DNA of 64,000 nucleotides, taken from the NCBI GenBank assembly GCA_028386065.3, contig JAKUCV010003160.1, positions 1 to 64,000 of the forward strand. Reading direction: 5' to 3'. A program made the translations under genes and the position numbers. Each line of letters begins with the position of its first letter. The first letter of the stretch is position 1. The DNA comes from Turnera subulata. Lineage: Eukaryota > Streptophyta > Magnoliopsida > Malpighiales > Passifloraceae. Below, one piece after another: positions 1 through 64,000 of the stretch. A model generated the notes under the pieces. That model was not told the DNA's origin, searched no databases, and was given only the letters and a program-made list of their open reading frames with translations.

Positions 1-397
1 CTATTGGTATTCTTATGATTTGACTTCTTTGATTGAATATTTTTGGACATCTTAATGTGATGTATGTTAAATATTGACAGAATGGTGCATGTAATCTTAA
101 AAAGTTATTTCCTAGTATTAGTTTCATTCCTGTTTTTTGCTTGTATAATTTTGGCAAATAAAATTTAAATCCTTCTATTTTTATATCAATTAGGTATGCC
201 TCTTCATCTATTTCTATTGTGGTATCGGTTGCTATTCGTACTGTTATTGGGTCTTTTGATTTTATCCATTGATTCTTTTCTATGTCTTCTTCTCCTGCTA
301 AGCAGAGTGAAGCTCCTGTGTCTACATAAGCGTGTATTGGTTTATTATTAATGAATACTTTAATAAATTTTGCATTAGGATTTATTCTATTCATCAT
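1..397 (-). CDS. Endogenous caulimovirid Pol polyprotein, protease N-terminus (partial)
   Basis: This is the start of a protease-reverse transcriptase ORF of a plant pararetrovirus (Caulimoviridae), reading leftwards off the window edge. About 132 codons are open from two adjacent ATGs at 397 and 394 to base 1. The retropepsin-type active site YVDTGASLCLA begins near codon 30, and the later GNNFLR motif fits the C-terminal part of the protease fold. RT and RNase H would lie to the left, outside the window. The first ATG overlaps the last codons of the coat-protein frame by 11 nt, so CP and Pol are separate ORFs, as in caulimo- and soymovirus-like genomes. I see no break in this part. It is a genomic (endogenous) copy because copia sequence abuts it at 2600. 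The genus is not resolved. Confidence 0.85.
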   Translation of the reverse strand, partial: MMNRINPNAKFIKVFINNKPIHAYVDTGASLCLAGEEDIEKNQWIKSKDPITVRIATDTTIEIDEEAYLIDIKIEGFKFYLPKLYKQKTGMKLILGNNFLRLHAPFCQYLTYITLRCPKIFNQRSQIIRIPI

Positions 398-1871
398 TTG
401 AGCTTGAATTATTTACTTCTTCTTCATCACTTATCATTAATTCTTCATCCGTTTCTTGGTCTGACTGGTATGATAATCTAATTATTTGTTCATATTCATA
501 ATCTTCTTCTATTGGTTCTAAATTACATTCATAAGCTATTCTTAGCTGTTTTTGCTTTGCCTTATATTTTTCTGCATCTTTCTTTGGACATTCATTTGCG
601 TAATGTCCTTCTTGATGGCATAACCAACATTTACATGTACTTTTCCCCGTGGGGCAATATTTCTTCTTTTCTTTATTATAAATTCTCCTCTTTGTTCCTC
701 GTTTTTTGAATTATTTCTTCTTATAATGTGGTTTCCACTATCGTCATTTCTTCTTGTATCGATATGGTCTATATGATTTTTTCTTGTAATTTCATGTTTT
801 TTGTTTAGATCCAAATTCTAAGGGCATATATGGCTTATTGCAGCATTTTATAAACTTATTTTTCATTAATTGTCGTTTTTCTTGCATCAGGCATTGTTCT
901 GTCATAAAGTGATGTACAGTGTTAATTATTCCTCCTAGCGTATTTAAACTTATTCCTTCGTTAATTCCTTCTTCAAACCTTTTCCTTATTTCTAAATTGA
1001 ATTGGTATGGTAATTTGTCAATAATTATTTGCAGATAAGTCTCAACATCTGTTTTTGTTGATAGTCTGTAATATAGTTTTTCATATTGACATGTCATTTC
1101 ATCAAAATGACATATATCATTCAATTTAATCTGACTTAGTTGCCATTTTATTTCTACTAATTGTTCTTGCTGTGCTTTAGATGAACTGAATTGAGTTGCT
1201 TTTCCTGTAAACTGTTGTATTATTATTTCTGCCATTTTAACTAATACTTCCTCATTATTTTTTGCATTTGTTGGGTTAACTATGTTTGTGTCATAATTTA
1301 GGAAGAATGTATAGACATTTCCCTTTGTCTTATATCTTAAGTAATTATAATAATCGTTTCTTGGTAAATTTTTTAATTCTTCGATTGTTTGTAGTGACAA
1401 CAAATGTCTGCTTACCCATTCGTCAATCAGTTCTGTTTTATTAGACGCACAATCTAGGTCTAAAATTCCCTGGTATCCTAATTCTTTATTTATTGGTGTA
1501 AATTCAAACAGATCAGGTTGTCTTAATATTTGAGTTTTTGATTTATAAAATCCCTTTTGATATATTTTAGGTTCGTAGGTATCTTGCCATTTAAAAGAAT
1601 CTTCATGCTTTCGTTTTTTATTTTCATCAGGTTGTTGATCAAATGGTTTTCTTTCACTGGTCTCTCCCTGTTCCATGAAACCTTGCTCCTCTTCACTACT
1701 TGAATATCCAAATATTATTTCGTGGTTTTCTTTTGGTTCATTTTTTGTAATTCCTTTTTGTTTTTGGCCTGTTATTTCATATATAGAATGTGGTTCTTGT
1801 TCTATATTTTCCATTTTTAGTGCTTCTAATTGTTTTATTAGACTTTCAATTAAATCTATTTTCTCATCCAT
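387..1871 (-). pseudogene. Endogenous caulimovirid coat-protein ORF, broken in the basic linker
   Basis: The first 359 codons (1871 to 792) are open: an acidic, Ser/Glu-rich N-terminal part followed by a helical capsid-like domain. The same frame later encodes a zinc knuckle starting CWLCHQEGHYANEC (about 582-632) and an acidic tail ending in a TAG at 387-389. Between them, about 680-794, is a Lys/Arg/Tyr-rich linker with four in-frame stops, so the gene is dead as it stands unless these are sequencing errors. A CCHC knuckle after a basic region, directly before a DTG protease ORF, is the layout of Caulimoviridae coat proteins, which package the genome. The start follows the TAATG junction with the upstream ORF. 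The stops sit only in this purine-rich tract; the flanking coding sequence is clean. Confidence 0.82.
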
Positions 1872-2137
1872 TATCTTTGTAGTGCAAACTGTCTTTGGAA
1901 TTGTAGGTACATCAACTTATTTCCCTCGCTATCTAGTTTTCGTTGTAATAAATTTTTTCTTATAAATACCATTCTTAGTTGCTTATCCCATTTTTTTACT
2001 AGATATTCATCTTCAAAGAATATTGCCTTTAATTGTTTTAATCTTTTTTCTTCATTATCCCAATATCCTTTTGCAAATTCTTTTTGATGTATACTTCTGA
2101 TTAATTTTCGTTGTAAAAGGTTTGTCTTATGTGTCAT
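1871..2137 (-). CDS. Small caulimovirid ORF upstream of coat protein (88 codons)
   Basis: An 88-codon, very basic ORF (many Lys/Arg, Gln and aromatic residues) lies between another small ORF and the coat-protein ORF. Its ATG overlaps the previous stop as ATGA (2137-2134), and its TAA overlaps the next ATG as TAATG (1871-1873). Such chained overlaps are typical of pararetroviruses that reinitiate translation along a polycistronic RNA. By position it could correspond to the small virion-associated or nucleic-acid-binding proteins encoded upstream of CP in other genera. I recognise no specific domain, and the role is inferred from position and charge only. The ORF is intact. Confidence 0.6.
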   Translation of the reverse strand: MTHKTNLLQRKLIRSIHQKEFAKGYWDNEEKRLKQLKAIFFEDEYLVKKWDKQLRMVFIRKNLLQRKLDSEGNKLMYLQFQRQFALQR

Positions 2138-2406
2138 TTTGAAAATTTTTTTATTATCTCCATAAATAGAAATAAAAAATGTTCTTTTTTGTAAAATTCT
2201 TCACAGTTGCAAATTGCCATACCTGATTCTAAAGTAATTTCATGCGATTCTTTATGTTGTTCATGATTTTGATCTATTGCCTCTAAAACTTCTTTTTGTA
2301 GATAATCTATTGCTTTTGCGTTACAAAAATCTATACAGCTTAATTTTTGTACAGCCTTTTCAATATTATTTTTTTCGTAATTATATAATTGTTGTTGATC
2401 ATCCAT
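2134..2406 (-). CDS. Small caulimovirid ORF (90 codons)
   Basis: A 90-codon ORF begins at the ATG at 2406, overlapping the upstream ORF's stop as TAATG, and ends in a TGA that overlaps the next ATG. The protein is mostly helical in character, with acidic and amidic residues, three Cys in the central part and a hydrophobic, Phe/Leu-rich C-terminal stretch. No known domain is evident. Its place in an uninterrupted chain of overlapping ORFs supports it being a genuine viral gene rather than a chance ORF. The function is unknown; a virion-associated or vector-transmission role would be speculation. Confidence 0.55.
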   Translation of the reverse strand: MDDQQQLYNYEKNNIEKAVQKLSCIDFCNAKAIDYLQKEVLEAIDQNHEQHKESHEITLESGMAICNCEEFYKKEHFLFLFMEIIKKFSK

Positions 2407-2600
2407 TAATGATATCCTCCTAAACTTCGTTGATGTTCTATCATTATTAGTGTATTTTCTTGATGTATTATTTGTTGTAAAGTGTAGTTGAGGTTTAATT
2501 CACATGTATTTTTTTCGTTTTCTAATATACATACTGTTACTATTAACAAATCTTCTTGATATGTTTTTAATAAATTATTTATTCGTTGTATTCTAGTGTT
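2406..2600 (-). pseudogene. 3' end of an upstream caulimovirid ORF, truncated by a junction with copia A
   Basis: A reading frame open from about 2603 down to a TAA at 2408-2406 encodes a Gln/Asn/Leu-rich helical segment of some 65 residues. Its stop overlaps the next viral ATG (TAATG), which is the same linkage used by the other viral ORFs and argues that it is coding. Sequence to the right of about 2600 matches copia copy B (the shared block begins with CCACTCGG), so the start of this ORF and everything upstream in the viral genome, including any movement protein, is missing here. The product is unidentified. Confidence 0.5.
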
Positions 2601-3656
2601 CCACTCGGTAAAGATAGATATTAAGTCCCTACGGCTAATACAACAACTCTTGCTCCATTTCCAACACGCAGGTCCACTTCACCCTTTGCTAATTTTCTAT
2701 TCTTTCTCAGATCCTGCACATTTACGCAAATGTGAGATCCACATCCAGTATCTAATACCCATGATACAGAGATAGAAATATTAGCTTCTATAACAAGAAT
2801 ACCTGAAGCGGAAGTCTTACTTCCCTTCTGTTTCTTCACCTCCTCAAGGTAAACAGGGCAATTATGCTTCCAATGGCCAGTTTTCTTGCAATGGAAACAT
2901 TGTCCTTCCTTTGCAACACCACCTTTGGGTTTCAGCACATATGAAGAAGAAGATGCACATGAACTAAACCTTTTGGTAGATTTCTTCTTCTTGTTAAACT
3001 TGGCCTTTCCCTTTCTTTTTCCATTTCCAACCATCAAAATGCTGTTGGATTTATTTGCCTCCATCTGTTGCTCAACTGTTCTCAACATGTTAAGCAACTC
3101 AGACAAAGATTTGCCAAGATGATTCATATTGAAATTCATGACAAATTTGCTATAACTATCCGGCAACGATTGCAGGACAAGATCAACGGCCAACTCTCTT
3201 TGCAAAGGTCAGGCCTTCTAGGCTCTCAATGTATCCAATCATTTTGAGCACATGAGGTCTAACAGGTGATGACTCAGCCATCTTGCATTGGAATAATGCC
3301 TTTGTGATCTCATACCTCTCATGCCTGGCTTGCTCTTCAAAGAGCATTTTCAGGTGTGCGATCATATCGAAAGCACCCAAGTTCTCATGTTGCTTCTGAA
3401 GCTCAGAGTCCATAGTGACAAGCATAAGGCATGCAACATCCAATGCTTCATCAACATGCTTCTTGTAAGCATCTTTTTCCGCCCTAGGAGCATTAGGTGC
3501 CGGTTTATCGGGAACAGGCCCCTCAAGGACATACAACTTATTTTCTTGCTTGAGGACTATCCTCAAATTGCGATGCCACTTAAGGAAATTATTCCCATTA
3601 AGTTTTTCCTTCTCAAGGACTGATCGTAGTGACATAGTACTTGTGTTTTGTGCCAT
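2601..3656 (-). pseudogene. Copia A gag and start of protease, frameshifted
   Basis: Frame 1 (3656 to 3183) encodes the Gag N-terminus beginning MAQNTSTMSLRS. A second frame (about 3205 to 2601) continues with the rest of Gag, a zinc knuckle CFHCKKTGHWKHNC (about 2863-2904) and the aspartic-protease motif LDTGCGSHIC. Compared with copy B, a few bases are missing at about 3203-3210 in the codons after SLEGL, which causes the shift. Gag packages the element RNA through the knuckle; the protease would process the polyprotein. Sequence stops matching any pol at the caulimovirid junction, so integrase, RT and RNase H are absent. The copy cannot be autonomous. Confidence 0.9.
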
Positions 3657-5160
3657 GATAATTCTACAATGATCAATTCACACAAAATCAGAGTCATGTA
3701 TACATAAAATCATTTAACAAGGAATTTTATTAAATGATACTCCCACTATATAAATCAAGACGATAATAAGTGGGCCAAGATCCATATTTCACTACAAGAT
3801 AAGTTAGCTTTGGCTAATCGCTTATATCATAGTTATTTAGGTAAACAACTCTTTGTCAATTACATCTCATGTAACTCTTGGATAGTTGAGTGAACAACTC
3901 TTGTTCTTGTCTATCTCATAGACTTATCTCAACTCTTTGCCTCTATGTCCCTAATCCTATTGAGATGACTTAGTTAAGTTCAACCCATGACAAACAATTT
4001 GGATATTACAATTATCTCATCGCATCTTGCTAGGATAAATATTGGCACTTTGCTTTGACAAACCTACCAGGTGTTCATCTAAGCATAAATGAGTGCTCAT
4101 CAATGGAAGGCAACACATGAGGAACTTAATATTTATATCAACAAGTTATATCCATACATAACATGCATGTAATTAACAAATTATATATCGCATATACAAT
4201 AACTATGCATCATATGCAATATAAGCCGCTGCGCAGAGGTAGCACGGAGGTTCCAAAAATTATATGAACATCGATGTTTACCAACCAACATCGATGTATT
4301 ACTTGAGCCAACATAGATGTTTCAGCCCAAACATCGTTGTTTGAAGTTGGCAAATCCTCAGCACATCGATGTTTAGACTTAAACATCGATGTTTTGACCC
4401 TTCGGCTGACAATCATCAAAATAGAACATCGATGTTTACCAGACAGCATCGATGTTTTGGAGGTTCGACCAAAAGCCAAGCTTCTAGTGAACATCGATGT
4501 TGGAGATTCGGCCAAAACCAATCTTCATGAAAACATCGATGTTTGTCTAACAACATCAATGTTTAGAAGATTCGGCCAAGGCCAATCTTCATCACAACAT
4601 CGATGTTGGTCTGACAACATTGATGTTTAGAAGATTCGGCCAAGGCCAATCTTCATGAAAACATCGATGTTTGTCTGACAATATCGATGTTTAGAAGATT
4701 CGGCCAAGGCCAATCTTCATCACAACATCGATGTTGGTCTGACAATATCGATGTTTAGAAGATTCGGCCAAGGCCAATCTTCATTAGAACATCGATGTTT
4801 ACACTGACAACATCAATGTTTTGGCCTTGCTGTCCTAGAACGACAATCGTTCCATATAAAAACCGACAATCGATTTATCCTTGTCGAACTCATTCGACTT
4901 TCTGCCGAAAACACACCTTGATTGATATCATATACCAATCAAGTACTTGCTATCAAATACCTTTGATAGATCCAACTTTAGCATATCACATATATCAAAC
5001 TCATAATGATCTAGTTTAAGCATACTATAAACATAAGCATAATAAACTATGATAAAGTTATGTTGCTTATACAATCATGATCAAGCCACATCACATATAG
5101 CATATCATACATATAAACAAATTTTTTGGTTTAGTGTTTCACAAGGGGCTCCGCTACCAC
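3657..5160 (-). other. Untranslated leader of copia A, with PBS-like site
   Basis: This 1.5-kb non-coding leader lies between LTR and gag. Next to the LTR (5146-5159, minus strand) is a PBS-like TGGTAGCGGAGCC, close to but not equal to the initiator-tRNA-Met complement I remember (TGGTATCAGAGCC). Two short hairpins shared with copies B and F follow: GTCGAA/TTCGAC near 4884-4899 and TTGATTG/CAATCAA near 4918-4945. The palindrome array is listed separately. No ORF here looks coding. Confidence 0.7.
4267..4820. repeat. Array of 19 AACATCGATGTT-type palindromes in the copia A leader
   Basis: Nineteen copies of the 12-bp palindrome were counted, nine of them perfect. They come in pairs whose starts are 20 (once 21) bp apart. 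From about 4490 the pairs sit in a 64-bp tandem unit whose other half is itself an inverted repeat (GAAGATT, GGCC, AA, GGCC, AATCTTC). Several variants are single transitions in the central CpG (AACATCAATGTT, AACATTGATGTT), as expected from deamination of methylated cytosine. Confidence 0.95.
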
Positions 5161-6545
5161 TGTAAGTATCCAGGTATGCATATAAAAGAGACATATTGCG
5201 CAGCGGATAAACCCGGAACTAATGGAGGATTCATGTGAAACAGGGTAAACCGAATAACAAAAATTTCATACCTGGTTTGGTTGAGATCTTCCACTCAACT
5301 GATGATCCGAATCAGCAAGATCCGGACAGAAATCTGACTCCTCTACGGTATCCACACGAACTGTCGATGACTGCTAGCAACTGTCACACGGTCACTAACC
5401 CGAGCACTCCCGAACCGCAGTGCTAGCTGCAGAATTTTCGAGGGCAAGAGCCTAGAGAGTGTTTTATGTGTTTCCTCTCTAATGAAGTGTGTGTGCTTAG
5501 TCTGAAAATGAATGTGCATAATCTGATTATCCACTCAATCCCTTACACACAACATATAATGCATAGTTTATTAAGTCATTGGCCAACATAATCATGCCTT
5601 ATCCTTCATGATTATGTTTCCACTATGACTTAATGCTCCACTATGATATTAAATATATATATCATCATATATGGGATTACACATCATCTTGGGCAATAAT
5701 TCTGGTTCAAAAGTCTGGCAATTAATGAACCTGATCAACCCAAACGACCCTGTCGAACCACAGTCTAACCATGGTCTAACCACTAGCTTAATATCCTGGT
5801 CGAACTATGGTCCAACCATGGTTTAACCACTAGCTCGATCAACAGTTCTAAGTGTGTGAACCTGTAGGCACTTGTGACGTTTGGCAATAATTGTAAACTC
5901 TCATTTACAATTATAAACAACGAGCGGTGTCTAGCAACACATCATTGCTACCCAAACGACAAGATCAGTACTGATTCATTATGCCTCGGAAAATGTCATT
6001 ATCCTTTCGTCCCACTATATCAAGATCAAACATGAGACATGGAATATGTCATTCCCGTATATGTTTAGTGTAAGGTTTCTTGATCCCTGAGTTAACTGTG
6101 CAAAAACAGATACAAATGATATCCCCATATCACTTAATCCGAGCATGGCCATGCATTTACAGTTCAACTCTATCAAGGGGCCGAATTGATAATATACCCG
6201 TTATATGGATTGGACGGATTCCATCTTGATCAAACAAAACCCACTACACATTATATCATATACCCAATGATTTCTCTTAGGTCTACTCAATTATGAATGA
6301 CCAAGAGTATTATCAAAGTGTATGACTCACGTGTTGTGAACCTTGTTGATCTCAGGTCTAAAGATAGTACATATAAGAACCACTAATGACAACATATGTA
6401 ACAGTCCATGTAGTATTCTTATGTCGGGTCAGTCCAGTCCTCAAGTTCTCTAACCTGTACCCGTATGTAGAATTCATATCTCATATAATTCGCAACATGC
6501 GCTAGTCTTAATTTGTTATTACAACCCATCCATAATAATAATCGA
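5161..6545 (-). mobile_element. Copia A 5' LTR, outer end missing
   Basis: It aligns along its length with the copy B LTRs (7377-9078 and 14132-15829). The gag-side terminus is intact (TGTAAGTA on the plus strand at 5161). The other terminus, which should end in ACACTAACA on the plus strand, is missing about 150 bp: homology stops in the ATAATAATCGA block at 6545, immediately before the ambiguous base at 6546. Confidence 0.88.
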
Positions 6546-6546
6546 N
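6546..6546. other. Ambiguous base (N) at an LTR/gypsy junction
   Basis: This is the only N I noticed in the window. It falls exactly where copia A LTR homology ends and gypsy RNase H coding sequence begins, so the junction may be an assembly join rather than a biological breakpoint. Confidence 0.9.
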
Positions 6547-7376
6547 TATAAGTCCTTAATATACTCAAATCTAATCAACTTAGAACTAAGAGAAGAGATT
6601 AGAGCATACCTCCTAGATAATGCATCAGCAACTACATTATCCTTACCTTGCTTATAACGCACCATATAAGGGAATGTCTCAATGAATTCCAGCTTCTTAG
6701 CATGCCTCTTATTTAGCTTACCTTGTCCTTTCATATACTTCAAGCTTTCATGATCAGTGTGGACCACGAATTCCTTAGGCCACAAGTAATGCTGCCATGT
6801 TTGTAGTGCTCTCACCAATGCGTAATGCTCCTTGTCATAGGTAGAGTAATTGAGTTGAGCTCCCTTCAGCTTCTCACTAAAGTAAGCAATAGGTTTCTTT
6901 TCCTACAAAAGAACAGCATCTATGCCTATACTAGAGGCATCACACTCAATCTCAAAAGTAGAATCAAAGTTAGGCAATTTAAGAATTGGAGCAGAACAAA
7001 ATTTCTCTTTCAAAGTCTCAAAAGCCTGCGCCTGTGCATCATCCCACTTAAATCCAACTTCCTTTTTGACAATATCATTCAATGGTCCAGCAATGGTACT
7101 AAAATCTTTCATAAACCTTCTATAAAAACTAGCAAGTCCATAAAAAGATCTTACCTCAGAGATAGTAATAGGCGTGGGCCACTTCTTAATGGCTTTGACC
7201 TTCTCTTGTTCAACTTCTATCACATTAGCACTAACAACATAACCAAAAAAGACAACACGATCCATGCAGATTGTGCACTTCTTAAGCTTAGCAAATAACT
7301 TTTCAGCCCTAAGTGCATCCAACACTAGTTTAAGAAGTTCCATATGCTCATCAACATTCTTGCTATAGGTCAGAAC
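6546..7376 (-). pseudogene. Ty3/gypsy pol, second half (RT thumb and RNase H), split by copia B
   Basis: On the minus strand this begins at LTYSKNVDEH, the residues that follow the RT active site, and runs through the RT connection (FGYVVS, the SFYGLASFYRRF helix) and RNase H ([43 protein letters not shown]). One in-frame TAG at about 6903-6905 replaces what is normally Gln in LLQEKK-type sequences. The first half of RT lies at 15830-16005, beyond copia B, and the reading frames join across the insertion. The RNase H sequence style is that of chromovirus-like gypsy elements. The left end is cut at the ambiguous base 6546; integrase is not present. Confidence 0.9.
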
Positions 7377-9078
7377 TGTAAGTAACCGGGTATGCAAAAA
7401 GAGACAATATGCGCAGCAGAAAACTCGGAACTAATGGAGGATCCATGTGAAAAGGGGTAAACCGAATAACAAAAATTCGTACCTGGTTAGGTTGAGATCT
7501 TTCACTCAACTGATGATCCGAATCAGCAAGAACCGGACAGAAATCCGACTCCTCTACGGTATCCACACGAACCGTCGATGACCGCTAGCAATCGTCACAC
7601 GATTACTAACCCGCGCACTCCCGAACCGCAGTGCTAGCTGCAAAATTTCCGAGAGCTAGAGACTAGTGTTTGATGTGTTTCTTTCTCAAGAATGAAGTGT
7701 GTATTCTTTTGTGTGTTAATCTCATTAACCACTTTCTTTCACATACATGTCATATATGTATCAACGTTAGTTTATATACAGAAATGGTCAACCTAATCAC
7801 ACATACATTTTATCATGCATGATTGTGTTTTCCATTATCTATACTTTAGTCACAATCATCAACATGATCATGTCTCCACTAACTCAATCATATATATCAA
7901 CATATATATCTTCAACGTTAGTTCATATAGAAATAGCCAACCTGATCACACATATATATATTATCATATGTCAATATGTATGATTGAGTTTCCAATATCT
8001 ATACTTTAGTCACAATCATCTACATGATCATGTTTCCTCTAACTACACTTTAATCATACATATCACTATATATATAATAATGACACATCAATTTCGTCCT
8101 TTTTGAGTAATAATTCAGGTTCAATAATTCTGGTAACTAGTGAACCAAACCAACCCAAACGACCCGGTCCAACCATGGTCCAACCACACCCGGTCGAACC
8201 ATGGTCCAACCATCTGCTCGAATCAACGGTTCTATGTGTGTGACCCTGTAGGCACTTGTAACGTCCGACAATAATTGTAAAATCTCATTTTACAATTATA
8301 AGCAAAGAGCGGCGTCTAGCAACACATCATTGCTACCCGAACGACAAGATCAGTACTGATTTTATATGCCTCGGAACATGTCATCGTCCTTTCGTCCCAT
8401 TATCAAGATTAAACCGAGACATGGAAAACGTCAATCTCGTATATGTTTAATCTTAGTTTCTTGATTCCCGAGTTAATTGTGTAAAACGGATCCTAATGAT
8501 ATCACCATATCATATAATCCGAGCATGGCCATGCATTTAACAGTTCAACTCTATCAAGAAGCCCATCTGATAATATACCCGTTATATGGGTCGGACAAAT
8601 CCCATCTTGATCAATCAAAACCCACTACACATTTATCATATATACCCAATGATTACCCTTAAGTCCACCCAGTTACGGACGACTAGAAATAATATCAAAG
8701 TATACGACTCATATGTTGGGAACCTTGATGATCTCAGGTCTAAGGACAATACATATAAAAAAACCACTAATGACTATCATATAACGTTCCATATAGGGTT
8801 CTTATGTGGGTCAGTCCAGTCCACAAGTTCTCTAACTTGTACCCGTATGTAGAATTCATATCTCATATAATTCTCAACATACGCTAGTCTTAATTTATTA
8901 TTACAACCCATCCACAATAATAATCGACTAGGGATATTTTAAGAATACAAAGTATTCTAAGGTTATAAATATGTGCAAGCGATTATCTCATAATCATATT
9001 TATTGGAATAACCGTAATGTATATACATGACTACAAACAACCATCCATTGATTGGCTTTTGGGCATATTACACTAACA
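7377..9078 (-). mobile_element. Copia B 3' LTR
   Basis: On the minus strand it starts TGTTAGTGTAATATGCCC (9078 leftwards) and ends in TTACTTACA at 7377. It aligns with 14132-15829 over its full length. The short ORFs inside (for example 7815-8009) occur identically placed in the other LTR and are not genes. Confidence 0.95.
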
Positions 9079-9090
9079 ATCTCCCACTTG
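9079..9090 (-). promoter_or_regulatory. Polypurine tract of copia B
   Basis: On the minus strand CAAGTGGGAGAT directly precedes the 3' LTR. This purine run is where plus-strand DNA synthesis is primed during reverse transcription. It overlaps nothing else and begins just after the pol stop codon. Confidence 0.85.
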
Positions 9091-9092
9091 CA

Positions 9093-12000
9093 CTAAAGCC
9101 AATCAAGCATGTATCTAATACCAATGGATGCGCAATGACCTTCATGCTTCTGCTGTGTGAGCGGCTTAGTCAAAGGATCTGCTACATTGTTCTCAGAAGG
9201 AACTCTGCACAGCCTGACGTCGCCTCTATCTATGATCTCTCTAATAAGATGATAGCGTCGGAGTATATGTTTGGATCTCTGGTGGTATCTACGTTCTTGA
9301 GCCCATGCGATTGTTCCATTGTTGTCACAATAGAGCTCAATCGGACTCTCAATACTAGGAACCACACCAAGTTCAGTTACAAACTTCTTAATCCAAACAG
9401 CCTCTCTCGCCGCATCTGAGGCAGCAATGTACTCAGCCTCAGTTGTAGAATCTGCAACTGTCTCTTGCTTAGAACTCTTCCAGCATACAGCACCACCTCC
9501 AAGACAAAACACATAACCTGATTGCGATCTAAAGTCATCCCTGCCTGTTTGGAAGCTAGCATCTGTGTAACCCTTTACAACAAGCTCATCAACGCTTCTA
9601 TACACAAGGAATGCATCCTTAGTCCTTCTCATGTACTTAAGGATGTTTTTAACCGTTGTCCAGTGACTTTCACCGGGATCAGATTGATATCTGCTTGTGA
9701 CACTCAAAGCATAAGCGACATCCGGTCGGGTACATAGCATGGCATACATGATAGATCCTATTGCAGAAGCATAAGGAATCTTACTCATTCGTTCTCTCTC
9801 CTTAGATGAACTAGGACACTGATTCCTTGAGAGAGATACGCCATGTGACATGGGCAAGAATCCTTTCTTGGAATCTTGCATGCTAAACCTCTTTAGTACT
9901 TTGTCAATATATGTACTCTGACTTAGACCGAGAAGCCTTTTGGATCTATCTCTATAGATCTTTATACCCAACACGTAGGCAGCTTCTCCTAAGTCCTTCA
10001 TTGAGAAATTCTTTCCTAACCAAGTCTTTACTGACTGTAGCGTCGGAATATCATTCCCAATGAGTAGAATGTCGTCAACATACAACAACAAGAAAACGAT
10101 AATGCTCCCAATAACCTTCCTGTAAACACATGGTTCATCTTCGTTCTTAATGAAACCAAACTCTTTGATCACTTCATTAAAACGAAGATTCCAACTCCTA
10201 GAAGCTTGCTTCAACCCATAAATGGATCTTTGCAATTTGCATACCATATTAGCATTCTTTGGATCGACAAAACCTTCAGGTTGTGTGATGTACACATCCT
10301 CTAAAAGATTTCCATTTAGGAAAGCGGTTTTGACATCCATCTGCCATATCTCATAATCATGGTATGCAGCTATTGCCAGCAGAATCCGGATGGATTTAAC
10401 CATGGCAACTGGTGAGAAAGTTTCATCATAGTCTATACCATGAACTTGTTTGAAACCTTTCGCGACCAATCGCCCTTTAAAGGTAATCACATTACCATCC
10501 ATGTCGGTCTTTTTCTTAAAGACCCATTTGCACCCTATGGGTTTTACCCCTTCAGGTGGATCAACCAAGGTCCATACCTTGTTTTCATACATGGATTCCA
10601 TTTCCGAATTCATGGCTTCTAGCCACTTCTTGGAGTCCGGACCCGTAATGGCCTGCTGATAGGAAGTGGGCTCATCCTCATCTATGAGCATCACATCTCC
10701 AGTATGAGTCATAAGAAATCCATATCTCTCAGGCTCATACCGAATCCTATCCGACCTACGCGGTCCATGTGTTATAGGTACAGGATTCTCATCCACAACA
10801 TCTTGTGGTTCCTGTCCTTGTTCCATCTCAGCCTCTAGATCTCGAACTTCTACGAGTTCTATTTTTCTCCCACTGATTCCTCTAGAAATAAATTGTTTTT
10901 CTAGAAAAATAGCAGTCCGAGCAACAAACACTTTGTGGTCGGTGGGGTTATAGAAGTAATACCCTTTTGTTTCCTTAGGGTATCCTACAAAGATGCACTT
11001 CTCGGATTTAGGGCCGAGTTTATCTGATGCTTCACGTCTCACGTAAGCCTCACAACCCCAAATCCTCATAAAAGACAAATTGGGACGCTTCCCAGTCCAT
11101 ATCTCATATGGTGTCTTTTCGACCGATTTAGATGGAACACAGTTAAGTGTAAATGCAGCACTCAATAATGCATGTCCCCAAAATGAAGAAGGAAGGTCAG
11201 CTTGACTCATCATAGAACGAACCATATCTAATAAGGTTCTATTCCTCCATTCAGATACACCATTCCATTGAGGCGTACCTGGTGGAGTAAGTTGTGATAC
11301 TATACCACATTCCTTTAGATGATCAAGAAATTCTCGGTCTAAGTATTCACCTCCTCGATCAGATCGAAGCATTTTAATACTCTTACCAAGTTGATTCTGT
11401 ACTTCATTCTTGAATTCTTTGAACTTTTCAAAGGATTCTGACTTGTGTCTCATAAGATACACATAGCCATATCTACTGTAATCATCAGTAAATGTAATGA
11501 AGTATTGAAAACCACCTCTAGCCTGTGTAGACATAGGTCCGCATACATCAGAATGTATAAGACCTAATAAGTCTGAAGCTCTTTCACCTTTACCAGTAAA
11601 GGGAGCCTTCGTCATTTTGCCCAACAAACATGACTCACATGTCTCATATGATTCAAAATCAAATGAGTCTAATAGTCCATCTTTATGGAGTTTAGCAATA
11701 CGAGTCTCGTTTATATGGCCCAAACGACAATGCCAAAGGTAGGTTTCATTAGAATCGTTCATTCTAACCTTCTTCGTATTAACGTTATAGATTGGCGTTT
11801 CTAGGTTTAGAACATACAAACCATTGCTCAAATATGCACCACCATAATAAATATCATTGAAATAAATAGAACAACATTTGCTCTTTATTACAAATGAAAA
11901 GCCTTTCTTGTCCAGACAAGAAACAGAAATCAAATTCCTGCTTATAGTAGGTACATAATAGCAATCATCAAGTTCCAAAACCAAACCACTCGGTAAAGAT

Positions 12001-13043
12001 AGATAATAAGTCCCTACGGCTAATGCAGCAACCCTTGCTCCATTTCCGACGCGTAGGTCTATCTCACCCTTTGCCAATCTCCTACTCTTTCTTAGTTCCT
12101 GCACATTTACACAAATGTGAGAACCACATCCGGTATCTAATACCCATGATGCAGAGATAGAGATATTAGCTTCTATAACGAAAATACCTGAAGTGGAAGT
12201 CTCACTTCCCTTCCTTTTCTTCACCTCTTCAAGGTAAATAGGGCAGTTGCGCTTCCAATGGCCCGGTTTATTGCAATGGAAACAATGTCCTTCCTTTGCA
12301 ATACCACCTTTGGGTTTCAGCACATGATCACAAGAACATGCACATACACCAAACTTTTTAGCACATTTCTTCTTCTTGTTAAACTTTGCTTTACCCTTTC
12401 CTTTGCTCTTTCCAATCATCAAAATGTTGGATTTGTTTGCCCTCATTTGTTGCTCAGTTGTTCCCAACATGTTAAGCAACTTAGACAACGATTTGTCAAG
12501 ATGATTCATATTGAAGTTCATGACAAATTGGCTGTAATTGTCCGGCAACGATTGCAGAACTAGATCAACCGCCAACTCCTTTTGCAAAGGAAAACCAAGA
12601 CCCTCAAGGCTCTCAATGTATTCAATCATTTTAAGCACATGAGGTCTCACGGGTGATGACTCTGCCATCCTGCATTGGAACAATGCCTTAGAGGTCTCAT
12701 ACCTCTCATGCCTTGCTTGCTCATCAGAGAGCATCTTTAGGTGTTCGATCATATCGAACGCCCCCATGTTCTCATGTTGCTTCTGAAGCCCAGATTCCAT
12801 GGCTATTAGCATAAGACATGCGACATCCAATGCATCGTCAAGATGCTTCTTGTAAGCATCCCTTTCTGCTCTAGGAGCATTAGGCGCCGGTTCAATCGGA
12901 ATAGGCCCTTCAAGGACATACAACTTCTTTTCTTGTTTGAGGACAATCCTCAAATTGCGATACCACTTTAGGAAATTATTCCCATTCAGCTTTTCCTTCT
13001 CAAGGACCGATCGCAATGATAGTGTACTTGTGTTTTGTGCCAT
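9093..13043 (-). CDS. Ty1/copia Gag-Pol polyprotein, intact (1316 codons)
   Basis: One uninterrupted ORF carries all copia domains in the canonical order. Gag (about residues 1-250) ends in the zinc knuckle CFHCNKPGHWKRNC (about 254-267). The aspartic protease has LDTGCGSHIC (catalytic Asp near 303). Next come the GAG-pre-integrase motif WHCRLGH, then integrase with HSDVCG (near 495), SDRGGEY (near 560) and NGVSEW (near 594). RT has YVDDIL near 988, and RNase H has TEAEY near 1200. The product makes virus-like particles, reverse transcribes the element RNA and integrates the cDNA. The start chosen is the ATG of MAQNTSTLSLRS, conserved in copies A and F. No stop or frameshift was seen, so this copy is coding-competent on paper. 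Finer lineage assignment (Tork/TNT1-like) is from memory only. Confidence 0.95.
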   Translation of the reverse strand: MAQNTSTLSLRSVLEKEKLNGNNFLKWYRNLRIVLKQEKKLYVLEGPIPIEPAPNAPRAERDAYKKHLDDALDVACLMLIAMESGLQKQHENMGAFDMIEHLKMLSDEQARHERYETSKALFQCRMAESSPVRPHVLKMIEYIESLEGLGFPLQKELAVDLVLQSLPDNYSQFVMNFNMNHLDKSLSKLLNMLGTTEQQMRANKSNILMIGKSKGKGKAKFNKKKKCAKKFGVCACSCDHVLKPKGGIAKEGHCFHCNKPGHWKRNCPIYLEEVKKRKGSETSTSGIFVIEANISISASWVLDTGCGSHICVNVQELRKSRRLAKGEIDLRVGNGARVAALAVGTYYLSLPSGLVLELDDCYYVPTISRNLISVSCLDKKGFSFVIKSKCCSIYFNDIYYGGAYLSNGLYVLNLETPIYNVNTKKVRMNDSNETYLWHCRLGHINETRIAKLHKDGLLDSFDFESYETCESCLLGKMTKAPFTGKGERASDLLGLIHSDVCGPMSTQARGGFQYFITFTDDYSRYGYVYLMRHKSESFEKFKEFKNEVQNQLGKSIKMLRSDRGGEYLDREFLDHLKECGIVSQLTPPGTPQWNGVSEWRNRTLLDMVRSMMSQADLPSSFWGHALLSAAFTLNCVPSKSVEKTPYEIWTGKRPNLSFMRIWGCEAYVRREASDKLGPKSEKCIFVGYPKETKGYYFYNPTDHKVFVARTAIFLEKQFISRGISGRKIELVEVRDLEAEMEQGQEPQDVVDENPVPITHGPRRSDRIRYEPERYGFLMTHTGDVMLIDEDEPTSYQQAITGPDSKKWLEAMNSEMESMYENKVWTLVDPPEGVKPIGCKWVFKKKTDMDGNVITFKGRLVAKGFKQVHGIDYDETFSPVAMVKSIRILLAIAAYHDYEIWQMDVKTAFLNGNLLEDVYITQPEGFVDPKNANMVCKLQRSIYGLKQASRSWNLRFNEVIKEFGFIKNEDEPCVYRKVIGSIIVFLLLYVDDILLIGNDIPTLQSVKTWLGKNFSMKDLGEAAYVLGIKIYRDRSKRLLGLSQSTYIDKVLKRFSMQDSKKGFLPMSHGVSLSRNQCPSSSKERERMSKIPYASAIGSIMYAMLCTRPDVAYALSVTSRYQSDPGESHWTTVKNILKYMRRTKDAFLVYRSVDELVVKGYTDASFQTGRDDFRSQSGYVFCLGGGAVCWKSSKQETVADSTTEAEYIAASDAAREAVWIKKFVTELGVVPSIESPIELYCDNNGTIAWAQERRYHQRSKHILRRYHLIREIIDRGDVRLCRVPSENNVADPLTKPLTQQKHEGHCASIGIRYMLDWL

Positions 13044-14131
13044 GGTAGCTCTACAACAAAGATCAACTCATAGAAATAAGAGTCATGTATACATAAATCA
13101 TTTAACAAGGAATTCTATTAAATGATGCTCCTACTATGAAAATAAAATAATCATGAGCAGGCCAAGATCCATATTTCACTACAATATAAGTCAGCTTTGG
13201 TTGATCGCCTACATCATAGCTATTTAGGTAGACAACTCTTGTCAATTACATCTCATGTAACTCTTGGATAGCTGAGCGAACAACACTTGTTCTTGTCTAT
13301 CTCATAGACATTACCCAACTCCTTGCCTCTAAGTCCTTAATCCTATTAAGATGACCTAGTTAAGTCCAAACCTACAATAAGCAGTTCAGATATTACAATT
13401 ATCCAGTCGCACCTTGCAAGGATAAACATTGGCACCTTGCTTTGGCAAAAACTACCAAGTGTTGATCTAAGCAATGATGAGTGCATATCATGGAAGGCAA
13501 CTAAGAACTTAATATTTACATCAAAATATGTTCATACATCACATGCATATAATAAAAAATTCATACATTGATGTTTTGTAAATTTGGAAACCAAAAATAC
13601 ATGTGAACATCGATTTCTAACTTGAACATCGATGTTTTGAGAATCTGATTCTCCCAACTACTTGGCAGCACTAAATATTTCGGCCATATCTAGAGCTGTA
13701 GAGCTCGGTTTGGTGCAATCTTGGTGTCCTTGGAAAGCAAAGAAGTATTTCTACAACTTTTCTATTCAGGCCAGACACTAATTCGGCCTCCTTCTGCCCC
13801 GAATCCGCTATTGAAGTCACTAGATTCCAGAACATCGTTGTTGTAGGTATCATATACCTTTCAAGCACCCTTGTCGAACTCATTCGACTTTATACCAAAA
13901 CACACTTTGATTGATATCACAAACAATCAAGTGCCTGATATCAAAACACTTTTGACAAAAATAACATCAACATATATCACATATACAAAAGAATTCAGCA
14001 CAACACATACAAAATGAATTCAGCATATCACATACACCAAATTGAACTTAACATATCACATACGTTAAGATGAACATATCACATATGCACAACAATTCAG
14101 TTTAGAGCTTCACAAGAGGCCCCGCTACCAC
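13044..14131 (-). other. Untranslated leader of copia B, palindrome array collapsed
   Basis: The 1.1-kb leader is homologous to those of copies A and F. A PBS-like TGGTAGCGGGGCC lies beside the LTR (about 14118-14130). The GTCGAA/TTCGAC hairpin (about 13872-13887) and the TTGATTG/CAATCAA pair (about 13909-13930) are present. Only one gag-proximal palindrome pair (about 13607-13637) and one degenerate copy (about 13832) remain of the array seen in A and F. Confidence 0.75.
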
Positions 14132-15829
14132 TATAAGTAACCGGGTATGCAAAAAGAGACAATATGCGCAGCGGAAAACCCGGAACTAATGGAGGAACCA
14201 TGTGAAACGGGGTAAACCGAATAACAAAAATTCGTACCTGGTTAGGTTGAGATCTTTCACTCAACTGATGATCGAATCAGCAAGAACCGGACAGAAATCC
14301 GACTCCTCTACGGTATCCACACGAACCGTCGATGACCGCTAGCAATCGTCACACAATTACTAACCCGAGCACTCCCGAACCGCAGTGCTAGCTGCAGAAT
14401 TTTCGAGAGCTAGAGACTAGTGTTTGATGTGTTTCTTTCTCAAGAATGAAGTGTGTATTCTTTTGCGTGTTAATCTCATTAACCACTTTCTTTCACATAC
14501 ATATCATATATGTATCAACGTTAGTTTATATATAGAAATGGTCAACCTAATCACACATATATTTTATCATGCATGATTGTGTTTTCCATTATCTATACTT
14601 TAGTCACAATCATCAACATGATCATGTCTCCACTAACTCAATCATATATATCAACATATATATCTTCAACGTTAGTTCATATACAAATAGCCAACCTGAT
14701 CACACATATATATATTATCATATGTCAATATGTATGATTGAGTTTCCATTATCTGTACTTTAGTCACAATCATCTACATGATCATGTTTCCACTAACTAC
14801 ACTTTAATCATACATATCACTATACATATAATAATGACACATCAATTTCGTCCTTTTTGAGTAATAATTCAGGTTCAATAATTCTGGTAACTAGTGAACC
14901 AAACCAACCCAAACGACCTGGTCCAACCATGGTCCAACCACACCCGGTCGAACCATGGTCCAACCATCTGCTCGAATCAACGGTTCTATGTGTGTGACCC
15001 TGTAGGCACTTGTAACGTCCGGCAATAATTGTAAAATCTCATTTTACAATTATAAGCAAAGAGCGGCGTCTAGCAACACATCATTGCTACCCGAACGACA
15101 AGATCAGTACTGATTCTATATGCCTCGGAACATGTCATCGTCCTTTCGTCCCATTATCAAGATTAAACCGAGACATGGAAAACGTCAATCTCGTATATGT
15201 TTAATCTTAGTTTCTTGATCCCCGAGTTAATTGTGTAAAACGGATCCTAATGATATCACCATATCATATAATCCTAGCATGGCCATGCATTTAACAGTTC
15301 AACTCTATCAAGAAGCCCATATGATAATATACCCGTTATATGGGTCGGACGAATCCCTTCTTGATCAATCAAAACCCACTCACATTTATCATATACCCAA
15401 TGATTACCCTCAAGTCCACCCAGTTACGGATGACTAGAAATAATATCAAAGTATACGACTCATATGTTGGGAACCTTGATGATCTTAGGTCTAAGGACAA
15501 TACATATAAAAGAACCACTAATGACTATCATATAACGTTCCATATAGGGTTCTTATGTGGGTCAGTCCAGTCCACAAGTTCTCTAACTTGTACCCGTATG
15601 TAGAATTCATATCTCATATGATTCTCAACATACGCTAGTCTTAATTTATTATTACAACCCATCCACAATAATAATCGACTAGGGATATTTTAAGAATACA
15701 AAGTATTCTAGGGTTATAAATATGTGCAAGCGATTATCTCATAATCATATTTATTGGAATAACCTTAATGTATATACATGACTACAAACAACCATCCATT
15801 GATTGGCTTTTGGGCATATTACACTAACA
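14132..15829 (-). mobile_element. Copia B 5' LTR
   Basis: It matches 7377-9078 with about 2% differences. The right end on the plus strand is ATTACACTAACA, that is TGTTAGTGTAAT on the element strand. The left terminal dinucleotide on the plus strand is TA rather than TG, a single substitution. It would contain the element promoter; I could not place a convincing TATA box. Confidence 0.95.
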
Positions 15830-16005
15830 AGAATATCATCAAAGTAGACAACAACAAACTTTCCAATAAAATGACATAAGACATGATTCATTAATTGCAT
15901 AAAAGTACTAGGTGCATTAGTTAATCCAAAAGGCATTACCAACCTCTCATACAACCCATACTTAGTCTTAAACGCAGTCTTCCATTCATCTCCAATTTTC
16001 ATTGA
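15830..16005 (-). pseudogene. Ty3/gypsy RT, first half, upstream of the copia B insertion
   Basis: Minus-strand sequence encodes [18 protein letters not shown], then [17 protein letters not shown] and VVYFDDIL, the RT palm with the active-site FDD. The frame continues into 6546-7376 once the copia element and one target duplication are disregarded. Upstream gypsy sequence (protease, gag, LTR) is absent: at about 16003-16010 it gives way to Sirevirus-like LTR sequence. Only a fragment survives. Confidence 0.92.
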
Positions 16006-16009
16006 TAGA

Positions 16010-16379
16010 GGTAATCACTAAAGCTTTTGGTTGAATTGATTTCTGATCTTGGTGACTCGATTGAATCGGAGGTGCTATCCAGCTTTGTTCTGGTAGTGTT
16101 GCCGTATCAATTGTGGTCTATGAGCATGAAAGAGACTTAAGCTTAATAAAATAATACTCTTAACACACATACCAATCCCACTAACCTCAAACCTTATAAA
16201 ATCTGATTTCATTATTTAATTCAAGGGTTTGGGTGGTGGATTAAAATATTCATAAGCCTAGTTTGTCATTGATCAAAATCAATTAATCATATGTTAGGTT
16301 ATTAAGTTAAATCACTAATTAGCACTAATTGGATAATTAATTAATCACTAATGCACATGTTAATTACCTTAACCCAACA
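16010..16379 (-). mobile_element. Sirevirus-like LTR start (truncated)
   Basis: On the minus strand TGTTGGGTTAAGG follows immediately after a strong polypurine tract, so this is the beginning of a 3' LTR. About 370 bp remain before gypsy RT sequence takes over near 16005. The distal terminus and target duplication are therefore not visible, and the left boundary is approximate. Confidence 0.6.
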
Positions 16380-16640
16380 TTCTCCCCCTTTTTTATGATA
16401 ACAAACATATATGAAAAATACAAGCATGTGAGGGTTTAAAACAATTTAAGGTTTAAGCTCCCCCTCAACCTATGACGCTCCCCCTAAATCTATGCTCCCC
16501 TACTTAAAAATTTTTCCAAATTAAGCACGAATCAATAGAGGAATAAAGATAGGTTAGAGTAACAATCGATATTAGTAACTGTAAGCATCCACAATCAACC
16601 ATCATTGTGTGTTTTTCACACACCACTTTTCTCCCCCTAT
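16380..16640 (-). promoter_or_regulatory. Multiple polypurine tracts of a Sirevirus-like element
   Basis: On the minus strand the run AAAAAAGGGGGAGA (16381-16394) abuts the LTR. Further GGGGGAG-type copies lie at about 16457-16465, 16476-16484, 16493-16499 and 16630-16637. Repeated polypurine tracts ahead of the 3' LTR are a signature described for Sireviruses (established knowledge). Confidence 0.65.
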
Positions 16641-16929
16641 TGGCATCACCCAAAAAATGGTGTAAGGGAGAAAAAGAACTGAACCCTACATAGAGATCTA
16701 GTAATATACTGAAATATGATAGGACATCATAGATATAAACCATAAAGATGTTCAAATAGAAATCCAGACGATCTGGCAACAACAGTGCCAGAACGAACCA
16801 CAAAGCATAATATCCAGAAATATTCCAAAATAATCGAACTAGAACATAAACAGAATTGGAACGTGATGCAGGCAAGTCTAGATATGAGAATGAATGAACC
16901 TAAAATGGGGCATCAAATCTAAAGGAAGG

Positions 16930-17650
16930 TCACTCAGTGGTCTCATCAGCAACAGCAGCTTGATCGGTGGAAGAATCAGAGGCAAAAAACCTATTCGGGT
17001 TTGGAGCAAAACGCTTCACCAACAAGTCCAATTGTCTCTTCTGCATCTCCATGATCCTCGCAACCATTCCCTTGTCCTCCAGAAGAACATCCCTAACATC
17101 CTTAACCTCATCCACCAAAGCCTTAATTCTTACATCCTTGGATGAACACGGCTGTGTCACATAAAACAACCCCTGCTTGTTTTTCTAAAGATGCATGCAT
17201 GAAAGAGTAGCAATGCTTATGGCTTCTGATCTGATTGGAAGATGAGCACTTATTGGCACCACATTTTCCTTCTGAGCAATAAGAGTGATTAAGTGCCCAT
17301 ATGCCCTTCCTGAGTACTCTCTCATGTGATGGAAAATGGTGTATGCATAATCAACCGGGCTGTTGGTCAACAAACATCCAAGCAGCCACATGTCGTATGT
17401 CTTTAAGTGATTCAGATGCCCATGTCGAGGAGTGAGGATACGGGTGATGAAGTACAGAAGGATCTGGTGATTTGGAGACAGATCATCATACTTCCCAAGC
17501 TTGCTTGCCTTCCCAAAAAGTAATCTTTTTTGCTCAGAAGCAGTGTTAAAATACTTCACTCTAGCAGCTTTTCCTTTTGGAATATTGAGCAAGTCATGGA
17601 TGGAGTCCGGAGTGACATAAACAGATTGTCCACAGATCAAGCTGTGAACC
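16930..17650 (-). pseudogene. ORF in the env position of a Sirevirus-like element (plant transposon-protein domain type)
   Basis: The minus-strand frame from 17650 to 16930 has one in-frame TAG at about 17185-17187. The first part contains VTPDSIHDLLNIP, then ILYFITRILTPRHGH, then TYDMWLLGCLLTNSPVDYAYTIFHHM, resembling proteins annotated as 'putative plant transposon protein' that accompany LTR elements. The part after the stop (about 80 residues) is charged and heptad-like, probably a coiled coil. It lies 5' of the polypurine tracts, the location of the env-like gene in Sireviruses. The apparent start methionine (MGFSQ) is encoded by the Tat D LTR that cuts the gene at 17651; the true start is lost. 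The function is unknown. Confidence 0.65.
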
Positions 17651-19191
17651 TGTGAGAACCCCACCCAAAATCACTTAGGCCTTCTCACCTAATCCTTTCA
17701 CCTTCTTCCTCGGGTCAATCCCATATCATTAGAGTCCACCTAAGTTTTATTAGGGACGAAACTTAGGAAAAACCCTTGAATGACTCCTTAGGCAACTAGT
17801 CATGGCGAACCAAAGTTATGGGATCGGGGGTTCGTCACGGATGGGAAGGTGTTAGGCACCCATCTGTGTTGGGTCAAAACCTTGTGCAATTAAAGAGAAA
17901 AGTATGCCTTTTGCAAGTGTGCAAGAGTGTGGAAAATAAAGAAAGGGGGGAGGAAAAGACTTGGCTTGCATCTCGTTGTGAAACCGAGACTACCTACGTA
18001 CCCGAGTGATCGGGGTCAAAGCCACGTAGTTCTAAACATGGCACTAATCGGCCACTTACATCATCAAAAGCATCAACAATCAATCACCAAGAATCAATCA
18101 AAAAGGATTCAGGATTACCTTAGGTAGCCCTCCTCTAGCTCCTTACAGTGGGTCGAGTTCCACACCCACCTCCTTGCCACTCCTTAGCTCTATGGTTGAT
18201 CCTTTTCTTGATTCCTCCTTGCTAGACTACTGCTTAATGCTCCCCACGAAAATCCTCCAGAGTTTCTGCCTTAGAAAATATTTCTAAGCTTGGAGAAGTA
18301 GAGTTTCTCCAAGCGAGAAGAGCTTATGGGTATGTATGTGAGAAAGATTGCGTGTCCCCTGAAATGTGTGTGAGGGGTCTTATTTATAGTGTTCTGGGAA
18401 GCCTAGGGGCTTGGACCTGCTTAATGGTGGAGATTATGCTCGAAAATCTGGTCCAAAACCGCGTGGGATCAAAAAAGAAACAAAATCGGAGATTTTTGGG
18501 GATTCTGGGCAGGAATGACCGCCACTGCCTGCGGTCATCCACCACACGTCCGCCATGACTGGCGGTCGTCGCGAGATGTCCGCCGGTCGCCCTGCGTATC
18601 ACCCGTTCTTTCCTTTTCGAGCCCCCAATCCCCCTAATTCAGGCCTGATTCGATCCTACCGCGTAATCAACCCCTAATCTACCCAGAAATCACTCAATTA
18701 CTTGGTCATCACTCCCTCAAATCATTCCATAATCAAAAGATTACCCATTAACACCCAAACTAAAAACACATATTCTAATTAAATGATAACTAACTCTGAT
18801 TTTCCACGAAAATCAGAGCTAAAATTGACCTGCAAGAAATGTGTTAATGGACTGGACAAACTCTGGAGAATTAATTTGGGCCCTTAAATCCATTCTCAAC
18901 CCAAGAATAAATCATCTCATTATTATTGGGTTAAAAACAACTAAAAGAGCCCATGCAAATGCATTTTAATAAATAAACCATATCATATATTTTATCCTAA
19001 GGTTAAATCATCTCATTAATCCTAGGACTTAAGCGCATAAAGGTTTATGTCATCAAAATACACCAATTCTACTAAATTAAAATTCATATCATGCTTGAAC
19101 TTTGGACCAAATCATCTCATTGATCCTAAGTCCACACGTGTACGAAGTCTAATTTAGTAAAATTTCCGTGGGCCAAATTTGGGTGTTCACA
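17651..19191 (-). mobile_element. Tat-type gypsy 'D', complete 3' LTR (1541 bp)
   Basis: On the minus strand it begins TGTGAACACCCAAATTTGG (19191 leftwards) and ends GGGTTCTCACA at 17651. It is homologous to the inverted copies at 32311-33628 and 39966-42020. Promoter features on the element strand are a TATA-like TATAAATA (18381-18388) preceded by GC-rich GACCGCC inverted repeats (18513-18591). The U3 part contains three AATCATCTCATT repeats (plus-strand reading) at about 18909, 19007 and 19111. It is inserted into the Sirevirus-like ORF on its left. Confidence 0.85.
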
Positions 19192-19476
19192 GATGCCCCT
19201 CGTTGATGAGTCCTTATAGACTAATGACGAAACAACGTAAGACAAGAACAACCAAATTCGAATGATTGATATGTGTGGTGCGTGCCATGGGTTGGAGCAT
19301 CTCATGCTCCGCTCCGGGAATCATCTCATCCTGAAGGTTTGGGGGACTGGCCCTCGGTTTTTGGGAATCATCTCATCCCAGATTTCTCAAGAATCATCTC
19401 ATCCTGAGGTTTGAGGGACTGGCCCTCGGTTTATGGGAATCATCTCATCCCATATTTTCGGGAATCATCTCATCCT
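19192..19476 (-). repeat. 3' UTR and PPT of Tat D, with GAATCATCTCATCC repeats
   Basis: GATGCCCCTCGTT (plus strand) at 19192 is the polypurine tract of the element in reverse, equivalent to that at 30905-30920 of element C. Beyond it, from about 19281, five copies of GAATCATCTCATCC (plus a variant) alternate with the phrase GGGACTGGCCCTCGG in units of about 72 bp. The same core occurs in the LTR U3. The rest of element D is missing, replaced by the block starting at 19477. Confidence 0.75.
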
Positions 19477-20840
19477 TGTTAGAAACAATAGACTTAAGCT
19501 AGAGGGGGGGTGAATAGCTTATGATCGAAAATTAAAAACTTTGCAGGAAATGAAGTGCGGAATTGAAAAATAGAAGGACACAAGAGATTTTTATACTGGT
19601 TCACACACAACTAATTTGTGGCTAATCCAGTCCTTCAAGATACACTTGAAGAGTTCACTATCTACCGTTAAGCTTCCGGGTGCTTAACAAACCGTTTACA
19701 GCCTAGGAATTCTAATCACAAGAATCCTACACACTTGCTTGAAGATACCTCACTTCAAGACTTCTCTCAAGGAAAGAAAATCACTCTTCCTATGAGTAGC
19801 TACAAGGGAACAAACCTCCCTTTCAGTGTATGAACAACACTATGAAGATTACTCAAACAAAAGCTCTCTCAAGAGTAGGTATGAGTTACAATTAAGCACT
19901 AATAAGGCAACTCTCAATAATCTCAAAGGAATTGGCTCTTAAACTTGATTGAATGTTTTGCAATGAATGATGAATGAAATAGAGAGTTGATTGGTTTATA
20001 AACCCAGCTAAAAATGCTCAATATATAGCTCTGAAAAGTCATGGAGCCGTTTGAAATCCACCCAAGAAAAACACCTTTAAGCAAAGCTTAGTGGGTGCTG
20101 AAAAGTTGTCTGGACCATGCCTTAAACATCGATGTTTTAAAGGAGAACATCGATGTTTTGCCCATAAAATTTGAATTTTGGGCTAACGGTAACTAAAACA
20201 TCGATGTTCTGAATCCAAACATCGATGTTATTTTGGTTCGGCAAAATTCTTTTGAAAAAGGTTTATGCAAGAACATCGATGTTGGAAAATGAAACATCGA
20301 TGTTTTGTGAAACATCGATGTTTGATTAGCCAACATCGATGTTTTTTGGCTTCGGCAAAATTCTGTTTCTGAGACAAGTTTTCATGAACATCGATGTTGT
20401 ATTTGAAACATCGATGTTTTGACCAACGGTCACAAGAACATCGATGTTTTGTAATCCAACATCGATGTTTTAGAGCTACTGCCAAAATCTTGAAAAACTT
20501 GAAAAACAGAACATCGATGTTTGCTTTCAGAACATCGATGTTTTGGACTGAAAACACATCTTTATGTTTGAAATCATGCTAATGAATTGTATGATTGAAA
20601 TGTGTTTTGTTTGAGCCAATGCCTAAGAGAAGTTGAGTGTTTTACCTTGTACAAATAGGTCCTAACTTCTCTTGCTCTTCTTTGCACTTCAACTCTTGAT
20701 CATATCTTCACTTGAGTACTTGATCACTTTGGTTGAGTGCTTGTTTGCTTGATTTATTTTTGCTTCATCTTGGTTATGATCTTGGTTTGTCATTTATCAA
20801 AACCTGTAATAAGTGAACCATGAAGACATAGGTTCTAACA
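19477..20840 (+). mobile_element. Solo LTR-like block (1364 bp), probably Sirevirus-type
   Basis: The ends are TGTTAGAAAC and GGTTCTAACA, an 8-bp inverted terminal match with TG...CA. The early phrase AGAGGGGGGGTGAATAG is typical, from memory, of Sirevirus LTRs and gives the orientation. There are no coding ORFs. Flanks are ATCCT on the left and GTAAC on the right, so no target duplication. The left flank belongs to element D and the right flank to the LTR of element C, so the block joins two different elements. A non-autonomous element is an alternative. Confidence 0.6.
20125..20542. repeat. Array of 14 perfect AACATCGATGTT palindromes inside the solo LTR
   Basis: All 14 copies are exact. 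They form seven pairs with starts 21 bp apart (20 in one case). Spacer phrases such as TTCGGCAAAATTC resemble the TTCGGCCAA and TTCGGCAACC spacers of the copia A and F arrays. The 109-codon antisense ORF over the array is a by-product of the repeat (KHRC and NIDV in alternation). Confidence 0.96.
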
Positions 20841-21358
20841 GTAACTCGGTCTCTTCTCCTTTGATTTATCTCTGCAGCTGCGATTTTGTCTCTGATTGTA
20901 CGTTGATACTTACATGTTTTCCTGAGTGTTGATTCTAATCTAAGAACTACGCGAGCTTTGAACCCGGTTGCTGGGGTACGTAGGATGTCTCTAGTGGTGG
21001 AGATGCAAGCCAAATTGTTTCTTTTGTTTTTTTCCCTTGTCTCTTCAATTTCGATTTTTTTATATATTATTGTTATTGTTTTGTTGCTGGAAATCTTGGT
21101 TTACACACATACACACATCCTCCAATGCACAAGTATTCGCTTAAATTGCATATTATTTCGCCAAAGCATGGATGGGGTGCCTCATACCTTCCTATCCATG
21201 ACGAACCCCTGAGTCCAACACCTTTGGTTCGCTATTCTGGTTGCTTTGCGGGTATAAGGAGTCATTCTTTGGTTTTTCCTAAGTTTTTCCACGGTAATAA
21301 AACTTGGGTGGTGACTCCATCGATTGTCATGGAGGTGAGAAAATTCCGGGTTCTCACA
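20841..21358 (+). mobile_element. Element C 5' LTR, 3' part only
   Basis: Homologous to 31796-32310 from the phrase GTAACTCGGTCTCTT to the terminal TTCTCACA. The first roughly 870 bp present in the 3' LTR, including promoter and TATA box, are missing and replaced by the solo LTR block. This copy therefore lacks its own promoter. Confidence 0.88.
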
Positions 21359-21360
21359 GC

Positions 21361-21378
21361 TGGCGACTCCACTGGGGA
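21361..21378 (+). promoter_or_regulatory. Primer binding site of element C
   Basis: TGGCGACTCCACTGGGGA lies 2 bp after the 5' LTR. Tat/Ogre elements are known for PBS sequences of this kind (attributed to tRNA-Arg, from memory). A degenerate equivalent follows the D2 LTR at about 33631. Confidence 0.8.
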
Positions 21379-22082
21379 TTCGTTGGTTTAAGAAATAATG
21401 TGCAATTTTCGCTTGAGTTTTGTGCTTTGTTACTTGTTACTTGCATGCTTGCATTATAATTGTGTGTTAACCTCTACCTTAAGGGGGCACAAGGAGTCCT
21501 TGCCCATACATACCATCATTCGTGGTGATATGGCATGCGATTTGTCCGTTACCCGCCGCGCGCGATGATTGGGAACCTTGGCATTCGGCTTCACGCGGCA
21601 TCCTTGTGTCACATGTGAGTAGGATGAACCTCCCATAGCAGCGGTTCTTTGGCCCCCAACCAGCTGCATACCCTTGCATGTAGTTGAACGAAACCCTAGG
21701 GGTACTTTCCTTATGTGGAAACATGTTGTATGCTTATGCTTGCTTTTCGTGGATCCAAATTAATTGTGCACTCATATTTCCCTTATCAAAACAAAATTCT
21801 AGTCGAGTCTCTTTTTCAAAATTCTTCTTCAAATTTTTTTTTCTTCTAGGGAGCCGATTTATATTTTTCTTAAAATTATTTTTTTTAAAAAAAATCAAAA
21901 CAAAAATCAGAAATTCAGAAACAAAAACCTGCTTTTTTGTGCTTAAAACCTCATGTTTTAAAATAAAAACTTCGGCTCCAAATCTTTTCTTTTTTCCAAA
22001 TAAAGCATCCCTTCTTTGTGCATTTGAGTGGTGTTGCAGTCAATGAGTAGTCTCTTATACGGGCGTTTACCCTTAGGACACC
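21379..22082 (+). other. Untranslated leader of element C
   Basis: About 700 bp between PBS and gag. It contains the phrase CCCCCAACCAGCTGCATACCC (about 21654-21673), also found in the leaders of D2 (about 33927) and E (about 39710, inverted), and an A/T-rich stretch at 21780-22000. No coding ORF is supported. Confidence 0.6.
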
Positions 22083-23345
22083 ATGAGTGACGACATTATC
22101 CAAGTGAATGATCCAACCGTTGTGGGTGAGTTGCTGGAGAAGTTGAAGGGCGTTAGCATGGCTTAATTTCTCGAGGCACTGAATGTAGCAAAGGGTGATG
22201 ATGGTACCGTTGCCCAATCTTCAAAGAAGAACACTAGCAAAGCCGATGGTAAGCGGCCAATCGTGATTGATGAAGACATCGACGCCCCGGCACCCCGTCT
22301 AGAGGATAAGAATGACAAGATTGAAGGAATTCTCAAGGATCTCAAGCGGAAGGAGGACAACTATAACCTTGATCAATTAGCTCTCTTCCCCGAGGCTCGG
22401 TTTCCGTACAAATTCAAGATGCTTGACATTGAAAAATTTGATGGAACGGGTTGTTCACATCCACACTTGAAGTTCTATGTCCGCACTCTTTATCCTATCG
22501 GAAATGGTCCCCAGTTGATGGCATAACTATTCCAACGCTCTTTAGGAGGAGCGGCTTTATCTTGGTTCATGTCATTGGACGACGACCGTGTTTCCAAATG
22601 GGAGGACATTTGCAAGGAGTTCGTTGAGCACTACAAGTATAACACTACCGTTGATGTCACCAAGAGAGATCTCGAAACTACCAAGCAACAAGCTCAAGAG
22701 ACCTTTTCTGAGTTCATCACTTGGTGGCGCAACAAGGCATCCCGAATGGTGAAGCGTCCATCCGAAGAAGATCAAGTCCAAATGGTAATCAAGAATTTGC
22801 AACCAATCTACTATGATCGCATGGTGAGCAACTATTATGCTAACTTCAAAGGCCCTAATTGGCACGGGAACTCAACTGGAAGATGCCATTGCATCCGGTA
22901 AGATCAAAACTCCTCAAGACAACTCTTTTCAAAGAAATAATTTTGGGAGAAGCAACAACAAGAGATCGGCGGATGTGAATAACGTGGCGGTGAATGCGCC
23001 AATTCAACTCGGTGAGACAAAAAGGCAATACACTCGATTGTCTACGCCACTTAGCACTGTTCTAAAGATATGCATGGCCCAAAATGCCATCACACCGTTA
23101 GCACCGCCAACCGATCCAAGTCCCAATCTTGATCGAAGTAAGCATTGCGAGTTCCACCAATTCTATGGGCACAAGATCGATGATTGCATTCGACTACGCC
23201 ATGTGGTGCAAGACTTGATTGACCATGGGAAGCTCATTCCTCCAACAAAGCCGAACACCAAGATGAATCCTTTGCCTCCACACAATACCATTAGTGCCAT
23301 CTTTGACAAAGGACTCTTGGACTTATCCATCCTATGGAGGAATTA
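22083..23345 (+). pseudogene. Tat element C Gag, decayed
   Basis: Starting at the ATG of MSDDIIQVND, the frame has stops at about 22164 and 22524, then a +1 shift near 22860. It encodes a retrotransposon Gag domain: FPEARFPYKFKMLDIEKFDG, GGAALSWFMSL, WEDICKEF, then the segment ETTKQQAQETFSEFITWWR. The C-terminal part has the histidine/cysteine motif CEFHQFYGHKIDDC (about 23148-23189) in place of an ordinary zinc knuckle, as in other Tat-group Gags. Gag forms the particle that packages element RNA. With several breaks it cannot be made in full. The protease frame begins downstream by another shift near 23340. Confidence 0.85.
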
Positions 23346-26300
23346 GAGTGCATGATGCTCATTGACTTGAATGACTACGTGAACCTCAAAGAAGAGAATG
23401 TGCATGCAATCACTAGGTCCGGGCGTGTTGCCAAGCCAATTGACCTTGAAGCTGACATTCCCATTATGCCACCCAAAGTCCCTAATGAACCCGAGCAGGA
23501 TCCACTCTCGAAGCAATTGAAGAAGACTCAAGCAAACATCACCATATGGGGATTGCTCATGACTTCACGACCGCATTGGGAGAAAATGCTACATCTTTTG
23601 GGAAACACACAAGTACCCATTGACACTACACCGAATGATTTGGGCGAAATCATGGCAATCACAAGCAACAAAAATGCTATCACTTTTTCCGATAAAGACT
23701 TAATATCAAGCAAAGGAAAGCACACGGATGCACTCTACATCACAGTGCATGTCAAAAGAAATCAAGTCCCTATGGTCATAATCAATAATGGATCGGTCCT
23801 CAATGTGTGTCCCTTAAAAGTTGCAATTGTCGTTGGGTTAGGATTGGATGACTTCACTCCTTCAAGACAAACCGTCCGCGCTTATGACAATGCATAGAGA
23901 GAAGTCCTTGGTACCATTACCCTTAAAGTCAATTTCGGCCCGGTAGCCTTCCCTATCGAGTTTCACTTCCTTGATATCGCATCGAGCTTCAATCTGCTAT
24001 TTGGAAGACCTTGGTTGCATCAAGTTAAAGCTGTACCATCTACCTTGCATCAAATGCTCAAATTCCCACACAATGATGGTATTGTCACTACCCGAGGAGG
24101 GGCATTGGACCTACCTACCAAGCAAGTACATGAAGTAGACGAGGATAAAGAGATCTCCCTTTCTGGCTTTGTATTCTAAGAGGTCAACACTCTGACTTGG
24201 GGATTGGAGCATCAAGAGAACTTTCCTCTATACTATGACCCGTTTAGCAACACAAGGATCGTGGGCATCATGAAGAAGATGGACTTCTTACCTTTCATGG
24301 GGCTTGGACGCCACCAACAAGGTATTCTTGAGCCTCCACTGACTCCAACCATCATCCCACCCTTTGGCTTGGGATACAACCCTACACCCGAGGACAGGAA
24401 GAGAATGGAAGCTAGAAATAGGGAACGAGCCCGCACCAAGAAGGAGAACCAAACTTTGGACTTCGAAATGGATCCCTACTTAAAGACTTTGAATGGACAA
24501 TTTGTGAAGGAAGGTGATGATTTACCCTGTTGTGGCTTTCCCGAACCATGGTACTCACCCACCATTAGGTCTCTACTACTCGGTTTTGAGATATTCTTTG
24601 ATTGTAGGCTTGATGAGGTCATACATACTCAAGATGGCGAATGCGAAGATTTTGGCCTCAAAGGTTTATTTGGAAATATGCACTTAGAGCATGGAGTCAC
24701 GCATGAGAGGAGCATGATTACCCTTATCCTAGGAGCATTGAAGCAATGGGAATGGAGCAAGCCATCTAGTGGAGTAGACGAGTTCGAGTCTGAGTCTGAG
24801 TCCACATTTTCTTTCGATAATAAAGAGGAGCAACCATGTCGCCCTCCCGATTTTTAATTCAAGTCATCTAACACTCTCAAGGATAATGATGTTTTGTGTT
24901 TTTCAAAGAATAATATGAAGCTTACATTCCCTCACTTTGGTGTTTGTGATGATAATGTTGTTTGCATGGATGATGTGCATAATGATGATGAACTAAATAA
25001 ATTCCATGAAACACCCACTCTATCTGAATCTAAAGAGGGTGAATCAATTGAGAATAACTCGGGAACTGAAGCTGAACCTAAAATCACCAAAATGAGTGCT
25101 ACATTACCCCATAGTATTAAGGAAGAACTCCCCGCTTTGATCCAAGAATATGTGGACGTATTTGCATAGTCCTCCAAAGATATGACCGGTATCGATCCAG
25201 AAATCGCCCAACACCATATCCCGACTTTTTTGAGTGCCAAACCTATCAAGTAAAAGGCGCGCCGCCTCCAACCACAATGGGCACTCAAAGTAAAAGAGGA
25301 AGTGGAAAAGCAACTCCAGGCCGGATTCCTGGAAGTGATAGACTACCCTGAATGGTTAGCCAATATCGTCTCTGTGCCAAAGAAGGATGGTAAGGCCCGC
25401 ATGTGTGTCGATTATCGAGATTTGAACAAAGCATGTCCTAAGGATGAGTTTCCATTACAACATATCGATCTACTAGTTGACGCTACTGCTGGTCACGCAC
25501 TCTTATCATTCATGGATGAATTCTCTGGGTACAACCAAGTACTAATGGCATCCGTGGATAAGCATAAGACGGCTTTCCGCACGGAATGGGGTACTTTCTG
25601 CTACAAAGTAATGCCCTTTGGACACATTAATGCTGGCGCCACTTACGAACGAATGGCCACTACTTTTACTCACGACATGATGCATGACATAGTGGAAGTA
25701 TACGTCGATGACATGATCGTCAAGTCACAAACCAATGAGTGTCACGTGCCCAATCTACGACGATTCTTTGAGAGATGTAGGAAATTTGGCATGAGGATTA
25801 ACCCGCAAAAATGTGTCTTCGGTGTAAAAGCAAGAAAGCTTCTCGGTTTCAGGGTCAGTGAAAGAGGAATTGAGGTCGACCCTAGCAAGATCAAGGCAAT
25901 TCAAGAGATGCCAATTCCAAGGACCGAGAAGGAGATTAGAAGTTTCCTCGACCGTGTACAATACATTAGTAGATTTATCGCACAATTATCCAGTATTTGC
26001 ATGCCTATTCATCGACTCCAGAAGAAAGGGGTATCAACCGAAGGGAATGTTGACTGCCAACATGCCTTCGATCGAATAAATGAGTACGTATCCACTCCAC
26101 CAATCTTACAACCTCCTAGATCGGGTCAACCACTTCTTCTACATCTCACTGTGACTGACAATGCCATGGGTGCAATGCTCGCGCAATATTTCCCTGACTC
26201 TTGCATCGAGAATGCTTTCTACTACTTGAGCAAGAAGTTGACTGATTATGAAGCCAAGTACAACATGATTGAGAAGACATCCGTTGCACTGACATGGGTT

Positions 26301-28401
26301 TGCCAAAAATTAAGACATTACTTTGTGACACATGAGGTGCTGCTCATCTCCCGAATGGATCCTATTAAATACCTCCTAGAGAAACCGGTGCCAAGTAGTA
26401 AAACGGCTCGCTGGGTCGTAATTTTATCTCAATTCGACATCCGATTTGTGTCCCAAAAGGTTGTTAAAGGAAGCGCCATATCTGATTTCTTGGCCTCTTA
26501 ACCGGTGACCCATGACGAAAGATTCGTGCCTCAATTCCCCAATGAAGGTATCTTGACAATCACCATCCCAACATGGGAGATGTACTTCGATGGTGCGGCA
26601 AACGAAAGCAGTTTCGATGTCGGTATTATCCTCATTTCACCCGACAAAGTCACTTATCCTCTGTCTTGCAAGCTTGAGTTTGAAGCCACGAACAATATAG
26701 CCGAATATGAAGCATGTACTATTGGGCTCGAAACTGCGCTTAATCTTTGTATACGACGAATCCGGGTATATGGTGACGCTGCTCTGGTAATTTCACAAGT
26801 CATGGGTGAGTGGAAGATCAAAGAAGACAAGCTTATGCCTTATCACGAATATCTACAATGGCTAGCCGCTATGGTCGAGGAAATAGCTTTCTACTATATC
26901 CCCAGGAAAAATAACCAATTCGCCAATGCACTTGCCATCTTTGCCTCCGTGATCGGCATACCTAAGAATGCCATCATCCTGCCTACTGGAATTCAAAAGA
27001 ACGCCGAGCCGTCTTTCCACCGAGAATCTATAATGCCGAAGCCACGGTTCAAGAATCTCATTCATGCCATTTACACCGACCAAGAGTCAATTATTGCTAT
27101 CGCTGTGGCCGAAACGAATCGACCCTCCTACACCTTGAGTAATCTAAATACCGAGAGGCAACATTGGTACACCGATATATACAATCTCTTATATGATGGA
27201 TCCTATCCAGAGCATGCAACTAGTAAAGAAAGAAAAACTTTGAAACAACTCGCCACCGGATACATTCTATGCGCTGGCAAGTTGTACAAAAGACATGCCA
27301 GTGGGGTTCATTTACTCTGTGTCAATACCAATGAAGCTCAGAGAATCATGGAAAAGGTGCATGGAAAAGACGAAGGCCCACACATGGGTGGAAACATGCT
27401 ATCTCGGAAAATCCTACGATTGGGATACTTTTGGTCTACCATGGATGCCGATACATGTTAGATCTTGCCACACATGTCAAGTGCACGCCAAGTTGCAACA
27501 TCTTCCACCGTCTCCTTTTAAGCCTCTGTCGTCGCCTTGGCCATTCTCTACTTGGGGTATTGATATCATCAGAAAGGTCTCTCCTAAGTCATCTAATGGG
27601 CACGAATACATCCTAGTGGCTATCGACTATTTCACCAAATGGGTTGAAGCCGAGTCCTTCACCGTCCTTAATGCCAAGAAAGTCGCCAAATTCATTCACA
27701 ACAACCTCATCTGTCGATATGGTGTTCCATTTGAGCTGATATCTAACAATGGTGTTCACTACAAAGCCAATGTAGAAAGGTTATGCGCCCGTTACGCCAT
27801 CAAGCATCACAAGTCGTCACCTTATCGACCTCAAACTAATGGAGCTGTGGAAGCTGCTAACAAGAACCTTAAGACAATCGTTGAAAAAATGCTTATTACA
27901 CACCGAGAGTGGTCGAAAAAGCTACCATTAGCACTATGGGGATATCGCACCACTATCCGTTCATCCACTGGCGCTACACCGTACTCTCTTCTATATGGCA
28001 TAGAGGCTGTGCTCCCCATTGAACTTGAGGTCCAATCTTTGAGGGTGGCCTGTGAAAGTATGATTCCTGAGACACAATGGGTTTAAGAATGCCTAGATCA
28101 GCTCACACTGCTCGATGAAAAGTGTTTGCAAGCTCTTTACCATGTCCAAGGTTATCAAAGGCGTATGGCGTATGCATTCAACAAAAATGTTAAGTCTCGA
28201 GGGCTGAAAGAAAGCGACTTAGTGCTCAAAGAGATACGGCAAACTGTGCACGATCCTAGGGGCAAATTCAAGACTAATTGGTGCGGACCGTACATTATCA
28301 AAGAAATCCTTCCTGGAGGGGCAACAAGAATTCGAGATCTAGATGACGACGAGTTCAAGGACCCAGTCAGCATGGATCAACTCAAGAAATACTATGTATA
28401 G
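23334..28401 (+). pseudogene. Tat element C Pol (PR, RT, RH, aRH, IN), multiple stops
   Basis: Domains in order: protease with INNGSVLNVCPL (23781 on), RT with PKKDGKARMCVDYRDLN, DEFSGYNQ and YVDD (25701-25712), RNase H about 26100-26500, a second RNase H starting YFDGAANE (26583 on) with NNIAEYEA, and integrase with GIDII, NNGVHY and NGAVEAANKN (27556-27870), then a C-terminal domain to 28401. In-frame stops occur near 23898, 24178, 24855, 25167, 25251, 26499 and 28084, and a shift near 27455. Several replace Gln or Trp codons. Two catalytic Asp codons are now Asn: protease (23784-23786) and the second integrase Asp (27745-27747, AAC). RT keeps YVDD. The copy is dead. Confidence 0.9.
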
Positions 28402-28630
28402 CGCCCAAAACACTATTCAAAGAACTACGCAGACCTGATTCTGTGCAAACACAATCATAACAACACAATAAATAGTAACGAAGCGTAGATATGTAGGAAG
28501 CCTACAAAGGTCCGGTCTCTTATTATTACATCAATAAAAGTTCCCAAGTTGACTAAAAACTGGAATTTATTTGGTCTCGTTGTTGTTTTGCATACTCATA
28601 AATGAAAATAACATTCTTTGTCATAAGTCT
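28402..28630. other. Intergenic spacer between pol and antisense ORF of element C
   Basis: About 230 bp separate the convergent pol and antisense ORF stops. It would contain the 3' processing signals of the antisense transcript on the minus strand. No ORF or repeat was recognised. Confidence 0.5.
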
Positions 28631-29898
28631 CTAATGCCTAGGGCGTTTATGCCTCAAATTCTTGTCATTATCTTCTTCCTCTGACTCAGTATGTCCCACA
28701 GACTCAGCTATAGATGGCTCAGGACTATCCATGATCTTCTTTCGTCTCGCACGCAACAATTTCTCCAATGGCTTAGTAGCGTCCCATAGCCACTCCTTAT
28801 ACCGCAGAATAGGAGGCTCCAACGCACGTGTTCCACGCCAATCCAAGTCAAAAGAGTCCAATTACTACAAATGATCCCCACGAGTTTACCATCTATAGTC
28901 CCTTGGATAGGAGGGGTGATCATATAAGGAACAGGTTGAGCTTGACCAACTTGTCTCATAAACCGCATCGTGTTGTCATAGGTAGACTGCTTGATACTGG
29001 GTAGCAGCACTACTTCATTGCCGAATGTGTCTCGCGCCATGCGTATAACCTTCAGCCAATCACAATGCCACATTATATCATTGGAAGTCAGATGTTGCAT
29101 ATAAGTGACCCACTCTCTCATAGTCTCAAATTTCTGGAGTCGACGCCTTGTTGAATAGCCCGCTGACGTGTACTTCAATGATACCGGTCGTTCAATGATC
29201 ATGAGATGTTCACATAGCCACATTTGCAATAGCAACGGAGAACCGCCAATTGGCCCATTCAAGTCATCCGCAAGGGCGTCTAGCGCATTATGGGTTTCGC
29301 CAACTACTAGTGGTACAATGTTGTTTCCTTTGTATAGTTGTTCGACGTAGTCTCCAAGAATAACGTGGCCCATACCGTGACGCATCTTTAGCAAGAACAC
29401 ATTCATCATGACAAATGATAGGACCCGCTTCCTTTTCTCTCTCCAGCTACTTCCGAGTGTCTCGTCTCCATCTACATGATACAAAGAGATCAATGGTCCC
29501 AAGTCGATGTAATCTTTGTCTATCAAGAGAGCGTCCCACCAATCCTTGGATATTGATAAGTAGGAACACACTTTCCTTGCATAAGGGGCATTGTACGACG
29601 CAACAACATTTTTTCTGTTCCTTATCTCCCCGGTGAGTTGATCTTCGGTGTCACTTGTCGTTACTCCAAGGAGAGCGTCGAAATATTTCACTGTCGGGCA
29701 GAGCTCCATCATATCGCTTCCCAAGTGGAACACATGATTCTCTCTATCCCAAAACGTCGTTGCGGCCCTTATCAACTCTTGTTGGACTTGCAAAAACCTC
29801 AGATTCGATAGCCTCTTCAGATCCAGGAAATCATATTGAATGGCTTTGGAAATACTCTTCATCCAAGCTTGCACTCTAGCATGAAAATTGTCATCCAT
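28631..29898 (-). pseudogene. Antisense ORF of Tat element C (DUF7745/plant-mobile-domain-like), one frameshift
   Basis: The ORF runs opposite to gag-pol, from ATG 29898 through about 345 open codons, then needs one frame change near 28860 to continue to 28631, where the tail is charged and basic (LRARRKKI, ending NLRHKRPRH). A further 6 codons upstream lack an ATG, so I chose 29898. The N-terminal part (WMKSISKAIQYDFLDL, then ATTFWDRENHVFHLGSDMMEL, PTVKYFDALLGV) resembles proteins of the DUF7745 type that derive from plant mobile domains. Antisense ORFs between pol and the 3' LTR are known in Grande-like Tat elements. The role is unknown. A TATA box lies 66 nt upstream of the ATG, so it likely had its own Pol II promoter. 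Apart from the single shift it is better preserved than gag-pol. Confidence 0.82.
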
Positions 29899-29963
29899 GT
29901 TGTTTAAAGTACTCAATCCTCTGCTCTCAAATGTTTATGCACCTTCTCAGAGGTCTCTGGTTC

Positions 29964-30150
29964 CTTTTATAGAGGTTAAAAGTTGGCTAAACCCATCTCC
30001 CACCAAGAATTGGACTCCAAAACTAAGTAGGAATCGGAACTGAAAGTCATGACCCCCACCAGCCAGCGGACAAGTCTCCATGACCGACGCCAGCTGGCGG
30101 CCAAGCCTCTAAGACCGCCGGCAAGCATCACATGACCGCTAGCACCGCCT
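29964..30150 (-). promoter_or_regulatory. Promoter-like region of the antisense ORF
   Basis: On the minus strand TATAAAAG (29971-29964) stands 66 nt before the ATG, which suits a short 5' UTR. Further upstream, 30047-30150, is a cluster of GC-rich ATGACCG and CTGGCGG inverted repeats, like those upstream of the TATA boxes of the Tat LTRs (31355-31432, 32681-32760, 18513-18591, 41287-41388). Confidence 0.65.
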
Positions 30151-30387
30151 TCCAACCAGTGATTAGGAAATAGTCTCAACACCCACATTAGGGGCATCCA
30201 ATGATTCAATCACAATGAACACTCATAATCTTTACTCGGCTGAAAAAAACTCCCCAAGTGGATCGCCACTGGCTTTGTCCCTTTAGTTTCAAAATCCTGG
30301 TTCGTCTCAAAATCGTTATTTCCCATTGGATGCCAGAGGCAGTACCCTTTAGACTCAATCCTTTAGTTTCGAGCTTTTAGTCTCAAT

Positions 30388-30776
30388 CGTCTCTTTAAGT
30401 AAACTAATGGTCAGGGTTTCACCCTTTCTTAACGCTAAAATCCCCTTTTAAGTAAACTAATAGTCAGGGTGTCACCCTTTCATAATGTTGAAATCGTCTC
30501 TTTAAGTAAACTAATGGTCAGGGATTCACCCTTTCTTAACATTGAAATCGTCTCTTTAAGTAAACTAATGGTTAGGGTTTCACCCTTTCATAATGTTGAA
30601 ATCGTCTCTTTAAGTAAACTAATGGTTAGGGTTTCACCCTCTCGTAACGTTGAAATTGTCTCCTTTTGAAAGTAAGCTAATGGTTAGGGATTCTCCCTTT
30701 CATAACATTGAAATCGTCCCCTTAGAAAGTAGGTTAATAGTTAGGGTCCAAGCATCCTCTCTTAACACTGAAATCT
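30388..30776 (+). repeat. 54-bp tandem repeats in the 3' UTR of element C (about 7 units)
   Basis: Units begin CGTCTCTTTAAGTAAACTAA and continue with a TTAGGGTTTCACCC-type core. The first five are close copies; units 6 and 7 are diverged. The 54-bp period keeps one frame open as an 18-residue repeat (30469-30669), but I see no evidence that it is translated. Variable 3' UTR tandem repeats are known for Tat elements and can seed satellites. Confidence 0.92.
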
Positions 30777-30904
30777 TTCATTATCCCCAGTGGAACAGCC
30801 TCAGGTAAGCATTGTCATTGTCAGCAGCATACCCGCGTGTATTGTTTCTCTTTTAAATTTGTGTGTTCTCTTGCTTTGTTTCGTGCCTAAATTCTCAGAC
30901 CCTC

Positions 30905-30920
30905 ACGAACGAGGGGCATC
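30905..30920 (+). promoter_or_regulatory. Polypurine tract of element C
   Basis: CACGAACGAGGGGCATC ends immediately before the TGTGAACACC of the 3' LTR. The same purine-rich phrase (AACGAGGGGCATC) precedes the D LTR on the minus strand at 19192-19204. Confidence 0.75.
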
Positions 30921-32310
30921 TGTGAACACCCAAATTTAGCCATCTATTTGTTCCATTGCTTGTTATTGTGTTTTAGAGCCCAAGGTTAATTTTATTGATT
31001 TTTGGTCTTTAATTTGCTTTAAGAACCCAATGAATAAATCAGTGGATTATTCGTATAATTAGGCCCAGGCTTAGCACAAATTTTCTGGCTTATTTGTCTC
31101 TGATTTTTGTTGAATTAGAGGCCCAATTAAGTTGGTTTATCATTTTGCCTATTTTATGGAATAAAAAAGGAATAATTCTTAATCTTTGGAGTAGAGGTTA
31201 AGTAATTGAGTTTACATGGAAAGAGTATGGGGTTCTCCTGAAGAATAGGGAGTTTTTCTTGTGTAAGAATCCATACTTTACGCGCAAGAATCGGTTTGGA
31301 GTCAAAATAAGGAAAACCGGGTCAAAATAGGAAAAGCCGTGAACAGTAACCGACAGGCCAGTGGTCATGGGGCCATGACCGCGACCTGCCGGCGGTCATC
31401 ACGACATGACCGCCCCCAGATGGCGGTCGTGTGTTCCAGTTTCGACAATTTTTTATTTTTTTCTTTTTTTTCCATCTCTACCCTTAGCCATTGGATTTAA
31501 GGGTTTAATCTCGACCCTAGTATCAAAACCACACCCCCTGAGACCCTGAACATTATAAATAGAGCCCTCATATCACGTTTTAAGGGGGGTTGGCCATTGA
31601 GCTTTTTGCTTGGGAAAACTCTACTACTTCCTTTTCTCAATTAGATTTTTTTGCTTTTCTCTGCTATAATTCACGTGGTGTGTTGTTTAGTTTTGTCTCT
31701 GCAGTAGTTCCAGAGCCAATCAAGGTGGAACTAAGGAACGGAAAGAGGGTAGAAGCAATCTACAACCCTCAAACGCGAAGAACACGCCCCTTGGGGTAAC
31801 TCGGTCTCTTCCCCTTTGATTTATCTCTGCTGCTGTGATTTTGTCTCTAATTGTACGCTAATACTGACATGTTTGCCTGAGTGTTGATTCTAATCTAAGA
31901 ACTACGTGAGCTTTGAACCAGGTTGCCGGGGTACGTAGGATGTCTCTAGTGGTGGAGACGCAAGCCAAATTGTTTCTTTTCTTTTTTTTCCTTGTCTCTT
32001 CAATTTCAATTTTTATATATATTATTGTTATTGTTTGTTGCTGGAATTCTTGGTTTACACACATACACACACGCACCAAAGCACAAGTATTCGCTTAAAT
32101 TGCATATTATTTCACCAAAGCATGGGTGGGGTGCCTCATACCTTCCTATCCATGACGAACCCCCGAGTCCAGCACCTTTGGTTCGCTAATATGTGCTTTG
32201 CGGGTATAAGGAGTCATTCTTAGGTTTTTCTTGTGTTTTTCCACGGTAATAAAACTTGGGTGGCGACTCCATCGATTGTCACGGAGGTGAGAAAATTCCG
32301 GGCTCTCACA
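30921..32310 (+). mobile_element. Element C 3' LTR (1390 bp)
   Basis: From TGTGAACACCC to GGCTCTCACA. It contains GC-rich inverted repeats (31355-31432) and a TATA box TATAAATA (31554-31561) 122 bp downstream. The last 515 bp match the partial 5' LTR (20841-21358). It is followed without a spacer by the interior of a D-type LTR. Confidence 0.9.
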
Positions 32311-33628
32311 GAGATGATTTGTCTTTGGGTTGAGGATGGGTTAAAGGGCCCAAGTTAAAGAATCCTCCAGAGTTTGGTTAGCCCAATAACACATTTCTTG
32401 CAGGTTAATTTTAGCTCTGATTTTCCTGTAAAATCAGATTTAATTCATCATTGAATTAGATTTTGTGTTTAAGGTATGATTTTGGCTTGAATGAGTGTTT
32501 TTGTGTAATCAATAAGTTATAGAATGATTTAGAGGAGTAATCAACAAGTAATGGAGTGATTACGGGATAATTAGGGGTTAATTACACGGTAGGATCAAAT
32601 CAAGGAGAAATTTAGGGGATTGGGGGCAGAAAAAAAAGAAAGAACGCGTGAAACCGAAGGTCCCGGGCAGCAATTTCAGGATGACCGCCAGGTCCTGGCG
32701 GACATGCGGGGATGACCGCCAGGTCCTTAGGGATGACCGCCAGTTCTTGGCGGACATGGGCGCCCAGAAACTGATTTTTTATCGATTTTCATTCCTAATT
32801 CGATTCTACACGGTTTTGGCCAAGATTTTCAGCCAAGACTTTCATCATTAAAAGATCCACGCCCCTGCACTCACCCAGAACACTATAATTAGGACACCCT
32901 ATTCACATTTCAAAGGACACATTTTTTCTCACATACACACCCATAAGCCTTGAGTGCTTGGAGAAACTCTACTCCTCCAAGCCTAGAAACCCATATTTTA
33001 GGTACAAAACTCTGGAGGATTTTCTTGGGAGACATTAGCAGTGGTTCAGCAAGGAGAGGTCAAGAAGAGGATCAATCATAGAGCTTAGAAACGACAAGAA
33101 GGTCGGTGTTGAACTCAACCCTTTGCAAGGAGCTAGAGGAGGGCTACAAGAGGTAACACTAAATCCTCTCTTTTGATTGTTCGTTGTTGATTATATGCTG
33201 ATGCTTTTGATGATGTAAGTGGCCGATTTGTGCCATGTTTAGAACTACATGACTTTGAACCCAATCACTCGGGTACGTAGGTAATCTCTGTCATACAACG
33301 GGATGCAAGCCAAATCTTCTTCTTCTCCCCTTCTCTTTACTTTCGACACCTGCACACTTGCACCAGGCACACTTGCATTTCATAATTGCACATAGTCTCG
33401 ACCCAACACGGATGGGTGCCTAACACCTTCCCATCTTTGACGAACCCCCGATCCCATAACTTTGGTTCGCCATGACCATGTACCCTAAAGGAGTCATATT
33501 AAGGTTTTTCCCAAGTTTTGTCCTTAATAAAACTTGGATGGCGCCACCAATGTTATGGGATTGACCCGAAGAAGAAGGTTAAAGGATTAGGTGAATAGGC
33601 CCAAGTGATTTTGGGTCGGGTATTCACA
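32311..33628 (+). mobile_element. Tat 'D2' 5' LTR, first part missing
   Basis: Inverted homologue of 17651-19191. Alignment starts at GAGATGATTTGT, about 280-300 bp inside the LTR, and runs to the terminal GGGTATTCACA. It contains GC-rich GACCGCCAG repeats (32681-32760) and TATAAT (32884-32889). The missing start coincides exactly with the end of the element C LTR. Confidence 0.85.
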
Positions 33629-34145
33629 GTTGACAACTCCACTAGGGAAGTAGTGGGTTCAAGAAACTTTGTGCATTTAATGAATTTTCTGTGCCTTTTA
33701 CTTATCATCATAAGTGTCTTGCATTCATGACAATTGATGTGAAGCCTTTACCATAAGAGGGCAAGGGAATCAAAATCCTCTACATGCTTTCCTTAAACGA
33801 TAGTGGTTTGATTGAACTCGTTTCTCGATGCTTACCAATGATGGGGATTAATTGGACTTGGACCTCATGCGATATCTTATATCACATGTGAGTAGGTCAG
33901 CCTATTCCCTAGCGGCAATCTTTTGGCCCCCAACCAGCTGCATACCCTGGGCATTTCATGCATTATGAACAATAAGTGGTACGTGCATTTGGGTGACTAT
34001 TGTTGTGAATTCAAGTAAGTGTAAATAGAGTGCTTTCTTTCATTTGGACATACCTAAAAAGAAAACCAACAAAAAAAACGTGTGAGTCAAGAAGCCTTTT
34101 GGGTAACGCGGACCCTGACATCTGTGATCCAAATACTAGGGCAAG
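33629..34145 (+). other. PBS remnant and leader of Tat D2
   Basis: TGACAACTCCACTAGGGA at 33631 is a degenerate version of the element C PBS. The leader is homologous, inverted, to 39390-39965 of element E. No ORF is supported before the gag ATG at 34146. Confidence 0.7.
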
Positions 34146-34680
34146 ATGAGTAAGGACAACGTTGCTAAGACCAACGTGGATGAGGAATCCTTGGATCTGC
34201 TGAAATATCCAAATGTCAGAGATGCACTATTGGCCTTGAAGAAAGGGAAGATGGTTTCCCCTTGGAGTGATGGGGGACAAGACTCGAAACTAGGCATTGT
34301 GTGGTGGTCGTCAAGGATGATGACTCAGTGACACACGAATACAAAGGAGATGGGGAGAGGCTTAGAAGAGTGGAAGAGTTGCTGAAAGCCATGAAGAGGA
34401 AAGAGGATGATTGGAACTTGGAACGTCTATCTTTGTTCCCTGAAGCCAGCCTTCCTGAAAAGTTGAAGATGCCAGACATCAAGAAATTCAGTGGAATGGG
34501 ATGCCCAACAACTCATCTGAAGATCTATGTCAGGATGCTGCAACCTATGGGGATTGGGCCCGAGTTGATGGCCAGGTTGTTTCAAAGGACTTTATCGGGA
34601 GCAGTCCTAAAGTGGTTCATGAATTTGGATGAGAGCAAGGTGAGCAAGTGGGATGACATCTGCAAGAGTTCAAAACCCGG
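34146..34680 (+). pseudogene. Tat D2 Gag, N-terminal part, frameshifted and truncated
   Basis: The first frame (ATG 34146) gives MSKDNVAKTNVDEES and LLALKKGKM. A frame change near 34295 leads to RRVEELLKAMKRKEDDWNLE, FPEASLPEKLKMPDIKKFSG, GAVLKWFMNL and KWDDICK, clearly related to element C Gag. Similarity stops at about 34672-34680, where chromovirus-type LTR sequence begins. The remainder of this element may be the pol fragment H at 42021, separated by later insertions, but that link is inference. Confidence 0.85.
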
Positions 34681-35689
34681 ATGCTTGATTAAGTGGATAA
34701 TTCTCACAACCCTGATAAATCATAATTTATGGCACACATGAATCCTTAAGTATGAACAAGAATAATACACAATAAAAATATACTACTGTGGGCTGATGAC
34801 CGGTTGGTTCGAGCGGGTAGTGATACCCCTCGGGATCGCATGCGGGATAGCATGGTATATGCGGTTTGACAAATGGGTCTGTGATGACCGGTTCTACCTC
34901 CCTCCTTCTACCTCCCCCTTTCTACCTCCCTCTCTCTCTCTCTCTCTCTCTGTGATTGTATGTGGGCTTATTGCCTGGTTATATTGGGCTTACGCCCTGG
35001 TTGTCTCAAGAGACGGGATCGAGCTCAACGTACACAGTAGGGAGCCCTGAATAATAAATATAATAATAATAACAAAACATAATCAGATGTAACATAAACT
35101 ATCTGTTTATATGCTGTTGGCAAGTTAGTACTGATTATTGTATGTTTGCTTACTAGTGCTTGTTTCCCTACACACCTATCGGGCATGCTTTGCACATCTA
35201 CATAACTAGATTTATATTGCTCACTGAGTAGGCGACTCACATTATCGCCATCGTTGTTTTTCAGACCCTTAGTTAGCGTGCTGCTTCCCTTTTCCTTTCC
35301 GAAGTACGGACGAGGATATCCTAGCAGGTAGCTGTGCTTCTTCTCCCGATTGGATCCATAGAGCCGGCATGCATAACATTTTTCTTCTTTTGGTTTTATT
35401 TTATTTTTATCTTCCGCTGCATAGAAACTTGTTGAGAAGTCGATCTTGTCTTTATTACATTGTCGGAGGTTTGCCGGGATTTGATACATGATGTTGTTTC
35501 GGCGGATTTGCCGGGTTTGACTTATGGCTTGACAAGCCGGTTTATTATTGTTCTTTTATGACTTCTCAGTTTAATAAGGTTTATGGATATTGTTTTGGCA
35601 TTGATTTACGTATCCCGGGTTTCAGGGGCATTTTGGTAATTTTTTTATTTAATTATTTTATTTTGTAAAATTGTTAAACGGGCGTTTCA
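34681..35689 (+). mobile_element. 3' portion of a chromovirus-type LTR related to element G
   Basis: Aligns with the last 950 bp of the G LTR (about 61195-62140): shared GGTTGGTTCGAGCGGG-like, GGTATATGCGGTTT and CGGTTCTACCTCCCTCC blocks, a CT-rich microsatellite, ATTGGATCCATA and the terminal GGGCGTTTCA. The usual PBS after the terminus is absent. The first two thirds of the LTR are missing. A (TC)n run lies at 34931-34951. Confidence 0.75.
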
Positions 35690-35780
35690 AAGACTCTAAC
35701 GTCCCGACTTGTCGACTGTCACTAGAGACCAACACGGAACCTTCCCAACATACTTTGTCCTCACTCGCACGTTTCCGGGG

Positions 35781-35845
35781 AAAACTTTCCAAGAGGTCAC
35801 CCATCCTAGAATTGCTCCAAGTCAAGCACGTTTAACTTTGGAGTT
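35781..35845 (-). repeat. 5S-rRNA-like tract with Pol III internal control sequences
   Basis: The minus strand reads AACTCCAAAGTTAAACGTGC, a diverged interior and TAGGATGGGTGACCTCTTGG, matching the box A and box C regions of plant 5S rRNA as I remember them. The intervening segment and both ends are not 5S. It is a retroelement-borne 5S-derived sequence (compare Cassandra-type LTRs) rather than a working 5S gene. Confidence 0.7.
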
Positions 35846-37470
35846 TTTTTAGAATGAGCACCGAAAAGGTAGGTGCACCTTGTTGATATAGCTAGTACCC
35901 ATCAAACCATTTAAGTTATTCTCAACTGTACAATCCCATAGCTATACAACCTTGAAATCATTTCATTTGAGCTATTCTTAACTATACAGTCCCATACCCG
36001 TATAATTACGAAATCGCCGGAACTGTGGAGCCCCATCCCTACACCGTCTCAGGATCTCTCCTATTCCAGTATGGACTCTATTTTTTTTTTCTTTTTCTGT
36101 CGCTCGCTACCAGCCCTCTCTCACACATCTTTTTCTTGCATCAACGCTTGCAGTTGCCGCCTCCTCATTGTCTATATCCTTCTTCCTTTCTTCTACCGCC
36201 GTTGCACACCCTTCAAGCCGTCGCCGTCAGTTCTCTCTTCGAGGAGAGGAAGAGTTAGAGGCTCAGTGTGGCGGACCCGTGAGCGGAGGTCTCGAGGACA
36301 AAGCTCGAGGTCATCACCGTCTTCTTCTTCTCGAGCACGTTTCCGGTAAGGCGTCGTGCCTCCTCTTCTTCTCTTGATTCTCGTTTTCCGTCTCTCCCCT
36401 CTGTAACTTTTTACCCGGATTAATCCAGGGTTGTTGTTGGTGTTTTGAGTTTGACTCAATCGGGTTTTGTGGTGTTTTTGTTGGTTTGTGTGGCTGTGTC
36501 GCTGGTCGTGTCTTGGCCGGGAGTAGTGCGTTTGAGCGCGTGCTTGCTGCTTGTGGTGGTTTGGTTCGTGGCCAGCAGCGGGTCGTCGGTGTTGCTTGAC
36601 GGGCAGGAGTTTGGAGGATCGGGTCGTGTTGGGACGTGCTCAGGTTCTATGTGAGTCCTCCGGACAGTGGATTTCCTGATCTGGATTGTTCCTCTTGTTC
36701 ACAGTTCTGGTTTTGGTAAGACTGTCCAGTATCTATCTTTTGTGAATTTCAATCGATTGGGTTATTGGGGAATGGAATTAGGTATGTTGAGTTGTGTTGC
36801 CGGGAAGTGGTTGTTGTTGCACGCTTGCTGTAATGAAATGTTGTCTTCCTTTTGGTTATCTCAGCTGACCAGATCACAGGGGTGATTTGAAGTGTTGTGG
36901 ATTTCTTCGGCAAGGGTTGGCCGGATTCTGGCGTCTGGGGCATCGGTGCCGGTGAGTGAGTAAAGTTTTGGTAGAGCAGATTTCTTCTATAGTATTTCAC
37001 AGTATTTCCCCGAAGAAGTTGTGTATTTTAAATTTTGTACACGGCATGTATTATTTTTATTTGGAATTTTGAGATGATGTTTTACACAGAGTTTTGGCAT
37101 CCCTAGAAACAAGGGTGTTTTGGTCATTTCATATTTGTTTATGTTTTGCATATTTGTTTCTGGGTTGCGGTCATTTCATAGACTATCGATTTCAATGAGG
37201 GTTTAGCGGGAAACTAGAGTGCTAATGGGAGACCATCGAAAATGCATGACCATTGATACGAAATTCAGAATGAGTTAGTGAGAGAGACGAACTTGACTGT
37301 CATCAACAGCTTTATGATGACCCAAAATACATGCTCAAAATCAGGGACCCCATGGCTACAAAATAGGGTCGGACAGTAAGTATACAATCAACAGTGTGGT
37401 GTTTCTATCTGACAACGACTCCTGTCTTTCCATTGAATCAATCTAAGAATCATAATTTATAGACCAGGCC
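35846..37470. other. Unassigned, chromoviral-LTR-like region
   Basis: It contains a pyrimidine-rich stretch (36080-36200), a GC-rich segment (36230-36360) and later GT-rich sequence, the same succession seen downstream of the LTR start in 46905-51266 and 59042-62140. A GTGTTTTGGTCATTTC phrase near 37110 resembles one close to the end of the G LTR. Boundaries cannot be set. The short ORFs look like composition artefacts. Confidence 0.35.
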
Positions 37471-38190
37471 CGTTGCCGGATTACCTACGTATTTGTGGAT
37501 GTGGTGTTTGGCTTGAGGTGTTTGTCAGGGTTGCTGTTTGGTGGGGACTTCGATGTGGTAGGTCTGTTGGGGGGAGCACTTTTCCTCTCATCAAGATTTC
37601 TTCCTTCCATCTTGGTTTCAAAATTCATGCACCAAAGATCTCTACCCTGTTCCTATTTTTCTCTTTTTTTCTCTTTTTTTGTTTCCTCTTTTTTTCTTGT
37701 TTTCTTCTTTTCATTTCACTTTTTTTTTTCCCGGGGAGGGTGACATGTATATTTAATTGGAAATTATTTGGAAGCTTGATTTATTTTTGAGAGCACCACT
37801 TCTTGACAAGTGTTCAAGTGGATGGGATGGGTTGAATATGGAGGCTGGGCTAGATAGGTGTCAACATGCGTATGTGTTTGAAGGCTAGTGCGGGTGAGTG
37901 TTTAGGAATCAGCTAGGGATGGCCGAATATGTGTCAGGTAAGGTCGGATTACGTCTACAAAATCAGGTCTTCGTAGCTCGTTTTATGGTCCCCTAGATTG
38001 ATCCAATGGAATGCCATGGAGTCGTGCACATTTTTCCACATATACACAGAAGATAATGAAATCAGGGTTTTATTTCTTATGTAAAAAATCAGAGTACAAA
38101 CAATGACATTGTTGATTGTTAGACATAGAATTTAGCTATCGCCCCCCTTTGTCTCGACTTAACTTTTAAACTCTAAAGAGCAACTACACC
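37471..38190. other. Unassigned sequence
   Basis: A T-rich tract at 37650-37735 is the only marked feature. I found no coding sequence and no match to the other elements in the window. Confidence 0.4.
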
Positions 38191-38369
38191 GCCTCTCCTA
38201 ATTCTCGGTGGTCATTCCATCCATACTCAGTAATTTGTTCTATGGTCTCAGGTGGACTCTCACTTTCCCTTCTTGTTCACCCCTTGTAATGCATCATCTC
38301 CATTGTCATCTTCACCATTATTCCTTATCCCTTCCCATTGTCTTCTCACCTTGTCTCAGTCATCGTCCT

Positions 38370-38960
38370 CACCGCCATTTGCTTAGCTCATTAACCCGGT
38401 TCATTAACTCAGCTTCTCATTATAGCTCATCAACTTGGCTTATCAGTTCGGCTCCACAGATCGGCTCATCAACCCGATTTCTCAACTTAACTTCTGTCCT
38501 TGGCTCATCAACTGGGTTCGCGAATAAAAATCGGGGCTTACATCTTCCCCCATGCAAGAACGCTCAGAGTTGCATCTCCTCTCATAAGAAAATCTAATAG
38601 TAATGTCTCAGCCCGTCAACTTAGTTCTTCGCCTTCCACTCGACACCTCAACTATACTTCTGAACTCGGCTTGTCAACTTGACCCCTCGGCTCAGCTCTT
38701 CAACTCGATTCTTGAGCTCGGGTTCTCATCTTGGTTTATCAACTCGGTTCACAAGTAAAAACCGAGGCTTGCATCAGTGTTATTGAGCAAGGTCCAATCA
38801 GGTTACCTCATCTCACCTCTGTAACTATAATTATTGGGGCTTACATCTCCTCTCACGAGAAGGCCCAACCAAGTCATCCAATCCCACTTCTTCTGCCATA
38901 AATATTGGGGCTTACATCTTCTCTCACGAGAAGGCCCAAAGTCATCTCGGTGTCTTGAGT
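38370..38960. repeat. Degenerate repeats with GGGGCTTACATCT and CTCATCAAC motifs
   Basis: The phrase GGGGCTTACATCT (or a variant) followed by CTCTCACGAGAAGGCCCAA recurs at about 38533, 38764, 38837 and 38908. Between them CTCATCAACNNG-type phrases recur many times (38390-38740). This looks like an imperfect tandem repeat, possibly a Tat-type 3' UTR. The element cannot be named. Confidence 0.5.
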
Positions 38961-39389
38961 TGATGCTTCGTTACTGGCTCTGCCTTCTTCCCACCTTTCT
39001 CCTTAAGAAACTTCCAAGACTTCCAATGTCTTCACCATCAACCTGCCTATTGAGATTCATCGCCTTGTAATGTACCCATCATCCCTAATATCATCACCAT
39101 CCCCCTCCAATCAAGGCACTACTCACCCATGGTGTCCTAAAGGTTCAATTCTAATGATAGAGTTCATGCTCATCAGGGATCCCAGACTCAAGCTTTGTTT
39201 TCTTCCAAGACATTTGAAAATGGTGGGAAAGTGTGATGGGATACAGTCACAAAACGTTTTCCTATTTTTCCAGAATATATATATCGCATGAAGATTCGGG
39301 TTCAAAAGGGTTGGACATTGAAAGATGAGACACCCTAGCTCGAATTCATTTTTGGGCTTTGGAAAACATGTGATGCGATGCCAAATGTA

Positions 39390-39965
39390 TGCAAATGTGA
39401 ATTCCCTAAGACAAGGTAGACCGATTGAACATGGACGTCAACTAGGAAGCAACACCAAAATTTTATCACTGGCTTAAACATCTATACTTACTCCCCTAGG
39501 GTTCGTTTACTAGACTCATCAATTCACACTACGCAAAATAGAACCCTACACAGAGTTAGCACGGCGATCCCGCTAATATACTTTTTATTGATTTTTCTAC
39601 TTTATTGAAATAAAAATACTATATTTACACATACTTAAATCCACAACAATAATCGTACAAAATGCACGTACCACTTATTGATTCATCATGCATGAGATGC
39701 CTAGGGTATGCAGCTGGTTAGGGGCTAAAGATTGCCGCTAGGGAATAGTTGACCAACTCACATGTGACAATGGATATCGCGTGAGGTCCAAGGGCCATTA
39801 ATCCACATCATTTCTAAGCATCAAGAAACGGGTTCACTCAGGCCACTATCACTTAAGAAAAGCATGTAGCGGACTCGGATTCCCTCTCCCACTTACGGAA
39901 GACGCTTCACATTAATCATTATGAATGCAAGGCACTTACGATGACACGTAAGAGGGAATGTAAAA
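39390..39965 (-). other. Leader of Tat element E
   Basis: The reverse complement matches the D2 leader (33700-34050): shared TAGCGGCAATCTTT, AACCAGCTGCATACCCT, and AATAAGTGGTACGTGCATTT. No gag follows on its downstream (left) side, where unrelated or unassigned sequence begins. Confidence 0.75.
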
Positions 39966-42020
39966 TTCAAAATCACTTGGAGGTTCTCACCTTTCCCATT
40001 ACACCTTCATCTTAACCAACACCCAACACCTTTGGAGTCGCCACTCCAATTTCATTATAGGTCAAAATTCGAAAAAAACCTTTCATGACTCCATTTTAAA
40101 GCAACTGGTTGGCGAACTAAAGACATTGGGCCTGGGGGTTCGTCATGGATGGGAAGGTGTTAGGCACCCATCCATGTTGGGGCGAAACTTTGTACAATTG
40201 AAGAACATATGTACGCCTTGTGCAATTGTGCATATTGTGGAAAACAAAGGACTAATGCCTTTTTTGGTACCTGTGTTGCTCTTGATTGTCACAATTCATA
40301 CTTGTGTTTCAATTTCGTCACATTTCTTCCCTCAATTAAGTCCGACTTGCCTAATTTGGTTACTTTGACCGTTTTATCCCTGAAATCAATGACGTATCAG
40401 TTTTTTCACCCGGATTTTCACCTAATCGACCCGGAACCTAGTGGATACCCAAAGCCTAACCGAAGCCCAACTCGAACTAGACATCTTTTATAATTTTTTT
40501 TTTATATATATTTTATCATTTTATTTTTTCCAACAAAATTAATTCTATAAAAAATATTTCTTTTCATTCTAGTAATCTCCAATAAAAATAAATTTTTGAG
40601 TTATCGGGTGGGAAGGTGTTTGGATCGAAAAAAAAATCACATAGGAATAAAACTAAAATTGAACAGATGGAAAAAAAAATAATTGGGCTTGAGTTTCCAC
40701 CACTAGAAACCACCTACGTACCCACGTAGTTCTTATCATGGAATCACAACACTCACATCATTAGCAAAAGCATCATTCAGCAACACCAAGTCATCAGCAA
40801 ATAACAATCAATAAGATTCACAATCAAAAGGGATTAGAACACTTATCTTGGTTGTTGGACAGAATCTATAGTTCGTCTTCTTCTAGATTTTGGACAATGA
40901 AACTAGCCGATTCAGCTCCTGGTCTCAACAGCAAAGTTGTACATCTCCCTCTTATATTTCCAAAGAGTCCAAAATCACAGCATTTTGACTTCTAGAACTC
41001 AAGATATGAATTATTTTCTGCTACTGCTCGCATCAGATCCCTCTACTCGGATTGTCCATCTTCTTGGCTTCTAGAATGCTTTTGATTGCTTCCTCCTCTT
41101 GATCTCCTCTTGATCTCCTCTTGTTGGTTTCTTTCTTGATGGGAGGTCCTATTTATAGTATTCTGGGGTGTATTGGGGCATGGACCTGCTTAATGACCAA
41201 GGTCTCAGCCAAAAATCTAGGCCACAACCTTGTAGAATTAAATTAAGGGCGAAAATCTGGGAGATCGGGCTTTTCTGGGGGCCAAGACAGCCAGGGCCGG
41301 CGGCCATGGACTGAATGGCCACCAAGCCCGGCAGTTATGGGTGCCAAAACCGCCAGGGCAGGCGGTCATCCCGCCATGGCCGCCCGACACTCCGCGTTTT
41401 CCCCGTTCTTTCTTTTTTTGCTCCCAGTTTCCCTTAATTCATCCCTGATTTGATTCCACGTAATTAATCCCTAATCAACCCAGAATCACCTCTTTTCTTG
41501 ATTAGTACTTCCCCAATCATCTCCTAATTGATTGATTACATATTAAGTCCCCATTTTATGCCCAAATCATACCAAAAACACATTTACTATTAAAGGAGGA
41601 TTTAACTCTAAGTTTCCACGAAAATCAGAGCTAAAATTAGTCTGCAAGTAATGTGTTTATGGGCTACTCAACTGTGGAAAGTCCATATTTTGTTAATTTA
41701 GCCACTCAAATTCACACTTAACCCCAAAAATAAATCATCTCACTATTATTGAGTTAAAATAAACAAGAAAGCCCAAATAAATAAAATAGGATAATATTTC
41801 AATGAACTGGACTTTAGTATATTTTTATCCTAAGATTAAATCATCTCATTAATCCAAAGGTTCAAACATATAAACCCCAATTCATAAAATATGCATTCCA
41901 CTAAAATAAATTCCAAGTGTGCCTTAGCCAAAGATCAATCCATCTCATTAATCTTATTGTTTCAACATACCTGAAATCTAAATTAGAGGAATATTCATGG
42001 GTCAAATTTGGGTGTTCACA
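39966..42020 (-). mobile_element. Tat element E 5' LTR (about 2 kb), PBS end deleted
   Basis: On the minus strand it starts TGTGAACACCCAAATTTGAC at 42020. A TATA-like TATAAATA (41150-41157) is preceded by GC-rich repeats (41287-41388). The AATCATCTCATT motif recurs near 41728, 41824 and 41939. Compared with D2, a short deletion removes the LTR terminus and PBS, so LTR runs directly into leader near 39966. An A/T-rich insertion near 40485-40700 makes it longer than D. It is inserted beside pol fragment H. Confidence 0.75.
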
Positions 42021-44510
42021 GCGACTCTCCTAATTTTAGCCTTTCCATGTCTAGGGTTTTTGAAAATAATGATATATTCATATTCCAGAGTAATAAGATG
42101 TGGCGGTCTCTTTCTTACTTGAATGTTTTCTATGATAATATTTTTTGCATGAATGATGCACTTGAATTTAATGAGAAAAGTGAACTCCTGGAATCCATGG
42201 AAATCATTCTAGGGACTAATATTAATCCAAAGATCACTAAAATCGACACAGCTCTCGAAACTCCAATCCAAGAAATATTGGTGACCTTAATCAAGGAATT
42301 TGTGGATGTATTTGCATGGTCATATGAAGATACCCTAAGGATTGATCCGACAATTGTGCAACACCGAATTCCTTTATTTCCTAATACTAAGCCGGTAAAG
42401 CAAAAGGCCCATCGTCTTCAGCACTAGTGGGCACTAAAAGTGAATGAAGAAGTGGAAAAGCAGGTTCGAGCTGGATTTTTAGAGGTAATTGAGTTCCCAC
42501 AATGGCTAGCTAACGTTGTCCTAGTGCCTAAGAAGGATGGGAAGGTGAGAATGTGTGTTGACTATCAGGATCTGAATAAGGCATGTCCGATAGACGAATT
42601 TACTTTGCCACACATTGACTTGTTTGTCGACGGTACCGTCGGTCATGCTTTGCTGTTGTTTATGGATAGATTTTCGGGGTATAACCAAGTGAAGATGGCA
42701 TTGGAGAATAAACACAAGACAACTTTCTGCACTGAATGAGGGGCATTCTGCTACATGGTCAAGCCTTTTGGTTTGATCAACGCCAAAGCTACGTACCAAA
42801 AATGGCCACTACACTCCTACAGGACATGATGCATAAGGAGATGGAAGTCTATGTTGCAGACATGATTGTGAAGTCCACTACACGAGAAGCCCATATGGTA
42901 AACTTACGGAAATTCTTTGAAAGAAGCCGAGAATTTGGCATGAGGATTAACCCACAAAAGTGTGTCTTTGGTGTCCAGGCAGGCAAGCTATTAGGTTTCA
43001 TGGTCAGTGAACGGGGAATAGAAGTAGACCCATCCAAGATCAAAGTAATTCAAGAAATGCCAACCCCGAAGAATGAGAAGGAGATTTGATGGTTTCTAGG
43101 TTGAGTCCAATGCATCAGCCGCTTCATCTCCTAGTTATCTAGCATATGTGCCCCGATTCACCGACTGCTAAAAAAGGGAACATCAACCAAATGGAATGAT
43201 GAATGGCAGATAGCTTTTGATCAAATCAAGTTGTATTTGGCCAATCCTCCGGTACTCCAACCCTCCAGGCAAGGAAGACCGTTACTACTTTATTTAATTG
43301 TCACCTAGGGCGCCATGGGTGCAATGTTAGCTCAGTATTTGTCAGATTCTCACACGGAGGCAGCCATCAACTATTTGAGCAAGATGTTCAATGAGTATAA
43401 GCTAAATTATAAATTGGAGAAGAACTGTGTGGTCTTAACCTGTGCCTATCAAAAGTTGAGGCACTACTTCAAATCTTTTGAGGTGCTGCTTGTCTCTAAA
43501 ATGGATCCAATCAAATACCTAAAAGAAAGGTCGGTGCCAAGCAGCCGCACAGCCCGTTGGGTGGAAATATTGTCACAATTTTACTTCCAGTTTGTATCTC
43601 AAAAAGCTATTAAAGACGGTGCCATAGCCGACTTCCTAGCCTCTCAACCCACTGAAAGCAATGAGAAGTTCGAGGCACAGTTTCTAGATGAAGGGGTGAT
43701 GAATGTAGAAATACCAATTTGGGAAATGTACTTTGACGGGGCAGCCAATGCTAGTGGTTTTGGAACAGGGATCATCTTGATATCACCCAATGGTGTGACT
43801 TATCCAATTTCTTGCAAGTTGGAGTTTGAACCCACAAACAATATAGCCGTATATGAAGCATGCACCATTGGCCTAGAGACAACATTTAATTTGGGGATGA
43901 AGCAAAAAAATATATATGGGGACTTAGCCTTGTAATATTTCAGGTCAAGGGAGAGTGGAAGATCAGAGAAGCGAGATTGGCACCTTATCATGATTATCTA
44001 ACAACTCTGGCTTCCCGACTCGAAGTAGCTGATTTCCAGTACGTCCCCAGAAGGAAAAATTAATTTGCTAATGCCTTAGTTGTCCTCTCATCCATGATGG
44101 GAATGCCAAACAATGCCATCATAGTATCGTTGATGGTGCCGAGGAGTAAGAAGCCGTCTTATGATGAAGGGGAAAAGACTGTTCAACCGTGGTTCCATGA
44201 TTACCTGAGCAATTGTCATCTAGACAATGTTTCCGCCATAGCCGTGACATCCGTGGAACTTGGCCATCCATCACATGACCATGCCGTGAGCAACGATGAT
44301 GAAGATCCTTTGTATAAAGACATATTAATGCTACTCAGCCAAGGTGAATTCCCCGAAATAGCAATATCCAGTGAAGGAAGATTCTTAGAAGACTTGCCAA
44401 TGGTTACGTCTTTTGTGCTGACAAACTATACAAGAAGCACGCTTCAGGTGTCCATTTATTGTATTTCAATGGCGAAGAAGCCAGGAAGATCATGAGAAGA
44501 CTAGTCCCTT
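42021..44510 (+). pseudogene. Tat-type pol fragment H (RT, RNase H, second RNase H), heavily decayed
   Basis: It begins at the equivalent of element C position about 24860. Recognisable parts are PTIVQHRIPLFP, VPKKDGKVRMCVDYQDLN, MDRFSGYNQVKM, the RT active-site region VYVADMIVKS (42847-42876, first Asp replaced by Ala), KCVFGVQAGKLLGF, RNase H near 43310-43640 and a second RNase H starting YFDGAANASGFG (43730 on). In-frame stops occur near 42427, 42737, 43087, 43307 and 43933, and there are several frame changes. Integrase is absent: after YKKHASGVHLL-like sequence the fragment ends. The missing 5' half may be D2 at 34146-34680, with E and others inserted between. Confidence 0.85.
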
Positions 44511-44569
44511 ATGTTGTTGCCTAAGAAAGAGCATCATGCCTGATGATTTTTCTCCGATTGTTTTCAAGA

Positions 44570-44673
44570 AATAAAATCAGGGTGGCGACTCCTATGATTG
44601 TTGGATTGTTGGTTAAGAAGGTGTAAGATATAAGGAGAGGAGGCCAAAGGGATTGATTTGGCCCGGGTCCCCA
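44570..44673 (+). mobile_element. LTR 3' end remnant (Tat-like)
   Basis: AATAAAATCAGGGTGGCGACTCC and the terminal CCCGGGTCCCCACA resemble the ends of Tat LTRs in this window (AATAAAACTTGGGTGGCGACTCC; TTCTCACA). It probably is what remains of the 3' LTR belonging to fragment H, after a deletion of integrase, 3' UTR and most of the LTR. Confidence 0.45.
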
Positions 44674-44829
44674 CATCAATATTTCTTCAAAAAAAATTTA
44701 TTAATGAAATTATTCTAATAAAAACATTTTTTTAACATAAAAAATAGTTGTTTTATGAATTTAAATTATCAAAAAATTTTATTTAATCCAATTTCAATTT
44801 TATTTTTAAATTTTATTGTTTTTCTACAT

Positions 44830-45308
44830 TCATGTTTAGTGAGTGATTTTGGGACGGGGAGGTTGTGAAGGTAAATTATCCATCACTATTTGTGTAGGAT
44901 TTTTTATTGAGAATGGTTTCAATGGCTACACACTCTTTATTAGTTTGTGAGACAATAGTTTATGGTGGATTATTCCCTCACTAATAGGAGGGAATTAGTA
45001 CGAAATTTATTTTTGAGGGACTATTCCCTCGCTAGTAAGGAGGGAATTAGGGTAGGATTTTTACAAGGGATTTTTTCACACAATTGCAACGGAAGTAGTG
45101 ACAGACTATATTGCAGGGGATATACCTCTCTCACAATTGTAACTGAAAATCCCAGGTTAATATTCATTGCGAAAAAAATCCCTCACAAATTCATTTGCTA
45201 GGAGTGTTTTTTTGACGCCCCAATTCCGTCCCATAATGTCTCTCAAATGGATTTAGTGACGGATTTCTTGTAAAATCCCTCACTAAGTCCAAAATTTTTC
45301 TAATAGTG
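44830..45308 (-). mobile_element. CACTA-like DNA transposon end (fragment)
   Basis: Read on the minus strand from 45308 it starts CACTATTAGAAAAATTTTGG, similar to the CACTACAAGAAAA termini of En/Spm elements. Subterminal copies of TAGTGACGGATTT, TCCCTCACTAA and TTCCCTCGCTAGTAAGG in both orientations follow, as is usual for CACTA ends. No transposase and no opposite end were found, and the left boundary is a guess. Confidence 0.5.
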
Positions 45309-46899
45309 ATGTGTCTGGCAACTATTGCAGTAATATACCATACAAGAATATAATTTATATTTTTGTTTGGTAGTGAAGATTTGGTTGACAAAAGAAGAAA
45401 ATATAATAGCAATACTGTCAGAGAGATAATAGAATATGTAAGAGAGGTTTGTTGGTTAGAGAAAAAAAAACGTAGATGGATTTTATGATTGTTGCCTGAT
45501 AATCTGGAAAAGGATTTAGACGCCTTTAGGCTTCTAACTCTTCGTCTAGAAAGACAATTCTCATTCTAATAGTTACTTCTTATAATTTAGATTTACAACT
45601 ATCTATTATCGAAATACACATTATTAAAAAGTATCTATTAGCAAGTAAAACATTTTTTCCCAGAGATATCCTTTCACACCAAAGAAACAAAACTAAATTC
45701 TTTTGTTATGAAAAAAACTATGACAATTGTAAGCACGTGTCTAATTAATATTACTTTTCTTTTCCATTGGATAGAGGAAAAAACATATTCTTTACGGGAA
45801 AGACACATATCGATGAAGCATAATTTTTTTTTACAACTAGGAGCAGGTCGGAGAACGATTTCTATGTGCTATATTTGTATTAGTATTATTGTCACAAGGT
45901 ACCTATTCATATTAATCAACTAATCCATTAAATTTTAGAAAATCTTTGCTGAAATTTTAAACATAATTACTTATTGACATACGTAAATAACCAAGTAGAA
46001 CAATGCCCAAATAATTTTTAAACCACACAGACGTACGCAGGTGCATCATTAAAATTAAAGTCGTTGTACAAGTAATGTTTTGGTGTAATTATTGAATGAC
46101 ACCATTTGCAGGTTTTTTATCACCATTTTTTATGGACTAATAGAACAGTGATTAAGAATTTGGTGATGTGGTATCATTTAGTGCTATATACCTAACAAAA
46201 AAAATGACATAATTATTCTAATAAAAATTAAGAAGTGCATAATTTTTCAAAAGAGAAATAAAAATTACCTTTTTCACCATTTGCGGGTTTCAATCACCAT
46301 TGGCAATCTAGTTTTTTACTATTTGAATTACTATCAAACAAGAATAATTTACATAATTGTAGTTGGTTATTTTCATATTGGTGGGCATGCATGTTTAGAC
46401 AAGAACTAAATCTATTTTACTATATATAGTAGTAGACTCCTAGCTCAAGGTGTTTTAGTTTATGGCTTCTTACGTTTTGTTCTACTTGAATACCTATTTT
46501 AATTTTCATTAATTTTAATTTATTTCTGTTGCAAAAATAGGTAATGGGGCCCACCCATATGTAAGCTTACTATATATAAAACTATTTTATTATTAGAGTA
46601 TGTAACCCCTTTATGTGTTGTTATTTGGTATATCACTAAAATAATATCTAAGCTAAAAGGCTTTAGATCGTGGAAACTAGATGACCGGTCCAACACATTT
46701 TGATGTCCTCCAAAGACTAGTGATCTAGGCAAAGCTTCGAGAATATACTTCTACTTAACACCTAGAAAACACAAGCAAGCCTCTTGCATCCTTTTTATTT
46801 GTGTAACATAAACTTTTTTGGTAGCGGAGCCTATTGGCCTAGTTTCTTGATTGCTTTTTAATTTAAAACAACAGATCTACAAAAAAAATTTCTCCATTG
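45309..46899. other. AT-rich non-coding sequence
   Basis: I see no coding region, no named element and no strong repeat here. It forms the left flank of the solo LTR insertion at 46905. Confidence 0.5.
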
Positions 46900-46904
46900 A
46901 CTAA

Positions 46905-49900
46905 TGTAAAGACCCGGGTAAAATTTTCATGATTTTTACCAAGCTGTTTTGACTTTTACGGTGGTTAATAAAATTTTTATCGCTGTCAAACAAGAATTTT
47001 ATCAATCAAGTCAATTTTCATTATTTTTACTATTATCTTTATTGCTCTCAAAATTTTTATTATTATTGTTACCATTATTCTTATCATTTTCTAATCAACA
47101 TTAATAGTATTATTATTATTATTATTATTACCGTTGTTAATATTATTTTCCTAATCAACAACAATAATAAAACACTTACAAATATTTGGCCGGATATGTA
47201 AGTTACACATATATTACTAATTATAATTTAAAAAGAAATTTAAACGTCGTAATTCGATGAATTCTATCGGACCGAGTTTTACTAAAGGTTTTTCCGGGAA
47301 TAACCGAGCCTCGGAATTTAATTCTGAGGGTTACTCTGGATTTCCGAGCCTCCTTTACAACTAACCGAGCCTTGGTTTTCAATTCGGAGACTTTGACGAC
47401 GCTCAGGGGTATTAATCAGATTTTCCGAGCCCAAGTTGTATTTTCGGACTCGGGACGGAAAGACGGGAATACCCCTGCAATTCTGTTATTCCAACACGAG
47501 AATCTGGACCGGCCAATCGTGGCTTGCCACGTGGCCACTCTTCTTTCCTTTCCTTTCCTTTCTCCTATCTTTTCTTTTCCTCTCTCCCGTTTTTTTAAAA
47601 CCTACCCTAGCCCCTTTCTTTTCTTCTTTTTCTTCTTCTTCTCATTTTCTCCTTTCTTTCTTTTCTTTTCCTTTCTTTTTCTATTCTTCCAGCCGCCGGC
47701 CCTGTTTCCTCTTTGTCTTCTTTTCCTTTTTCTTCTTTATTTTCTTCTTCTTCTCTCTCGATTTCCTCAAGCCTCCCCTGCACCCTTCTCTCTTCCCCTT
47801 ATCTCCTCTTCTTTCCTCTCTCCTGCCAAACCCATCTCTTCTTCCTTTTTCCTCCTCCTCTCTTCCTCTCCCTCACACCACCAAGCCGCCACCGTCACTC
47901 TCCCCTGCCATCACCATCATCCCGCCTTCTTCCCCTCCTTTTTTCTCCCTCGCCTACACCACCTCCTCCACTACCCCGCTTGCACCTCTGCGCCGCCGCC
48001 CCTCCTTTCTCCTTTCCTTCTCCTCCTTGCTCTGTCCTTTCCTTCGCCGCCCCTGCCTCACCCCCTTCACCAGCCGCCACCTCCTCTGCACGCGCTGCCA
48101 TCCGAGACCACCAACCCCAACTCGCCTCCTTCTTTCCTCATTCATCTTCTGCCTCCACCACCGCCCGATCTCCTCTCCCTCCGCCTCTGACGCGTCGCCG
48201 GCCAGACGAGAAGAGCCACCAGAGTCCTCCCCGACCTGCTGCTGCCGACAGCCACACGCCGCCGCCGATCGAACCACCGCCACCGTCTCCTTCAGCAATC
48301 GCCATCGTCGTTCCCGAGCACAGGAGTGTCATCGCCGCCCAGTTCTTCTCCGCTCCCTCCCAATGTCCTCGTGTGCCTCTGTTCCTTGCCTTTCATAGTT
48401 GAGGAGCCGCCGTCGCCGATTGAAGAACGGTGAGTGCGTGGGTAAGGAACCCTCCCTTTTCCTTCCTTTCGGCCTTTGATTCACGCGTTTTGTTTGGGGT
48501 TTTGATTGCTGTTATGGTTGGTGTTGAGTTGTTGCCGAGGAGGGTGGCCATGGGTGAGGTTGCTGTGATGTTGATGATGGCTTGCGTGTTGATGACCGGT
48601 TTGTTGCCATGGTGGTGTGGGTTGGGTTCTGCTACTGTGATGCTATACTGACAGAGAATTTTGGGTGTCATGGTTGTTGATGAACAGTGACAGAAGTCTG
48701 AGGGAGCCATGAACATTATCTGTGTGCAATGGCAGAGTTGAGGTTTTCTGTGAACAGTGTTTGGCTGGAATCCGATGAGTTTTTGGCAGTCTCGGGACTT
48801 TCCAGCAGGCGAAACGAGATATCTGGACGTGGTAATTCCTCGGACTTGTTTACACCATGGGCTCGGGTTTGGGCTCGATTTGCACAACGAACTCGGGAAT
48901 GGGTCGAACGTGCGGAGGCCCATGTTCCCGTGACATATACGCGTTTGACGGACCTAATAACGAAACCGATAGATGAGTAATATATATATACATATGGACG
49001 AATTATATAATTATGTGGCAAATGATTTAATTTACGGATTAAAAACGATATCATCTATTTGGATTTAACTATGTATTTATAAGTTTGATGATTATATATC
49101 TGAACGGAATTTACTTTATGGCCATAAGATGTTTTATTATTATACTTTTAGAATATTAATATGAAAAGGACGTATGTTGTTATTTTGTATTATTGGTTTG
49201 ATGAAATGTTATAAATCTATTATATTATCTTATTATCGGTTGTATTATTTTCAGCTAGTGATTTTACATTTATCTGCTATATTATTATGTATGAATTACA
49301 TTATATTTAAATATTAAACATCTGTTATATTATTTAATGAGCTATAGTATTACTACTACTTAAGTTTGCTAGTTATATAGGCACAAATGTATTTGGAAAA
49401 GATTATTTCTTTTGCAACATTACAATGCAACTATTTCCTACTGTATGATCGGCTAAGTTTATTTATTATCAATGGTATTATTTTCGTTAATTTAGTATCA
49501 ATGGTATTGTTTTCATTCAACGGTTTTATTAACAGAATATTATTTTGAGGTATTATTTATCTAAGATTTTATTTTATTCAAGGTTGTAATATTTCGACCA
49601 CTGATTTTTGTTATTATCAGATATATATATGTACAGTTATAAATATTTACTTATACCGTATTTCGACTATAATGATTTCTTACCGATGATGATATTTTCT
49701 ATTTAACGATATTACTATCGGGTATATTACTTATATGCCTTTTTTACGTATTTACTGTTTCATAACCTTTTCTTATTAGAAGAATATGTATTTATTAATA
49801 TTATTTGATCGAGGATAATTACCTTATGAAATATTATTGAATAGACCACGAGTATGGGTCATGATTCAATTTATTTATTAAATATAATTTTCTATATATA

Positions 49901-51266
49901 ATTTATATAACGTATTTGTGTATATATGTATTTTCTTATCTTAAGCGACCTAAGGGCCGGGATATCGGCTTGGACGCTCGGTTTCGGTTTTTTATTTAAA
50001 TCAAGTACACTTGATATAACCGCTGGATTTAATTAATTGCCTCCAAGTTGGAAGAACTATTTGGAAGTAAGATAACTATGGAGATAATAAAATGAACAGA
50101 TAAGCCGTCTAAATACAATTAAACCGGTATCATGCATAATCATTTTTTTTATGTGCATTATAAGTGATTATTGTGTTCCTATATATACATATAGGGTCTC
50201 GAGGTTTGACCGGATAGCAGTTTCAGAGACACATCAGGTGAGGATGGATAACCTGTGATATGTGCCTGTAATATTGTGTATGGTTTGTTGTTTGATTGAA
50301 CTGCTGAAATGATCCTTGTTTGTTATTTGATTGCCATGGTTGTTGTCGTTGCTGTTGCTGGACTGTGTTGATTGATCATGTGGATACTGTGAGTAATTGT
50401 TGAACTGTTAATTGTGAGTAGTTGGTGATATGAGATTGTAGAACGGTTGAATCTGTGGAATAACTTGAGATATTAGAAAGTTGAATAATTGAGGATAGAG
50501 TATTGGAATTGGAACTGAACTTGAGATGATGATTTAATTGTCACGTGGAAAGTAGTGGTACGACTAGATGGTTAGAGGCTAGTTCTGTGGTGTCATGGCC
50601 GGTTTGGTTTGGTTATTGCGAATGTTGATCCCGGATGATTTGGATATTGGGATGTTGATCCCGGATGATTTGAATATTGGGATGTTGATCTCGGATTGTT
50701 GTTATTGGGATGTTGATCCCGGATTGTGTTTTGGCCTGGCATCCGGAATTAGTTAAAAACCAGGTACGACCCTAGCTTGTCGACTGACAGGGGCCCGGAA
50801 GATAAAATTGGTAATAATAGTAAATATTCTTTTGGTATTGACTCAGTTGTATTTTGATAGATTCTTTGAGTTGTCTTTGCCTGTATTTTCTTCGAAAGTA
50901 TTGTGGTTGCCTGCATATCTCTGTTTATCCTTCGTCTGTGAGCACTTCGGACTCACCCCTCGCCTGCGGGGTTTCATCCCGTAGGAAGAGTTGTTTGCGG
51001 TACAGGAACGTAGGGGGCAGGCTGCTGTGTACCCTCGGGCAGGACTCGGATCCATTAATTTGCATTTGGAGTTTTGCATATGTTGTTTATAAGATTATAA
51101 ATGCTTCCGCTGTGCTAATGTTGTTACTGTACCCGTGGTCGGGTGTTATGATATTGTCATTGGGCGTTAGGCTGGGATTTCTGTTGAATATACTATTTGT
51201 GCCATGTGTCGGTACTGTTGTTCAGTAATTACTGTATGTTGGGTAAATTTGGGTCGGGGTGTTTCA
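46905..51266 (+). mobile_element. Solo LTR of a chromovirus-type gypsy element, 4362 bp, with perfect TSD
   Basis: It starts TGTAAAGACCCGGGTAAAA and ends GGGTCGGGGTGTTTCA. The flanks are ACTAA at 46900-46904 and ACTAA at 51267-51271, an exact 5-bp target duplication. No gag or pol is inside. Internal layout: an ATT microsatellite (about 47106-47130), a pyrimidine-rich tract (47540-47830), a GC- and CCG-rich segment (47880-48420), then long AT-rich sequence and GATGTTGATCCCGGAT repeats (50630-50730). The same layout occurs in the G LTR. The long proline/serine-rich ORFs at 47372-48402 overlap in several frames and reflect base composition. Confidence 0.9.
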
Positions 51267-51271
51267 ACTAA

Positions 51272-51870
51272 CCTTCCTATACCAACCGTTTGCTTAAATG
51301 TTTAGTGTCTGTTTATTTTTTTTGAAATTGACATCACATACTTAGTTTATCTAATCGACATCACAAGTTAGATCGCACAATTCATTATTTTTAATCGACC
51401 CAGTTCTGTATGTACGACCTTGTGATTGCGTTGTGTAAATGTGAGATAATCATATATAATATGTTTATTTCGTTTTTGATTTGGTCAATTCAATTTTTTT
51501 TGTCTATGTCAAATATACTATATGTAATTGCCATGCTATGTATGTAATTAAGTATCAAATAAAAAATATGTTAATTTTTCTTTAATGATTCATTTTTTTG
51601 TAAATAAAAACGTGAAATCGATACCCAGCAAGCCTTGCCACTCACACTGGCGGATCGGACCATGCACGCACCAAAGCACCTCACTCACGGTGCATACACA
51701 ATGGCAGTGTGTTGCCTATGCTGCAGATGGAAGCTCCTGAAAGTAGCGGATCGATGAACACATCATTGAACATGGCCCCTCGAGGGCGGCGACTGAGCCG
51801 GTCACGACTAGCTTCAAGGTGTGACCAGCTTTCGTAGCCATCGCGTTGCTCTGTGCTCGTGTAACCTTGT
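51272..51870. other. Right flank of the solo LTR; unassigned
   Basis: Sequence continues the locus interrupted by the solo LTR up to at least 51600, AT-rich and non-coding. From 51620 it becomes GC-richer without a recognisable gene. Confidence 0.4.
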
Positions 51871-51879
51871 CATTCATCA

Positions 51880-51999
51880 TTGTCGGCTGTGGCGGGTGGC
51901 GAAGCGTAACTATTGATGTTTGCCACTTTTGCGATGGTATTGTCAGCTGTGGCGGGTGGCGAAGCGTAGCTATTGATGTTTGCCACTTCTGCGATGGTG
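51880..51999. repeat. 60-bp tandem duplication
   Basis: The segment starting TTGTCGGCTGTGGCGGGTGG occurs twice, 60 bp apart, with three or four differences. The period equals 20 codons, so an open frame passes through on both strands. No known protein is recognised. Confidence 0.85.
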
Positions 52000-52310
52000 T
52001 TTGTGGCCACTATAGCTTCTTTGGCCACGACAACCTTGTCCACCACCAGTAGATGGGTAGCTCCAATGGGAGTTCCTTCCATATGGAGGCGGTTATGTGG
52101 TGAAGTTGACATTAACAAAAAATCTAGAAAAGAATGAAAAACAACATTGCCAACCCAAATAGTCCGACTAAATTAGTCGTTTATCAGTCACGAGTCCAGC
52201 AGGAGAGGTCACCTTCCAAAGCAAATTGTCACACATTGGGTTTTTTTTAGGCATAAAAGGGTCCTAGTTTGAGCCAATTTGTGTGCAAGATGGATTATTT
52301 GTGAGGGGTT

Positions 52311-52662
52311 TGTTATGTATTTAAATTAGTTACATAATTATGTAATGGGCTTGTGTCTTTTTGGGCTTGGACATGACTAATCCTTGTCCATATGGGATAG
52401 GAGTAGGGGATAAGAAACCTAGTATGAGTGAAATTCTTAGGATTACTTGGTAAGCACTCAAGTGCTATTATAAATAGCATGAGAGAGGAAGGGTTGGGCG
52501 TGTCTTCTATTGAATTTTTTTAAGTAATAATACTGCGAAGATTCTCACAAATTACTATGTTCATATTTTATTATTTCTTTAGGCTGGTCTAGGTATTGTT
52601 TAAAACCTAGAGCCGCATAGATGTCGGGTGTTCTTCCGCTATGCCACATTATACCCGTGACA
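52311..52662 (+). mobile_element. Short LTR of gypsy element I
   Basis: TGTTATGTATTTAAATTAG follows the purine-rich GTGAGGGGTT, and the block ends ATACCCGTGACA before AGTGGTAACAC, a PBS-like site. A TATA box (TATAAATA) lies near 52470. The length, about 350 bp, suits small chromovirus LTRs. Both ends are inferred from motifs and no second copy is visible. Confidence 0.5.
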
Positions 52663-52872
52663 AGTGGTAACACAACTTTTAAGTTTTATTGGCAGAAAAA
52701 TTCGCAGCCTTGAGAAGCCATTGGTTTTGCCAACTCTTGGTTTTCTGCAGAAGGTATCTTTGCTTGCGATTGAATTTGTGGAGGTAAACTCTAAAGTGCT
52801 ACTTTATTAATTGAGTTCATTGGAATTTATAATGCTCAAAGTGGTTAGAAGAAAGAAGAAGAAGAAACAATC

Positions 52873-53930
52873 ATGGGTAACCTACCTAAGGATGGGGCTG
52901 GTGCGGAGGAGGCTCGTGGAAAGGACACGAGCAAATCAATATCCAAGGGGAGACCGACGGGTAAATCCCAACCTCTAATACAGTTTGAGACTTTTGGCAA
53001 AATGCGTGGTTGGCTTGAAAGACAGAATGCAAGAGTGCAAGGCTATTGAGAAAGGTGCATGCAATGACTTGCACTTAACTACGATGGAGTTCAAGAAGCT
53101 ACAAGGTTTGTTCATCGCGGCAATCACCGAATCGCAGGAACAAATTGATGAGCACTCGAAGCAACTTGTAGTGCTAAGCCAGGAGTTAAAAGAACACAAG
53201 GTGAATAAATGCATGGAGGAAGAGCTGGCTTTGTGTAGGAGGGTGCTTGCAAGTGGCGAGAGAGGTGCATCTGCACATGCACGACCAAAAATTAGCATAC
53301 CTAAGCTAGATATCTATCATGGAACGAGAGTGGCTAAGGAGCTTTGCAGTTTTTTTGTTTAGTGTGAACCAAAACATTGCTAGCATGCAGATTACATACG
53401 AAGACCAGAAAGTGCAAATTGCTTTTAGGTACTTCAAGGATGCTGCTATACTTCGGCAGAAATAAAAATTATAGACCTTGGAGGCAGAACAGAAGACTCA
53501 TTCCTTGGATGAGTTTGTGACGGAACTTAAAGCACAATTCTATCCCAAGTATTCTGTTAGGGAACTTAAAGCACAAATCTATCCCAAGTATTCTGAGGTA
53601 TTAGTCTTATTCTTTAGAGGCATGCATGACTGGCACAAATAGAGGTCGACAGAGGAGAGATGGAGACCTTAGTTGATGCTATTCGAGTGGCGAAGTCCTT
53701 AGGAGATTAGAAGGGAGACAAGCCGAAGAGCTCTGATCACGATGATGGCGATTCTAAAGGTGGTGGAGAGAAGGCTAAGTTCAGGAATTACATATCATCA
53801 ACCAAGTCGGGTGATGCCAAATCAGGGAGAGAGGCAAAGGAGATGATAACAAACCGTGGGAATATTTTCTGTGCAAGGGCTCGCGTAGTTGTCGTGATTG
53901 TCCGAAGAAGCATAAGGCTATGTTAGGTTT
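52873..53930 (+). pseudogene. Gypsy element I Gag, frameshifted, with degenerate zinc knuckle
   Basis: ATG 52873 opens MGNLPKDGAGAEEARGK. A frame change near 53000 leads to a coiled-coil-like region (AAITESQEQIDEHSKQLVVL) and RPKISIPKLDIYHGTR, then a further change near 53350 gives YEDQKVQIAFRYFKDAA and SLDEFVTELKAQFYPKYS, the retrotransposon Gag pattern. A 40-bp segment (GGAACTTAAAGCACAA...) is duplicated at 53524-53600. The knuckle is reduced to FLCKGSRSCRDCPKK (about 53866-53910). Gag would coat the genomic RNA. Stops (for example at 53463) and shifts make it a pseudogene. Protease and pol are absent. Confidence 0.7.
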
Positions 53931-54530
53931 GTGACTTGGCCTGGACTTGGGCCTGGGTTGGACTCAATCCAGACCACTATTTGGTTCTGTGTTTTCGTGT
54001 CTGGCATGGGCATCAAGTTCACTAGTATGATGTTTGGTTGACTGTGATCTGGACTTGGAATACAAATCAATTTAACATCTTTGCCCCTGGTTTATGGTGT
54101 TAAAACTGTCTAAGTAGAAAATAATAATAACGTACAATAAGTGTATAATTTGATTTTTTAACCACAATTACCCAATAAAAATCCATTTAACAATGTTATT
54201 TTTTGACATGAACATTTTAATTTTTTTTAAGGGTTTCGTCTTAAAATTGAATATGAATAGATGGTCAGACCTAGGAAAATAGAGTGCAAGTTAAGTGATA
54301 GATTACATTACTAACTACAGTCTAGCATAAAATTTAAACATAGATTGAAGGGATAAGATTCGACATAAACACAAACATTTAACAATGACATACCATGCAT
54401 AAATAATATGTGAAATGTACTCATCCCGTCATTACTACCAGTAACTACATATTATTGACCTCTTTCACAAGGAATACCATTATGATCATTCCTAAAATCA
54501 CACCAATTAGAAGAGCTTCTAGGTAGGTGC
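53931..54530. other. Unassigned non-coding sequence before copia F
   Basis: A GGCCTGGACTTGGGCCTGGG-type block near 53938 is followed by AT-rich sequence. Nothing coding and no match to other elements was seen. Confidence 0.45.
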
Positions 54531-56063
54531 TGTTAGTGTAATATGCCCAAAAGCCAATCAATGGATGATTGCTTGTAGTCATGTATACACATTAAGGTTA
54601 TTCCAATAAATATCGTTTATGAGAAAAACGCTTGCACATATTTATAATCCTAGAATATTTATATATTCTTAAATGTCCCTAGTCGATTATTATTATGGAT
54701 GGGTTGTAATAATAAATTAAGACTAGCGTATGTTGAGAATTTATATGTGATATGAATTCTACATACGGGTACAAGTTAGAGAACTTGTGGACTGGACCGA
54801 CCCACATAAGAACGCTACATGGAACGTTATATGTTTGTCAGGTTCTTATATGTATTGTCCTTGGACCTGAGATCTTCAAGGTTCCCAACATATGAGTCGT
54901 ATACTTTCATATTACTCTTGGCTACTTCGTAAACGAGTAGACCTTAGTGTAATCATTTGGTATATGATAAATGTGTAGTGGGTTTTGTATGATCCAGAGG
55001 GGATTCGTCCAACCCATATAACGGGTATATTATCGGATGGTTTTTTGATAGGGTTGAACCGTAAATGCATGGCCATGCTCGGATTATGAAATGGTGATAT
55101 CATAGGTATCCGTTTTACGCGGTTAACTTGAGGATCAAGAAACCGAGATTGAACATAGGCGAGATTGACATATTCCATGTCTCGTGTTTAATCTTGATAA
55201 TGGGGCGAAGGGACGATGACATGTTTGCGAGGCTTATGAATCAGTACTGATCTTGTCGTTCGGGTAGCAATGATGTGTTGCTAGACGCCGCTCCTTGCTT
55301 ATAATTGTAAATGAGTTTAAAATTATTGCTGGACATTACAAGTGCCTACAGGGTCACAAACTTAGAGCCGTTGATTCGAGCTGGTGGTTGAATCATGGTT
55401 GGACCGTGGTTGAACCAGGTATTTGACCTTGTGGTTGGACCATGGTTGGACTGTGGTTGGACCAGGGTCATTCTGGGCTGGTTTGGTTCACTAAATGTCT
55501 GATTTATTGAACCATAATCAGTGCATGGTGATGTGTAATCCCATTAAGACATTAGTGGAGACATCATTAGCTAAAAGCTAATCATGTTGGCCAAAGGTGT
55601 TGGCCACTTTGTCCCTTGCTTTTGTGAGTGGGGTTAGACTAAGCATAATCTGATTATGCTTTGGTCTTCATCACTTTGAGTCTGAAAATTTTCAGAGAAG
55701 AGAGCTTGAGAGAGTCTTAAGTGTTCTTGAGTTTTCAGACTACACACCTTCTTTGAGAAAGAAGAAAATACCACAAACTCTAGCTTCCGAAAACCTGCTG
55801 CTAGCACATTAGTTCGGGGGTGCTCGGGTTGGTAATCGTGAGACTATTCCAACAAGTTATCACGGTTCGTGTGGATACCGTAGAGGAGCAGGATATTCTT
55901 CCGGCTCTAGCTGATTCGGTTCTTCAGTTAGGTGAAAGATCCTAACCATTTCATGTATGTTCAATTTTTGTTGTTCGATTTAGTTGCTTCACTTGGATCC
56001 TCCAAGGTTTCCGGGTCTTTCCACTGCTCTTGATTGACAAGTTTGCATGCCCGGTTACTTACA
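54531..56063 (+). mobile_element. Copia F 5' LTR (1533 bp)
   Basis: From TGTTAGTGTAATATGCCC to CCGGTTACTTACA, homologous to the A and B LTRs but in the opposite orientation and about 170 bp shorter, mainly in the region of AT-rich repeats. The 5 bp before it are GGTGC, the expected target duplication if its partner lies beyond the window. Confidence 0.92.
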
Positions 56064-57477
56064 GTGGTAGTGGAGCCTCTTGTGAAGCTCTAAACCGATT
56101 TGTTGTGCATATGTGATATGTTCGTCTTAATGTATGTGATATGTTAAGTTCAATTTGGTATATGTGATATGCTGAATTCATTTGTATATGTGATATTTGT
56201 TGAAATTATTTTTGTCAAAAGTGTTTTGATGTCAGGCACTTGATTGGTATGTGATATCAATCAAAGTGTGTTTTGGTAGAAAGTCGAATGAGTTCGACAA
56301 GGGTGCTTGAAAGGTATATGATACCTACAACATCAATGTTTAAGCTTTGAACATCGATGTTCTCTTAGGTCGATTGTCGGTCGAGAGGTCAAAACATCGA
56401 TGTTTAAGTATTAACATCGATGTTCTATGCATTTGCCAACCTCAAACATCGATGTTTGATCGTCAACATCGATGTTCTGTGGGCTCGGCAACCTCCAACA
56501 TCGATGTTTGAACGTAAACATCCATGTTCTGAGGCTCGACAACCTCAAACATCGATGTTTGATTATCAACATCGATGTTCTGAGGGTTCGGCAACCTCCG
56601 AAATCGATGTTTGATTGTCAACATCGATGTTCTATGGATTCGCAAACTTCAAACATCGATGTTTAAGGGTTAAACATCGATGTTTTGGAATCCAGTGAAT
56701 TCTACAGCAAATTCGGGGTAGAAGGAGGCCGAATTGGTGTCTGGCCTGAACAGCAAAGTTGTAGAACTACTTCTTAGCTTTCTAGGGACACTAAGATTAC
56801 ACCAAACCGAGCTCTACAGATCTAGATATGGCCAAAATACAGAGTGTTGCCAAGTAGTTGGGAGAATCATATTCTCAAAACATCGATGTTCAAGTTAGAC
56901 ATCGGTGTTCACTTGTAATTTTGGTTTCCAAATTTACAAACATCAATATACATTCATCAAGAACATGCATGTAATGTATTGGAATAGTATGTTGATGAAA
57001 ATATTAAGTTCTTCTTGTGTTGCCTTCCATGATAAGAACTCATCAAGGTTAAGATCAACAATTGGTAGTTTTTGCCAAAGCAAGGTGCCAATGTTTATCC
57101 TAGCAAGGTGCGACTGGATAACTGTAATATCTGAATTGCTTATTGTGGGTTTGGACTTAACTAGGTCATCTTAATAGGATTAAGGACTTAGAGGCAAGGA
57201 GTTGAGTATTGTCTATGAGATAGACAAGAACAAGTGTTGTTTACTCAACTATCAAAGAGTTACATGAGATGTAATTGACAAGAGTTGTCTACCTAAATAG
57301 CTATGAGTAAGCGATCAGCCAAAGCTGACTTATCTAGTAGTGAAATGTGGATCTTGGCCTACTTATATGATTGTCTTGATTTATATAGTAGGAGTATCAT
57401 TTAATAGAATTCCTTGTTAAATGATTTTGTATGCATGACTCTTATTTGTGTGAGTAGATCATTGTTGTAGAATTTCT
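56064..57477 (+). other. Leader of copia F, with PBS-like site and hairpins
   Basis: PBS-like TGGTAGTGGAGCC starts at 56065. The TTGATTG/CAATCAA-type hairpin (about 56240-56264) and GTCGAA/TTCGAC hairpin (about 56283-56298) are conserved with A and B. The palindrome array is listed separately. A last palindrome pair stands alone at 56879-56909, the equivalent of the one kept in copy B. Confidence 0.75.
56329..56684. repeat. Array of 14 AACATCGATGTT-type palindromes in the copia F leader
   Basis: Fourteen copies, 11 perfect, in seven pairs with starts 20-21 bp apart. Pair-to-pair spacing is about 52-53 bp in the centre of the array, with spacers of the TTCGGCAACCTC type. Two more copies (one perfect) lie at 56879-56909. 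Confidence 0.95.
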
Positions 57478-59041
57478 ATGGCACAAAACACTAGCACAAT
57501 ATCACTGCGATCGGTCCTTTAGAAGGAAAAGTTGAATGGGAATAACTTCCTAAAATGGTATCGTAACTTTAGGATAATCCTTAAACAATAAAAGAAGTTG
57601 TATGTCCTCGAAGGGCCTGTTCCAAATAAACCGGCGCCTAGTGCTTCTAGGGCAGGAAAGGATGCTTACAAGAAGCATCTTGATTATGCATTGGATGCAT
57701 CACGCCTTATGCTTATAACCATGGACTCTGAGCTTCCTAAGCAACATGAGCAATTGGGGGCGTTCGATGTGATCGAACACCTGAGAGGTATGAGACCTCT
57801 AAGGCATTGTACCAATGCAGGATGGCTGAGTCATCACCCGTAAGACCTCATGTGCTCAAAATGGTTGGATACATTGAGAGCCTTGAGGGTCTTGGTTTTC
57901 CTTTGTAGAGGGAGTTGGCTGTTGATCTAGTCCTGCAATCGTTGCCGGATAGTTACAGCCAATTTGTCATAAACTTCAAAATGAATCATCTTGACAAATC
58001 CTTGTTTGAGTTGCTCAACATGTTAGGAACAGCTGAGCAACAGATGAAGGCAAACAAATCCAACAGCATTATGATGGTTGGAAGTAGCAAGGGAAAGGGT
58101 AAGGGCAAGGTGAAGAAATTTTCCAAAAAGTTTGGTGCTTCTTCTTCACAAGTACTGAAACCCAATGGAGGTGTTGCAAAGGAAGGTCAATGCTTCCATT
58201 GCAAGAAGTCCGGTCATTGGAAACGTAACTGCCCTGTTTACCTTGAAGAGGTAAAGAAGCAGAAGGGAAGTAAGACTTCCGCTTCAGGTATTTTCGTTGT
58301 AGAAGCTAATATCTCTTTCTCAGCATCATGGGTATTAGATACCGGATGTGGTTCTCACATTTGTGTAAATATGAAGGAACTGAGAAAGAGTAGGAGATCG
58401 ACGAAGGGTGAGATAGACCTACGCGTCAGAAATGGAGCAAGGGTTGCTGCATTAGCCGTAGGAACTTACTATATATCCTTACCGAGTGGTTTGGTTTTAG
58501 AACTAGACAATTGTTATTATGTACCGACCATAAGCAGGAATTTGATTTCTGTGTCTTGTCTTGACAAGAAAGGTTTTTCATTTGTAATATAGAACAATTG
58601 TTGTTCTATTTATTTCAATGATATTTATTATGGTGGTGCATATTTGAGCAATGGTTTGTATGTTCTAAACCTAGAAACGCCAATCTATAACGTTAATACG
58701 AAGGAGGTTAGAATGAACGATTCTAATGAAACCTACCTTTGGCATTGTCGTTTGGGCCATATAAACGAGACTCGTATTTCTAAACTCCACAAAGATGGAC
58801 TTTTAGACTCATTTGATTTTGAATCATTTGAGACATGTGAGTCATGTTTGCTAGGCAAGAAGACGAAGGCTCCTTTTGCTGGTAAAGGTGAAAGGGCTTC
58901 AGACTTGTTAGGTCTTATACATAGTGATGTATGCGGGTCTATGTCGACACAAGCTAGAGGTGGATTTCAATACTTCATTACATTTACTGATGATTTCAGT
59001 AGATATGGCTATGTGTGTCTAATGAAACATAAGTCAGAGTC
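57478..59041 (+). pseudogene. Copia F Gag-Pol, N-terminal half, broken and interrupted by element G
   Basis: Starts at ATG 57478 (MAQNTSTISLRS). Stops lie at 57520 and 57589. A deletion of about 31 nt relative to copy B occurs near 57783, shifting the frame. Further stops lie at about 57906 and 58590. The zinc knuckle CFHCKKSGHWKRNC (58188 on), protease LDTGCGSHIC, WHCRLGH and the first integrase motif HSDVCG are recognisable. Coding similarity stops at KHKSES (59041), where element G begins; the rest of pol should lie beyond the right window edge. This copy cannot make a functional polyprotein. Confidence 0.92.
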
Positions 59042-62000
59042 TGTAATGCCCCGATTTTTCGTTAATTAATTTTTATGGAATTTTCGAAAATTTTGGGATC
59101 TAATTTCCAATTATGCCCTCACAGAATTCACAGGAATTATTTTCTTGGTCTTAATAAATTTATTTCTAGTATGGTTCAATAATTTATTCCCATGTATTAA
59201 GTTTCTTTAGCATTTAATAGTGTTTTGGATTAAAACACAAGTTCGGGTGTAGTTTTGCCTAAAACTACGTAGTATTAGTAGAGTCAAAACTTAAAACACA
59301 CAAAGGGATATGTTTTGACTTTTAGGGTTGACCAGAGGAGGGCTGTGAGTGAAGTGACGTCGTTTTGAAGCAAAACGACGCCGTTTTGTTTACTGGTGGA
59401 GCCCCAACCCTAGGGCTTGGATATAAATTCTTCTCTTTCTCTCCCTCTCTTCTCCCCACTTGCTCTCTTTTTTTTTTCCTGTTTCGGCCGCACCCCACAT
59501 TTTCTTTCTCTTTCTCTTTTCCCACTTTTCCCTTCTGATGTTCTTTTACTTCTCCTTCCCCAGTGGCTGCTGCTCTCTTGTCGTCCTCCTTCCATTTGCT
59601 TCTCCATTGTAATTATGGGTTTGACTTACTGCCAGTTCTAATGGGTCTTTTTGTTCTGGGTTGGTACGATTATTATTGACGGTAGCCAAGTTTTCTTATG
59701 GTGAGTTTGGGGCTGTGGCCATGCTGGAGTGGTTCGCCGGTCGAGCTCGGATTTTGGTAATTCAAACCTTGGCCGAGCAGATTTTTGAAGGGTAAGAACC
59801 CATTCCTTTCATTTTTATTTGGGTTCCGACTGTTGTGTGAATTGTGGGTGGACAAGTAAACATTTTTGTTGGTATTGTTTTGTCAGAACCGTTTGTGTTA
59901 AGCTTTGGCTGTATTGCTGGAAACGAAAAAACAAAACAATTGTATGTCTATTTATATATGCAAACGAACTAGTGACAACCATGTTAAGGAAAAAAAAATG
60001 TATAGTTAATTCTTGGTTCTGTATTTCCTAGTTGTTGGGCTTTGTGATAATCAACTACTATATCTCTTATGCGTAAATCATGATTTAAACGGTGCAATCA
60101 AAAGCCAATTTTCCTGGGCAGGCTGGACATATTCAATTTGATATTGGGTGGCACGTGTAGTTTTGATTTTGGGGTCTTGGTTTGCATTAATGTGAATTTG
60201 AGTCCAAGTGTAGTATTGTGCATTACACGTGGGTTCTAGTGTTCTTGGTAATTTATTTCAATTAAGTCTTTATTAAACCTTTCTCAATTAAGAGTTGATA
60301 CGTGTAGGCATATGCTTATGAACCCCTATATCTTTTGATCCCATTTAAAGTTTTACCTTATTTTAACTAGTTACAGTTTATGGCTATTGAGCCAATAGCG
60401 TTCCGCTATTCGTATGGGTTGCGGTGGACTGAGGTCTCACCACAAAACTTGATTTCAATGAAATGGAATTTCATTATTATAGTCAAATGATGTATTTATA
60501 CCTCCCTAAGTAATAAAAGTTTTCCAAAAGGGTCACAGGATGTTTCCACGAACCCATTTCACGTTGATTTTGAAATTTGGCGTTATGCCTCATACAATTG
60601 GAGTTAAATAATTATGCCTATGAATTTTATAACGGCTTTCAATTTTCAGCTAGTGTCTTTTATATAGTTGATTATTTGGGTTGGATCCTAATTCATTATA
60701 CACCCAGGTACATGAGGTTAAGGAATGTTAACAATATACTTAGTTGGCTAGTGCATACATGCATGTGTCTCTTGCTCACGTGGATTTGTATTGTAATTGT
60801 GTTTGGATTATAAATTATAGGAACCCGATAATATCGAGGTAGGAGACGGATTTATCTTCCAGGATGTTTCTAATGCTCCAGGTGAGGACTTATAAACCTT
60901 TGTATGAATTACTTCCTACAATGCTCGGTTAATTGTCTTGGTATATACAGTGGTATTATTTGTTTGGCCTTGAATGCTGTATGCATGCTTGCCTGCTTTG
61001 CGGATGTTCTTGCTTACACCTTGTATTTTATTGATGATGTCTCTGATGCAGTGTGCATGATTATATGAACTGTGTACCAGTGTGGTACAATATGCCTGTC
61101 GAGTATGATTTGTTTTGTGTGTTAAATAACGTGATATATGTTTTTATGGTTTGTGTGGTGGACTATGGGCTGGAGGCCCCGACTTGAGAATAAGATGTAA
61201 AATCCACACAAACCTGGACAATCATATATAATGGTACACGAAACTCTTTAAGCATAATTGAGAACAAAATATTATAATAATTCTACTGTGGGGCTGTTGA
61301 CCAGTTGGTTCGAGCGGGAAGTGGTACCCCTCGGGATTTCATGCGGTTTAGCATGGTATATGCGGTTTAGCATATGGGTCTGTTATGACCGGTTCTACCT
61401 CCCTCCTTCTACCTTCCCCTTTCTACCTCCCTCTTTCTCTCTGTCTTTCTCTCTCTCTTTATGATGATATTTGGGCTTGGGCCCTGATTGTATTTGGGCT
61501 TATGCCCTGGTTGTCTGATCAGACGGGACCGAGCTCGACGCACACAGTAGAGGGCCCTAATAAAACATTCAACCCTAATAACAATAAAGTACAATGATAA
61601 TTAAGTGATTAAAGATCAGTGCTGGTTTGAAGTCTGATGATGACTTGTATTGTTCATTGTGACTTGTTTGTGCATTGTGGTTGCTGTTGCCTGATGCCGG
61701 TGTACTTGTGGTTGATTTGTATTTGTATATACTGGTTTATTTGTTTGCGGTGAGACAGTGGTTGGTCTCACCCCCTCACAGTCTTTTACAGGTTAACTGC
61801 TCATTGAGCAGTGGTGCATATCAGCAGGTGGCGGTGCTTTCCTCCTCGGGTCGGATCCATAAGGTTCATTGCATGCATGTTGCTATGTATTTTGTCTTCT
61901 GCTGCGTACTTGATTCCATTGTATTATTTATTATTTGTTTAAATGTTGATCACGTTGTCGATACCGTATCCCGGGTAGAAGGGCATTTTGGTCACTTCTC

Positions 62001-62140
62001 ATGTTGTAATTGTTTTTATGGGTTATTTGGGATACGGGTGTTTAGTAGATGATTTTCGTGTCATGGGAATGATAAGGGCAATTTAGTTATTTTATATTTA
62101 AATTCTATTTTTATTAATAAATTGGGACACGGGCGTTTCA
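59042..62140 (+). mobile_element. Element G 5' LTR (3099 bp), chromovirus type
   Basis: From TGTAATGCCCCGATTTTTCG to GGGACACGGGCGTTTCA. A TATA-like GGATATAAATTC (about 59418) precedes a pyrimidine-rich leader (59430-59600), suggesting the transcription start lies near 59450. The last 950 bp are related to 34681-35689. A CT-rich microsatellite-like tract lies at 61400-61460. ORFs inside are short and unsupported. Confidence 0.88.
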
Positions 62141-63779
62141 GTTGGTAGCGGAGCAGGCTGTAGATCCTTTGGGATGTCTTGATATGTTCTGTGCTCTTAT
62201 GTGCATGAGTCTGCTCTTTTTTTTTTTAGTCGTATGTTGCATTGTCATATGCATTCATATAGTGAGTCTTTCAATGGATCCGATGGAGGACACGCACCTG
62301 CTGAGGGTCGGAGTGACCCGGTATTGTTATTGATATGACATGTTTTCCTTTACAGCTTAGGCTATTGCAAAGTTTTTTTTTGGTGGAATATCCACTGCTT
62401 TATTAGAGTCGGTGTAAACTCTTACGTCCCATGTCTGTGTGAGTGCACTGTTGTTGCCTCTCCCTGTATTGTTGCCGGAAGATGTTTTCCTACGGTAACA
62501 TGTTTGATAGTTCCAGAAGTGGAACTGGCCAATACAAGTAAGAACCATCGGTTTGCTTTTGGATGTTACGTCTGTCAAGAGATGATTTGAAGTGATTCTT
62601 GTGGATATAACTTTTGTAATTTTGGTGATCATGTTATTTGTGGTCTGATCTTGCTGAGCTTGAGGATTTGAATTTATTGTGAATTATACTATGGATTTAA
62701 TCTTGTTCGGAGTTCGAGATGACCATTTCTTGAATTAATTTGAGATTGACCAAATGATATATTTGGGAAAATGTCTTTCAATGATACTTGAGGTATGTAA
62801 CTTGGTTGAGATTTGGGTATTGAAAGTGTTTGTGATTAAATAGTTTTGATCATGAATTGTTGTTGAAGTCATCACTTATATGCGGGTTGAGGATGCCGAT
62901 AGTGTGTTCACATTGAGGTTTGACTTTTAACGGTGATGTAATTTGGAGTTTTGATCATACTTCTCTTGTTGAGGTTTAGGTTCACTCATCTCTTAAGGAT
63001 ATTGATAATGTTTGGGTCATAAGGCTAAATTTGTGAGCTTGTCTTGGGCGATGAGAGTTAAATGTCTAGAGTATGATAGGGTAAGTGTTGGAATGAACTT
63101 GTAATATTTGGGTTCTTTATCAAAAGTATTTTGATGATTGTGGTAATTATGGTTTGAGGGACAGATTCATGAGTATGAGTTATGAAAGGATGTTTGAGTC
63201 TTGAGGGATTCAAGGTATAGAATTATAAATGTAATACTTTAGTAATGATCGGGTTCTAGTGCCTAAGGTATGATCTGAGATTTATATGATTTTGGCTAAA
63301 AAATTGGTTCCGGAAAAGTAAATGCTTTGAGTTTTTTATCATGAAATCGATTATGGATTATTGTTCTTGAGGCATTCACGATGGAAGTGATGATCTTGTT
63401 ACATAGGTAACAATTTTGGGTTCTGTATTTGAGGATATGCTTAATGGATTAGAAGATTGGATATATTTGGTTCAGTGATGATAAGCGGAATTGTTTATGG
63501 ATTCTGATATTATCAATGGTTATGATGATTGGAGATAAACTCTTGGGTTAGTGCTTTGATCTTACGCTCTTTGATCACGTTTGGCTTAAGTCGATGATCG
63601 ACTTGGTATATTGGAGATGTTGCTTGGGAATATCATGGATGGTCGTGATGGTTCTACTTGGTAGTTTTGGCCAACGGTATTTTGATACTGGGAGACAGTT
63701 GTTTGTGTCTGTTAAGCACTTGGTGGCTTGGTTTGTTCTGTAAACTTCGAGGACGAAATTTTGTTAAGTGGGGTAGAAC
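62141..63779 (+). mobile_element. Element G internal region, non-coding (1.64 kb)
   Basis: A PBS-like TTGGTAGCGGAGCAG starts 1 bp after the LTR, and the purine-rich AAGTGGGGTAGAAC ends at the 3' LTR. The phrase CTTCGAGGACGAAATTTTG (63747-63765) is what usually follows the last pol codons of such gypsy elements. No gag or pol motif is present between. It is a non-autonomous or internally deleted derivative with LTRs about twice as long as the interior. Confidence 0.75.
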
Positions 63780-64000
63780 TGTAACGCCCCGATTTTTCGT
63801 TAATTAATTTTTATGGAATTTTCGAAAATTTTGGGATCTAATTTCCAATTATGCCCTCACAGAATTCACAGGTTCTTGGTCTTAATAAATTTATTTCTAG
63901 TATGGTTCAAGAATTTATTCCCATGTATTAAGTTTCTTTAGCATTTAATAGTGTTTTGGATTAAAACACAAGTTCGGGTGTAGTTTTGCCTAAAACTACG
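63780..64000 (+). mobile_element. Element G 3' LTR (beginning)
   Basis: TGTAACGCCCCGATTTTTCG repeats the 5' LTR start. Over the first 220 bp I count two substitutions and one indel of about 10 bp relative to 59042 onward. It continues past the window. Confidence 0.93.

Follow-up and report, generated by a model that had tools for sequence, protein, structure and literature searches.

The 12-bp palindrome AACATCGATGTT, of which 14 exact copies lie within a solo LTR of Turnera subulata, is probably a Sirevirus RM box that serves several Ty1/copia families in common as a cis-regulatory module and would offer a face-aligned operator to a putative dimeric host protein; a probability of slightly less than 0.6 is assigned to this reading as a whole. 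The array itself is an RM array of the known Sirevirus class, in its rarer ATCGAT-core form, and what is new is the spread of the box over at least three copia families and the helical phase of its arrays, neither of which was found in the accessible text of the literature searched. The analysis started from a stretch of 64,000 nucleotides (contig JAKUCV010003160.1, positions 1 to 64,000; hereafter the window) and was extended to the genome. The box is abundant, is shared between families, has a constrained spacing both within and between pairs and, in the arrays sampled, keeps helical phase. The array and the LTR that carries it comprise the following features:

20125..20542, minus strand: 14 exact AACATCGATGTT RM boxes in 7 pairs, starting at base 299 of the LTR, 5' of the TATA box
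19477..20840, minus strand: Sirevirus solo LTR, TGTTAGAA...TTCTAACA, 1364 bp; the same LTR bounds complete elements elsewhere in the genome
19995..20027, minus strand: two TATA-like boxes, gctatatattgagc and ggtttataaacc, 98 and 125 bp past the array
19504..19510, minus strand: poly-C run, 27 bp short of the LTR end, of an integrase-type signal, CTATTCACCCCCCCTCTAG, judged against the account given in PMC2829016
20785..20802, minus strand: right arm TTTTGATAAATGACAAAC of the PPT/LTR inverted repeat, whose left arm TTTGTCATTATCAAAAAGGGGG lies 5' of the 3' LTRs of the family

The boxes start at 20125, 20146, 20197, 20218, 20272, 20293, 20311, 20332, 20387, 20407, 20437, 20458, 20510 and 20531 and, in the minus sense of the LTR, where the array spans base 299 to 716, the successive steps are 21, 52, 21, 30, 20, 55, 21, 18, 21, 54, 21, 51 and 21 bp; the recount agrees with the first-pass annotation, which had reported seven pairs of exact copies, six spaced by 21 bp and one by 20 bp. 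With up to 2 mismatches the box is matched 54 times in the window against 4.5 expected, and it accounts for 36 of the 72 perfect 12-bp palindromes found there. The array is rich in CpG (observed/expected 1.44, as against 0.19 in the remainder of the LTR) and, as had been claimed, the central CpG is kept in all 14 boxes, compared with 15/19, 14/16 and 3/4 in the leaders of the window's copia elements A, F and B, respectively. Rfam yielded no match within the window.

The host of the 20125-20542 array is a Sirevirus LTR that fits the anatomy given in the accessible text of PMC2829016; its earlier description as a Sirevirus-like solo LTR is borne out by this anatomy and by the complete copies, the strand being corrected to minus. 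A genome search gave 4908 candidates, of which 40 were scored, and recovered the window LTR at 96-100% identity. The 30 best loci consist of 16 5' LTRs, which display the ATTGG junction and are followed by ATTGGTAGCGG, 10 3' LTRs placed after AGGGGGAA-AT, 3 solo LTRs (of the 29 loci other than the window's) having a 5-bp duplication, and the window copy, a solo LTR whose flanks (ATCCT/GTAAC) form no matching 5-bp target duplication. At all ten 3'-LTR loci, which had been recognised by their last AGGGGGAA octamer, 4-5 such octamers occur within ~300 bp before the LTR, the terminal one being 10 bp away with an AT|TG junction; several PPT octamers ahead of the 3' LTR are a Sirevirus trait, as are the inverted repeat around the PPT/3' LTR junction (arms read by eye) and the poly-C integrase signal, described at ~21 bp from the LTR end and here reading CACCCCCCCTCTAG with its C run at 27 bp. 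The octamer ends in A, not G, and the PBS reads TAGCGGAGC, which shares 7 of 9 bases with the TATCAGAGC described after CA/ATTGG. In one complete copy, with LTR starts 6.77 kb apart, a stop-to-stop frame of 594 aa comes after the 5' LTR, matching Retrotran_gag_2 and, weakly, zf-CCHC, and a later internal piece holds copia integrase and RVT_2 domains. The proposal that this LTR might be a rearranged copia A/B/F leader is ruled out, since complete elements carry the entire LTR as their terminal repeat. Two neighbouring features were also observed: at 16377-16640 (minus strand) four AGGGGGAG octamers and AAAAAAGGGGGAG-AA-TGTTGGG resemble a linker/3' LTR junction of a second Sirevirus remnant that lacks AACATCGATGTT, and at 20841-28086 the solo LTR is adjoined by a gypsy-type element that has RVT_1/RNase H frames and, near 21360, a PBS-like CTGGCGACTCCACTGGGG.

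According to the accessible text of PMC2829016 (Bousios et al. 2010), Sirevirus RM boxes are palindromic and CpG-rich, and an element has 8 or more of them, up to 32; their arrays begin 200-400 bp from the LTR start and precede the TATA box, which follows the CpG island by 37 bp on average. The array described here corresponds to these boxes in its palindromic unit, copy number (14), position within the LTR (first box at base 299), location before the TATA box (98 bp past the last box), CpG content and the junction features of its host. On the other hand, its core is ATCGAT, whereas the same text gives a CGG-CCG core for all RMs listed but that of tobacco Tnd-1, and the RM, there called Sirevirus-specific and absent from classic Ty1/copia elements, occurs here also in the leader of a classic element and in a third family. 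Close to it in form is the Tnd-1 RM, ACAATCGATTGT, present in 8 copies that are 100% identical (PMC2829016): like it, the box studied here is a perfect 12-bp palindrome with an ATCGAT core, and the PPT has a terminal A instead of G (AGGGGGAA here), as reported for Tnd-1 and ToRTL1 (PMC2829016). It differs from the Tnd-1 RM in its outer bases, in numbering 14 boxes instead of 8 and in being shared; no sharing of the Tnd-1 box with other families was found in the accessible text. The maize Sirevirus palindrome CACCGGAC-GTCCGGTG is a small-RNA hotspot and also the commonest motif of structured Helitron regions (PMC5311732, PMC10760457). The likeness lies in a palindrome-rich cis region of Sirevirus LTRs, and the Helitron case provides a precedent for sharing between types of transposable elements; the sequence is different, however, and the small-RNA mapping was measured in maize. 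The function of the RM box is left open in the portion of PMC2829016 available, and both regulatory sites and small-RNA templates have been proposed for Sirevirus boxes (PMC2829016, PMC5311732, PMC10760457); helical phasing was not found in the RM description of PMC2829016. As to the sequence itself, literature searches returned the exact 12-mer AACATCGATGTT only in works unrelated by title, did not find ACATCGATGT together with a retrotransposon and, for CATCGATG as a plant palindromic binding site, gave no title on a plant factor. The promoter of tobacco Tnt1 is a case in which repeated boxes in tandem act as cis-elements controlling a copia promoter; these boxes are not known to have the motif or the array geometry of AACATCGATGTT.

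The window also contains the box in three further elements, copia A, B and F, whose relevant features are:

4267..4820, minus strand: leader array of copia A with 19 boxes, 9 of them exact, 64-bp units and hairpin-forming linkers
56329..56909, plus strand: leader array of copia F with 14 boxes and, at 56879, a tail pair
13564..13842, minus strand: copia B leader, array cut to one fused box (13831) plus three tail boxes
7377..15829, minus strand: copia B at full length, with 97.8% identity between its LTRs, near-TSD ATTCT/GTTCT, a 14-bp linker and PPT AGTGGGAG
9093..13043, minus strand: copia B gag-pol ORF, 1316 aa, uninterrupted

These three elements are members of one family (aligned LTR pieces ~75-87% identical) which, by the features tested, is a classic Ty1/copia family and not a Sirevirus: copia B has a 14-bp linker and the PPT AGTGGGAG, the junction in A and F reads CA|GTGG, and the LTR stretches tested in A, B and F are devoid of C runs of 5 or more. 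The copia B protein is 32% identical, over 641 residues, to that of the Sirevirus found here. With up to 2 mismatches, copia A has 19 boxes (9 exact), F has 16 (12 exact) and B has 4 (1 exact). The occurrence of AACATCGATGTT and of the pair spacing in the copia A and F leaders, downstream of the PBS, holds as first annotated; two accompanying statements need qualification, in that the PBS contexts differ less than claimed (GTGGTAGCGGAGCC in copia A, ATTGGTAGCGGAGCC in the complete Sirevirus copies) and that the spacers common to LTR and leaders, said to contain TTCGGC, do so in different orientations, reading GCCGAA in the LTR and in A and TTCGGC in F, in element sense.

Comparison of copia B (13831-13842) with F (56329-56684) reveals that 13 boxes are missing from the former, and judging from the sequences the first and last box seem to have fused, in which case the array contracted by recombination between boxes. 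Since copia B has an intact ORF, LTRs 97.8% identical and an array that is almost gone, the array is either dispensable or was lost after insertion. Copia B sits within a gypsy reverse transcriptase, at the FDDIL codons as judged by eye, and is flanked by the imperfect duplication ATTCT/GTTCT (7372-7376 / 15830-15834). In the 64-bp units of copia A (4532-4820) the 5' box of the pair carries a transition in 5/5 units, the 3' box being intact in 5/5. A self-priming PBS, a feature of the TAR lineage according to the accessible text of PMC6317226, was considered and rejected for copia A, B and F, where no match of 7 bases or more was found. The elements of the window are of plant kinds; among the matches listed, the named relatives of its copia protein are likewise from plants, and no relatives of copia B were confirmed in viral contigs. 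Elsewhere in the window, positions 792-1871 (minus strand) hold a 359-aa ORF having no Pfam match at E 0.001.

Within the 518,689,335 bp (7125 contigs) of the genome searched, exact AACATCGATGTT occurs 76,101 times, as against 63 occurrences of the reversed-motif control and ~55 expected from base composition. Box pairs with a gap of 8-9 bp number 29,517 (control 15) and could take in up to 78% of all boxes, while a gap of 14-44 bp separates 31,232 pairs (control 10). In 20 further loci the short steps measure 19 (n=2), 20 (n=34), 21 (n=71) and 22 bp (n=3). In the samples taken, the first refuting condition named by the first-pass annotation, a spacing no more constrained than chance, did not hold. 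The spacers vary in sequence between arrays and are in most cases 8-9 bp long; those within each array of the window are alike beyond shuffles, those of different arrays hardly so.

Six of the 20 further loci are Sirevirus-LTR-like (L007, L045, L068, L071, L072, L074), three are of the copia-leader type (L047, L051, L070), seven belong to a third family, termed X, one (L048) is a probable X by its TATA context, and L046, L069 and L073 are unassigned. The loci of family X are on contigs 8 and 20; five of them (L042, L043, L044, L049 and L050) share TATA, PPT and PBS contexts, and two others (L066, L067) were joined to them by similarity to the other loci of the family. Its array copies are mostly 4.8-4.9 kb apart and are placed in the LTR 3' of the TATA box, ~40 bp short of the LTR end, with ATTGGTAGCGGAG following that end; the integrase and RT pieces are of copia type and share 48-50% identity with the Sirevirus and 33-44% with copia B. 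At least three copia families with unlike proteins carry AACATCGATGTT, and its presence in the copia A/F leaders and in family X, the latter of copia type, departs from the restriction of the RM to Sireviruses. At L046 (C24:68740-69200) the array lies beside a sequence ~70% like the Sirevirus stretch 5' of the 3' LTR and is possibly the linker array of env-bearing Sireviruses. Bacterial or phage contigs with box pairs (L001-L006) look unrelated and were set aside; L002-L006 are 21-bp tandem repeats holding AACATCGATGTT which, by eye, apparently encode 7-residue repeats.

In the arrays sampled, the steps between pairs, and not only those within them, follow the turn of the DNA helix. In the window the period peaks are at 10.42 (Sirevirus LTR), 10.64 (A) and 10.40 bp (F), with R of 0.85, 0.88 and 0.94, respectively. 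When the between-pair steps are made random the corresponding p values are 0.02, 0.0007 and 0.0017, and under the strictest null, in which one random length is drawn per homologous linker class, they become 0.062, 0.021 and 0.054, jointly 0.024, for the window only. Boxes in the further loci were taken with up to 2 mismatches, and one step >100 bp was dropped; of the between-pair steps in these 20 loci, 92/94 depart from n x 10.5 bp by no more than a quarter turn. The first set (11 loci) has 56/57 steps in phase, distributed as 31-33 (5), 42-44 (15), 50-55 (35), 58 and 74 bp, and the second (9 loci) has 36/37. Certain loci represent the two LTRs of a single element, and the linkers have a shared ancestry, so the steps are not independent, and since linkers are partly homologous and within-array spacers alike, the effective sample is below these counts; with one step per linker cluster p is ~0.0004 for the first set (14 clusters) and <1e-5 for the second (22 clusters), and clustering both sets jointly (23 clusters, some of mixed lengths) again gives p<1e-5. 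The second set is not a blind replication, the loci of both sets having been picked from earlier genome searches, one of which had already shown some steps of 5/9 second-set loci. Likewise, 48/50 of the first places returned by the 14-44 gap search are in phase, where 17/31 possible distances would qualify; these places come in contig order and overlap partly with the 20 loci.

All 20 arrays of at least 5 boxes in these loci (L044 contributing two and L066 none) peak at 10.34-10.70 in a scan of 9.5-12 bp; at a fixed 10.5 bp, R is just 0.22-0.57 in four long arrays (L007, L045, L046, L051). The step counts constitute a stronger test than the period scan, since the 20-21 bp pair steps alone draw the peak to ~10-10.5. 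Furthermore, a plain 21-bp register, for instance that of phased 21-nt small RNAs, is hard to reconcile with steps near 31.5 and 52.5 bp. Of the three options put forward by the first-pass annotation, the dimeric DNA-binding site on one helix face is thereby the strongest, owing to a 10.5-bp register found within pairs as well as in between-pair steps of 30-74 bp; the window taken by itself argues for it weakly.

Between the tandem halves of the Sirevirus array, box positions are identical at 48/48 and the rest at 51/61 with 13 additional gap columns (p=0.002), and between the 103-bp halves of F the figures are 45/48 and 42/55 (p=0.027); adjacent 52-bp units of F give p 0.05-0.20 and the units of A p 0.29-1, the boxes of the 64-bp units of copia A being kept no better than the linkers. 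Across the 30 LTR copies 420/420 boxes are exact and variable sites number 0/168 in boxes, 22/250 in linkers and 81/946 in other positions; this is not taken as selection, since singleton changes, too, are absent from the boxes (8.8 sites expected), which is unexpected under selection at the level of the element, and the choice of LTR copies by the search probably contributes to the identity. Of 12 presumed mate LTRs, 7 have no LTR match, 3 are partial and lack the array, and 2 are usable. The latter have 27 exact boxes, the remaining one of 28 being missing from L062 (22 gap columns), and their changed bases, 0/324 in boxes against 31/2381 elsewhere (p=0.044), were not used as evidence of selection.

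Linker sequences bear on the relationship between the arrays. TTCGGC, on either strand, occurs in 2/28 Sirevirus-like, 3/21 leader and 5/19 family X linkers (shuffle means 0.3, 0.3 and 0.2), and TTGGCAG in 4/28, 9/21 and 2/19 (shuffle means 0.1, 0.0 and 0.1), with L071 left out and L048 counted as X; neither motif is found in the 17 linkers of the unassigned loci, nor TTGGCAG in the window's A and F arrays. Having been picked after viewing the linkers, the two motifs are a lead to common origin and not a test of it. The best alignment of linkers between the Sirevirus LTR array and leader A is not above shuffles (p=0.435), nor is the reversed Sirevirus-F comparison that holds GGTTCGGCAA (p=0.175), and both were discarded as homologies; a Sirevirus-F linker alignment weakly above shuffles (p=0.025) is located outside the array, and the high summed Sirevirus-F scores, seen in both orientations (p=0.005 each), probably reflect composition. 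What stands of the proposal that the motif moved between families is accordingly its sharing by at least three of them, together with the recurrent linker motifs.

Other explanations would place the function of the arrays in RNA or in chromatin, or deny them one altogether. In the RNA reading, which we regard as rather unlikely, each pair forms a hairpin of 12-bp stem and 8-9 nt loop, and the arrays act, or are kept, as templates of silencing small RNAs, as proposed for maize, where Sirevirus palindrome regions are small-RNA hotspots in the accessible text of PMC5311732 and PMC10760457. The RNA of the Sirevirus array folds to -172.5 kcal/mol, full shuffles averaging -85.3 kcal/mol, but tandem palindromes of any kind fold, and when the boxes are kept and the rest is shuffled, structures as low as the observed one arise in 0/60 cases for A, 1/60 for the Sirevirus LTR and 19/60 for F, whose linkers thus add no RNA stability. 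Hairpin-forming linkers, clear in A only, were accordingly dropped as a general feature. Changes are seen in 12 of the 23 pairs of the three arrays; none of these 12 is compensated, 2 keep just a wobble, and in 10 one or more base pairs are broken, so that there is no sign of selection for pairing among the 23, and a hairpin needs no 10.5-bp period between pairs. The RNA pairing signal suggested at first thus receives little support from the pairs, and from linker stability a clear one in A, some in the Sirevirus LTR and none in F; RNA roles for the arrays, a small-RNA role among them, are possible.

The same phase data, and the contrast in CpG observed/expected between array (1.44) and remaining LTR (0.19), could also be produced by a feature of rotational nucleosome positioning or of heterochromatin that involves no sequence-specific activator; rotational positioning should, however, require neither an exact 12-bp palindrome nor pairs, and this reading appears improbable. 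Least probable of all, in our estimate, is that the arrays are a neutral by-product, an ancestral array having been copied between elements by template switching and expanded in tandem, with its spacing inherited and not selected. Tandem duplication is indeed evident in the 64-bp units of A and the 52-bp units of F, the copia B array was apparently lost by fusion of its first and last box, TTCGGC and TTGGCAG recur in linkers across families, and within-array spacers are more alike than shuffles; yet linkers that diverge by sequence and indels have lengths that fall mostly into three classes, near 31, 43 and 53 bp, and reducing each linker cluster to one value leaves p at ~0.0004 for the first set and <1e-5 for the second. 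It is the phase between pairs that favors a DNA-level, face-aligned array over RNA hairpins, a 21-nt register and neutral repeats.

With the face-aligned operator as the preferred reading, we infer protein binding, cooperativity and an effect of the array on transcription. Most likely a dimeric host protein would bind each 12-bp box as DNA; the unit would consist of two boxes separated by two turns, and units recurring at ~3, 4 or 5 turns would align the bound dimers on one face of the helix, where they could cooperate. The array may then act as an enhancer, or as a similar control element, of the retrotransposon promoter, and an enhancer-like role would explain its varied placement, namely before the TATA box in the Sirevirus LTR, after it in the family X LTR and in the leader of copia A/F. 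As a more tentative extension, to which we give somewhat less than even odds, one plant DNA-binding protein could be the common regulator of unlike Ty1/copia lineages that gained the same face-aligned operator by exchange or capture.

In physical terms, a 10.5-bp register in and between pairs, present in several families with differing linkers, marks recognition at the DNA level, and with it the question of what the box does becomes testable with one probe. If a common regulator exists, tens of thousands of identical sites would form a network by which unrelated retrotransposons are switched together. Since a box described as Sirevirus-specific is common to other copia elements, regulatory modules may spread between retrotransposon lineages.
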